Shown here piece after piece: positions 1 to 64,000 of a DNA stretch of 64,000 nucleotides. A model generated the notes under the pieces. It had not been told where the DNA came from. It searched no databases and was given only the letters and a program-made list of their open reading frames with translations. How positions within the stretch are numbered: position 1 is the stretch's first letter; the number at the start of each line of letters is the position of its first letter. Both the position numbers and the translations under genes were made by a program. The DNA comes from Coptis chinensis (taxonomy: Eukaryota > Streptophyta > Magnoliopsida > Ranunculales > Ranunculaceae): NCBI GenBank assembly GCA_015680905.1, contig CM027379.1:91969501-92033500 (forward strand), given 5' to 3'.

Positions 1-319
1 GTCCAATTAAAAACAAGAAACAAGAAAAAGGGAAATAGAAGAGAATTCCAGAGACACAGGCTATGTAATTTCTTTTGATGTTTGAGTTGGTCTTCTTCAA
101 ATTGATTAAGTCATTTTCTCTTGGTTAGTTATGAACAATTATCAACATATCTTGTGGCAAAGTTGCTTTCCAAATCTGTTCCTCTTTAAATTCATAAATC
201 TTCCAAGAAAGGTTCTTTACAACATAAGCAATCCACTAAAGCATTTGAAATTTGAACAAATCACACAAGTAGTTATATCTTGTCACTAAAAAAAACTTCT
301 TCTTCTTCTTGGGAGGATT

Positions 320-1973
320 TTGTGGCAGCCATAGATTTGGAGGCTAAAAGTCACCTTTTCCTGCGGCCATACTTAGTTGAGACAAAATGTGGTTTATAGC
401 CTCGGCTTGTCACCATCCGCGGCTAAAAGTGCACCTCTAGCCTCGATATTAGTTAGGCCGCTGCTACATTTTTTTTTTTTATTGGTTTTCATAGGAAAAA
501 AATTTGCCCGCGCTTTATTTTCTTATCCTGCCCATGTTTTCGATATCCCCGGCCCATTTCGCCCAAATTATCGAAAACAAAGAACCCAAAACAAAATAGA
601 CCTAACTATTTTCTCTCTTTTCCAAACTAAACTAGGCAGCTGTAATCTCAAAACCCTTTTTCATACCTTTTACCGAAATCCAAAGATTTCAACATACTAC
701 TAATTCACAACCAGGTTCATTGTCTTTTTTCCTTCTAAAAATTCATTTAATTTGAAGTGGAGATTCCTCATTGTTTTGGTGTTGTAATGGCAGTCGGTGG
801 AGAGCTTTCCAGCCGAAATTTCTACTACTTTATCGGTTCAGGTATTTGAATCTCGAATTTTACATTTCTTTGCTATATGTTTGTCTCATGTGTAGAATTT
901 CATAGAATAAGGCGATGCAATTTTTTACTTGAGTTTAAATGTTGAAAGCAAGTTGCTTTAAATTTTGGATTTTAGAATTTTGATGAACTTGAGTTGAATT
1001 TGCAGATGTACTTAGAATGTTTGGATAAATGTTTATATATGGGACTTATTGCATCTGTTTTCTGGGCAATTATTCTATGTTTGATAATGCATGTTGGTAA
1101 ATAGTCAAACTCATGTGTTCAAGGATGATTACTATCATGATGTTTTACCTCTATGTAAGGAAGTTAAAGAACTGTATTGGTGTCACAAACATGTTTGGAA
1201 TGAAAATCTTAGAGTTGGTACTTGAGAAATTGCAAAAAACATTCCATTAATTTTACAGGGGTATGGTAGTTCTAGTACGAAAACGTGTATTTGTGTACAG
1301 GGGTCCTTAAATGTTGGATTTGGGGCTCACATAGCATCTTACAACAACATAGGCACAGCTGCATTTACTTAGTACATGCTTATTGCTCTCGCGTCTAGTC
1401 CATTCAAACATGTGACTAAGCTTGTTTTGATTTAAACCATAATATAGTAGAAACTAGAAAGTGTGTGGATTTTTCTCTCTTTAAAGAAAATTGTTTTAGC
1501 TATTTTTTTTTCAAGTCTGCATTATTTACTATAAGCATGTAATTATGGTGTAGTGTGTATAGCTAGTGCGTAAAAACCAAAAATAGGTCGACATACTTCT
1601 ATATAACAGGAGACAGCATGTATTGTGGTCATAGTGGAAGTGTGGAACCATGATGGGATGGAACAAAGAAAGTGAGTGCTCCAGACCAAATCCCGTACAA
1701 AATATAAGAGAACGTTATGACGAAATTCAGGGGTATGATATGTTCATCACTAGACCAGTTCTGGTGGGGCTTTCAGTGAAGGTCGGTCTGTTTTTAGTTT
1801 GGATGAGAAGGTAGTGAGTCAACTCACTTCTTGATTTTTGGTCTTTACTTCATTTAGTTTTAATAAAAGAGGAACCTCTAGAAATGGTCAACAAGTAAGT
1901 TCTTTTGTCAGATATAGAGGTAGGATGGTCCTACCCCTTAAAGGGGGAGGACGCTAGCAATTCTCTAAGTGTA

Positions 1974-2013
<40 letters not shown>

Positions 2014-2560
2014 TGAATAGAATTAGAGTGTGAAAAGTTAGAAGAAATAATTATTACCATGATTGGTAAATGAGATGAAGTAGAAAACTTGCCGGGTAAA
2101 GAACCGAATACAAAGAGTCTATTAAGCTGAAACGCCATTTAGAGATAATGATTATAATAATATGTTAGAATGATAATTTGTTTAGCAGTCAAACAATCCA
2201 TTTAGAGTGGAGTATGCTCATTGCGTGAAAAATGAGAGAGAGAGAGAGTCATAGAGCAGTGTCTCCTTTTATATATAGAAGAAGTGTGAACAGTGTGTTA
2301 CGGACTTACAGTGAACTAGTAATCAAATTGAGATTGTTAGTAAGTAAATTAATTTGCTCCACTGCAAATGTCTACTGGAAAGTAGTAGTGATACAAAAAT
2401 TAGAGCACTTTTATGGTGCCTATGAGAATACATAGTAATAGAGAAAAATAAAATCACTAACAGATTTAATGATCTTGAAGCGATTATTTTTATTTTTATT
2501 TTCTTAACTAAAAGAGTGCAAAATTTGGGTGTTTTGGGATTTTTTGTGTTATACTTTATT
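320..2560 (+). other. CACTA 5' subterminal and leader region, no clear coding
   Basis: GGCTAAAAG and GCGGCTAAAAG motifs cluster at about 330-460, resembling subterminal repeats of a CACTA family. A pyrimidine-rich leader-like stretch follows at 600-720. A short open segment begins with ATG at 787 and runs to a possible splice donor near 840. The rest is AT-rich, has no convincing coding sequence and holds one AAT microsatellite. Confidence 0.4.
1973..2011. repeat. (AAT)n microsatellite
   Basis: About 13 uninterrupted AAT units. Confidence 0.95.
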
Positions 2561-2564
2561 CGAA

Positions 2565-5271
2565 ATGGACAAAATGTGGATATCCAAGGATAGGCTAACA
2601 GATGAATATATTGGAGGGGTTAAGAATTTTCTTCTGTTTGCAAATCCAACAGAGAGTGAGACCATTCTCATAAGATGTCCATGCAAACACGTGTGAATCT
2701 TTGTGAGTTTACTCAAAAAGGAGGTTAGAAACCACCTTTTGAATGCGGTATCGACCAACACTATACTAGCTGGATATATCACGGGAGAAAAGTCATAATG
2801 TAGCCCCTTCTAGTGTCGATGGAAATGGAGACCATCAAGATTATCACAATATGGAAACTCGAGAAGATGCGCAAGTACAAAAACTTGCTAGATCTTTGGG
2901 CGTGACCAATTCACGGTGATCTGTAGAGTTTGAACAATTGCTCCAAGATCTTTGAGAAACCATTATATGAAGGGTGTACAAAGTTTACCAAGTTATCAAT
3001 GGTGGTTAAACTATTCAATCTAAAAGCCAAAGGTGGGTGGTCGGACAAGACTTTTTTGAGAAGTTTGAAATTGTTTGGAGAGGCGCTTCTCGAAGGTCAT
3101 TTACTACCGTCCTCACTGAATAAGGTCAAGAAGACATTGTCCATCTATGGAATGAAGTATGAAAAGATACATGCATGTCCTAACGACTGCATCCTGCTGA
3201 AGGTGACGCATTATAAGGATCTTCTTGTGTGTCCTACTTGTGGAGCATCAAGATATAAGGAGAATAAAAATATGACCGAGACAAGTAAAGGTGTGCCCGC
3301 AAAAGTTTTGTGGTATTTTCCACCCATCCCAAGGTTCAAAAAGATGTTTTGTCCAGGCAAACAGCAAAGGATTTGACATGGCATGCTGATGCAAGAGAAG
3401 TTGATGACAAATTGCGTCACCCAGCAGATTCCCCAGCATGGAAGACTGTAGATTGCATGTGGCCAGAGTTTGCAGCAGATTCACGAAATCTGCGTCTCGC
3501 ACTCTCTGCAGATGGTGTCAATCCACACGGTTCTATGAGTAGTAGGTATAGTTGTTGGCCAGTTATGTTGATCACTTACAACCTTCCACCATGGTTGTGC
3601 GTGAAGAGAAAGTTTATGATGCTTACATTGTTGATATCAGGTCCACGACAACCAGGGAACGATATTGATGTGTACTTGAGGCCCTTGATTGACGACTTAA
3701 AAATTTTATGGAATATCGGGTCGATGCTTATGATGCATGAATGAATCCTTTACATTGAGAGCTGTGCTAATGTGGACAATAAATGATTTTCCCGCACTTG
3801 GTAATCTATCTGGCTGTTGCGTTAAAGGATATTATGCTTGTCCAATATGCGGTGAGAATACACCTTCGCTCAGACTGAAGCATTCTAAGAAGATTGTATA
3901 CATGTCCACCAGAAGATTCCTCCCAAAGAACCACCCTTACAGAAAGCAGAAGAAGATGTTTAATGGTAAACAAGAGTTTCGATCACAACCAGAACTATTA
4001 ACCGGTGAGAAAGTAAAAGAAAAGGTTAAACTGCTTAATATTTCTTGGGGAAAAAAGTTAAGAATGTAATTGCGAAGAATTTAGTAAAACCGAAAGGGCG
4101 GAAAGAAGTTACGAAACAAAAATTGAAGAAGTCAATGGGTAAAAGAAAGCGACAGGGTGCAGAGAAAAAGGCAAAGACGCCAACCACATCAACAAGGGTT
4201 GATACTGGAGTCGATGATATTTTGAAATGTTGGAAAAAGTCGTCAATATTTTTTGAACTCGACTATTGGGAGTATTTGCCTGTTAGACACAACTTGGATG
4301 TCATGCATATTGAAAAGAATGTTTGTGACAGCATTATTGGTACATTGCTTAACATTCCTTTCAAAACAAAGGATACTGTTAACGGTCGTCTTGATCTTGA
4401 GGAGATGGGAAGGGCGGAGTTGGCACCAAAGATAGGTAAAAGTAAAACTTTTCTACCCCCAGCTTGTTTTACATTATCTAGGGATGAAAAAAGAAGAGTT
4501 TGCCAAACATTGCATGAGTTGAAAGTTCCCGAAGGATACTCTTCTAATTTCAAGCCCCGTGTTTCAATGGATGATCTAAAATTGTTACTAACCCTTAAAA
4601 GAACACAGGTTTCACAAGAGCGATGCATTACCAATAACAAAGTCTCAGATACCTTAATGTGGATATCTCAAGGGCCTCGGATGCATATATTAAATTATGA
4701 GAGCTATATCATCAATGGTTATCGGTTTTCCACAAAAAATCGGGATGCTTCACGTGTCACTCAAAACAGTGGCGTGAGCTTGGTGGCCGCAGCAATGCAA
4801 GTTGCAAGTGCGAAGGATAAGAAACCAGCCTTTTCTGATATGTCCTTTTATGGAGTTATTGTTGAAATATGGCTGCTTGATTATTTTAATTTTCACGTTC
4901 CAGTGTTCAGGTGTGATTGGGTTGATAGTAGGAATGGTATCAAGAAAGATGATTTGGGTTTCACATTAGTTGATCTTGGTAGAGTTGGGCATAAATCTGA
5001 TTCGTTTATCTTAGCTTCTCAAGCCAAACAAGTCTTTTTTGTTCCCGACCAACTTGATCCTAAGTGGTCAGTTGCTCTGGCAGTTCCTAAAAGATGTTAT
5101 AATGTTGGCGATATTGGTAATGACGTGTTTGATGGGGACATAGGAGACAAGGTTCATCCTGAAGTATTTCCAAGTGCTGATTCTTTTGATTTGATTGATG
5201 AATCTCGGTTAGTTTATACACGTGAAGACTATGAGGGAATATGGGTTGAGAATGAATCATCTAAAACCTAG
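2565..5271 (+). pseudogene. TNP2-type CACTA transposase, decayed
   Basis: This would be the DNA-cutting transposase of the surrounding CACTA element. The ATG at 2565 opens MDKMWISKDRLTDEY..., which resembles the transposase-associated N-terminal domain with its RCPC motif, so it is the likely start. Core TNP2 sequence follows: YEKIHACPNDCILL near 3160, LVCPTCGASRYK near 3227, WYFPPIPRFKKMF near 3310, then MSSRYSCWPVMLITYNLPPW and YYACPICGE further on. Near 4270 come YLPVRHNLDVMHIEKNVCDS and the region before DUF4218. DUF4218 itself is mostly missing: the frame jumps from LLLTLKRTQ (about 4600) to a DUF4216-like tail (SDMSFYGVIVEIWLLDY, near 4840) ending with the stop at 5271. Frame changes occur after about 2695, 3370, 3740 and 4060, so it is not functional as it stands. 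The last open stretch, 4045-5271, is 408 codons. Family assignment is secure from the motifs; I see no way it could be active. Confidence 0.9.
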
Positions 5272-6738
5272 TCATTTTGTTTTATTTTCTTCTCTTTTGT
5301 TTCTGGGATTTTTTTATTGTAAGATTCTCTATAAGTTGTCAATTGATCAAGTTTTTTTTAAGCCTTAGTGAATCTTGTATTTAGTTATTTCTATTAGTTA
5401 CTTTTTCTGTTTTTCCATTTGGAGCTTTACTTATTTCATGAGTAGACTTCATCTATGCCAGGTATTATTCAAACAAATTGCTATTACTAGGTGTTTATAT
5501 ATATATTTGTTTTTCCTTCTGTGCATATTCTTGTTCATCTCATATAATACTAATTAATGCCCTGTGCTTATATTTTTAAGCTTAGCCTACTAGCCATGGA
5601 TCCGGAAGAGGTTGTCCATTCTGAAGATGAGGTTGTTCATTCTGAGGATGAGGTTGTCCATTCTGAAAACGAAACACCTATAAGTACCAAAGTAAAAAGG
5701 AGAGGCGCAACTGTAATGCACTGTTTTTCTGGTGATTGGGATGGTATCATCATAAAAGTTCACTTTGATGGGAAAGGTAGGCCTATAGGTGGAAAAGTTT
5801 GTAATAAGCTTTCTGGTTGGGAAGGTGCTCTTGCGAGGAGTCTGATTCCCCTAAGTGCTTTTCAAAAGTGGACGAAAGCACCACCAGAACTTTTAAAACT
5901 ATTATGGGCTGGCATACTGGTAATTTATTTTGAATGTTGAATTTTTATTTTCTTGTTGTTTCTTATCTTGCTTGTAACTTGGATTCGGTTTATTTATTCG
6001 TGACCCAGATAAGATTTGATATAGATATAAGGTATAGGAAGTCAGTTTTGAAATCGTTTGGAGTTAGATGGAGGACCTTCAAGAATATGTTGACTGTCAA
6101 ATATATTATGCCATTTAAAGATGATCCCGAGGCACTTTCAAAACCACCTGCAAAGTATAAGCTAATTAAAAAAGCTGACTGGGATGCATTTGTGAAGTCG
6201 AGATTAACAGAAGAGTTCCAGGTATGTGTGAGACATTTAAATAGGTATATTGTTCTATTTAAATTAATACATTTTTTTTTATCCATTAGGAGAAGAGTAA
6301 GTTGCAACCGCACGAAGGGCAAAGGGTAAAAGTATAATCACCGAGTTAGTAGGCTTGGATATGCTGGCTTGATAGATAAGATGGTAAGGACTTGTACAAC
6401 ATTTTAAAATCTTAATGTACATAGTAAGCCATATCAAATACTTCATAACTAAATTGATTTTTTTTTTTGTATATCTCATTATAGCAAGAAGAGTTGGGAG
6501 AATCGTTTGATGAGGATGATAGAGCTAGCTTGTGGCTTTTAGCTCGGCAAAACAAGAATGGCGAATACTTTAATGATGATACAAGGAAGGTGGCAGAAAA
6601 AATTGTAAGTTTTGAGCTATGCTAGCATGGGTAATAGAGTAAAGTACTAATGTTACAGTCCACCTGAAGTCTAAATATCACCAGCTCTGTGTTCAGCATC
6701 CCACAAGCCAATTTCAGGCCATGTCAGACCCTATTCAA

Positions 6739-7000
6739 TTTGTATTATGTCAGTTGTAGGTCATCTCCTGATGTAGGACAAGGTACTATTCCATATCAAT
6801 TTGTATTATGTCAGTTGTAACCACATGTTATTTGAAGATCCCATATGAACCATATTGGCTGTCATTTAAATTTGTATTATGTGAGTTGTAGGTCATCTCC
6901 TGATGTAGGACAAGGTACTATTCCATATCAATTTGTATTATGTCAGTTGTAACCACATGTTATTTGAAGATCCCATATGAACCATATTGGCTGTCATTTA
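6739..7000. repeat. 132-bp tandem duplication
   Basis: Two nearly identical copies (about 6739-6868 and 6871-7000), each running from TTGTATTATGT through a CATATTGGCTGTCATTTA tail, offset by 132 bp. They lie in an intron-like part of the CACTA second gene. Confidence 0.9.
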
Positions 7001-7004
7001 CACC

Positions 7005-7025
7005 CCTGCAGGGCATGCAAGCTTG
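7005..7025. other. PstI-SphI-HindIII cluster resembling a cloning polylinker
   Basis: CCTGCAGG is followed directly by GCATGCAAGCTTG. This matches the PstI-SphI-HindIII stretch of pUC-type polylinkers except for one extra G. It lies immediately after the tandem duplication. It may be coincidence or a construct or assembly trace. Confidence 0.35.
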
Positions 7026-8499
7026 AAGTCGAATACGAAACTTATATCCCTTACTGAAAAGTTCATGATTTTTTTTTCGATAATCTAGTTAATGAAATTA
7101 TGAATGAGCTGTTACAATTTATGGGAAATCATATTGTACATCCGTCAAATTCTCTGTCACTTTGCGGAAAACAGCTTCGAGTAAAACAAATTAGTGCAAC
7201 TCTTTACTGTGTTTCTTATTAGCCTTTTTCATTTGATAAATTTTTGTATGTGGATTGATTTGATAATGTTGTAAGAGCAGATAATGTTTCTTCTTGATAG
7301 GAACGTATATAATTGACCTTGAAAAAACGATATAAGTAAGAGGAATGCGTCGGATTAATTTCATTTGGATTGAGACTTTATTACTTTTAAAAATCATTTC
7401 TTGATTTACGAAGACCTCTCTTTTAATTCAGTTGTCAACAAATTCTAAAGATTTGAACTTTAGAAGTCCTTGAGATTTATAGCATTTCTAAATGTTATCC
7501 AGTTAGGCATGGCCAGTTCACCAGTTAGCTACACTCACTAAGAAAACACACATTGAGAATGATGGGTTGATATTTTCTTTCTCAGTAAAAGTATGATCTA
7601 TCTTGCTTAAGAAGAGAGAATGTTTTCGCAGGACCAACTAAAAAAGGAAGAGGCTGAAGGGAAGTTAGTAACCCAAGGAAGCGATGATGTTCTTACGAAG
7701 GCATTGGGGACTCCAGAACATTGTGGCAGGGTTAGAGCAGGAGGGAAATATGTCGATCACTCCAACTACTTACTTTAATCTCCCTAAACGGGGATCAAAA
7801 GCACATAGAGCAGAGATGGAGTCCACGATCCGTAAGAAAGAAGAAGAAAACCAGGCATTAAAGGAAAGAGTGAGAGAGTTGGAGACCTTACAAGGAGTGA
7901 TTAGCTCGCAACACATAGAGAAAGTTGCCTCCAATGGTTCCAAGAATAATAGTAAAAAGCGAATGGAAAGTCCAAATGATGATATATTATCTTCTGGCAC
8001 TAACAACAAGACAATTAATAAATGTCTTGAGAGAGCATTGGGTGTGAATTCGAGAAAGAAGTCGAGAAAGGTATTACTTTAAATAAATGGCTACAGAATG
8101 TAAATACTTTTTCAGTTTTGAATTAACTTGTTCAATATGTGCGTAGGCAATTAGTGGTGCTAAATCCAAAAGCGACGAGGCAGTCTCTAAACTAAAATTA
8201 GGAAATGAGCAGGTATATGTTATTTAACGTGCAATCTTTAAATGTTACTTAAAAGATTGTTGATTTTAAATTCACTGTTATGTCTCTTAGGATGTGGGCT
8301 TGAAGAACAGTATTGTTGCTAAGCTTAATAGCAAAGTGGCGTCTTTCAACATAAGTCGGGCAACAAGCGGGTAATAGTTTTACTAATGAGTTAGAGAGGC
8401 ATAGGAAGGTAAATGTTTTACAACGGTGATAAACTCAAAAGTGATATGCCAATATCTATTCGTCATCGAGGAAATAAGAAGGTAAATGTTTTTTAATTT

Positions 8500-9960
8500 T
8501 TGAAACTTTTAAACCTACCAATAATGTTATGCTCAATTGTTCTGTTGTTTCAAAAGTGTAAGCTGGCTTTGGGGTCCAAAAGCAATATTGTTGCGGATGT
8601 TGTTCTAGTTGAGGGGTTGGGACCGGATGACAATATCCATAATGTTAAAATGGGAGAAGGCTATGTACGTGTACAAATCATACATGCAATTTTGGCAAAT
8701 TCTCTTCTGCCAAGACCGATTCTGGATGATGATATTACCACCGTAGGAGGTGCAGTTGGCTACCACGTGGCTTGGCCAAGTGGCTTTGTGGTATTTGACA
8801 ATTTGGCTATCTCAAAACCTATGTTAGGAAACAAGCAGGTATTTGTCATTTTGATATTAACTAAAAGTAATAGTTATAGTTTACAAATATCTATTGAAAG
8901 TGTCCTTATAATGTTTGTTAGGCTGTGGGATCAAAAGACAATGATAATGGTGCTAAAGCCGGATCAAAAGGCAATGATAATGGTGCTAATAAAGCCAAAA
9001 GTGTTATGCCAATTTCTAAACCTAAATCAGGAAATGAGAAGGTAAAATCTCTAATTTCTAAAATAATTATTCATGGTACTTACTAGAATTTTAAATTTAC
9101 AATTATTTTAATGTTTGTGGTTGTTTTAAAGTGTAAACTTGCTTTGGGGTCCAAAAGCAATGTTGTTGCTGATGCTTGTATAATTGAGGGGTTTGGACCG
9201 GATGACAAGATCCATAATGATAGAATAGGAGAAAGCTATGTACATGTACAAATCATACGTGCAATTTTGGCAAATTCTCTTCTGCCAAGACCGATTCTGG
9301 ATGATGATATTACCACCGTAAGAGGTGCAATTGGCTACCACGTGGCTTGGCCAAGTGACTTTGTGGTATTTGACAATTTGGCTATCTCAAAACCTATGTT
9401 AGGAAACAAGCAGGTACTTGTCATTTTGATATTAAATAAAAGTGATAGTTATAGTTTACAAATATCTATTGAAATTGTCTTTATAATGTTTGTTAGGCTG
9501 TGAGATCAAAAGACAATGATAATGGTGCTAAAGCCGGATCAAAAGGCAATGATAATGGTGCTAATAAAGCCAAAAGTGTTATGCCAATCTCTAAACCTAA
9601 ATCAGGAAATGAGAAAGTAAAATCTCTAATTTCTAAAATAATTAATCAAGGTACTCACTAGAATTTTAAATTTACAATTATTTTAATGTTTGTGGTTGTT
9701 TTAAAGTGTAAACTTGCTTTGGGGTCCAAAAGCAATATTGTTGCTGATGCTTGTATAATTGAGGGGTTTGGACCGGATGACAAGATCCATAATGATAGAA
9801 TGGGTGAAGGCTATGTGCGTGTACAAATAATACGTGCAATTTCAGCGATTGCCCTTCTACCAAGACCAATTCCTGATGATGACATTACCAGAGTAGGTGG
9901 TGCAGTCGGTTACCACGTGGCTTGGCCTCGTGACTTTGTCATACTTGATAATAAGGTAAA
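8500..9960 (+). repeat. 575-bp tandem repeat, three copies of a DUF8039-like exon
   Basis: The exon beginning CKLALGSKSN recurs with its flanking introns. Equivalent bases (GGGGTCCAAA) lie at 8571, 9146 and 9721, exactly 575 bp apart each time. Each copy encodes a domain of about 90 residues with GPDD, IHN, GEGYV/GESYV, LLPRPI and GYHVAWP. The third copy is the most diverged and lacks the second exon (the SKDNDNGAK segment seen after copies 1 and 2). Exact spacing implies two recent unequal exchanges or a slippage at DNA level. Confidence 0.9.
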
Positions 9961-11837
9961 ATGTATTCTATTATATTTTTCTACCAATATTTATATAAAT
10001 TAAAGCCTATTTGTATTTATTATTCATTGTTTATTTATTTTTATTTTATAGAAAAATGAGGTTCAATGTGATGAGCATGTGAAAATTATATTTGAAGAAT
10101 TTGCGGTTTTGGTGGGCAATATAATGAAGGGAAATCATATAAGTGAAATGGACACGAGGATTTTTTAGCGTGAACTACAGTTTTATATTGCAAAAGATGA
10201 AATAATGGATATTTGTCATAAGCAAATGTTAAATGCCAATTGCATTGTAGTATATATCAGGTGAGTGGAATCTTGGATTTATTTTTTAAGAGATGAGTTG
10301 TTTAATTTATGCGTACATGTCGTACTAATGGTAGTATGATTTTCTTTTAGATATTTGTATGAGAAATCTGAAAGTTCTCGTGAGGTTTGGATCTGTTATC
10401 CCGGTGATTTCAACTTATATGCAGACAAAAAAGAGATGAATCGTCTGGTCTCAAATAGATTAATGGCAAGACAAAGAGACCAAGTTATTTTTCTTCCGTA
10501 CAATTCGGGGTATGCTTGTTGGTCATGTTCTTTAACATATATGCATTCTCATTTTATTTTTAATTTTATTATTTGTACTTTCTTAACTCCTATATATGGT
10601 TGTATAGGATTCATTGGGTTTTGGTAATTATTGACGTAAGTGCAAAAAAAGTATATTTTCTTGATTCAACTGGAGGTGTCCCTGATATAAACCTAAGATG
10701 CATGGTGAACACGTGAGTTGATTAATCTTATTTTTATTTTGTATGTCATATATGCAAACAACTTGTAACTTAATTGTAAAGTTCGTTTTTTTAGTGGGAT
10801 GAAAACATTAGCATTAAGTGAAGGAAAAAGAGTGGAACCAGAGTGGGACTATGTCAAGGTAAATATACAGTACTTGAATGTGAAAGATTTACTTAGTGTA
10901 TTGAATGTGTTTTGACAATTTGTTTATGTTTTCGTGTAGTGCCCAATTCAACCCGGGAGGATATGAGTGTGGATATTATGTCTTGCATTTCATGAGACAT
11001 TTTATGATGGATCCTAGTCAATCAATTAAGACAAAGGTTAGCAAATCTTTCTTGTTAATATATTCTAAAATATCTATGTAATTCTTTCTTGTAAACGTAT
11101 ATCATATATACTAAATTCTTTGTTGACTTTACGTACTCGTGTAGCTAATGGAGTTGGCCAACACTATCACCTATACCACTGCTGAGCTTATTGAAATTCG
11201 TATGGAGTTTATTGACTTCATCGAACGATTTATCTCGCCAAGCCAAAGGTATGTGTATATATTGCGATAATAGTATTTTGTTTTTATTTTGTTTGCTGCT
11301 TTGAGATATGGGATGACTTTAAATGTAGTAGTGTATATCTTGAACCACAACCCATTTGCAATGTAGGTATTTTTATTTATTTTTTCTTCCGTTGTGAGAA
11401 CTAGGTCCCATCGCATTGTTATCTTCATGCCTATATAAAATAATATGTTTTTGGTCAGTGGCTTGAGCTTTTGGTAGCAAATATACTAATAATGTTTCTT
11501 TACTTTATTTGTTTCTTAGGTTTGACAACGTTTGATCGATCGATGGATAATGCTTAATTTGTTGATGATGGAATTGATTAGAATGATTTTTAGTTTGGTT
11601 GAATGTGCTATCAAATAAATGTATTTAGCATTTTTCAGTGATGTTAGATAAATGATAAATTGATGTAAGGAATAAGTATTTTCGAATGGCTTGAAAATAT
11701 ATGGGTTGAAGTTACTGTAGATGTTCTAATTTTATTTTTGAGAATTTTATAGCTGTTTTATTGGTGAAATAAGTTTACAAGTTAAGAATTGAATTACAGG
11801 TTATCATGGAGTATTTTTTTACTGGAAAAATATAATA

Positions 11838-11845
11838 ATAATATA

Positions 11846-11898
<53 letters not shown>
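11838..11898. repeat. AT / AAT microsatellite
   Basis: (AT)n followed by a long (AAT)n run between the second CACTA gene and the right subterminal repeats. Confidence 0.95.
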
Positions 11899-11900
<2 letters not shown>

Positions 11901-11939
11901 TGACGGTTTTAGAAGAACTGTCACAGTGTAAACTATTTG

Positions 11940-12349
11940 TTGACGTATTTTTTTTCCCATAAAATGATGGTTCTACAGTAGTCAATGGGCATTTCATGAC
12001 GGTTCCACAATAGTCAATGGGTATTTCATGTCGGTTCTACAATAGTCAATGGGCATTTCATGACGGTTCTGACGTGAACTGTTAGAAAATATTGTTAATT
12101 TATTGACGGTTACATATGAGGTGTCATAATAAAATATACCTACTATGACGTTTTAAAGACTAATATATGTCATAATGAGAGGACCTTTTAAGACGTCCTT
12201 CTATGAACCGTCATAAATTTAATGACGGTTTTGGTTGACTTTTTATGACACCCTCAGTAATGACGGCTAGTTTTTCAATCAGAAAGTGTCATGATATGTA
12301 TTTCATGACAGCTAAAAATTGTCATAAAATGGCATTTTTTTTAGTAGTG
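11940..12349. repeat. CACTA right subterminal repeats and terminal inverted repeat
   Basis: Repeats of TTTCATGACGGTTCYACAAT-type units, with about 36-bp spacing at 11960-12070, and further TGACGGTT or AACCGTCA motifs in both orientations up to 12240. The block ends with AAAAATTGTCATAAAATGGC and TTAGTAGTG. In CACTA elements such motifs are binding sites for the element's own regulatory protein. Confidence 0.8.
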
Positions 12350-13855
12350 TATAGGCATGCTACTAATCACAGATTTGATCAGTGTGCATCTGCCTTGAAG
12401 TGAAAGCATGCGTCCTTTCCAACTGGACAACTTGAGTTTAATTTTTTCATTGACTAAATTTGCATCTCTTGTGACTCTGCCTTGGATGAGTGGGACGCCT
12501 AAATATTTTTCTGGGAGAGTGCCCATCGCTATGCGCAACTTTTGAACTGCTCTTGCCCTCCTATCATGTGTAAAACTCCCCAAAAAAAGTTTACACTTGT
12601 CTCTATTCATAGTTTGGCCTGAGGCTTTCTCATATCTAGAAAGTAACTTTGAAATTGCTTGAAGATACCTGAGATTTCTATTGGTGAAGATAATAATGTC
12701 ATCCGCGAAAAGCAAGTGACTTGGAGCTGGTATATCCTTGACAAAGAGCATTGGTTTTATCTTGTTCCTGAGCATCAAATCATTGATACCTCTACTCAGA
12801 CAATCCTCTGCAAGAGCAAATAGGAGCGGTGACAGTGGGTCCCCTTGTTTCAATCCCCTTCCAACTGAAAAGTACCCAACAGGTCCCCCATTAAGAAGAA
12901 TAGACATGCGAGCTGATTCCATGATTTTTTTTATCCATGCGATCCAAGTGAGTGAAAACCCCATCCTTGACATGGCTTGACAAACAAATTCCCAACTCAT
13001 AGTATCGAAAGCCTGTGAAATATCCACTTTGATTGCTGCACTGCCCCCAAAACTTTTTCTATTTAGTTCATTCATGAGCTCAGATGCAAGACCGATGCTA
13101 GAGTGCACACATTTGTCTTTAATGAAACCGTATTGTTCCTTGGAGACCAGCTTGTGCATGTGTTCATTGAGTCTAAGCTGCAACACCTTTGAAATGATTT
13201 TCATAAGGAAATTACTCATGCAAATTGGTCGATAGTGCTTTAATTGCTTGGCATCCTTGCTCTCAGGGATAAGAGTGATAAAGTTTGCATTGAGTCCCCC
13301 TGGAATAGTAACATCTTTAAAGAACGATTGTACAGCAAAACATACATCGTACCTAATAATGCTCCAGCAATGATGATAGAAATGGCCCTGGAAGCCATCG
13401 GGCCCAGGAGCACTATCCGATTTCATGAGAAAAACTGCCCTTTCTATCTCCAAGAAGTCAGGAATCCTTGTCAGCATCAAGTTGTCATCGGTAGTGAGCA
13501 CTTGAGGAATCAAATCGAGGAGTTGCTCATCTTTGTGTAATTGTACGGCTTGGAACTTGTGCCGGTAGTGATCCACCACATGTTCTTTGATGCTATCTTG
13601 TGTGGTAAGGAGTGCCCCATTGTCATTAGTGAGTTCAGAAATAAGTGCAACTCCCACTCGCATCTTGTGGATGGTATGAAAATACGTAGTGTTCCGATCG
13701 TCTTTTTCATCAAAATTGAGTCTGCTTTTCTGCCTCCAAAAGGAAGCCTTGTTTTGAAGAGCTATCTCCAACTCCAATTCCTTATTCATCACTTCATTCA
13801 CCAAAGAGTCATCCTCTATGTTCAAATCTGAGAGTTTTCTGTTTTGAAGTGCTAA
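12350..13855 (-). mobile_element. L1-type LINE fragment, reverse transcriptase domain
   Basis: A single open frame (13825 to 12341, 494 codons) encodes the reverse transcriptase of a plant L1-like LINE. Visible blocks are SAPGPDGFQGHFY, YRPICMSNFLMKIISKVLQ, KEQYGFIKDKCVHSSI, IKVDISQAFDTMSWEF, GLKQGDPLSPLLFALAEDCL and the catalytic LLFADDIIIF. It reads openly upstream to about 13855 (LQNRKLSDLN). The endonuclease domain is absent at the 5' side and everything after KSVISSMPI is absent at the 3' side. The last two residues, HY, are the CAC TAC of the neighbouring CACTA terminus, so the LINE was cut there. The missing 3' half is not found beyond the CACTA left-end candidate. Coding potential is unusually intact for a fragment. 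Confidence 0.9.
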
Positions 13856-14020
13856 ATGATACGGACGGCATAGTTTCTACCGTCAGTCCATTATTTTGTA
13901 ACTTAAGTTGAATTTTTTTTGGACGGACGACACAGTTTCTGCCATCCGTCGAAATTTAACACACAGCCGGCATAAATTATGTCGTCTGTCTCCTGAACTT
14001 ATTATAGCAGCTGCTAGTGA
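13856..14020. mobile_element. CACTA-like subterminal fragment
   Basis: Repeated GACGGACG..TAGTTTCTGCCGTCCGTC-like motifs in both orientations, running to GCAGCTGCTAGTG near 14018, whose inverse is CACTAGCAGC. This looks like the end of a different CACTA-type element abutting the 5' side of the LINE. The partner end is not seen. Confidence 0.4.
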
Positions 14021-14310
14021 AGGTCTTAACTTTGGCTAAGTTTTTTACTCTTTCCAAATTTAAACCATTTTAGCTGCCCCATTGGAATGACATTTTTGTA
14101 GTTGGTGTGCTATATTTGCCTTTAGCAGCCCATATAGCCCTCCATTGGACTTGCTCTAATAGGGTACCTATGAGAGAGAAAAATCTCCTTTAGAGATCTC
14201 TACTAAGTATATAGATAGTGGGTATAAAGAAATGGACAGAGATCGAATTGATCATGACATCCCGAAAGGCCGAAACCATTAAATAACTGATGAGCACCGG
14301 GGTTTTAGTA

Positions 14311-14440
14311 GGTGCCGACTAGCAAAGTCGGTAAAACTTTTGGGTGATGATACCAGAGGTTTGGGGCTCGAACCCGCCAGCATCAAAGAGTTACCGATCT
14401 CATTTAAAAATAGACTTAATTACCAATCAAAAAAAAACAC
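14311..14440 (+). mobile_element. tRNA-derived SINE-like unit
   Basis: An A-box-like AGCAAAGTCGGTAAAAC near 14322 and a B-box-like GGGGCTCGAACCC near 14365 lie about 45 bp apart, followed by an A-rich tail near 14430. This is the layout of a plant tRNA-derived SINE. Boundaries are approximate and no target duplication was established. Confidence 0.5.
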
Positions 14441-14714
14441 TGGGTTTTTACAGAGTTTGGGCCTAAAACCTACAGTTCCAATTTAATTATGGATAAAAAA
14501 TACCTGGTTTTTATTTTGTGTAAAGCCCACCCGGTTGACTTTTTAGTTAGATTACCACTTTGCCCCTTAAGACAAAACAAATAGCGTCAAATATGAAACT
14601 CGACTTAAATTTCTCTTATGAACTTTGTCTCGAAATTTTGTGAAATTTGATTGGTAAGTTTGTCCTTAAAATTTTCTCTTGATTTCTCTCCCGAAATTTT
14701 CCCCCAAACTGGAT

Positions 14715-15230
14715 ATCCATTGTAACATGGATGTTGCACTGTCTATTAATATTGCAACAACCACTATCAACTCCTACTACAACATGGATGTTGCACAGTC
14801 AACTATACTGCAACATGGATATTACATTATCTTTTACTACTGCAACATGCACTATAAACGATACTGCAACATGGATGTTGCAATATCTATTGCTACTTCA
14901 ACATCCACTGCAATATTCATTGCACTGTCAACTCTACAACAACATGGATGTTGTATTGTCTATTACTACTGTAACAACCATTGTCAACTCTCATTGTTAT
15001 ATGGATGTTGTACTGACAACTTTATAGCAACAAGGATATTGCACTGACTATTACTACTGCAATAACTACTGGCAACTCTACTGCAACATAAATATTGCAC
15101 TGTCAACTCTACTGCAACATAGATGTTGTACTGTCTATTCCTACTGCAACAACCACTGTGAATGCCCATTGCAATATGGATGTTGCACTGGCTACTGCAA
15201 CATGAATGTTGCTCTGTCAATGTACTCCCA
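14715..15230. repeat. Array of palindromic GCAACATGGATGTTGC minisatellite units
   Basis: More than ten degenerate copies of CTGCAACATGGATGTTGCACTGTCxACT. The core GCAACAT-GG-ATGTTGC is a 7-bp inverted repeat around a GG spacer, so each unit can form a small hairpin. Units are spaced about 30-60 bp apart with intervening CTACTGCAACAACCACT motifs. Frames through it are open on both strands only because of the repeat composition; I do not call a gene. Confidence 0.85.
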
Positions 15231-15779
15231 CTACAACACTAGACTCAAGTCATAAGGTCGCATTCTCACATTACACTTAATGTCGAGTTCTTTTGTCACA
15301 TAACTAAGATAAACAATACAATGTTCTTTAAGTTTAGAAATTAACCTAAATATTATATCAATGACTAAAAATACACAAAAACAACATAGATTTTATTGAC
15401 TACATTTATTTGAGGCTACAAATTTCGATCATAACACATACAAATGCTATTAATTGTACATATATTACCATCAAAACAAATATTGATCCATATGGATTCG
15501 AACCATCACCCTCACACTTAATGAGTGCTCTCCCATTTTGAGCATACAGATTATTTTATTATACTCACACACTAATGGACATACTTAGTAGAAAGTTTGT
15601 CGCAGAGATATGGATTAAAACGGTGACATAATCAGTTGCAGTATTAAGGACTCCAAACATGAGACATCTACAAGTGACAATTTGTACATGAGAAAGATAC
15701 TTGTAACAAAACATGGTATAAACTCAGAAAAGCAAAAGCCTGATTAAAAAAAAAAAAAATCCGAATGAGAGAAAATCTA

Positions 15780-16214
15780 TACTTCGGCCTGCGGATGTAT
15801 TGATCTACAGTTGGTCTGAAGAGAGACATGCATATGTTGATGTAACTGGGGTCTCTCCATTAGTAGGGCTTAGGAATGGAGTCTTTGAGGTGAGAGAAGC
15901 AGCTAAGAGAGCAGCGACATGGAAGATGGAGAAGCATGAGGAAGTTTGCACGGCTAACCAGCATTGTTTCATTCTGTTTAGTTTCGACACTTTCGGTTTC
16001 TTTGAACAACAATATATTGAGCTTCTCAAGAGACTTCATAAAGTTATGGACAGTAACGTTATGACAGCTGGTTCTAACGAGTTTGTTTTTAGAAGAATAG
16101 GATTTGTTATTTAGAAAGAACTTGCGGCACAGCTTGTTGCACGCTTGTCCTAATTATTTATAAAATTCCTTATCAGTATCAATAAAAATTCCACTTAAAA
16201 AAAAAAAAAAAAAA
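15780..16214 (+). pseudogene. 5'-truncated retrocopy with poly(A) tail, unknown family
   Basis: An open segment with no in-frame start before position 15800 reads IYSWSEERHAYVDVTGVSPL...GFVI and stops at 16114. About 65 bp later comes AATAAA (near 16178), then a run of about 19 A at 16196-16214. A 3' UTR with a polyadenylation signal followed by genomic poly(A) is the mark of reverse-transcribed mRNA, so this is probably a 5'-truncated processed copy. The motif VDVTGVSPL recalls hypothetical proteins often met in plant repetitive DNA, but I cannot name the family. No flanking direct repeat was found. Confidence 0.6.
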
Positions 16215-18490
16215 TGTTAGCTTATTCAAGAAAAAAAATGTTTTTTATAGAAGTATCAAGATCACCAATTTTCTCAAGGATGACTCCTGCAATTTCATAC
16301 AAGCTTCCATGGTAAATTAGTCTTGCTTGCAAAAGATTATCCAAGACTGGCGCAACTCAAGACCTCACTTCTGGCTCCTTATCTGAAATGCATTCAAAAG
16401 CGTAGTAATCAAATTATCACCTATATTAACAAACCAATTTTCTTCACAATGATTTTTTACCAAACTCACATCACCCTTTACAATTACCATAACCTTGCAA
16501 AAATTATGAACCCACTACAGGACTTAACCGCGATAGGAGAATAAGCATGGAGAGACTTAACAAGTTATTTCTTTAAATACTTAATAGCCACATTAAAAAC
16601 TACATTCTTGGAAGAATAATGACCGACAAACTTTTTAGCATCAACAACAGTTTTCTTGCTTAAATTTTTTCTTACAAAGAACTTACTTAAGAGTTCAACT
16701 TCACTAAGCTTGTTTAAGGTCCTCAAAACACTGACTTGAACCTAAGTGCAATCTCGATTTGGTAAATCGAAAGGATCAAGCTTTTCTAGATACCATTTTC
16801 ACTGATCTCTCGTTATAGCACGCCGCAACCTATGTTGGCCCAACAAGCTCCAATCACCACTTCCTAAGGAAACACTGCCCAACAAGACCTTCAAATCAAA
16901 CTTAAACATGGATTGAGCTCTTTTTAAGAATCCAAACTTATTTGAAGGAGCAACTTTAATAGTTCTAGCTCCTCAATCAATGATGAAATCGAGTGTTTGA
17001 CAACTTCATTATTAATCCCATTCTGAAGCAAGAACATATATGTAGTTGCACAACCCCTTGCCACAAGGTGATTCAAATGCAAACACAGCTGACTAACAGA
17101 TGAATCTAACAATAGTCTTTTCACCACAGTCGATGGAAGAATACCAAACTTTTGTAAAAAAAGTAAATGCAGGTTCATCTCCAAATCTTAACAGACGAAA
17201 TCTTACTAGACTTAATTACCAAAAAATTGACAAAGATGTATTTGAAAAATTACCTCAAACTTACGATCTCTAAAAGAAAATCTCAATAACAAAGTCAAAA
17301 GAAAGGAGTGAAATCACGACCACAAAATCTCATTAAATCACAGATCATGATCTCAAACTCAATAAAAAAGCAATCTTTTCGAAGACGAAGCTATGCTAAG
17401 AACTAAATAGGTAGATTGAAAAGAAAAGGGTAAATTTAGTATTAGAAAAACTCCAATTGCATCAATGACCTTATTCTGCAATTTAATGTGTTGGACGATT
17501 TTAATTCACAACTAAAAAAAGCGGATGGGCTTTAGCTGTAATTCAAAAAGTTTTTAGACTAATAAAACTGGAATAAGGGTTTTTACCCCAGTTTTATGTG
17601 GGTTTTAATACAAATTGTTTATGCTGATCCATTATTATAATTCCAAAATAATAATTCAGTAACGGCATCCGGTTAGGGAGTCTCTAAGTTAGAAAATTAA
17701 AGGTCCCTTTTAGGAGTCCTAATAGGGTTATCCTTATTGACTAGCTGTAATTTACAATGAAAACGGCTTTATCTCGTTGTACTTGGAACTCATAAAGTAA
17801 TTGAGTGCTTATGTTCAACATTTATGTCAATTGCAATTACTAAAGACAGCTTAATTGACTTATAAAATAAAACTGAGAGATAGAGATCTTGCCTTGTGAA
17901 TGATTGTAGTGATCTGCATATTAGCTTGACCTATTCAAAAATATTGTTGCAATCCCTATCCAAACCTGGTCCAATATTAAGTTAATTATTTTCTCTGTAC
18001 TTAACTTATACATTACTATCGTTTCACAAAACCTACATGATTAAGTTAGAATAGAATGAAAAATGATATATATAGTTGGCTTACATCTTGAGGTAAAGAG
18101 AAAAGGCTAGATGGGAAAGCGACTCAAATAAAGAGTGGGTGCGTGTTAAGTGTGGTTTTGATTAGTTGAGAATAATTGAAGGGTCTCTCTCATACACTAG
18201 AGTGTGGTCTCCTCATCTTCCCTTGGCATTATCTATAAATCACAAACTGTCTTTGTACATACTAAAACTTCCCTGAATCTTGATTAGAAGTGAAGGGGAG
18301 GTTGTCAAAAAACTTATGAAGTGTGAGTTGGGAGTGGATACTTGTGGGCAAAACTGGTAAGAAAGAATGATATGAAAAGGTTTCTTAAGCAACATATCTT
18401 GGGCCTGTTTCAAGGTACTGAACGTGTGTGGGCTAGTACTTCCAAATCTAGATTTTAAGGATTTTTTTCTCATGCGCAATTCATTTAGAA
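16215..18490. other. No recognised gene; degenerate open segment on minus strand
   Basis: The minus strand is open at 17184-16924 (86 codons, leucine-rich, QKFGILPSTVVKRLLLDS...) and shows further broken readable stretches down to about 16330. This suggests an old decayed gene. I could not assign it; a mitochondrial transcription termination factor-like origin was considered but not supported. From 17400 to 18490 I see no feature. Confidence 0.3.
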
Positions 18491-18493
18491 TTA

Positions 18494-19033
18494 GGGCATC
18501 TCCAATGGGGGTGTAAATTGTTTAAAGTGTAAAATTTATACTCTAAATATCAAAAACATGTTTCCAATAGTAGAGTATAAGTCACAAGTGATAAGCTAAC
18601 AGTTAATAAAGAGGGTGGAAAATTTCTCATCCGGCTATTAGTTAATAAACATCTCGGGCGTCACTTGAAGTACCGTCCCAACTAAAAAAAAATTCGGACG
18701 TCACTTAAAGTCACGTATGTTTTATTTTTTTTTATAATTGTAATGTTTGCGACGGGCAAAGACCATTATTTATTGGTTGCGCCAGTTTTAAGTAAACCAC
18801 GGACGTTACTCAAAGTGACGTGCATTTTATTTCTTTTTTAGTTAAACCACTTGCGAACTTTGATCGTCGTTTTTTCTCAATTTTTTAATTTTACAAACCC
18901 TTAAACTTTATTGCATTGGATACTATTTTGAGTGTGAAAACTATTAGTGTGTAAGAGGAGTCATAAAATCCTAGTGGCACTAATGTAAAACTTATGTGGA
19001 TGTATATATATACACTCTCCATTGGAGATGCCT
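18494..19033. mobile_element. Harbinger-like MITE, TTA target duplication
   Basis: Terminal inverted repeats GGGCATCTCCAATGG (left) and CATTGGAGATGCC (right, inverse) bound 540 bp, flanked by TTA at 18491-18493 and 19034-19036. The trinucleotide TTA duplication is typical of PIF/Harbinger. The interior has no coding capacity. It includes repeated CGGACGTCACTTAAAGTCACG-like motifs. Confidence 0.8.
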
Positions 19034-19036
19034 TTA

Positions 19037-21950
19037 GGAGTGAATTCAGAGTTGCGTGTCAGGCGAAAAGCCCATATCCAACCTGCGATTATGGTACCTT
19101 TTGCATCTTAACCGTTAGATTGCATAGTGATGTTGAGCAATCGAAAAAGGTGTGAGTGGGAGGAAGACAAAACTCTCTCGTGTGAGTGAAAGGAAGACAA
19201 ACCTTACTCTCTCTCTCCCTCAAATTTAATTCCGTATGAACCTTCATTTCGAATTCAATTTCGGCATTCAAATTTAATTCCCTTGTTGTTGGCTGCATAA
19301 GAATTTCCTTGGTTGAATCTGTTGTTTGCCGCTTCTATTTCAGAGTAGACTTTTATTATTATAGTTAATGGGTTCTTTTCTTTTACACAATTTCACATAA
19401 ACCTGATTTCTTTATTAGTAAAGTTTGATATGTAACTTTAATTTTTGTTGGATTTCAAACTCCCAACTTCAAATGTACTAGTCCCAAGCTTGTCTACTTC
19501 GAACATTTATGGTGTTAAGTTTCCAGCATAAAACATGCATGCTCCAAGCTTTTAATGGTGGTTTCACAGTCTACATACCTTACTTCAATCTTGAATCATG
19601 AAACACGTACATACAATGAAAAATACCGATGACTTTTCTGCTATGAGGTTCGAGGTTTTTAATAATATTGAAAATGGTGGTGGAACACCCATTAAAACTG
19701 AAAAAAAAAATAAAAAATAAAATAAAATAAATAAAATGGAGGGAGAGAGAAGTAAAGACTTTTCATTGTTTGTCTTCCTCGCAATCGCAATTTCTCTCAT
19801 TCTTTTGTTGTTCTTCTCTTTTTAAAAAAAAATGGAAAAGAAAATTTTCATTTTACCCCGTGACACCTTTTCCCTGATTTAAAGCACGTGACTCTTCATC
19901 ATCACTATGCAAATGACAAATGGCTGCAAATGGCATGTGATTACATTGCATCTGATTGCATTGCAATTTACTTGTGTTCGGTTAACCCAAGACAAAATAA
20001 TGTAAAGTTGGTTACATTATCATCCCACTTCTTTTTTTCAAGAAACCACATCTTGTGCTTGCATCTATTTACACAACTTTTTTGGTTGCAAGTGAATGTC
20101 ATGAAAACTACTTATATAGTGCACATAATTACAACTTGTTGCAGCAATCGCCTATTTGCATTTTGCTACTAAACACTGTTTTGTGGTGGTTACATGGTAA
20201 TAGGTGCAATTGCATGTAAATACATCAACCAAACAAAGTAAAATGTCAACAGATTGATCTTTTAGTATTGGGACTCTTATATCTTGCATTGTAGCGTGAC
20301 AAATTTAAATTACGGACCTCATCAAAGCAAGCATACCTGAGCCCTGAGTCCAGGGCGAAGTACTCCAGTACTGATTTTCTACATTAACTGATGTATATTT
20401 CAGAGAACGGTTTAAAATTTTGACTAGCTTACGATCAGCTGATTGAGTTCACAGGAGAGTGGGACTGCTTTTTCATGCACTAGCTTAGATAAAGTATGTA
20501 TAATGGAGCTTCATTGTATAGGCCAATGGGAACTGAAGCATTCTTATTCAAGTACAAAGCGGCAGATCTTTGCCCCAGAAAACAGATACAAAGAGGTAGT
20601 TTATGTGAAAAAAGTCATGGACTACTTCCTTTAATTAACGGAAATTGTCCCTTTTCTTTTGCTATAAGCCTACAACTTTCCATTGCACATTAAAGGACTT
20701 TAGAGTTCATGCCAGCTGATTTTGTAGTCATATGCTCATATCATATTGGATGAAATGCTTGTTTAGGTTTAAAGCTTAAAAGTATGAACTCTTTCTTGGT
20801 AGATACAACAGGAAACAAATTCCACCCAATAATGGTAGGGACTGGCTCTTTTTGCTACAGTAAAGCAGGAATATAGTATAACTATGTCATTGTACGTCAG
20901 TATTTTTTATTTCTAAGATAAACATGCATTTTATTATATTTTGTACTTCATAAAATAAAATAAATTTGTCTAACAAATCCTGCAGCCATAAGCCCATAAT
21001 AATGAAATACGCATTAGGTGTTGTATTCCAATCCATTAAGCACTTGTCCGAACCTCTGCCAGAACCTTTGGATCTATGGATGGTTCTCAAGAGGAAATAG
21101 GAATAACCTAATACATGCACAAATTTATGTGTCAGGCACGTCTCTAGGTGATCGTGATCATATACTCAACTTTTGGAGTTTTGGGCGGTTGGTATCGAAA
21201 ATAATAAAAGCAACACAGGAGTGACCGGACTGAAATATGTCCAAATTAAAAAACCAGTCTTTTAAGGTGAAGCCCAATTCAAACTTTGGGTTAAGTGGGT
21301 ATGAATCGAAACCCAATCCAATTGATTTAACCTTCTTGAGTGACAGCCCAATAAATTATATTGGGCCAGCCCAGAAAAAATAACACCTTTATAGGACTTT
21401 GGCACTTGGCAGTGCTTTCTAACTTGGTTTCACACTAGATTTTTGGATCGTCAACGAACGGGGACCCTTTTTATATAAATTTTTTCATTTGTTTTTTATT
21501 ACGTATCAAAAATCTTACTTCTAAACTATATTGAGACTCAGAAAGTAAATTAATTGATCAAAGTTCTCAATATTAATAATTTGTTAGACAAAGGTTTTTT
21601 TTTGTATAAATGGGCCTTATTGTATTAAGATGTCCAAATTGTGGGTTGTCTTTTAATTTTTATTTTTTTAATGGGTTTTATGATAAATGTTGGCTTAATT
21701 CTTAGCCTATTAGTATACTTAATATTTGGTCTCACTTTCACCATTTGTATCTCTAATTTCCACACGTGTATTCTCACTCTCATGTTTTTTAAGAAAGCAA
21801 ATGAGTTAACATATCTCTCGAGTATCTATTTTCAGTTGACTTTAGCGAAGAAGTAAATTCAGTCGCTCTTAAAGGTATTTTTATTTTCCCAATATCCCTT
21901 GAACTCGCTCTTGTTTTTTATAGTTTCCTAACTTGCTATCGTTAGTTCGT
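19037..21950. other. Intergenic, no recognised gene
   Basis: AT-rich sequence. A possible MITE-like stretch at about 19900-20230 carries CAAATGGCATGTGATTACATTGCAT-like motifs and ends near ACATCAACCAAACA. Open frames at 20443-20693 are short, overlap in two frames and match nothing I recognise. Confidence 0.4.
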
Positions 21951-21956
21951 TGTCAA

Positions 21957-22075
21957 GTTCATGATAAGTTTGCTGATGTACATGTAATGTATAAAATAAG
22001 GTTTTTATCTGTTACGGAAAAGAAATCCAATGCTGAAATTTATAGGTTGTGGGTGGGTAAATTTATAGGTTTTCA
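21957..22075 (+). pseudogene. Duplicated scrap of myosin-binding-protein exon
   Basis: GTTCATGATAAGTTTGCTGATGTACATG onward repeats, about 435 bp upstream, the 22395-22500 part of the pseudogene below (HDKLVDVHG...KKSNAE). It shows a partial local duplication of the same coding piece. It is frame-broken. Confidence 0.75.
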
Positions 22076-22109
22076 TCTCTTGATTGATTTCTAAAGCATT
22101 TGCGCTGGG

Positions 22110-22600
22110 AATGGCTACGCGAAGAGTTAAATATGTCAAAGTATTGATGTATTCTGAGGGATTTATGACTGGTTTATCTGTTGGTGTCCTTGAGTGGTTG
22201 TTTATTTTTCTACTATTCGTTAATGTTGTGTTCTCATACTTGGTAACAAAATTTGCTCATTTCTGTCAATTGAAAATTCTATGTCTTTTGTGCTCAAGGC
22301 TTGATCATGTTTTTGAAAATGAAAAACCTATATTTTATAGACATTTAATTTGTGGTGCTCATAAAACGGAGATCTCATCATTAGTTTTCCAAGTTCATGA
22401 TAAGCTTGTTGATGTACATGGAATGTGAATGTGAAGCTTGCATTTTTTTCATCTGTCACGGAAAAGAAATCCAATGCTGAAACTTATAAGCTGTTGGTGG
22501 GTAAATTGGGATTTGATCATGAAGGTTTTGTAGATAAGAAACAATTACTTAAGCATCCTAAGCTTTCTTCATTGAGTGAAAGTTTGTATACCATATAGCT
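22110..22600 (+). pseudogene. Myosin-binding protein (zein-binding family) N-terminal fragment
   Basis: Reads MATRRVKYVKVLMYSEGFMTG, then a membrane segment (LEWLFIFLLFVNVVFSYLVT). After that comes the conserved cysteine region LCLLCSRLDHVFENEKPIFY RHLICGAHKTEISSLVF and DKLVDVHGMC, and after a frame change SNAETYKLLVGKLGFDHEGFVDKK. These are the N-terminal features of plant MyoB myosin receptors, which anchor to vesicle membranes and bind myosin XI. The diagnostic C-terminal GTD-binding coiled coil is absent and the reading frame breaks near 22428. It is therefore a fragment, not a gene. No introns are evident in this piece, which matches the large first exon of the family. It cannot be told whether it arose by capture or by segmental decay. 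Confidence 0.8.
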
Positions 22601-23049
22601 GTAGTGTACTTGGATATTTAAATCATATCATATTCTTAGTGTTTTTGATATATTGATTGTTTATAATTATTAGAGATATCTTTACATTTGAAAAATGTTT
22701 TGTTTGAACGTCTTCTTGTCAAATTTTAGTAAAGTTTTTTCCCATGTCTTATATGTTTTATTTATTTATTTATTGTTTTATAAGTTCTCTTGGAATTTAT
22801 TGAACGGGTGTCGTTAAATGAAATAATATATTTGTTAAAAGACTTGCAAGTATTTGTAGTTAAGCTATAAACATAACACATTAGCCATTAATAAGTAGAT
22901 TATGTGATTTTCCTTTAATAAAAATTTCATTTATTCACAAAATCATGAACAATTTACAATCTATACATGACTTGTATGAAATCCAAAAATCTTGAATAAA
23001 TATCTAATTACTCAACATAAGTTTCATTATGAAGTCAATGCACAAAGCT

Positions 23050-23372
23050 TAGGCCACGCTCAATGAAATGATCGGAGAGAGTTAAAAATTTGATATACAT
23101 TCACATATTCGTGAAAAGTAAAAGATGATTATACACGTACAAACTTCACTAACTACAACAGATATCATACGCTTACACTAAAATTAGGAAATGAAAACCT
23201 AAACCAACGATTAAGATTAATAGCACTAAAAACAATTTTTTGCAAGTACATTGAAGTCCAGTGACTTCAAATATAGTCATCTACCTTGATCAAGTTGTCA
23301 TCTATGTTGATTATTATATAGCCCTTTCGGCTTTCTCCAATTAGATTTGTGCTTTTCCTTTATATATACATC
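23050..23372. repeat. Dispersed repeat C, copy 1 (inverted relative to 46.4 kb)
   Basis: This block, from GGCCACGCTCAATGAAATGATC to CCTTTATATATACATCTC, recurs as its reverse complement at about 46412-46749 with high similarity over more than 300 bp. Its outer end GGCCACGCTC resembles the GCCCCGCTC termini of elements A and B, so it may be the end of a related Mutator-like element. Confidence 0.8.
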
Positions 23373-23401
23373 TCATTTTGTATTCTCCAATTTGATACCA
23401 A

Positions 23402-23404
<3 letters not shown>

Positions 23405-23491
<87 letters not shown>
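23405..23491. repeat. (TA)n microsatellite
   Basis: More than 40 uninterrupted TA units directly beside repeat C copy 1. Confidence 0.98.
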
Positions 23492-23493
<2 letters not shown>

Positions 23494-24141
23494 GGCCACC
23501 ATTGACTACAGAGAACATACCCATTACTATCTATGCATAACCAAAGTGAGGAACCATATCTATACCTACCCAAAGTGAGGCTTGAGTTCGCATGAATGGC
23601 AATTAAATCTTTTTGATCAAATCAACATTTTCATCACAAGGTTCCAATATATAAAATAAGTAAATAACTAACAGAATCATATGATTAGCAATCAAATAAA
23701 ATTTAAAAGAACATGTTCAGACTACTCACTGTTTGTTAACCGAACCACTAGATTTTTGAAAGCGAAAGAATTCGAAAGACGGAAGTCGACTGTCGCACGA
23801 AGAAGATGATATTCCTCGTTCGAAATCTTTTCTTTTTACTCTCAAACAACAACCACTCACTGGTGTTACTCTCATTTCCGTCTCTTTTTTGTGCTCTCAT
23901 ATTTTTCTTTTGTACGTTCATTTTTTTTTGTTTTAAAACAGGGAAGAGGGTTTATCCTCTTTACCCATGGGGTTTTCTATCCTTAACTAATATTTATCAT
24001 ATTTTTGTTTTATTTTATCTATTCTTATTATTCTTATTATTTATTATACTAGGAAAATATATAAAAAATAGGGTGTTATGAAAAGGGTAAATAAATTTGT
24101 ACTAACTAAATTAGGGCGTAAAAATTGAACTAGCTGCACTC

Positions 24142-24240
24142 TTCTTTTGGAGAATAGTTGCTTACGTATCGAGCTATTTGGGTGAAATTTTCCTTTGGAG
24201 AATAGTTGCTTACGTATTGAGCTATTTGGGTGAACTTGAA
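24142..24240. repeat. About 48-bp tandem duplication
   Basis: TTTGGAGAATAGTTGCTTAC..GAGCTATTTGGGTGAA is repeated twice in direct succession with one C/T difference. Confidence 0.9.
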
Positions 24241-24730
24241 TCAAGTCTTTTGTAGTTCCTACTTCTTTTATAAGTGTGAACGTACTCGTTTTCCTCATAG
24301 AGCCGTTATCATGTAATAACTATACATAGGATCTTTTGCTTTTCCTTTCTTAATGATGTTTGTTTGCTTGATTTGACGTATTAATTGCCTGTCCATTGAG
24401 ACCTCTCTAACTACTTCACCACATACTAATGAGTTGTCTTCTCTGTGGACATGGTTTTGTTGACTTAGAGACTGTTTGGACGACCTTGAAGATGTGTGGT
24501 CGATACCCCCGAATTGTATTTCCCAGAACTAGAGGTCGTATAATTGACCTGTGTGTGAAGTTATCTTGGACACGCAATCTATGTTGATTGGTTGTGATCA
24601 TCAGGTACTAAGAGTGCTTTATTTCCTTAAAAATTCCTAGGTCAGCTGACTAATGACCAACGTCCGCCACAAATCAGAAGGTAAGTTCAAAAGTTTTGGT
24701 AATTCAGGGGATATTCAGTTTCCCACTTTA

Positions 24731-25239
24731 GGGCATCACCAATGTTGTCCTCAAAATAGAGGGCCACATCATCCTTCATTTAGAGGTATGGCTAAAGGAG
24801 AAAAGCAAAATGAAAGACCTTTAATGGAGGGGTTCTACAATGCAAAACTTTATAAATGAAGAATAGTTTATGGAAATCATTAATGTACATACTATGTTGG
24901 TAAAGTGGTGTTGTATGTGTTTGATTGTGTGAATTGTAGGTCGTGTATTCGACTCTTACTAAGAACACAGTCTATTTTCATTTTGTACTCGGAAATTGAA
25001 AAACGCCGTGTACTTGGAAATTGAAAGACAACATAGGATTTGAAGCTTCTAACCGTTTGGGTAATAGTGTAAAACACACAAGTAAAAGCTTCTAAAATTG
25101 TCTTCAAATATAAAATATAAAGACACTTTCAAGGATGGTATTTGTGGAGGCCCATATAAGGCAGCGTTCGAGGTTTCTTTTTAAAGGCCCGTCAAATTTG
25201 AAAATAAAAGTCTATATAGAGGCCCCATTGGTAATGCCC
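24731..25239. mobile_element. Harbinger-like MITE, TTA target duplication
   Basis: Termini GGGCATCACCAATG and CATTGGTAATGCCC (inverse) bound 509 bp. TTA flanks both sides (24728-24730 and 25240-25242). The terminal sequence is close to that of the MITE at 18494, so the two belong to related families. A tRNA-like stretch inside (24895-24960) is weak. Confidence 0.8.
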
Positions 25240-25320
25240 TTAGATTAGGGGGCAATCTCTGATTAATCCAAAAAAACACCTGATAAAGAAAATTAAGAAA
25301 GTCTCAGCAGTTGAGGGACG

Positions 25321-28300
25321 TAGGGCCGGCCCTGAGGACAATCCACACAGGTGGCCAGCTGGGGCCCCAAACTTTGGCCCAAAATTAAGGCCCCTATGGC
25401 TGGAAGCAGTTGTGGTAAACTATTTTCTTTTCGGCCCAAAAAGACTTTAGCAAACAAACATCTTGTTTTTTTTTCGCCCAACATTTGGCCCAAACATAAA
25501 TCATTAATCACATATTACATAAAGCCCAAAGGGGAAAAACCCCATCAATACTTTATCAAAAAAAAAAAAAAAAAAACCCCATTGAACTGTACAGAGGCTT
25601 CAGACTTGTTCTCCACGACTGACGACTCCACTTCTCCTCTCAATCTCTCAGCCTCTACAATTCTCCAAGGTCTCTCCAGTTCTCCAACTTACACTCCACT
25701 CCTATCTCTTTTAACAATATACTTGCAACTCCCAAGTAAGTAGTAGTTTTTTACTTACTACTTTAATTAATTGATACATATTAATTCCTTAAAACTTTAA
25801 TCATACTTATTTGCAAAGTAAGTATTTTTTAAAAATTATTCTATGGTTCTATACTTCTATTTAATTCCCTTTTCTTTTAGTTTGAAATGACTAGACATTA
25901 ATAGCTATCGTTATGTATGTATTTTGTGTGTAAGCTGGGGTTGTGGTGATTTTTTAATTAATCATATCATTATTTGACTGTTTGTGAATTTTAATTGTCA
26001 CTTGTCAGTCTGTCATCATGCCTCCAAATCCTCCGGCTAGAAAGTATCCTTCTGGCCTGAGAAAAGGAAAAAGAAGCAAAGATTAGACGATGTCGCTCAA
26101 TCCCAAAGGGGAGATATACTAAATTTTTTTGGTAACAAAGAACAAGTAGAAAGTTCAAGTGAAACAATGGTTGACGTCGAACAAAGGAATGACGATGATA
26201 ATGGAGAGCATGAACTGAACGAAGATGTTGAAGCTTTGGTGAATGAAGATGTTGAACCTTTAGTGAATGAAAATGTTGAACCTTTGGTGAATGATAATGA
26301 TGAGCCTTTAGTGAATGACGATCTCGATTAAGATACAAATGAGAATACAAAACATGTACTTGTCCACTACTTTGATCCAGCAAATTGGGATAATATTGAT
26401 CAAAATCTTAGAGATTTACTTGTCAAAAAGGGTCCTATAAGAATTATTAATGTTGATTTTCCCAAAAATCACCTTGGCAAACATTTCTCTTCGAAGCATT
26501 ACACTCGAATAATGCCAAATGGATTTAAAAAAGATAGAATTTGGCTCGTATATTCTGTTTCTTTGAACAGGGTCTTTTGTTTTTGTTGTAAGTTGTTCAA
26601 GCAACACACGAACACTTCTCAATTGGACAGTGAAGGGTATTGTGACTAGCATAACCTAAGTAGAAGGCCTTCAGAGCATCAATCATCTCTAGAGCATCTT
26701 CTTTATTGGAATAGTTGGTATGAACTAAATAAGAGATTTGACAAGAATGAATCAATTGACAAAAAAAATGTAAGAAGAAATCAGCAAAGAGAGGGAAAAT
26801 TGGCGACAAGTGTTACTACGAATACTTGCTTTAGTGAAACCACTTGCTAAATGTAATTTGGCTTTTCGTGGGAAGAATGAGAAGATTTATAATGAGAATA
26901 ATGTGATTTTTTAAAGTTTAATCGAAATGATTGTTGAATTGTTGAATTTGATCTAATACTGAAAGAGCACATTCGGCGCATTCAAAGTAAAGAAATCCAT
27001 TATCATTATCTTAGCCACAAGATTCAAAATGAGTTGATAGAGTTGTTAGCAAGTGAGGTAAAAAAAACCATTGTCCAGAAAATCAAAGAAGCCAGGTACT
27101 TTTCAGTAATACTTGATTGTACACCAGATATTAGTCATGAAGAGCAAATGTCGCTTGTGATTCGATTTGTAGATGTTACATCAAGTTCCCCAAAGGTTGA
27201 AGAGTTTTTTTTAGAATTTTTGAAAGTGGATGACACATCAGGACTGGGCCTGTTCGATATACTCAAAAATGTTTTGAACACTCTTGACCTTGATATTGGT
27301 GATATAAGAGGGTAGGGTTATGACAATGGATCTAATATGAAAGGAAAACACAAAGGAGTTCAAAGTAGACTACTTGAAATAAACCCTAGAGCCTTGTACA
27401 CCCCATATGGTTGTCATAGTATGAATCTTGCTCTTTGTGATATGGCTAGCTCTTGTTCAAGAGCTATATCTTTTTTTGGAGTGGTTCAACGAATCTATTC
27501 ATTATTTTTGTCTTCCACAAAGAGGTGGAAAGTGTTTAAAGATCATGTGAAAGATGTGAAACCCAAGTCAGGTCTCTCGCTAAAGTTGTTGTCAGCAACA
27601 AGCTGGGAGAGTCGCGTAAACAGTGTTCGTGCAGTTAGACATCAAGCTCCAAAAATAAGAGATGCGTTGGTTTACACTTGGCTTAAAACAGTGATAATCC
27701 TAAAACAAAGAGTGAAGTTGAGTCACTAGCGATATATGAAATTGAAAGTTTTGAGTTTTTGTTTGCCATGGTAATTTGGCATTATTTACTTTTTGTTGTT
27801 AACTCTGTTAGCAAAAACTTTCAAACTGAAGACATGCAGATTGATGTGGCCATACATGAAATGAAAAGACTTATTTCTATTTTTGAGATGTATAGAGAAA
27901 CTGGATTCGAAGAAGCAATGACAGAAGCTAAGGATATTGCAACTATGATGGAAATTCAACCAGTTTTTCATGAAAGGCGGATCATTCGTAGAAAAAAAAA
28001 CAGTTCGACGAGAACATTAGTGAAGAAGTGGCACAATCAGAAGAATCATTTCGAGTTAACTACTTCTTATTCATAGTAGACCAAGCTCTTTCTTCATTCA
28101 AGAGTAGATTTGAGCAGTTCGAAGTGTATGAGAAATTTTTTGGGTTCTTGTTTGATTTAGATAAGTTAAAGGTTGCAGATATAAATAGCTTAAAGGCTTC
28201 TTGCATTAATCTTGAAGAGTTTTTGAAACATGACGGTGTTTCTGATATTGACGGGATAGATTTATTTTAAGAATTAAGAATCATGAGCGAACTTTTACTA

Positions 28301-28801
28301 GATAACACAAAGAAAGCAATGGACGTGCTAAATCATTTGAAGTCACGGGATAACTGTTTTCCAAATGCTTGGGTTGCATACAGAATTTTTTTGACTATAC
28401 CAGTTATCGTCGCATCTGCAGAAAGAAGTTTTTCAAAGCTGAAGTTGATCAAATCTTACCTTCGATCGAGCATGTCTCAAGAAAGATTAAATGGATTAGC
28501 TATGTTATCTATTGAAAAGTCTTTAGTAGAAAAACTTGATTATGAAGACTTAATTAGTGATTTCACAGCTAGAAATGTAAGAAGTCTAGCTTTTCAGTAG
28601 TGCTTAGTTTTTGTAATTGAATTTTGGTGTGAATTTGTTGATGTTAAACACACATTTGATTCTATAAGAGTACCAAAGAATTTTGACTTAATTTTTTATC
28701 AAATAAGAATTTTTTTTGGCTTATGTGTTTTTCATCATTTATCGGCCGATGCCACACTTTAGGATCTCGCCTAGGGCCCCCAAAACTCAGGGCCGCCCCT
28801 G
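25321..28801 (+). mobile_element. hAT transposon (ZMYM1/DUF4371-like), complete ends
   Basis: Terminal repeats TAGGGCCGGCCCTGAG (left) and CTCAGGGCCGCCCCTG (right, inverse CAGGGGCGGCCCTGAG) bound 3481 bp. The flanks are GAGGGACG at 25313-25320 and GAGGGTCG at 28802-28809, an 8-bp target duplication with one mismatch, as expected for hAT. The interior holds a transposase pseudogene. A poly(A/T)-like run at 25558 and the 1.2-kb leader carry no other gene. Confidence 0.92.
26018..28600 (+). pseudogene. hAT transposase, TTF zinc finger and hAT dimerisation domains
   Basis: ATG at 26018 (MPPNPPARKYPSG). A frame change near 26058 leads into KRKKKQRLDDVAQSQRGDIL, then three acidic repeats (NEDVEPLV). 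The TTF-type zinc-finger region follows (FDPANWDNI..., GKHFSSKHYTRIMPNG, VFCFCCKLFK) at about 26365-26600. The DUF4371 catalytic region starts near 27000: [20 protein letters not shown] holds the first acidic residues, and [16 protein letters not shown] holds the conserved DNGSNM. A TAG at 27313-27315 sits where the family has an ordinary codon. The C-terminal dimerisation domain is WVAYRIFLTIPVIVASAERSFSKLKLIKSYLRSSMSQERLNGLAMLSIE, ending at 28600. At least six breaks separate the pieces (near 26058, 26330, 26645, 27313, 27720 and 28270), so it is inactive. It could respond only as a substrate of a related active copy. Confidence 0.9.
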
Positions 28802-28809
28802 GAGGGTCG

Positions 28810-29325
28810 TACACCATTCCGTGGATGAGAGCCAAGAGACCTTGTAGATAAGAAATGGGCAAGCCTTAGACCATTACAATACACCATTTGGTTTAACTAT
28901 ATGTACCAATAGAGTTCTTTCGACCTGGAAAGAAACAGTTACCTCCATGTAAGGTTTTATCTCATGTTTAAAGCATCTAGAAAACAATAATTCAACTTGT
29001 CTATATTGTCTGAGCTATAGGGTTATGTCCACGAGAATCTACTTACTGAAGCTAAACGTAATTGGCAGAACAAAACACACCCCAATGAGGAACAACAAAG
29101 GTAGGTTCCAGTAAACAAATACCAACTAAAACAAATTCATGCTATAAACTGTCAAGTTGAGAAAGAGCTCAAATAACAATGGTTAGGCTGTTATAGTTTA
29201 ATTAAACAATAATAATAGATATTAAAACATAATTCATCCAAAACCAATATGGCAAATACTTTGGTAGAAGAGAAGAAATCGGCAGCAAGCTTGATAACTC
29301 TATCGAGATTTTGAAGGCAAATACT
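28810..29325. other. Intergenic, nothing recognised
   Basis: AT-rich sequence without coding or repeat signals I can support. Confidence 0.5.
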
Positions 29326-29329
29326 TTAT

Positions 29330-29705
29330 GTAGTTTAGATTATAGAAACCATAGTATAAAATATCATGATATATTGCGATATTTGTCAAAATCTATCCAG
29401 ATTTCAAAGAAAGATATATAAATATTATGATATGTTAAGAGATATATACAACTGCAAATATCGGTGATATTTCAACGATATTTGCGATATTTTATGTATG
29501 TAACAATTTTATTTAATATTTACCATTATATTTCAAATAAATATAAATAATGTACTATGATATATCAAGAAATATCTACAATATCCACGATATTTGATAT
29601 AGATATTTGCATGTGAAATAATGTCAAATATCCCCAAAAAGGGGAATATATCCACGATACATATCGAGAAATTGAGTACCGATAAATACTCATATCCTGA
29701 TATTT
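29330..29705. repeat. GATATTT-rich degenerate repeat
   Basis: Many short ATATCGRTATTT / GATATTTGCGATA motifs in both orientations, giving local dyad symmetry. Composition and motif density set it apart from its surroundings. It may be a decayed MITE or satellite fragment. Confidence 0.5.
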
Positions 29706-29723
29706 TATACTATGCTAAAACCA

Positions 29724-29770
29724 TCTATCTATATATATATAAAAGCTCGCGCATATTCTCTCTCCTCACC
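29724..29770 (+). mobile_element. Helitron-like 5' terminus
   Basis: TCTATCTATATATATATAAA followed by AGCTCGCGC, with A immediately before TC, matches the form of plant Helitron 5' ends (A|TC, AT-rich, then a GCRCGCGC-like motif). No matching hairpin plus CTRR 3' end was found on the plus strand downstream, so the extent is unknown. Confidence 0.5.
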
Positions 29771-29981
29771 ATATCGCTTTATTTTCCAACCCAAGCAATA
29801 TTAGTGGTTCCTATAAAAAAAAAAAAAAGGTCCTAATAATTAGAAACACCTCCCCAGGTTTGTTTAAATCTCCCTAGTCTATTCTTAATTTTCTATGGGC
29901 TCCTAAAATTTTAAAAAAAAATAACATATTAAATAAATCTTATACAAATTCTACCGAAAACCTAACTTTTCTCCTGAAGCT

Positions 29982-30495
29982 GTGATTGTAGAAGTAACCA
30001 TGCTCTGTTGTGTTTTTCTCTACAAAAGGTTTTTAATTCTCGCCTCCATTTTTCACAACCAAAATTCCTCCATTAACAACAAAACCGAAAAAATCAATAG
30101 TAAGAGTGTGTGTACATGCGTTGGTTTGAACTTTTTTAAAGAAGAACTGCCCAAAGGTTGCATACATGAGGAGACCGCCTCTGGTAGTGATGGGGTTTGC
30201 GCTACATCATCACTTTTGCATGAAGTTGAGGAGAATGAATTCAAATCTAGAGAATTAACCACGATTAGTGACTGATGTTATAAGAACTGAGTTTTCTGGC
30301 GATAATCAGAATGATGCTGATCTATATGCTCCAGTGGCGTCATCAGTGACTAAAGATGTTCCTTACGGCTCGGTTTCATCTTTATCACATACTGAATTTA
30401 AAGATAAGAGTTCAGTAAGTAAGGAAGCAGATGTTCAGGTTGGACATGATCTTTTCCATGTGGTTGTTCCCCACTCCACTGTGGATGTTGATTAG
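29982..30495 (+). pseudogene. Host-gene-like open segments, family not recognised
   Basis: Two adjoining open stretches (29982-30275 and 30268-30495) overlap by a few bases in different frames. They read as ordinary, low-repeat, Ser/Asp/Val-rich protein (KSVCTCVGLNFFKEELPKG..., SSVTKDVPYGSVSSLSHTEF...). Together with 31955-32188 (NVLRDFSDVLDPEAPGESFE...) they resemble exons of one acidic host protein split by the LTR-like insertion between them. I cannot name it. Confidence 0.35.
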
Positions 30496-30589
30496 TACTC
30501 AAAAGTAATGATTTATAACCCTAATTATGTGTATGTTAGTCTCCATTTTATATTTAAATATTCTAATATGATGCAATTTAAGTTTTTGT

Positions 30590-31945
30590 AGGTCAAAGAA
30601 CCTAAATATGAAATATGGAGGGAAAAGAAGTCAAACAAGTCAAAAAGGAGTCATTGGGAATTCTGACTAAAGGCCTAGGGCAAAAACGTCATATTTGTCT
30701 CCATAAGTGCCAAGCCTAATGGGACTCTAAAAGAGGATAATAATTAAGTTAGAAGAGTCTTCAATCTGATCTCAAAGCCTTAATTTCGACTTCATAGGAA
30801 GATGAGATCAACATGGAAAAGAAGTCAGAGTTTCACAAGAATTAGGAAACCGAAAAGGTGTCGGAAAGCAGCGGCTTGGGGGGAAAACTGCAGGGCAAAG
30901 TGGGCCACGTCCAACTTTGGTCCAACCGAATTTAACTTTTCCAGGATTGTTTCTAGAAAAATTACAAAAAGTTTGACACCAAATAAACATAGGATTCGGA
31001 TCTCTATCCAGACGAGCATGTAAGCCAATATATAAGGCACAAAAACCTCAGTTTACATCATCTAGGAAATTTAGTGTTTGTATCTTAGATCTAGAATTAA
31101 GAGAGAAGAAAGTTCAGACCTTTTCACCATTAATAGCTATAAAGATTATTCATTTTCATATTGTGTGCATAGCATAGTATGAGGAGCTAATCTCCCTTCT
31201 CTTGGGAAGGGAGATGAAGCCTTTTTCTTATGTTTTAGTTTAGTGCTTCTTCTATCATGTTTTAGTTTAAATCCCTCATTGAGTTTATTCTTATTCATCT
31301 ATTGATCTAATGCTCCTGTGGAGGTTAGGAGGTATTAGGGTAATTCATGATTGTGTGGAGCCAAATACCACAAACCCTAGATTTTTTCTTCTAATTTTTA
31401 GTGTTATAATGTGATGATTGGATTCTTTATGGCACCTCAATTAGTTGTATAGTTAATGCCACATGTGGATTTTCCATAGCACCTAGAGTTGTATATTGAA
31501 TGCCACTTAAAGCACAATTTGGTTAGATAGAAGATATCATTGGAGATTGAAGAAGTATTTGATGGAAAGATAGAAAGTACGTTGAAAGCCACATATTATC
31601 ATCATGGTTATGAGCATAAGGTTTGTAGGTATGGTGAGTTTTTATTGGTGATTTATATTAAGCATGATAGGAAGATTTATTAGACTAATTCTATGATTTT
31701 GGTGGATTCATCTCTCCCAAGATATTCTCTCTCTTGATTCATATTCATATAATTTAGTTTAGTTTAGTTTATGCTTAGTTTACATCTCAAATCAAATCAA
31801 CTATATATTCGTCATTACTTAGTCACATCTTTTACTTGCATCCATTAGAGTAATTTAGATTAGGAATTTCTATCATCATCACTTAATTATTTAGAGTAGG
31901 ATTGATACCTTGCTAGCCACTATACTAATCAATATTTAATAGGCT
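30590..31945 (+). mobile_element. LTR-like sequence (possible solo LTR), fossil
   Basis: A 1.3-kb noncoding block splits the host-gene-like segments. It has a TATA-like AATATATAAGGCAC near 31027, A+T-rich downstream sequence with repeated TTTAGTTTAG, and GATACCTTGCTAGCCACTATACTA at its end, which is common near the 3' end of large plant LTRs. No primer-binding site, coding region or partner LTR was seen and the ends are not proven. Old or reduced to a solo LTR if real. Confidence 0.35.
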
Positions 31946-31954
31946 AAGTAAGAT

Positions 31955-32188
31955 TTGCAAAAGATATGTAACACAAACAATGACACAAATAATAACGTGT
32001 TGCGTGATTTTTCAGATGTGTTGGACCCTGAGGCTCCAGGAGAGTCATTTGAAGATTCAACTCATATTGTGTCACAGATGTCACCACCTTTGTTGGAGAA
32101 AACAATAATTCATTCATCAACTAGCACTGATCATGTGGAACCTCAGGTACTAATCCAATTATTGAACATACTAAAAACAAAGCATTAA
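31955..32188 (+). pseudogene. Host-gene-like open segment, continuation of the 30-kb fragment
   Basis: Acidic, Ser/Thr-rich coding-like stretch with DPEAPGESFEDSTHIVSQMSPP, open for 77 codons with a potential splice donor after DHVEPQ (CAGGTAC). Probably belongs with 29982-30495. No family recognised. Confidence 0.3.
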
Positions 32189-32199
32189 ATATGTTAATC

Positions 32200-35100
32200 T
32201 TGATAGGATATAAAACACAGTAGTGAAGTAGAATGGTTTTGACTCCATTTATCTGTAACAACAATACAGGCAGTGCAAATAAGTGTCATGCTGAGAATGC
32301 AGATGTGCTGACTCTTATAAACTTATATTTGTACACAAATTCTGAATAGAGTCTGCATCTTCTGATACATGACGACATGGCATCCACTCTGAAAACAATA
32401 AGTATTGACTGTGTTCTTTTCTTTGTTTCAGATTAATTTTTTGGTTTTCCTTTTCTCAAAAGTCAAAACTAACATGTCTAGAAAACCCAATCTCTTACAA
32501 TAATTAACTCCACATTTAGGTGATATAAATGTTACTATTTGAAAATCGTTTGACCCAATATTGGGACAGACAAATTTTTAGAGGGAAACATATATTGGTA
32601 CCAATGACAATTTTATTTGATCAAGTATGTTTGTAGATAGTAATCTCTTTGAGATCCTTTGACATTTTCTTTTATTGTCTTTCAATCTTCACCGCCAGAT
32701 AATCTAGCTTCAAAGGTGAACCTTTTTAAGTTTCCATATGGCGTCTAATTTCAGTGAAATAGTTATTTTTCCCTTTGCTTTGCAATCATTTACAATATGA
32801 TATCATGTAGATAACTTAGTAATCTAGCTGCATACAAATTCAGTACATATATTTACAATAATGGAAGCACTAAACTTACTTCCTTCCAGATTCTTTTGTT
32901 TGGTGGGATTGGGAAAGGTGGGAGAAAGAGATAGACTGGATGGCTCTTCAGGGTATTAACTTGCCCCTGGCCTTTACGGGGCAAGAGGCCATATGGCAAA
33001 AAAAAAAATTTCAAGGTGATATGGTTATTCACTTCAATTGTATTTTATCCATAATTTTGCAAGAGTCAGCCTCCAGCTTCATCTCCAAATCCACAGTCGA
33101 AGAACAATCGCTCCATCAGCGTGCCCTCTCCATCAATTCCAACATCTAAAAGCTCCTTTCCTCTATTCCCTAGGGCCAAAAGGTACCACTCTCTGTCATC
33201 CCATCTCTCATTTTGCATGCCTGCCTAGCAACTAATAATTATTTTTTCTTTTATAATTCTCCCAAAGCATTTAACTTGGGGTCCTCGCAACTCAATCAAA
33301 TTTAGACTCTTCACAAGTTGTTGCTTGCTGTTGAAAATGTAATAGGCTAGCATGGCTCTTTTTGAAGCTTGAATAATTTTTTTAATTAGCAATGTGTAGA
33401 ATTGGAGTCAGTAGCTTACACTGAGTCTTGGTGAGTAATTTGATAACTATACTGAAAGTTTGAATCCTATGTGCAGTTGACAATTTTTGAAAGTGTTAAA
33501 ACTGTAGGGTCCTACGAATGTTCCATTTGAGTTGTTCAATACACATGCAATCCAAAAAAAAAAAAAAAAAACCATTCAAAGACACTTTGGTTCAGGCAAA
33601 TACAAAGTAATATCTTGATTTTTGTAGCAAAACCATTACATTTTGATTAATGTTATTGAGAATTGCATTGAAATATCTTGCAGGCTATTGAGAATGATAT
33701 TTACTTGAATCTTAAACTGGGAAAGTAATCTAATTACACGGAGTATAATTTAGAAAATTTTCATTTGGATTTGGCTTTGGTTTTGTAGATTCTCAAGATT
33801 TTTATAATCAATGTAATCCGGGTATATAATAAACACCAATGATGATATGAAATAATGTATTTTCATCACAATGTTTTCATTAAAAAGGACAAGTATATGT
33901 TAAGAAATCTAAAAACTATAAAATTACCACTAAAATGTTGGCATCACAATGTATTGAGAACTTTCACTAAATATTATTATCTGATATCGAGTTCGAACTC
34001 TAAGGTGCATGATTCTGTTGTGTATCCTTATGATAATGTGTTAGGTAGGTTGTCTATTGCAGGTTGAGTTGTATAAGAGATTTATATGAGAAACTGGATA
34101 ACCATGAGAAAAACAGATTATTCGTGAGCAGGTGGAGCTGTATAGTAGGTAGAGTTGTTATATTTATTTTTCAATCAATAGCTTAATCCTTCAATTAAAA
34201 TGTTAATAGATCTTCTCGGTTAGAAGCTAACTAATTTTCTCTCTTTGTTGAATGGTTAGCTGATTTTTTTCTCTGTGTTCACAATGAAGACATTGGCAAG
34301 TAGTGCACCATCAACCTCATGGAAGACAAAAGCCAACAAAATAATAGGTATTTGAGTCTGAGACTTCTTACTAGGTGAAGCATTGATTTTAGTTAAATTT
34401 AAGATATTTTGGGGCCAATTGGTTTGTAATCGACAAAGAATTACCCAATACTAGATGTAGTAGTTACTGGAAAAATAATTACTAGTAGTTGAGATTAAGA
34501 TTAAGTGACATGAGCATTCTTGAACATTGTGATTTATTTTCTTAGAACATTAGGGGATTGCTGAGAATCAACCAAAGATACCAAAAAGTCATTGCATGTT
34601 TTACGATCCATCAATGGTACCTTCTCATTTTGGAGCAGTTTGAGAGACAATAAACACACTGTTTTGGATCCAATTGATTGGCGCAACATGTGAGGTACCT
34701 TCTCATTTTTAAATGGATTGTTTATGTGGTTTTGGTTTGTTTCAGTAGTTGGCGGTCAGTTGATTATGAGTTGTCTGTTGGGCAGTTAATGTTGTTGCAT
34801 GTCTATGTAGTAGTATGTTTGGTTGAGGAGCACTGTTTGTTGTACTATTATGGTGTAGTCATCAGATCACCATGTTTTACAGAAAAGTGGGGGTGAACTT
34901 TACCACCCAAGTTTTAGGATGGGTGAGTACCTAGAGCAAGTTGCATGTAGAGTTAACACTTGATGGTTGTGGTATTGTTAGTAATGAAAATCATAAGTTG
35001 TGTGAATTTAAGAAGATTATATTATCATGTGTAAGGTGTAGTATCAGTGATTGGTTTGGTTATCCAAATCTTGAACAAATGATCATCAATAAGATATTAA

Positions 35101-38100
35101 GGTATTACAATTAATAATCATTGTCACCATGAAATTATCAAAATATTTGTTTTTAAATATTAAAAAAAATCTTTGTATGTTGGTTTCTATAGAAAACGTG
35201 CATTATTAGAAATGCTTTTCAGTGTGGTTACCACATCAATAAGCTACTCAACAATGGGTTTGAAAAGTAGCATGTTTAGAAGAAATTAAATAATGTACCT
35301 AGACTTTACTTTATTAGTACTTTTTGTTTGTAGAAAAGGCTTTTCGTTGGACTTGATCTATCTTATGGTTCTATGTATCCCGAAAGGATCTTTAGCTTAG
35401 TAGAAGAGCGCTTGAGTGTGTTACTACATCTTAAGTGATTGTTAGAATGTCTCGTTGAGTTTGTTTTAAATACGTTATTTTGAAACTCTGTTTTGCTTTC
35501 AATTATCTACAGCCAAGTCCTTTGATGTGGTAAAACCAGAAGAAACCATTCAATCGTTGCTCTCGCAATTCTCAGGTTGGTTTCATCAATTCTTATATAT
35601 ACCTATGTGGCTCTTATTCATTTCTCTTTCCTTTAGTGTTTCAATATTGTATAATTATTATTTTATTTTCTTTGGTTTCACTTTGTTTGAGTAATACAGT
35701 AGATTGGATGCATGTTCAGTAGAAGGGGTTCATAAGGACTAAGGGCTTTTGATTAGTATCAGAGTCTTCTCTGGGACAAAAGAGGAGGAGTAGCTTGGTG
35801 AGTATGAAAAGTTCTCAGGTTTTGGTTTGTTCCATTTCTCTTACTGTTTTCACGTATTTTTTTAACAATTCACGAAAGATAATGAAAGACACATCGAAGA
35901 GAGCAAACTGAGAGTCGTTCTCCTTAGTCGATCCCATTCTCCAGTATGACTAATATCCCATGATTTTTTCATTTTGTAATGTATAATATATTATAATACT
36001 AATATCTATTATAGGAAATCATTATATAGAAGTTGGGTTTTTCCTTTTGGTGGTTGTTATGGACATGAAAGTACTCAAGGATGTGCAAAAGTTGAAACAG
36101 GATGTCGAAGAGTTGAACATAACTAAGGATGTGGATGATGGGAGAGTAGCTGAGGCTAAGGGGGAATCCAAGTTGGCTAGGGATATTGAGGAGTTAAAGA
36201 TTAAGCTAAGAAAAATGGAGGTGAAGCTAAATAAGGTTTGTTAGTCATCCGCAGTTACATCTCATTTCCAAGTAAACTTATTAATAGGTGGCTTGAATTG
36301 GTTGGAGAGGTACAATATGAAATTATGTTTCAAAGAACAAAGTAGATTTATTCTAGCTTATGCTTTTGGACTATGTGTCCTTCTCATCCTCAACATTTCC
36401 AGTTACAATGGAGATTGTTATCAATATACACTGCATATGAGACACCATCTCAACCAATATGTGCATTATATTAAGTATATCACCTATATGAATCACGACA
36501 CTATCTTAAAATCCCTTTTATGTTTTGATTGATTGTTGAAAGTGGTTACTCTAAGGTATTTTCTATCTACAAATTATTTATGATAAGCCTACGTTTCCCT
36601 GGGAGGAACATGTTGTATGGGCAAACTACCTCCATATTTTATCTCTATATATGCTGTGTTGCACAGTGTTGCAGAGTATTGGTCCCTGTTGGTGCATGTT
36701 GCAATAACTTAACTCACTTAACAGTTTTGTATGTGAAAGTCATTGAGAAACGTGGATTACATTTGCAGGATGAAAGATAGTTACGAGGCTAAGAGAAGAC
36801 AAGCGCATAGCTACTACAGAAAGGCAGAAGTTAATACCATAACCAATAAGTTGACTTCTTGATATCGTAGAATATTTTATTCCTAAAAAATGAGTTATAA
36901 GTACGATTGCTTTTCCATGTTGATTGATGGTCTTATGCTCTGTTATCGGAGGAAGAAAAAATTGATATTAAACTGAATAGTTTGAAATGTTTCATATCAA
37001 ATTATTGCATCAGTTGTTTTATCTATACAACTTTTTTCTTTTTCTGTAAGTAGAAATGGAATACTTTGTGATTACATATTGCCTTTCCTATTGCAGGCAA
37101 TATTGGAAACACAGATTGGTCGAAAAGAAATTCAAGTGGACTTTGAAGGCAAATAAACAAAAGTATTCCATTTCCTCCTCAAACTAAAAATACTCCTCTC
37201 TCAAAGCAATCAAGTGAAATTGGCAGTTTTCAGTGTTTGAGATCATCATTATTTTCATTGTTTAAAGTTTCAGGTCGTAAGATTATGAAAGAGTTTGAGA
37301 TCATCATTGTTTTCAGTGTTTGCATTTTCAAGTTAAAATAAAAGAGGAAGACTGTTGCCGAAAAACAAACAAAATGGGCAAAGGAATCTTAAGTTTACCT
37401 ATGGTAAGTGCAATTTTTTAAGCTTATATTGGTACTTAGCTTATATAAAGAAGTGATTTTGGGCCTAAGTGGTGGATTGATTATCTTACGATAATGAACT
37501 GATTATTATATTTGAGACAACAAACTAGGTTCTTCAATATCTCTGACAGTCCAGTCTATTACTATATGATTATAATGAGATTATGACATGTAAATTTCTA
37601 CTAAGAAAGATGCACTACATCATTCTATGTCAAATAATAGATGAATGTAGGGAGATATAATGTTCATAGATTAAGACTTAGAGAGTGGCGGCATAGATGT
37701 TTGGTAGGACCAGTAAGAGAGCTTAATAATGAGGAGTGTGATTTTTTTTTTCTTTGTAAAAAACATGAATGTGTGATATACGTACAAGAGAACCATAAGG
37801 GTATTATTGATGGCGAGCCATTTTTTTGTCTTTGGTTTGAATATACTTTAGTAGTTTCTGTTACATGGGTCAGGGGTTAACAAGTTTATGACTACAGTAA
37901 AGGTATTTTATTTCATATATATGCATCGTTGGGTTAATAATGATAGGCTTCGATAGTGTGTAAACCTAAGTGCTTTCTTTATTGCATATGCATGCAATAA
38001 TGTGCTTAGTAACAACTTTTGCCTAAGTGTTTTTTTTTCTTTAAAATATGATCTAATACTGACTAGAGCAATGCATTTGCAAAGAAAACTATTAACTAAG

Positions 38101-38475
38101 TGAGAACTGTATATGAGTTAATGGAATATATTGAACAAATAAAGACCACTAATCATGCTAGAAGTCCATATATTTCAAGCTAAATAGTTTTCGTATATAG
38201 AATTTCATCTTAATTTTCTATATAGATTCTCTATTTTCCATACATTTTAAGAAATTCACAAGAAGACAATGGCAAGTAGTGTGATGTGCTTGGTTATTAT
38301 TTACAGGTCCTCATAGGGTTAGCAAAAAGAAAATGGTAGTGGCACTTTCAGATTTCAGTTTATCCATCTATATTTTGGTTGACATAATGCAAGTCCAAGT
38401 ATTACAGTCCCTAGGACTCTTGAGTTGGCTGCTCCACAGGTTATTCTTTGAACTCAATTCGGAGTTGTCAATGAT
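32200..38475 (+). other. Anonymous region with scattered exon-like scraps
   Basis: No complete gene. Exon-like plus-strand scraps include 33063-33183 ([20 protein letters not shown]... up to a GTACC donor) and 35512-35576 (AKSFDVVKPEETIQSLLSQF, then a GTTGG donor). Others are 36050-36238 (a charged coiled-coil piece, KDVQKLKQDVEELN..., then a possible donor) and 36771-36860 (MKDSYEAKRRQAHSYYRKAE). I could not assign them. A GGTGGAGCTRTATAGTAGGTAGAG motif occurs at 34130 and again at 40387. The remainder is AT-rich. Confidence 0.3.
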
Positions 38476-38481
38476 TTTTCA

Positions 38482-38812
38482 GGCAACTGTTGAGGAAGGC
38501 ATTGTAGTTGGTGGAGGGTGCACCCTGTTGAGACTTGCAACAAAGGTTGATGCTATCAGGGATACTCTTGATACCAAGGAACAAAAGGTATATGTCGACA
38601 TATACTTCTTTTGGACTTGAATAACTTTAGTTTACTTTTTCTTTCTTTGTGTAGGAATTATGCATTGTTTTGTTATATTACTTTGCACGGTGTTCATTAT
38701 CATGGGCGGATGGCAGGTTGGGGCAGGTATTGTTAAAAGGGCCTTGAGCTATCCACTAAAGTTAATTGTCAAAAATTCTGGTGACAATGGAAGTGTGGTC
38801 ATGGGGAAGGTA
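38482..38812 (+). pseudogene. CPN60B: Chloroplast chaperonin-60 beta fragment (two exons)
   Basis: Exon 1 (38482-38588) reads [35 protein letters not shown]. Exon 2 (38716-38812) reads [31 protein letters not shown]. These are the apical-to-C-terminal stretch of plastid chaperonin-60 beta, in which EEGIVVGGG is near-invariant. The intron between them begins GTATATG and ends GGCAG. The upstream side ends ATTTTTCAG and the downstream side begins GTAAGC, so exon borders are preserved. That rules out a retrocopy and points to copying at DNA level. About 65 of roughly 600 codons remain. Substitutions at usually fixed sites (VGAGIV for VGADIV, NSGDNG for NAGVNG) suggest loss of constraint. Confidence 0.88.
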
Positions 38813-38819
38813 AGCATTT

Positions 38820-41715
38820 CACCGGGTAAACTGAACAAGGATTTTATTATTGGTTTTGAATTTTAGTGGGTTTGTTCTACTTTGATGCTTGGGTGTCGAT
38901 TTCATAACATCACAGTGTAAAGAAAAATAAACAAATATAAAAGTATTATACATCCTGATATCTCTTTATTCCTTTATGTTTTTCCACTGAGGATAACAAA
39001 TTTGTTGTGTTCATTGTTTTTCAGTTGGTGCATCTTTAGTTTAATTTTATAGTCGTTAAACACTTATATAATTTAGCATACATTGAATAACCCAACCTAC
39101 ACAATTTAGGATGATGAGTGTACTTGGTAGGTTGGGGAGAGTTAATATGGCTAACAGGATTTTCAAGACAGCGATTTTCATGAAATTATTGGTTATAAGA
39201 TGATTCCAGTTGCACATGATGAAATAATTTCACTTACCACTATAATCGCCAAACATTACGCATTCACTTTCTATCAGCAACACAGAGGTAGGTATTTTGG
39301 TCTTATTCTTCTCACGAGTTGGCGAGAATGCTTATAAGTGATATTAGAGGGCCATGTCAGCATAACTTTAAACAATGACACTTCTTAATTGTAAAGGAGG
39401 ACAATTTCTTATATTATTATGTATGAAACCCCAAATCAAACTACATCAGTCCCATTGGATTGGAAGACTGTAGGTTTTTACCGTTCACCTACTTCAGTTT
39501 TAAGTGGTAAGGTTAACTGCTTGAACCAACTTCTTTCTTTTGAACCCGCCTGCTTTTGGGTTTTCCAATACGTTCATATACATGGCCTATTACATGGTTT
39601 TTGAATGAAACTAATGCATTACATGTTCCTCAATTTGAGAATCAATTTATCTGTTTTTGTATTATTTGAATACTGATATGTGGCACATGCCATGCTAAGT
39701 TACTTAGGGCTTGGTTATTACATAGCTTATGCTTAGGTTTTGCCATATTTGAATACCCTCATGATCACACCATCACAACATGTTTGCATATACACCATCC
39801 TGTATCACACCATGTTAATAGTAATCTTATACAAGTAGTTGAATACATATTTGAGGAGCTTCCAAATCTCAAGAAAATGGTTTCAAATTCACGATCCTTC
39901 AAAGTCTACTCCTTAAAGATTGTAAAAGGGGATGATTTTTGGTTTATTATGTGTTTGCCGCTGAAAAATTACCCTTAGCTTCTAAACTTCATAATGGCTC
40001 TTAATCTGGCTTGGGTACTTATTGTTTGTCTTTAATAATGAGTGATTGATATGGTGGTCTTACTTACAAGTAGACTGGATTTGTAGGGATTTTTTCAATG
40101 TTTCTCTATGATTGGTAGCTTGAATGGTGTATTTAGTAGATAATATTTTGTTACTTACAGATCTAATCAATAATGTTATTTATGTTACATTTCATTTCCA
40201 ACTAACCATTGCCATATTTCAGGTTGTGAGGTTGACTCTAATGATTATCAGGATTGACTGATTATGATTTTAGTTTATGATCCACGACTTGGAATATATC
40301 AATTAAATATCTATTAATTGCTTCCAGGGGTGACAAAATTTGCAAGAATAAAATTAGGTTGGTTTTTAACACTAGATCCATGAGAAGGTGGAGCTATATA
40401 GTAGGTAGAGCTATTATATCAATTTTAAGTCCATTTAGCATTTGTGTTTATGATAGAGTATACTTTATTTTTGTTGTTTTAATTCTTTTGAAGATTGTGA
40501 ACTGTAGTTGATTGGTTTAGGAGTTCTGCTAGGTAAAAATGGCAAGGAGTGATTTACAATAAGGAAAGCAGCTCTTTGGAGGTGGGGAAGAAGGAAGATA
40601 AAACTTGAATTCCCTCACCGAAGAACCCCCATGGTTTGCTTCGTTGAAATCTCCATCAACTTACAATTATTAGATAAAAGTTGGCAACTTAGTTCAGGTT
40701 TTATGTGCTTAGTTATTCGTTGACATATCCCAATCTAATTAAATTTTCTTACATTTCAAGCAGATTTCTCAGCATATTATTCTTCATCGTCGTAGAAAAA
40801 TCGTTGGTTTACACTAACAACCGGCTATGTAAGCAAATCAACACACCTTATGCCAATGGGGAGACAAATCCTTGGATGTGGCAGGTATCTAGATTACAAC
40901 TCTGTCTTGATATTTACATTCACAAATTAATTTTTCGACCACATAATCTTTTCACATGATTAAATGTATATATACCATAATAAAGGCTACATGAAATATT
41001 CAAGGTAATCCATGTACTTTGTATTCAAGTATTCAACTTACATATGAGCAGTAGCATTGTATTTCAAACAAATCTCCCTTAGTAATATGCTCCTCAACTA
41101 ACACCATTACAGTTTTTTTTTCTTTTACATTTTTAGTTAGTATTAAAGAGTAAATTAAACTAAGTTTTAACTATATTCCTCCAGCAAGTGCAGGTGATTA
41201 TGATTTCAGTAGGTAAGCCATTTGTGTTTAAAATCATTATAGTCATACATCATCTGACCTTCTCCTACAGTAATAAAACTTTAGAAATTTAGTTGTCCTT
41301 CAAGTAAAATTTTTCTAAACTATCAGAGAAATTTTGCAAATAGTAATAAATTTTAAAGACTGAAAGTTAATCACAGTCTTTCTTCTTTACATCATTAACT
41401 CTCCCATCTCTTTCTTTTGTGAGGGTCTTCCATTTTCCATATATCGTCCACCTCTAATATTATTATTATTATTATTATTATTTATTTTTTAAGCTTTGCT
41501 TTGATATTTTATTTGTCCATTTTCCTATTTGATTATTTTTTTGTTTAAGTTATTGAATAACTTTTGAATCTATTGCCCATGTCACTTTGGTTTTTTTATA
41601 TTATGATGGAATTGACTTGAATATCATTTACCTTTTTTGGAAGTTTGACATGAACCATCTCTTGCTAAATTTCGTTGTATTTACTTTGGGGGTTGTTTGT
41701 GTTCTGTTGTTTGTA
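38820..41715. other. Intergenic between two gene fragments, nothing recognised
   Basis: AT-rich sequence. Only the short repeated motif at 40387 and an ATT microsatellite at 41455-41481 stand out. Confidence 0.4.
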
Positions 41716-41716
41716 G

Positions 41717-41902
41717 ATCCAGCAGATTTGGGAGGTTCCAGGGTATTAATTGTGTTATTGCTGGTAAAAATCTTTATCTGATGTTCAGCTGTAACACTGG
41801 AGATGAAATGGGAATGCACATGGTCTCTAAAGGTGTTCAAAATGTAATGGACTTTCTTCAGAATGATTTCCCTGACATGGAAGTCATCAATATCTCCGTT
41901 TA
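41717..41902 (+). pseudogene. HMGR: HMG-CoA reductase fragment (one exon)
   Basis: After an intron-like TTGTTTGTAG, the frame [61 protein letters not shown] runs to a stop at 41900. This is the catalytic-domain segment of plant 3-hydroxy-3-methylglutaryl-CoA reductase, including the NADPH-binding GD.MGM..V..G motif. The enzyme's membrane region and the catalytic His region are absent. The acceptor splice site is kept, so the copy was made from DNA. It lies on the same strand as the CPN60-beta fragment. Confidence 0.9.
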
Positions 41903-41904
41903 GA

Positions 41905-43100
41905 TGCCACTCACTTTTTAATTTGGCAAATGTAATTGCCATTCTTGATTAACAAATTAAATGTCGGTGGATGTATTTTTTATTTGATATTTGGTTTTAA
42001 ATTGGCAAGGAATTTATGTTCAAACAAGAGGCTATGAACTGGATTGGATTGAAATGTTGAGGGCAGTTTTTTGTTTGTGAAGCTAGTATCAAAGTAGATG
42101 TGGTGAAGAAACCAAACAAACATTTTTTTTTTTTTTTGTTTTAAGGAGTCTATTTTCCATGTTTGTTTCAGTGGGATGATTTCTCGTTGTTGCTCTTCCT
42201 AAAGAACATCGTCATCATCATCTTGCACATGCCCAATAACTTGGTGGTCATTAACCAGATACACCCTTTTAATTATTAGATTCATATGCTTATTTTCATA
42301 TATTGGGTATTGAACTTTTTACTGTAATGCATTTTGGGTATTGTTTTCAATTTAAATTGGATATATTGGATAATTGAAGTATAGGTTTTGTGTTAATGAA
42401 TTGATTTTAATGAGCATTTTAAAGATGGGTTTAACATTGAATTAAATTAATTGAGCTGACTGGATGATTCTGTAACACTATATAGAATTAGTTCATCGCA
42501 ATCTAATTGAAGCCAATGTGTTTGGATTTTATTTTCCTCTGTTGGATTTTCTTCTTATTGTATAATTTTGTCTGAGCACTGAGAGAAGTTTGGCTCGAGG
42601 TCTGTGAATCCCAATTTAAGAAGACTTTGGGCTTTAAAATGAGTAGATATCAATACATATATTATTTATTCAAGTGGACTTTGGATTTTTGAGTCATTAT
42701 TAGCTATCAACTGTCAATGTAGCAAGTCCGGCCACAGTATGTGATCGGAGATAGGATTTAAAATCTATGTGGGCAGCAAAGCATCAATAAAGTCTATATG
42801 TTCAAACTCTCTTAAGAAAATTCAAAATCTCAAAGGGCTAGAGGACGCACCATGGTACTGCAGAAGCTTGCTTGCAGCCCATAAAAATATCTATAGGCCG
42901 GGATCAAACTCTCAAATACAACCATGTGTACCGAGAAGTAAATGGTGCACCCGATGTAATGGCTAGCTTATCTCATTCCATAAAGGTTCTCATGAATGTA
43001 CTATTCCTCCACTGGATAAAAGTCTAATTGATATTGTAACAAACAAAATTAATCGAATGATTTACATCAGGTTTTAATGCAAGCGAGGATTTGCCTAACC
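41905..43100. other. Intergenic; one unrecognised open segment
   Basis: A 65-codon open stretch (42769-42966, GSKASIKSICSNSLKKIQNL...) contains several Cys residues but matches no family I know. Otherwise AT-rich. Confidence 0.35.
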
Positions 43101-43101
43101 C

Positions 43102-43222
<121 letters not shown>

Positions 43223-43324
43223 TTAGAAGTACATACTTATTTTAAGTTAAAATAAGTATGTAAGTAAAACTTCACTTAGACAATGAATTCAAATGTAATA
43301 TTTTGTAGATATGATATATTCACC

Positions 43325-43440
43325 ATAAAGATCATCTCCACAAAAATTCAGCTCATTTAGAAACCTCTAACCTAGATAAAAATTGAGGTCATTTTTAAGA
43401 AAAAATCTAACGGTTAAGAAATGTTGAGGTTTTGCAATCA
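43325..43440. repeat. MITE-like fragment shared with 61.95-62.04 kb
   Basis: ATTGAGGTCATTTTTAAGAA...CTAACGGTTAAGAAATGTTGAGG recurs at about 61955-62010 with very few differences. The adjoining AACCTCTAACCTAGATAAA arm appears there in inverted order. Probably two decayed copies of one MITE. Confidence 0.6.
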
Positions 43441-43752
43441 TATATATATATATATATATACAGCCCCGCTCTTAGACGGACGTCACTTTACGGACTTTAC
43501 TTAAAAACCGAAATTTCCAAATATAATCTCGCAAAGGGTTTTCTCAAAACTCTCTCACTCGCTCCCTCTCTCCAACTTCTTTTTTTTCAGAGACAGAGTT
43601 GACAGAAAGTAGAAAAGAATCCAAGTAAAGATTTCAGTTTCAACACTGAAATCCCAGCAAAAGAATAATTACGTTTTCTTAGTCACATACTCATATTCGT
43701 TTCAATCTCCTCAGATCTCCTTCGTTTTTCGTTTAATGCTAGGAGATCTACT

Positions 43753-44043
43753 ATGACGAATTCACTCATTCGAATAGGTACCATTGAAGGGGATTTGGTT
43801 AAAAGAGCTTTAGCCACTTTGATTCGACCTTCATCACATCATCAAAGAAGAAGAGTAGCTTTTCAACCAGGAGTTGAAACTACGAGTGACAGGGAGGATT
43901 TGGAAAGAATAGTAGTTGAGTCATCCTCATGTTGTCTTGGTAGTAAAGTTCTTTTAGATGTAATTTTTGTCTTCTTTTCATGTATTTTTTTTCAAGTGCT
44001 AGAAGGCAAACTCTCTTTGCTTGAGCTTGCAAAATATACATGA
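43753..44043 (+). CDS. Open frame reading out of the left arm of element A, unknown
   Basis: 96 codons from ATG at 43753: TNSLIRIGTIEGDLVKRALA TLIRPSSHHQRRRVAF... The first 40 codons lie inside the inverted arm, so the same reading exists at the right end in opposite orientation, broken further in. The tail is hydrophobic and probably intron-derived. No family recognised. It may be a captured 5' exon rather than a working gene. Confidence 0.3.
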   Translation: MTNSLIRIGTIEGDLVKRALATLIRPSSHHQRRRVAFQPGVETTSDREDLERIVVESSSCCLGSKVLLDVIFVFFSCIFFQVLEGKLSLLELAKYT

Positions 44044-45038
44044 GCGAGAACTGAGAAGAAATTATATTTACCAGGGAGGAGTTAATGTTTGATGACATTT
44101 TCTGATGTACTTTCTAGTGTTACTTGAAGAGTTGGTTTTTTTTTCGTTAAACCAATACTTTTCATTCATGAACTAATATGATTATAGTAAGCACACAAGC
44201 CAAAACAGGTTATAGGGAACAAATAACATAACTTGAAAACAGCCAACTTAAAGACTTGGCTTGAAGCTATATAATAGAACTTTGAACCTTTTCGGAGTCA
44301 AAGGTTATATAGAGTTTGTATGTTTTGATATTCTCTTCATGAGATTTGGCTTGGTGAGTTAGGTCTTGGGGACATCTTTTGCAATGCAGAGAAACATGTT
44401 TCTGGCTTATGTGGATCATTAATGGGTCGTTACTTTTACAGTTATCATAAAGAAATGGTATTTCAATTTGTTAATTCTCATGATTAATTTATGGGATGCT
44501 AATTAGTCTTGGTGATTGGGTTGAACTGCTAATTAGTTTTGCAATTAGGTTCCTAGAACAGGTTAAGCAGGTAGAAGTGCCGCAATTTAAATAATGAATG
44601 CCAGTTTCCACATTCTAGAGGATTTTCTGTTACAGCACTTGAGGCAAATTTGGAGAACATTCAATCTGAACTTCTGAAGGACTTGAGACCCCTTGGAGAA
44701 ATGAGACCTCTTTGAGCTGCGGCTTTGTCATAAAGTGGCGGTTCGCTAATGTCTTGCAAAGACCGTGATAAGAGCACTGAGCTAAAATTTAGAGTGAAAA
44801 ATAACAAATAAGAATTCATTGGAAAATGATGTCTTCTAGACCAGCAAATATCTATCTCATACCATATGGCTTCACAAAGAAGTAGTTTTACATATCAGAG
44901 ATCTAGCTCTCTCGAGTGATATTTAAATGAAATAGCACAATACAAAATCAAACCTTTTCTTCTTATTGATATATTTTAAGGACAACACTTTACTCAACCA
45001 CTCCAATCAGCCATGGAGGTGAAGACCCAAACAAAATA

Positions 45039-45675
<637 letters not shown>

Positions 45676-46411
45676 CTAACTCCTTCAAAAAAGAATCGTA
45701 GATACAAGCCTAACAACTAGATAATACACAAGTATGTCTATTTATAAAAAAATATATTTTCTGCCACAGTTTCTACTTGGAAAAGTGTCCTTTCATCTTT
45801 GATCTCCTCTTTTGTTCATCTCTTCATCTTCAATTGCTTGGACTTGGTAGATGTATCTCCGGCTGGGGAAAACTGGGAGAACAGAAAAGATTAAGGGTTC
45901 GAAGAAATAATACAAACGAACCTATTTCTTCTATATCATAAAGATTCAATATGGTTGAAAAGCTGGTTGAAATAATACAAACGAACCTGGTTGAAAAGCT
46001 GCTCTTCTTCTTTGATGATGTGATGAAGGTCGAATCAAAGCGGCTAAAGCTCTTTTAACCAAATCCTCTTCAACAGTACCAATTCGAACGAGTGAATTTG
46101 TCATAGCAGATCTCCTAGCATTAAACGAAAAACGAAGGAGATTTGAGGAGATTGAAACGAATATGAGTATGCGACTAAGAAAATGTAATTATTTTTTTGC
46201 TGGTGTTGAAACTAAAATCTTTACTGGGATTCTTTTCTACTTTCTGTTAACTCTCTGTCTCTAAAAAAACCAGAAGTTGGAGAGAGAATAGGAGAGAGGG
46301 AGCGAGTGATAGAGTTTGGAGAAACCCTTCACGAGATTATATTTGGAAATTTTAGTTTTTAACTAAAGTCCGTAAATGGACGTCTGTCTAGGAGCGGGGC
46401 TATATATATAT

Positions 46412-46749
46412 ATAAAGATGTATATATAAAGGAAAAGCACAAATCCAGTTGGAGAAAGTCGAAAGGGCTATATAATAATCAACATAGATGACAACTTGAT
46501 CAAGGTAGATGACTATATTTGAAGTCACTGGACTTCAATGTACTTGCAAAAAATTGTTTTTAGTGCTATTAATCTTAATCGTTGGTTTGGGTTTTCATTT
46601 CCTACTTTTATTGAAAGCGTATGACATTCTGTTGTAGTTAGTGGCATTTTGTTGTAGTTAGAGAAGTTTGTACGTGTATAATCATCTTTTACTTTTCACG
46701 AATATGTGAAGGTATATCAAATTTTTAACTCTTTCTGATCATTTCATTG
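46412..46749. repeat. Dispersed repeat C, copy 2 (between elements A and B)
   Basis: Reverse complement of 23050-23372, running from the TA-rich flank of element A up to TGATCATTTCATTGAG, where element B begins. Its final GCGTGGCC terminus is missing here, and so are the outer dozen bases of B, so a small deletion appears to have joined the two. Confidence 0.8.
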
Positions 46750-47261
46750 AGACGGACATCCGTAAAACCCGTAAAACGGACTTAATTAAAAAGTGAAATA
46801 TCACTCGAAATATACTTTAAAAATCGGGATCCTATTTTAGAAAACCCCAAACCTCACTTCTATTCCCTCTATTCTCTCTCAATATTACTGCGACTCTCTC
46901 CCTCCTGGTACTCTCTTTCTCTATAAAAGAGTTTCTCTTTTCTCTCTTTCTCATCTTATAAGTCTAAACCAAAAAAATTGACCGGCTTTACCTATACAAG
47001 CTTTGCGAATCTCAATTACATGTAAGTTTAGTTTTTTTTTTTGCTAACATCAATATCCATTATTGCATCTTCAAAGAAACCAACTGTTCATCATTGTTTG
47101 TGCTTGCTTTAGTAGTTACCAGTTTCAAGTTCACACATTAGTGAGTCTTTGCGGGTTATGCCAGTAGCTTGGTTACATAGTTCAATATTGAAAATAGTGA
47201 TGGGTTTCGATCACCACCATTGTGTATATATTGTTCTCTATTTATTGTGATGGTGGCTCAG

Positions 47262-47570
47262 GGAAATTGAAGACAGAATGTATTGACTGGTGGGTCGAGG
47301 ATCTCTCAGTTTTGGGGATTGATTTCTATTAGAGAGTGATATCTGCGTTAAGAAGATCAGGTGTTCATCCTGACAGCATTATTACGTCTTTAATGCATTA
47401 TGCTCAGACGTCACTGGAGGGTATTGGAAAAAATGAAGTTTAGGATCAAACAAAGATAAACCCACAATGCGGAATGGCTCAAAATGAACCCAAGGTGATT
47501 ATGGAAATTCTTGTAAGTCTTCTTCCATCAGAGAAAAGCACTTCCATTCCTCTGAATTTTCTCTTTGGAA
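47262..47570 (+). pseudogene. NPH3-family fragment in the left arm of element B
   Basis: Reads DWWVEDLSVLGIDFY, then a TAG, then RVISALRRSGVHPDSIITSLMHYAQTSLEGIGKN and, after a second stop, INPQCGMAQNEPKVIMEILV SLLPSEKSTSIPLNFLFG. This is the start and middle of the NPH3 domain of BTB/NPH3 proteins, plant adaptors of CUL3 ubiquitin ligases in phototropism and organ development. The BTB domain is absent. The same sequence lies in the right arm in opposite orientation. Confidence 0.85.
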
Positions 47571-47992
47571 ATCAAGTTACTAATGTGAGCTTCTTCGGAT
47601 TGGCTCAAGGCAATGCAAGAGGGACAGTTCCCTCGGCAGGGATTGCAGTTTACAAAGTCTGTTGGGAAGAAGGATGTGATGCACAAGATATTTTGTCTGC
47701 TTTTGATGATGCTATTAGTGTTAGTGTGGACATACTTTCAGTCTCATTAGGCGGAGAGAAGTCAGATGACTATTTGATTGATCCAATCGCCATCGGTGCA
47801 TTCCATGCCATGCAGAATGGGATCCTCACCTCACAATCTGCTGTAAATAATGGTCCTGAACAAGGATCAGTTTCGAGCATTGCTCCTTGGATCCTAAGTG
47901 TTGCAACGAGCAACACTGATCGGAAAATCATAGATAAAGTTATCCTCGGTGACAACACCACTTTAGTGGTGAGAATGACTCGTTGCATTTAA
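47474..47992 (+). CDS. Chimeric open frame: NPH3 piece fused to subtilase piece
   Basis: One uninterrupted 172-codon frame. Residues 1-35 (MAQNEPKVIMEILVSLLPSE KSTSIPLNFLFG) are NPH3 domain. From about residue 36 it is a cucumisin-like subtilisin protease fragment: NQVTNVSFFGLAQGNARGTV PSAGIAVYKVCWEEGCDAQDILSAFDDAI..., with IAIGAFHAMQNGILTSQSAVNNGPEQGSVSS covering the substrate-binding Asn region. The usual N-G is altered: SAGNSGP of the family is SAVNNGP here. The catalytic Asp, His and Ser parts are outside the piece, so it cannot be a protease. The join falls at GGAAAT, shared by FLFGN and the family's AGN, suggesting microhomology. A CT-rich, TATA-containing arm lies upstream. Whether it is transcribed is unknown; two stops interrupt the NPH3 reading just before its ATG. 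Confidence 0.6.
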   Translation: MAQNEPKVIMEILVSLLPSEKSTSIPLNFLFGNQVTNVSFFGLAQGNARGTVPSAGIAVYKVCWEEGCDAQDILSAFDDAISVSVDILSVSLGGEKSDDYLIDPIAIGAFHAMQNGILTSQSAVNNGPEQGSVSSIAPWILSVATSNTDRKIIDKVILGDNTTLVVRMTRCI

Positions 47993-47999
47993 GTATACG

Positions 48000-48850
48000 T
48001 AGTTCTAGTTTTTTCAATTGTTACTATATTGTTTGGTCGTTTGTTTTTCTGTTTGGTTAGGCTGGGAGAATGGAAAACCGAAGTTGGCAGTGGCAGTGGC
48101 AGTGGCAGTGGGTGGCAGTGACAATGGCATGGTAGTGGCAACGGTAATGACATGGTAGTAGCAAGTTGAGTATTCTGGATGCTCAACTTGAGTGGGGGAA
48201 GTATTAAGTTGGTATCGTTGGTAGTATTTGGAAGTTGGCAGTATTGGTAACATTTGGATTTCCATTGGTCTGTCCATAGAGAATAAGGCATTGTAAATTT
48301 CTTCAGTAGACATGTCTTCAGTAATATATTTTCAGTTTTAGTAATGATTGGATGAATATGATGTTGGTACGTTCTCATCTAAGTCAGGATTTGAAGTAGT
48401 AAAAACTTTTTTTTAAAAAGTCAATAATATAATTTCCTATATCTTCTCAAGAGTAAAGCCAGGTATCACTTTCATCTGTTAAAAAGTTGTTTTTGTATAA
48501 TAATCAAGTTGTCAGAAAATTTATGACTTGTTATTATTTTTAGCTAATAATCAAGTGTGTAACAAAAATCGCACTAGCAACAAAGACTACTGGCAAAGAC
48601 AGTTTGAAGCCCATCTTGTACTAACTGCTAGAATAATGTTGAAGTATATATATCAAATTCAGAATGGATATGATACATTTGCAGCACTTGAATGCAGAAT
48701 GGATATCAAATCAAATGGGCTTCTTCAATGATGTTTGGACAAATAAAAACTAGAGTTGCGAGACCAGTAAATTTAATGTCTCAATTTCCTTTCCGAGATC
48801 AATCTGTTTTCAAACACTTCAAAAGCTCTCATGAACACAAGAAATAGAAG
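48000..48850. other. Spacer in element B with a short (GGCAGT)n run
   Basis: After the chimeric frame comes TTTTTCAATTGTTACTATATT and a GGCAGT repeat at 48083-48122 with related GGCAATGG/GGTAGTGG units to 48170. The rest is AT-rich with no gene. Confidence 0.5.
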
Positions 48851-48856
48851 TTTCAC

Positions 48857-49853
48857 TCATCTAGGATGACACACAACACCATCCCCACAACTACCAAAGA
48901 ATAACCTTTTTAGGCAGACTTGCTCCAAGTATAGAACCCGCACTGCCATCTGGACTAGAAAACGATCATTCTGAGCAACATGATTACAGGCCTCTTGAGA
49001 ATGCTTCTGGCAGTCAATGAACTTGCATAGCTTCTTACACTCGTTTTCAGTTAGCATTGGATGAGCCTGAAAAGAGAGTTACAAGAGATTTCTGTTCATA
49101 TTGAAAATGCACTAGGTGTTAGGACTTAGACCAAGGTCCATGATTTTGAGGGAGCCATTTCTGTATATATCTCAAGTCTCAACCCTGATCCCTGAATCAA
49201 GCGAGATAGTTCTCATTCATCCACAAAAATCAAATGTCTCCTATAAAAAGGAAAGTAGATTTCCTACAACCAGAGTTCAGAGACACGACTTAACCAACAA
49301 CGCATTGGAAATGGGCTTGTCCAGTGTTCAAAAGCATTGTAGCAAATATTGCTGAAAGGAATTGGATGTGAGGGACATAATACGCTAGTAACGACAAAAT
49401 GATCAAGAGAGGATGCAGAACGATGTGAAATACTCCACCATTTGGTAGTTCACACCAGAGACATCCAGAAAATGAACTTGCAAATTAATATGATTCATGA
49501 TCCTAAAAATCCACAGAACATCTTGCTTATAACGAGATCTACTAGTCTTCTGAGTTATACAGAGGTTAATTGTATATAACATAAACAAAAGAGTTGGGTG
49601 AGTTACCAGCACGTAATGAAGGAATAAGTAAGTCATCAAGCAAAACCATCTCTAACCGGAAACCAATCCTCCTTTCTAGCTCAAGCTTGCATGCAACTGT
49701 AGCAACAACCGTGATCGCCAATCTCAGCATTCTAAAGAGAAAATTCAGCGGAATGGAAGTGCTTTTCTCTGCTGGAAGAAGACTTACAAGAATTTCCAGA
49801 ATCACCTTGGGTTCATTTTGAGCCATTCCGCATTGTAGGTTTATCTTTGTTTG
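48857..49853 (-). pseudogene. NPH3-family fragment, middle and C-terminal exons, in the interior of element B
   Basis: From high to low coordinates: MAQNEPKVILEILVSLLPAE KSTSIPLNFLF (49827-49735) continues to RMLRLAITVVATVACKLELE RRIGFRLEMVLLDDLLIPSL (the conserved SLLP and DDLLIP blocks). A poorly readable stretch follows near 49560-49410. After a splice acceptor (CTTTTCAG at 49070) comes AHPMLTENECKKLCKFIDCQ KHSQEACNHVAQNDRFLVQM AVRVLYLEQV, the C-terminal NPH3 block with the conserved Tyr-for-phosphorylation region not reached. With the right-arm pieces near 59.9 and 55.75 kb this gives most of one NPH3 domain on the minus strand. Several breaks and missing exons make it non-functional. Confidence 0.85.
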
Positions 49854-50264
49854 ATCCCTGTTTCGACCCCCACCTACGTGGCAAGCGTCCATTAGTAGGG
49901 GTCTCTATTTTATTCGTTTAAACGACAGGGCTAAAGCCTAATTTGCAATACCATTGATCTATATACAGGCACATTAACTCATGTGTCTAAGGCTGAACCT
50001 TAGCCATATGACTTGCCACTAATGTACATTGATTTATGTCCAGATTCATTTCTTATCAAAGAGATAATTATCAGTTGAGAGTTATATTCAATCACAATTA
50101 CTTAAGCTACAAGAATACTAGAGCTACAAGGAGTCTCCACTCTACCTATATAAATATCAAACTATTTTTCATAAAGAACTACGTTCTTGAAACTTGATCC
50201 CATCGATAATTTGGGTACGTAGGCAACCGCAAGGTACAGTCTCATCATTCTCCCGATCACCATC

Positions 50265-50858
50265 TGTAGAGAAAATCATTTCTCTCGCGGTCGAGATACG
50301 CCAGCCCAGAGAGAAGCGCGACTTCGGCGCCACTACTCCGATGTTTTAACTCAAAGCAGCGCCAGCTCATGGCTTTAATAATAGGCGCCGGCCAGAGTAG
50401 TAAGGCGCCCAGCCTTCGGTCTTTTTGCGGGCCTCGCTTCACAAGAACGCGATTTTTGGTTTTGGTATAAAAACAAAATCAGTTTTTGGAAAACCTAACT
50501 TTTCCAAAACCAAGAAAAGAGAGTGATTACAAGAGAACAATTCTTTGTGAGTTGAGTGTTCATTCTTTGTGAGTGAATTGAGAGAGACTTGTAATCTGTT
50601 ACTCGGACATCTATTAAAGCTTGGAACTTGCGGTGTGGATGGATGGCAAATTGCGAACCACGATATATCTCGTCTTGTGGTTTGTTCTTCTTTTACATTG
50701 ATTGTTTTATTTCATATGCTTGTTATTTGATATTGAGAAGTGTTGGGATATTGCTTGGAGGGTGTTGAAGTCTTGTCTATTGAGAAAGATCAATCTTTGT
50801 GTAGGATTGATCCGTTTGGTGTGGGTAACGTTGTTTCCATGATTAATTATTCACAACA
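50265..50858 (+). repeat. Copia 5' LTR
   Basis: 594 bp, TG...CA ends, GC-rich beginning, GGTATAAAAAC TATA-like box near 50464. Followed two bases later by the primer-binding site. Confidence 0.92.
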
Positions 50859-53800
50859 ATTGGTATCGGAGCGTAGGTATACGACCTAGGATTTTGAGTT
50901 TAGTACTAAAAATTTGTGTAGACAAGGTGTTCGATTAAATTCCGAGGTGAAATTGTTTCTTTTGGGTTATTGTGTGTAACTTGAAAGATGGCTCCCAAGA
51001 TGTCAAACGCAAGGTTTGAAGTAGAGAAGTTTAATGGGAAGAATAACTTTGGGATTTGGCAAGTCCAAGTAAAGGACATCCTTATCCAACAAGGTTTGCC
51101 AAGGCCTTGAAGGGATTAAATCTAAGGCGAAAGTATGAGCAATGATGATTGGGAAGAGTTCGATCTTCAGGCTTGTTCATCAATCCGGTTATGTCTTGCT
51201 AATGAGGTCATGTATAGTGTGATGGGAGAAAATACGCCGCCGCGGTATTTGGCTCAAAACTAGATCTATGTATATGACAAAGAGCATGACGAACAAGATG
51301 TACCTTAAGAAGCGTCTTTATCGGTACATGATGGTCGATGGTTCAACGATGCAAGAGCACGTTAGTGAGTTCCGTCGACGTCTAGCGGATTATTTGAATG
51401 TTGGTATGAAGATGGATGATGAGGATCAGCGGCATGTTTGATATTCTCCTTGCCAGAAAGTTATGAGCATCTAATGACTACATTCATGAACAGAGAAGTC
51501 GTCGATCTTGATGAAGTTCAGAGTGCACTTCTTTCTTATGAGTTGATGAAGAAGACACGTGTAGAGAATAGCATTGATGCAAGTCGGGGGCTAGTGGCAA
51601 GAGGAAATTGGAACGAACGTAATTATTCAAGTAATGATAATTCTAGGTCCAAGTCAAAGAAGCCTTTAAAACATGTACAAGATTGCTACAATTGCAATGA
51701 AAAAGGACATGCACGAAGTAATTGTCCTCACCAAGAAAGAGAACAAAGAGAGATGGTCGAGGAAGAAAGGTAAGGCAAAATTTGAGGCAAATTATGCTTC
51801 AGGCTCTGAAGAGGATGAGTTCAGTCTCTGTGTGTCCACACAAGACTATATGACCGAGAGGTGGATTCTTGATTCCGGATGTTCCTATCATATGTGCCCG
51901 AATAGAAAGTGGTTTACTTCTTATGAGAGCATTGATGGCGGTTCTGTTTTAATGGGTAATGACGTTGCTTGTAAGACGGTAGGAATTGGAACTATACGGG
52001 TCAAGATGTATGATGGTGTAGTGAGGACTCTAACCGATGTGAGACATGTTCCTGAGCTAAAGAAAAGTCTTATTTCTCTTGGTACCTTGGATTCCAAAGG
52101 CCACAAGTTTGTGAAGGTGGAGTCCTAAATATTGTTCATGGCTCTTGGTTGTTATGAAGGGTCAAAAATATGGAACCTTGTATACTACGATTGGTAGAAA
52201 TGCGGTGATAGGCGATGTAGCGATGGGTGCATGTAGTAATGATTCCGAGTGCACTAAGATGTGGCATATGCGTTTAGGGCATATGAGTGAAAAGGGTTTG
52301 TCCGAGTTATGCAAGCGAGGGTTCTTGAAGAACTTGAAAAAATGAGCATTGCGTCTATGGGAAGCAGTCAGAGTCAAGTTCAAGTCAAAGCAAGCACCAC
52401 GACAACAGGCATCCTTGATTATGTGCATACAGATGTTTGGGGACCCTCCGTGGTGGCTTCAAAGGGAGGTAACCGCTATTATGTCTCATTCATTGATGAT
52501 CATACTCGTATGTGTGGGTGTATATGATGAAATCGAAAAGATGAAGTGTTTGAGACATTTAAGAAGTGGAAGGCAAGGGTTGAGAATCGCACAGATAGGA
52601 AGGTAAAGACATTACGGTCTGACAATGGTACTGAGTATACCTATGGACCTTTCCAAGAGTTAGTTTGCAGGCGAACAGGAATTGCCGCATTAATTTGGAT
52701 GATCGGGGCACGCCAATGCGCCAGAATGGAATGGCAGAGAGGATGAATAGAACTTTGCTTGAAAGAGCAAGATGTTTATTGTCTAATGCCAGTCTAGGCA
52801 AAGAGTATTGGGCAGATGCAGTGTCCATGGCATGTTACCTGTACAATAGGTCACCAGTACCAGCTATAGATTGCAGGACACCTTATGAGGTGTGGTCAGG
52901 TAACCCAGCTGATTATAGTATCTTGCGAGTGTTTGGATCGACAGCTTACTACCATGTGAGGGACAGCAAGCTAGATCCTAGAGCTAAGAAGGCCATATTC
53001 TTAGGAAGCCAAATGGGGTAAAGGGATACAGATTGTGGTGTCTAGAAGCCCACAAGTTCCTGGTCAGCAGAGATGTTACTTTTGATGAGACTTCCGTGTT
53101 ATCTTTAAGTAAGCCGGAAGTAGCTGGGCAGAATGGTGAGTCTATAGAAGTTCAAGCTACTGAGCTTGAGTTGTCTGATGCAGCAGATGACTGGTTAGAT
53201 CATGATGAGGTACCAAATCATGGAACCACAAAGAAAGAAGGAAGAAGAGCAAGAGCATCCGCGAACTTGTAGTGGCTGACCCCAGGCCCAGAGACAAGTT
53301 AAAGAAGTGCACAAGTATGGGCACGAAGAGGTGAAAACACTATGGTCGTGGATTTAGTGGCATATGACCGAATATCGAAGATGATGAGCGGATAGCTTCA
53401 AGGAAGCCGTTAGAGATGCTCATTACTGAGATTGGTTGGTAGCTATGCAAGCAGAGATGGAATCTCTTGATAAAAATCACACATGGGACCTAGTTTTATT
53501 GCCAAAGCGGCAAAAGGACTATCGGCGATAAATGGGTGTTGAGAGAAAGAAAGGTCCTTCCCCGAGTCCGACAAATCGGGTACAAGGCAAGAGTGGTAGC
53601 AAAGGGTTTTTCACAGAAGGAAGGAGTTGACTACAATGAGGTATTTTCCCCGGTGGTCAAACATACGTCCATTCGTGTGTTATTAAGTTTAGTTGCTCAC
53701 TTATTTGGGAGTTAGAGCAACTTGATGAAAACTGCTTTCTTGCATGGGGACTTGGAAGAAGAGATCTATATGAGACAACCTGAAGGGTTTGTCGTTGCTG

Positions 53801-55080
53801 AAAGAAGATTATGTATGCAAATTGAATCGGTCACTGTACGGGTTAAAGCAATCGCCCAGGCAATGGTACAAGCGCTTTGACACATTCATGATGCAACATG
53901 AGTACACCCGAAGTAAGTATTGGGCGCGGTCTACTTTAGAAGGCTTCGTGGTAATGACTTCATCTATCTCCCTGCTTTATGTGGATGACATGCTTATTGC
54001 TTCCAAAAGCATGGTGGAGATAGACAAGTTGAAAATCTCAACTTAGCTCTGAGTTTGAGATGAAAGACTTAGGTGGAGCCAAGAAGATACTGGGCATGGA
54101 GATTGACAGAGATAGGAAGAAGCGACGGATAGTTGTATCTCAGAAGAAATACATTCAGAAAGTAATTTCTCGATTTGGTATGGAGAATGCAAAGTCGGTT
54201 TCTACTCCTTTAATTTTGGGCATTTTAGGCTTTCAGCTAAGTTCTCTCCTGTTCGATTGGAGGAACAAAAGCATATGGCTAATGTTCCTTATGCAAGTGC
54301 CGTGGGTAGTTTGATGTATGCTATGGTGTGCACACGCTTGAGGACATTTCACAGGTGTTAGTGTTGTGGCAGGTATATGGCAAATCGGAAGCGGCATTGG
54401 GAGGCGATGAAATGGGTACTAAGGTACTTGAAGGGTACTTTGGATGTGGGATTAGCTTATGGTGGAGGCACTTGTTATGTCGGTGGGTTTGTGGATTCGA
54501 TTATGCGGGTGATCTAGATAGGCGGACGATCGACTTCGGTTATGTGTTTATGATGCATGGTGCACGGTTAGTTGGAGGTCTATGCTACAGCTGATTGCTC
54601 TATCTATATACTACCGAGGCGAGTATATGGCAAATGGCAGGAGGCAGTGAAAGAGGCACTATGGCCGAGGTCTTCTAGATGATTTGGGTATTGGAGCGTA
54701 AAGTGTTGTTGCGTGTATTGTGATAGTCGAGTGCTATTCATTTGGCGAAGAACCAAGTTCATCATGGTCGGACCAAGCATATTGATGTCCGATATCACTT
54801 TATACGGGATGTCGTTGAGGATGGTGATGTAGCACTTGAGAAAGTAGACACCCATGACAACCCCGCTGATATATTTGCGAAAGTTGTCACCGGAGTTAAG
54901 TTCCAAACTTGTTTGGACTTGCTCCAAATCCTACATGTTTGAAAGAATATGTGGGCATAGCCCTTGAGGCGGTTGATTTCGCGAAGTCTTCCTTGCCGGA
55001 GGTGTTCCTACTTGGATGTGATCTTCTTTGGATGTGTTCGGGCTTGGTTTTATGTGTTAAAACCTCACCGAGGTGGAGAA

Positions 55081-55647
55081 TGTAGAAAAAATCTCTTTCA
55101 CGGCCGAGCGCCAAGGCCAGAGGGCGCGACTTCGCACCACTACTCGATGTTTTAGCGGCGCCAAAGAAAGCGGCGCCCTCGCTCATGGCTTTAATAAGCG
55201 CCAGAGAAATTTCGAGTCTTTTATGGCCTCGCTCAGAAACGCGATTTTGGTTTTGGTATAAAAACAAAATCAGTTTTTTGGAAAACCTAACTTTTCCAAA
55301 ACCAAGAAAGAGAGTGATTACAAGAGAACAATTCTTTGTGAGTTGAGTGTTCATTCTTTGTGAGTGAATTGAGAGAGACTTGTAATTTATCTGGGACATC
55401 TATTAAAGCTTGGAACTTGCGGTGTGGATGTAGGCAAATTGCGAACCACGATATATCTCGATCTTGTGGTTTGTTCTTCTTTTACATTGATTGTTTTATT
55501 TCATATGCTTGTTATTTGATATTGAGAAGTGTTGGGATATTGCTTGGAGGGTGTTGAAGTCTTGTCTATTGAGAAAGATCAATCTTTGTGTAGGATTGAT
55601 CCGTTTGGTGTGGGTAACGTTGTTTCCGCAGTTAATTATTCACAACA
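55081..55647 (+). repeat. Copia 3' LTR
   Basis: 567 bp. Very similar to the 5' LTR over its last two thirds, much more different over the GC-rich first 180 bp or so. Confidence 0.92.
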
Positions 55648-56079
55648 CCATCACTTTTCTAACTACTTTTCTACGTTTTTCGTCTCTTTCGTCACCACTT
55701 AGTATTTTGATCATATTTGGTCGAAATAATCCCAAACTTCATTTTTTCCAATACCCTTCAGTGACGTCTGAGCACACTACAAGAATACTGAGTATTAGCC
55801 ACGACTATTAACCGTGGCTAAAAAGCTTTTGCCACGGTCATTAGCTGTTGCACGACCGTGGCCAATGCGCCTGTGGCTAATCTGTTGCCATGGATTTTAG
55901 CCGTGGCCAAAACTTGTTTTTTGCCCACAGTTCTAAGCCGTTCCAAGGGCCGTTGCAAATGACTCTTTTGCCACAGCTAGCACTCGTGGCTAATGCTTAT
56001 ATGAGCCGTGGTGGTTTACTTTGAGTATGTTGGATGTATTGTTTGGCCACGGCTTAAGGCCGTGGCAAATGCTTTCAAT

Positions 56080-57360
56080 TGTTTTAAAAAAAAATTGTTC
56101 CAGCAGCACCTTTATATCACTTGCAGGCTGCAAGCATATCATAAGATCTACCATTTCAATAAAAACCCGTGAGAATCATAATTCTCCACAATTTAAATTT
56201 TCATATACAGTACTTAACATAAATATTTTTAAATCAAAGCAGGTCCAATTAGGAATCCAAACTTACATAAAAGAACATAATATACTACTAACTACTCTTT
56301 AAGAAATTTGAAAACTATTAAGAATCTCCAAAAAAATGAAAACATCACCATTTATAGTGCCTAAACTCGATAGACCGCATTTCTAGCCATCTAAACAACA
56401 CCTCAACTGTGTTGGATCAAAGTCTGCATACTTAGGTTCACTTGGTTGTACCTCATCATCATGTGTCCTACCTTAGAGAGTAGGCTTTGAAGACTTAGCT
56501 ACAGCCATATAAAAGCAACCATTAGAACTAAAACGACACACCATTCGCACAGAAAATCGTGTGATATAGCAAATATTAATTGAAAGAGAAAGTACTAACT
56601 TAACCATTACATGTTGTAAAACGTTGTACAAATTAATCCCTGCCAAACGCTACATCGTAATTAGTCGTTGACTCCAACTTCTTTGCTTCTAAGAAACTGC
56701 TCATTCTAAGAAAAGTATAAGTAGAGAAAGTACTAAAATAGTCACTAGAAAATCATCTAACTAACAAAACACATTAATGTTGAAGTTCCATCAAAAGAAG
56801 ACAAATTATTTAATCGGATACATGAGGCAGATTATTTAATTGTATACATGAGGTACGAATGTATGGTAATCATGAACTCATACATTATCTAAATAAAAGC
56901 TAACTAGCTTATACATTCAATTCTAATTAAAACAACGTTCAAGGTTTATAAAAGTTCTAAATACTTACCTGAAGCTAGCTTCACTCCTAAGAAAACAGCT
57001 ACATTGGTATTTGACTTTGATATATGGCTAAACCCAACAAACTACATACTCAGTAAGAGAACAGATCTCCAGTGGGTCTTATGCTAATTAAGAAACTTAT
57101 TACAAAGTATGACAAGGCGGCTTCTACCACGAAAGCAAAAAAAAAACGTATAAATAAATAAAATAAATAAACATAATTTCTCTATCAGCACTCTTGTATT
57201 GATAGTAAATAATTTAATAATATCAATACACATGAATAATTTGAAGAATAATAGTTCAACAAAGTAGATACACAATAATATAATATTGATAAAACAATAA
57301 TTTGCTACACGCATTAAGTCATTAACAACTTCATACTAAACAATAGAAATGACAAAAACA
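56080..57360. other. CACTA interior, no gene recognised
   Basis: AT-rich, without readable coding sequence beyond short open stretches. Confidence 0.5.
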
Positions 57361-57486
57361 ACCGAAATCATCTACACCAACTACAAAAATAATAATAATA
57401 AACACCATAGATAGCAGACATGAACATAGACAAACATACGAACATAACAATGGACTTAAACGTTAAACAAGAAGTAAAAAACATAC

Positions 57487-57631
57487 CAAAGTCTCGAAAC
57501 CCAGTTTGTGGAAGCATAGGAGAACATTGAGACTTGAAACTCAGTACATTAACAGGTGGGCACTCTCTATTAATGGGTTTATCGTTCTTAGTTGCATCTT
57601 CTTTTTTGTATACTGAAGCACAAGAGCCCAT
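57487..57631 (-). pseudogene. First exon of an At3g27210-like protein, captured
   Basis: ATG at 57631 reads MGSCASVYKKEDATKNDKPI NRECPPVNVLSFKSQCSPML PQTGFRDFG and runs into a GTATGT donor. The N-terminus MGSCAS fits an N-myristoylation site, and the SFKSQ..P...FRDFG layout resembles plant proteins of the At3g27210 type, whose function is unknown. Only this exon is present. Exon border retention indicates capture from DNA. Assignment is by remembered motif, so moderate. Confidence 0.55.
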
Positions 57632-57659
57632 GTTTACTTATTGCACTTATGAGTTGGTT

Positions 57660-57795
57660 ATGATGATACTCTTTTCATAACAAGAGTTGAAAACAAAGTG
57701 GGCTTATCAACTGAGCCTAAATCACCATCAGACCCTCCATTTTGGGAAAAGCCTCCATTCGATCCATATCCACCTAATAGCGATTGATTATCCAT
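57660..57795 (-). pseudogene. Short exon-like open frame, unknown
   Basis: ATG at 57795 reads MDNQSLLGGYGSNGGFSQNG GSDGDLGSVDKPTLFSTLVMKRVSS and a stop. The Gly/Asn/Ser-rich start looks like the N-terminus of a host protein, perhaps a transcription factor. It lies just upstream of the MGSCAS exon on the same strand. Family not recognised. Confidence 0.3.
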
Positions 57796-58282
57796 ACTAA
57801 GTACAATATAAATAGGAAATAAGGAATTTAGGTACTTCTATTGCATCTTACTACAAAGTTATAGGTGTTTTAAACTTGCACTTGGGGTGGTCCATTTCAG
57901 AGCAGATCTCCCAAACAGTCTTTGCTTCTTTTTTACAATAAATATTTGCAGCTCAACCTCCTGGGCCAGTTTGTTTCCCATTACAAAAAATGTAACAATG
58001 CTAAGTAGTTTGAGCTCCAACTTGTTGATTCATTTTATAATTAATTATGTTTAAAAAATAAATAAAAAATAAAAATGAGAACCCTTTGAACCCAAAAAAA
58101 AAAAAGTAATTTTCACCAAAAGGAATGAACCGAAATAGAGATTAACTTAACAAGGATTTTTAAGAGGCAACAAATTTGGCACTTGATCCAATCTCTGCCA
58201 ACTCTTTGGGGAACTAGTAAACAGTACCTAGTCCGTCCATTGACGATCAGCTTCAAAAAATTTGGAGGTATACAGTGAAGCT

Positions 58283-58483
58283 TCACGAGCTACAAAAAGG
58301 AACTCTAATCAACACACAACCATCACGGAGACTATAATCAGCAACCACCAAAATAAAGTTTTTGATACCAATGACGAATTCTCTATGCAGAAACTTGCAA
58401 GGATCAAGAGTATGAGGATTGGAAATAAAAATCATTAGCAACAGCAAAGCAACAACTCCCAGTGCGAGACGATTCCTTATCAA
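58283..58483 (-). pseudogene. Exon-like piece with a membrane anchor, unknown
   Basis: Reads MIRNRLALGVVALLLLMIFI SNPHTLDPCKFLHREFVIG..., a positively charged start and one strong membrane helix, as in type II membrane or secreted proteins. No family assigned. It lies on the same strand as the other captured pieces. Confidence 0.3.
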
Positions 58484-59037
58484 TGTCCAAGAAGTACTAA
58501 AAGGAAATCAAGAACTCATATATGGCGATGTTGTGAATACCGACCTTAGCTTTAGGTTGAACTTAAATATATCAAATAGACACATACACCCTCTCACAAT
58601 ACACCCTCTCACAGTCTGGCAGTGCCTAGAAGTGCCATGCATATCATGTCTCTTAGAGATCCAATTTCTAGATCAAGCATGGTTGTATTCGTAGCTGCCA
58701 TTTCCAAGCACAACAATGCTCAGCACTTTAGAAGTTCTTTGAGCTACTAATCATTGAGTATGTACGTACTTATGTACTTCCAATCAATGAGCTAGGGCTT
58801 TCACCTAAGAGATAAATGTCACTGGATTGGCTAAACCTATTTAAGAACCAAACAACAAGCTTAATCCATATTCCCTAACACCAACAATTGACCCTTTTAA
58901 AGAAAGTATGTCCATGTTTGTTTGACAAGTTAATTTCATCTCGCTTGGATTGTAACGATTATTGCAAAATGACAATCATCAAAGATGTGAAATACCATAC
59001 TGTACATTCCTTTACATGAATAATCATTATTACATAC

Positions 59038-59215
59038 CTTGTGATGAATTTTGCTGCTGATATCCAGATGATTTCCTGGGGGTCGCAAGACCAATGCGCA
59101 TCTGCCTACTAGAACAATATTGTCCATTCATCTCGATCAGTCATTGCTTGTGACCTCTCATTATCATCACCAAATCTCACGAATCCATAACCCTGATTGA
59201 TTGATTTATTGATGA
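59038..59215 (-). pseudogene. RBP45/47-type RNA-binding protein fragment, captured
   Basis: Reads GYGFVRFGDDNERSQAMTD (RNP1 motif of an RRM). After a one-base frame slip it continues EMNGQYCSSRQMRIGLATPRKSSGYQQQNSSQ to a GTATGT donor at 59038. This order (RNP1, EMNG..C.SR.MRI, ATP.K, then a Gln-rich start) is typical of the second RRM of plant RBP45/RBP47 poly(U)/poly(A)-binding proteins. Only part of one RRM remains. It is flanked by CACTA subterminal sequence, so it is a captured fragment. Confidence 0.75.
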
Positions 59216-59555
59216 GGGGGGTTTTGGGGGAATGTACTTTTTCATTGACTAATTTCGAAACCCACACCAATACAGAGATGGAAAAAAAATGCACCTTGAT
59301 GCGAAAAACGATACGCTGAATAGACCTGTTTACATCAAATATAATAAACAGTGAATGAAGTCATGTCATATGAACATAATTTATCAAAAATATCTTAAGA
59401 AAAACACTACCTTCAAGGCCAAATTGGTAACCCTAACCGTAAAAAGTAAAATTGTAAAAGGGAAAAGGGAGACATGAGGAAAAAGAAATGGGGGAGTGAG
59501 AAGAGATACGACCTTATACCCACTTCTTCTTCTTGCTGCCCATATCTATGATGGC

Positions 59556-59557
<2 letters not shown>

Positions 59558-59590
<33 letters not shown>
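59558..59590. repeat. (GA)n microsatellite
   Basis: About 16 GA units inside the CACTA element. Confidence 0.97.
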
Positions 59591-59593
<3 letters not shown>

Positions 59594-59850
59594 ATTGGTC
59601 GAATATTTCGCAATGATACATTTCATTTCATGCTCCTTTATTTTTTCAAGAGATCAACGGATACAAAAACACAGATTTACATCAACGGTTCAAAGAAAAA
59701 GAAACATGACCGTGGCCAAAAACTCGCCTAAACTCAAACCACCCACGTAATTGGCCACGGCTAAAGACCGTAGATACTCTGCCACAGCCTTAGACCGTGG
59801 CTAAAGCTAACTTGTACCTGTGACCAAAAGTCATTTTTCTTGTAGTGGCA

Positions 59851-60745
59851 TAATGCATTAAAGACGTAATAATGTTGTCAGGACGAACACCTGATCTTCT
59901 CAACGCAGATATCACTCTCTAATATAAATCAATCCCCAAAACTGAGAGATCCTCGACCCACGGTCAATTACATCGGCGTCTTCAATTTCCTTGAGCCACC
60001 ATCACAATAAATAGAGAACAATATATACACAATGGTGGTGATCGATACCCATCACTGTTTTCAATATTGAACTATGTAACCAAGCTACTGACCCATCACT
60101 GTTTTCAATATTGAACTATGTAACCAAGCTACTGGCATAACCCGCAAAGACCCACTAATGTATGAACTTGAAACTGGTAACTACTAAAGCAGGCACAAAC
60201 AATGATGAATAGTTGGTTTCTTTGAAGATGCTACAATGGATATTGATGTTAGCAAAAAAAAACTAAACTTACATGTAATTGAGATTGACAAAGCTTGTAT
60301 GTGTAAAGCCGGTCAATTTTTTTAGTTTAAGCTTATAAGATGAGAAAGAGAGAAAAGAGAAACCCTTTTATAGAGAAAGACAATATTAGTCTCCTATTTT
60401 TTCGTAATTAGCCAAAGAGTTTTACAAATATTAGAGACTCTGTGAATGCTCAAAAAATAGAGTCAAGAGAGTACAACTATAATATATATCTAAAGAAGAG
60501 AGAAAAGAGAAACCCTTTTATAGAGAAAGAGAGTACTAGGAGGGAGAGAGTCGCAGTAATATTGAGAGAGAATAGGAGCAAGGTTTGGGGTTTTCTAAAA
60601 CCCTTAGTGAGAGAGAAAATATGAGAGAGGTTTGGGGTTTTCAATTTTTAGGACCCGATTTTTAAAGCCTCCGTGAGTATATTTTGCGTGATATTTCACT
60701 TTTTAATTAAGTCCATTTTACGGATGTCCGTCTGTGAGCGGGGCT
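59851..60745 (-). repeat. Right arm of element B with NPH3 fragment
   Basis: Reverse complement of the left arm. The NPH3 reading (VEDLSVLGIDLY-like, RVISALRRSGVRPDNIITSL) lies at about 59970-59851 and continues across the CACTA insertion at 55771-55734. A 44-bp local duplication (60048-60135) and extra CT/GA-rich sequence at 60380-60520 are absent from the left arm. Confidence 0.85.
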
Positions 60746-60758
60746 ATATATATATATA

Positions 60759-61942
60759 CTAGTTTGTAGGCCCGTGCATACGCACCAGCTCTTTGAAAAT
60801 ATTTTGATTTTTTTAAGAAAATTGGGACTACCGTTTTAGTTGCTAACCCATTTTAATTTTCTAACAAATTGTTTTAATTAAGTTTTAAAAACCCTTTTTT
60901 TCAATTGGGAGAGAGATCATGTTTTAATAGGAAAATAATTCCCGTTTTAATTAGATATGCTAGATTTACCCTTTTCAATAGGGGAGGAATTTCCATTTTA
61001 ATAGGAAAATGATTCCCGCTTTAATTAGAAGTGCTAGAATTTGTTTTAATATGAGAGAAATTTCCTTTATAATAGGAGAGGAATTCCCATTTTAATAGGT
61101 GATGATGTGAAATTTTAATAGAGCTCGAAAAATACCCCTTGTCGGAGCTTTAATATTAAGACCGACTCTTTTAAAAATTTGCTCAACAATCATAACAAAT
61201 TGTTATTCCTGTTTTCGTCGCTAACCTATTTTAATTTCCTAATAAATTGTTTTAATCAAGTCTTAAAAATCCATTTTAATTTCTTAACAAATTGTTTTAA
61301 TTATGTTTTAAAAACCCGTGTTTTTTAATTTGGGGAGGGATACCATTTTAATTTGGAAATAAAGAGTTTTTATGCTACTATTTGAGTTTTGGTTTTAAAA
61401 GGAAAGGAGATTCCCGTTTGAAGTTGGATTCTAAATGGAAAAGAGTTTCCTGTTTTAAGTTAACTATTAAGTTGATGATGTGGAATTTTAATAGAGCTCG
61501 AAAAATACCTCTTGTGGGAGCTTTAATATTAAGACTAGCTTGTAGACCCGTACATATGCACCGGCTTTTTTGAAATATTTTTATTTTTTTTAGAAAATTG
61601 GGACTACCGTTTTAGGCGCTAACCTGTTTTAATTTTCTAACAAATTGTTTTAATTAAGTTTTAAAAACCTTTTTTTTTTCAATTGGAAGAGAGATAATGT
61701 TTTATAAATAGGAGAATAATTCCCGTTTTAATTAGATATGCTAGATTTTCCCTTTTCAATAGGAGAGAAATTCCCATTTTAATAGAAGAATGATTCCCAC
61801 TTTAATTAGAAGTGCTAGAATTTGTTTTAATAGGAGAAGAATTTCCATTATAATAGGAGAGAAATTCCCGTTTTGATAGAAGATAACGTAGAATTTTAAT
61901 AGAGCTCTAAAAATACCCCTTGTGGGAGCTTTAATATTAAGA
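60759..61942 (-). mobile_element. Tandem array of three short Helitron units
   Basis: On the minus strand each unit starts TCTTAATATTAAAGCTCCC. Units 1 and 3 end with a hairpin (GGTGCGTATGCACGGGCC-like) about a dozen bases before CTAG, followed by T, as plant Helitrons do. Units are 61942-61535 (408 bp), 61534-61162 (373 bp, 3' hairpin lost) and 61161-60759 (403 bp). They are joined head to tail with no gap: CTAG of one touches TC of the next. No coding capacity. The run lies directly beside the right end of element B. Confidence 0.8.
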
Positions 61943-61948
61943 TATAGA

Positions 61949-62060
61949 TATAAATTGAGGTCATCTTTAAGAAAAAATCTAACGGTTAAGAAATGTTGAG
62001 GTTTTCCAATCATATTTTATCTAGGTTAAAGGTTTTCAAATGAGTTAAAAATTTTGTAGT
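61949..62060. repeat. MITE-like fragment related to 43.33-43.44 kb
   Basis: Shares the GAGGTCATCTTTAAGAAAAA...AACGGTTAAGAAATG block. Here it is followed by an inverted AACCTTTAACCTAGATAAAAT-like arm. Ends not defined. Confidence 0.5.
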
Positions 62061-62239
62061 ACATATATATATAAAATTTTGGAAGTACTGCATCTAAATA
62101 AAAGTTTGGAAATAGCTTCTAACGCCAATCTTTTTATTCCTGATTGTTATACTGTGATGAGTATGTTGAAGTAGTAGATGCCAAAACCAATGTTTTAAAT
62201 TTGACTCAAGCTAAGTTGGTTATGTCAGCGAATAGATTT

Positions 62240-62586
62240 TCTATTGCAAGGGTTTGGTTTTAGCTCCTAATGGTCTGTAGGACTTTGTTTGGTGGTTGGA
62301 AGTGTTTTGTGCTACTAACATGCTCTATAGGGGTTTCATGGGTTGTCAGAGGATGATGGGTAGATGTTGTTTGTTTGTTTGAGAATTGTTGAAGCTCTGA
62401 AAGGGTCATTGATGGAGTCGAACTCGATTTTGGGTAAGTGAGGAGAATCGAGTTTTGATTGTATCGAAAGATTGGGTTTTTTATGAGGGTTAAAACTGAA
62501 TGGTTTGTAGTGGTGGCGAGTGGAGGTTTGTGGTGGCTGATTCGATGGTGGAGGGATCTATTTGAGGAAGAAGAAAGAGAATGCAA
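62240..62586 (-). other. Unrecognised Ser/Thr/His-rich open frame
   Basis: 108 codons from 62586 with low-complexity composition (MHSLSSSSNRSLHHRISHHK...). Nothing recognisable. It could be a 5' exon of a decayed gene or chance. Confidence 0.2.
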
Positions 62587-62616
62587 TCCGATGCTCCCTG
62601 TTTGGGGTTAAGTTTA

Positions 62617-62871
62617 GGGCTTTTTAGACTTTAGTCCAACGCATAGTTGGTTTATTATACTTTGGTCCATAAAATCTTGAATATTAGACTTTAGTCCTAA
62701 TTCTGTTTGTTCAACTCAGTTGACTAACAATCAACGTGGTCAATCTGCTTACATACAACTGAGTTAACTAACGGTGAACAAACAGAACTTGGACTAAAGT
62801 CTAATATTCAAGCTTTTCTGGACCAAAGTCTAATAAACCAACTATGCATAGGACCAAAGTCTAAAAAACCC
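62617..62871. mobile_element. Palindromic Mutator-type MITE, 9-bp target duplication
   Basis: Arms of about 110 bp (GGGCTTTTTAGACTTTAGTCC against GGACCAAAGTCTAAAAAACCC) form a long stem of 255 bp in total. TTAAGTTTA occurs directly outside each end (62608-62616 and 62872-62880), a perfect 9-bp duplication as in Mutator-like elements. No coding. Confidence 0.9.
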
Positions 62872-62880
62872 TTAAGTTTA

Positions 62881-63525
62881 TTAGATCTGTTGGTTAGTTG
62901 GGCTTGGGCCGGAATAAATTATGTTATTTCTTTGGGCCAGTTTTCATTTTATGTGGGCTGGTCCTTATGTTTCCAAGTGGGTCGAGTTAAGAAAATAGGT
63001 CTGTTTTAAACTTTTGGGCTTGGGCCTTTGCTATGGTTTTGTTTTGGTTAGTTGGGTTAGGACCATGAGGTGAATTGTTTTAAGCATGGGTTTGGGTTTG
63101 GACCTGTTTGGATGACCACCAGTTTAGGACTGATGACTGTTGGGTTTGACCCGTTGACCTTTGACTTGTTGACAAAGTTTGACTTTTAACTATTGGCTAG
63201 GAATAGGGTTTCTAGGATGGTCTAGGGCTATTCGGGTGCTTGTCTTTAGGCTAAGACTATATTTTTACATAAGTGTGTACGTGTCTTAATTACTCTAATT
63301 TCATTCTTACTATAATTCTTTTATAAAATATGACACTTAGACATTGTGATAATTAATAACGCGTGAACAATGAAAATATGAACAAGATACTTCTTTTTAC
63401 AAAAAAAGAATATACACAATACTATTCAATAATATTTTCAACGCGTCAACCACACCCTTTAGAACTCTCCACGCCTCAAGATTTGGAAATGAGATATTAT
63501 AACTAGTGATGTCATGTGATAGGTG
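62881..63525. other. Intergenic, nothing recognised
   Basis: GGGCTTGGGCC-type words repeat loosely (62900-63070). No gene or element ends seen. Confidence 0.4.
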
Positions 63526-63712
63526 GTCATTTATTGAATGTGTCATAAATGACCCGTTAGTGTTATAAAAGGGTATTCATTGACTGTGTCATGAATGACC
63601 TGGGTATTCATTGAATGTGTCATAAATGACCCTTCAGTGATATGATAGGTATTCCTTGAATGTGGCGGGAATGACCTAAGGTATTCATTGAATGTGTCAT
63701 AAATGACCTGAG
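63526..63712. repeat. Minisatellite, GGTATTCATTGAATGTGTCATAAATGACC type
   Basis: Four to five degenerate units of about 30-60 bp containing TTCATTGAATGTGTCATAAATGACC. The inner TGTCATAAATGACC has partial dyad symmetry. Confidence 0.85.
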
Positions 63713-64000
63713 ATTTTATGCTCAAAGAGGCTGTGAATTATGCGTATGGTAAGCCCAGAGATGACTGTGATATAGTGGTACTCAGTATGAGAGAGGCGCA
63801 CATGAATGTGTGATTTGGCATGTGTGGAGTACAAATCGTGGAGTAGGTACTAAAGGGTGGGTGAATAAAAATTATTCGGTTTAGTTAATAAGAGAAATTG
63901 ACTTGGTTGTGTGGGTACGTGTTTGAATACATATAGATTAGCGAATTATGTATATTTAGAATTTCTAACTTTTCAGTTGTAGGAGGGTATGACTTACTAA
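63713..64000. other. Window end, nothing recognised
   Basis: No coding or repeat signal I can support. Confidence 0.4.

Follow-up and report, generated by a model that had tools for sequence, protein, structure and literature searches.

A decayed, probably Mutator-like Pack-type transposon of Coptis chinensis with NPH3-family gene sequence in both inverted arms

A 64,000-nucleotide stretch of the Coptis chinensis genome (assembly GCA_015680905.1, contig CM027379.1; the window) holds an element, here called B, that carries sequence of an NPH3-family gene at both ends, which raises the question of how a gene piece came to lie in both ends of one element and whether the inverted copies could act on host genes. 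The initial annotation had described terminal inverted arms at B, and these were borne out by BLASTN self-comparison: 46914-47403 matched 59848-60380 on the minus strand (86% with gaps, E 0.0), 46769-46948 matched 60496-60723 (72% with gaps, E 4e-37), and the inner stretch 47443-47570 matched 49730-49857 (96%, E 6e-54), the latter being the portion of an NPH3 fragment that forms the inner end of the right arm. The right arm runs inward from 60733 to 49730 and is cut by three later insertions (Table 1). When the nested insertions were excised in silico, so that the right arm was joined into one piece, 765 of 804 aligned sites were identical to the 821-bp left arm (95.1%), in an alignment with 13 gap runs covering 266 columns. 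Between two of the insertions, the block 55729-55781 matches 47394-47446 at 48 of 53 positions, its final 7 bases belonging to the end of the CACTA-type insertion. A motif of 22 bases from the arms is present in two exact copies, where shuffled sequence is expected to give 0.00 occurrences at up to three mismatches. Taken alone, the terminal 14-mer is weaker evidence for the arms than this motif; the pair at the ends of B is exact, and four matches with up to three mismatches were counted against 1.62 expected, a number reached by 8 of 100 shuffles.

Table 1. Features of element B, its nested insertions and its sibling A (window positions; TSD, target-site duplication)
Feature	Position	Strand	Details
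Sibling element A	43453..46410		Outer terminus as in B, own long arms
Left inverted arm of B	46750..47570	+	821 bp, outer terminus truncated
NPH3 (PF03000) fragment, left arm	47285..47569	+	Pfam HMM, profile 1-91 of 258, E 3.2e-18
Subtilase (Peptidase_S8, PF00082) fragment	47570..47992	+	Pfam E 6.1e-8, best stretch from 47612
NPH3 C-terminal fragment	48986..49072	-	Profile 230-258, E 4e-6, 27.1 bits against a cut-off of 27
NPH3 fragment	49611..49858	-	HMM match 49823-49611, profile 62-130, E 3.2e-17
Solo-LTR-like insertion	49859..55728		TSD ATCCC; TG...TA ends, short inverted termini
Copia-type LTR retrotransposon inside 482-bp insertion	50265..55647	+	TSD CCATC
Right NPH3 arm, middle piece between two insertions	55729..55774	-	Pairs with left arm
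CACTA-type element in right arm	55775..59847		CACTACAAGAA ends, TSD GCA
NPH3 fragment, right arm	59838..59960	-	Profile 3-43, E 1.3e-7; match enters CACTA end by 10 bp
Right inverted arm of B, outer part	59848..60747	-	Internal duplications of 44 bp and ~150 bp; terminus GAGCGGGGC adjoining (TA)n

Each of the three insertions is flanked by an exact target-site duplication. The insertion at 49859 measures 482 bp once the inner element and its copy of the target site are subtracted, and its ends suggest a solo-LTR-like sequence. Within it lies an LTR retrotransposon, labelled Copia from open reading frames (ORFs) judged by eye, with a retroviral SH3-like domain at 52635-53021 (E 2.2e-10) and a pair of LTRs with 22 differences over 549 sites and a further 24 gaps; the arms of B, which differ at 39 of 804 sites, would by this comparison be about the same age or slightly older. 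The third insertion was assigned to the CACTA class from its ends and its 3-bp target-site duplication. An RRM fragment suspected there by eye had no Pfam match. Later insertions account for ~9.9 kb of the 14 kb of B, so the element itself is ~4.05 kb long. Its left end is truncated, lacking the AGCCCCGCTC that sibling A has at both ends and B at its right end, and adjoins a 336-bp repeat with another copy at 23059-23373.

The Pfam searches confirmed that the NPH3 coding sequences at the two ends of B are oppositely oriented, and that further NPH3 exon sequence lies in the interior, both as initially annotated. In the left arm, ~285 bp are NPH3 and the ~535 bp before them fall outside the match. 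At the right end, the NPH3 sequence runs past the arm into the interior (to profile position 130, then 230-258), the C-terminal piece coming directly after an AG acceptor-like site, whereas the left copy ends at profile position 91 and is joined in frame to the subtilase fragment (ORF 47444-47992). The subtilase fusion had been absent from the initial annotation. An AG acceptor-like site precedes the left NPH3 exon, its counterpart in the right arm being mutated, and a donor-like site follows the subtilase piece; a spliced chimeric NPH3-subtilase transcript is therefore possible and, as predicted from these splice-like sites, may be expressed. The reading frames are broken, with two in-frame stops in the left-arm fragment and one stop codon common to the NPH3 copies of both arms. 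Over 276 bp of the arm copies (62.3 synonymous and 213.7 non-synonymous sites), 2 of the codon differences are synonymous and the other 9 include a stop, so there is no sign of protein constraint; this explanation of the arms was rejected, and both copies look dead from their sequence. The left NPH3 fragment had 0 matches among PDB sequences, and when viral_contigs were scanned with the fused ORF the pattern occurred at 2 stretches, neither a confirmed relative.

The sibling element A lies just outside B and has arms of its own, identical at 391 of 422 sites with the TA flanks counted in the alignment. Both of its ends lie in (TA)n, (TA)n also adjoins the intact terminus of B, and roughly 60–70 bp of outer terminus are common to A and B. 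Local alignment of the right inner arm of A with the left inner arm of B gave no more resemblance than expected by chance (best score 15.0, 59 of 75 sites, against 15.5 for the best of 50 base shuffles), which indicates that the arms were lengthened with different DNA in each element. An OMP decarboxylase-like fragment within A falls below the Pfam cut-off, and the coding-looking ORF of its arms, tested as a known domain, found no support.

Taken together, B is probably a decayed non-autonomous Pack-type DNA transposon, most likely Mutator-like, that captured pieces of an NPH3-family gene and a subtilase gene and whose role is likely to be only that of an ordinary silenced transposon. B would have taken in genomic pieces of both genes; the NPH3 piece would have been placed in the extended inverted repeats, with the longer copy, reaching the interior, at the right end and the shorter copy, linked to the subtilase piece, in the left arm. 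As we read this arrangement, the piece would first have been captured at one end and later copied to the opposite one, whether by gap repair, by template switching or by inverted duplication of an end. A single copy of B was seen, which bears on the order and direction of capture. Gene capture into extended terminal inverted repeats is an already described phenomenon, of which B is one more case: excerpts of Ferguson and Jiang 2012 (PMC3310237) give 100–500 bp as the typical repeat length of Pack-MULEs and mention, in one sentence, acquired sequence inside extended MULE repeats. B resembles the Pack-MULEs described there in being non-autonomous, with long terminal inverted repeats, gene fragments and acquired DNA in the arms; unlike them, it holds pieces of two genes, the NPH3 piece recurring in both arms, and is heavily interrupted by nested insertions. 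Our literature search found no paper joining NPH3 and Pack-MULE, and none joining NPH3, terminal inverted repeat and transposon; among the matches listed by looser searches, NPH3 occurred in no paper.

A tentative alternative is an origin resembling that of the maize locus Mu killer (Muk): one end of B, the terminal repeat together with adjacent NPH3 sequence, would have been duplicated in inverted orientation, with no capture into a pre-existing pair of repeats. The extension of the right NPH3 copy beyond the arm, the junction of the left copy with subtilase at profile position 91 and the stop common to both arms are consistent with such an origin, as is the derivation of both Muk repeats from one MuDR end reported in excerpts of PMC3440606. 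Ordinary homogenisation of terminal repeats or gap repair would, however, yield an identical picture, and A also has long element-specific arms, so that arm extension was not one single accident.

The assignment of the Pack-type element to Mutator is plausible on sequence grounds. B has long terminal inverted repeats (821 bp, 95.1% identical), as has A, and captured host gene fragments recognised by HMM (NPH3 and subtilase), with no transposase domain of its own in the stretches scanned, as in Pack-MULEs. A target-site duplication of 9–11 bp is expected of a Pack-MULE, as are terminal repeats in common with an autonomous element that encodes a MURA-type transposase. The assignment goes no further than plausible because the duplication is unreadable where the left end is truncated and because six-frame Pfam scans of 46700-50265 and 55800-60748 (E 0.01) found no domain of a transposase; of the initial reading as a Mutator-like element, the terminal-inverted-repeat element with NPH3 in arms and interior is supported, and Mutator itself is kept as plausible. 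These same two observations would suit another terminal-inverted-repeat superfamily or a foldback type, as would the (TA)n next to the intact termini and the Harbinger element Turmoil-1 of C. elegans, which also has gene pieces in long inverted repeats (excerpts of PMC2572040). We consider such a class unlikely, since MULEs are the best match for two siblings that both have arms of 0.4–0.8 kb and captured gene pieces, with the caveat that the gene piece of A is below the Pfam cut-off. According to the same excerpts, Turmoil-1 resembles B in holding host gene fragments (two there) inside inverted repeats of ~760 bp at both ends and in showing no purifying selection on the captured piece, but it has its own transposase and an animal host.

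The initial annotation had further proposed a hairpin of several hundred base pairs, by analogy with Muk. This proposal was weakened, and it shrinks to a 128-bp inner part, which is predicted to fold strongly; the remaining arm lies beyond the 5.87- and 4.07-kb insertions that split the right arm. If no transcript crosses the insertions, only the innermost 128 bp of NPH3 (47443-47570 and 49730-49857) can pair, around a loop of 2159 nt. The predicted fold of 47430-49872 has an energy of -746.8 kcal/mol, compared with a mean of -603.3 (sd 3.3) for 12 versions with the inner arm shuffled, and 128 arm-arm pairs form across the 2.16-kb loop. TATA-like CTATAAAAG candidate boxes point inward in both arms, one of them at 46922, in a count made without a chance control. 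A short inner hairpin of ~128 bp, from a transcript of ~2.5–3 kb started inside the left arm, is thus physically possible in this model. Of the 290 21-mers in 47261-47570, 55 have perfect partners. B shares with Muk the inverted duplication of an element end with adjacent gene sequence, and it departs from a Muk-like locus in that its arms are not long and uninterrupted. In excerpts of Skibbe et al. 2012 (PMC3440606), Muk contains transposase sequence in ~1.3-kb arms and silences MuDR; B has a dead host gene fragment and one arm broken by insertions. Nor is Muk a straightforward model: in those excerpts silencing was tied to short antisense transcripts and read-through sense transcripts accompanied its failure, although the authors allow a hairpin contribution from minor longer transcripts.

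A silencing role for B is possible. That it is a natural RNAi locus, in which a left-arm transcript reaching ~49.9 kb would form the NPH3 hairpin and diced siRNAs would lower a host NPH3-like gene, is nevertheless improbable: the predicted fold, the box at 46922 and excerpts of a review describing maize captured sequences with small RNAs that act on donor genes (PMC13317346) speak for it, while only 25 perfect 21-mers fall in the inner arm pair, the single AATAAA, at 48742, lies within the hairpin loop, and the rest of the arm is beyond insertions of 4–6 kb. It is very improbable that siRNAs from this hairpin lower an NPH3-like gene such that element copies could tune phototropism-type signalling. 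If B is a silenced Pack-type transposon, most of the small RNAs that its arms might produce would be heterochromatic siRNAs of 24 nt directed at B itself, and its present role is most likely none beyond that of such a transposon.

B offers a clear example of a plant DNA transposon that has captured gene sequence within its inverted ends. Its sibling suggests that the elements have only the outer terminus in common, the arms being extended with different DNA in each. Were the inner hairpin transcribed, gene capture would be linked to silencing of the donor gene in a way that can be tested.

Self-comparison of the window revealed inverted arms in element B, a decayed TIR transposon (46750-60747), at 46769-47403 and 59848-60723, and a further inverted pair at 47443-47570 and 49730-49857. 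The right arm is broken up by insertions; with these left out it became contiguous, and 765 of 804 aligned sites (95.1%) were identical between the arms, with 13 gap runs (266 columns) in an alignment spanning 46750/60733 to 47570/49730. Subtracting the inserted DNA and the extra TSD copies leaves about 4.05 kb for B. The arms described in the initial annotation were thus confirmed, and its placement of NPH3 sequence in opposite orientations at the two ends and in the interior was borne out by Pfam matches on the plus strand at the left and on the minus strand at the right and inside.

Features of element B and its nested insertions
Feature	Coordinates	Strand	Location	Evidence
NPH3	47285-47569	+		Pfam scan
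Peptidase_S8		+	downstream of left NPH3 piece	Pfam scan
NPH3 C-terminal piece	49072-48986	-		Pfam scan, 27.1 bits (cut-off 27), borderline
NPH3	49823-49611	-		Pfam scan
NPH3	59960-59838	-		Pfam scan
Solo-LTR-like insertion, 482 bp	49859-55728		right arm of B	TSD ATCCC
Copia-type element	50265-55647		inside solo-LTR-like insertion	TSD CCATC
CACTA-type element	55775-59847		right arm of B	TSD GCA

NPH3 is a plant family, and this gene content points to a plant host. Read from B's right end towards its interior, the minus-strand matches cover profile positions 3-43, 62-130, and 230-258; positions 44-61 coincide with insertion sites in the right arm, and Pfam scans in all six frames across 46700-50265 and 55800-60748 gave no match for positions 131-229. 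Position and strand lend support to the borderline C-terminal HMM match. The NPH3 piece of the left arm ends at profile position 91, and subtilase follows in frame (ORF 47444-47992). Intron-like sites remain (AG before AHPMLTENE, GT after LRAG, and GT after the subtilase piece), which suggests capture from genomic DNA rather than cDNA. In the nested CACTA-type element, the ORF at 59109-59360, GYGFVRFGDDNERSQAMTD, had no Pfam match; by eye it resembles a piece of an RNA-binding protein (RRM), perhaps a Pack-CACTA.

A stop in the NPH3 frame is common to both arms (FY*RV, LY*RV), so the stop was either present in the donor already or gained before one arm served as the source of the other. A second stop in the left arm is tryptophan in the right, and the right arm has indels directly upstream. 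Over 92 codons, the arms showed no sign of protein constraint, with 2 synonymous and 9 other differences, including the second stop (62.3 synonymous and 213.7 non-synonymous sites). The Copia-type insertion cuts the arm and must therefore be younger. Its LTRs differ at 22 of 549 sites (K2P 0.041) with gaps set aside (24 openings, 62 columns; 86.7% identity with gaps), versus 39 of 804 between the arms, a difference that is not significant as estimated from binomial errors; judged by these divergences, the insertion is similar in age to the arms or slightly younger.

Element A, a sibling at about 43453-46410, has the same termini as B: GAGCGGGGCTATATATATA was matched 3 times (0.01 expected), twice at the ends of A (one with 1 mismatch) and once at B's right end; a 14-mer at the arm tips (4 versus 1.62 expected) is weaker alone. 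The arms of A are 92.7% identical over 422 sites, TA flanks counted, and its right inner arm showed no likeness beyond chance to the left inner arm of B (score 15.0, versus a maximum of 15.5 among 50 base shuffles). The left end of B is without the terminal AGCCCCGCTC and adjoins a 336-bp repeat, so its TSD is unreadable; that of A falls within (TA)n. Arm length and gene capture make Mutator membership likely, although the TSD is the defining feature. The repeat (46416-46751) separates A from the truncated left end of B, and its other copy (23059-23373) is inverted and 90% identical. Within A, a C-terminal piece of OMP decarboxylase (24.8 bits, E 2.3e-5, below the curated cut-off of 27) reads as UMP synthase/OMP decarboxylase-like, and both arms carry a coding-looking ORF start (MTNSL...) without a Pfam match.

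Elsewhere in the window, units repeated at about 0.4 and 0.8 kb spacing lie right of B (60740-62015), their edge (61945-62015) being 96% identical to 43373-43443 at the left end of A. A MITE-like inverted repeat (62610-62878) has 104-nt arms (89%) and a 61-nt gap. Further transposon remains at 3289-5271 and 12341-13876 comprise Transposase_21 (tnp2), DUF4216, and reverse transcriptase (LINE-like by eye). At 38285-38620, an ORF that matches Cpn60_TCP1 weakly (E 3.7e-4, under the cut-off) may belong to a host chaperonin gene.

The initial annotation, whose interpretation as a whole is partly supported, had also proposed a silencing hairpin of several hundred base pairs, as for maize Mu killer (Muk). 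A transcript avoiding the nested elements could reach the inner pair alone (47443-47570/49730-49857). The predicted fold of 47430-49872 (-746.8 kcal/mol; shuffled-inner-arm control, mean -603.3, SD 3.3, n = 12) contains 128 arm-arm pairs, which makes a hairpin of 128 bp physically possible; the longer hairpin would need a transcript of about 13 kb reading across both the Copia-type and the CACTA-type element. On the plus strand of 47000-49900, AATAAA occurs once, at 48742, and ATTAAA is absent. Perfect right-arm partners exist for 190 of 801 left-arm 21-mers and 142 of 798 24-mers (55 of 290 and 35 of 287 within 47261-47570). Silencing by these arms is a testable reading of low probability. 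As described for Muk, antisense transcripts accompany silencing and read-through sense transcripts its failure, and the authors allow for some effect of hairpins formed by longer, minor transcripts (Skibbe et al. 2012, PMC3440606). In rice, 24-nt small RNAs are described for the TIRs as well as the internal parts of MULEs, and about 5-10% of MULE-derived genes are reported to have at least two parents (Wang et al. 2016, PMC4858842). In Turmoil-1, both ITRs are described as holding fragments of genes (Sela et al. 2008, PMC2572040), and capture by gap filling and template switching is supported in animal Pack-TIRs (PMC8277862). B agrees with the cases described in these four sources, in Ferguson and Jiang 2012 (PMC3310237), who describe acquired DNA in extended MULE TIRs, and in a 2026 review (PMC13317346), which describes small RNAs that act on the donors of captured maize sequences; gene capture of this kind is already known, and B is a further example.
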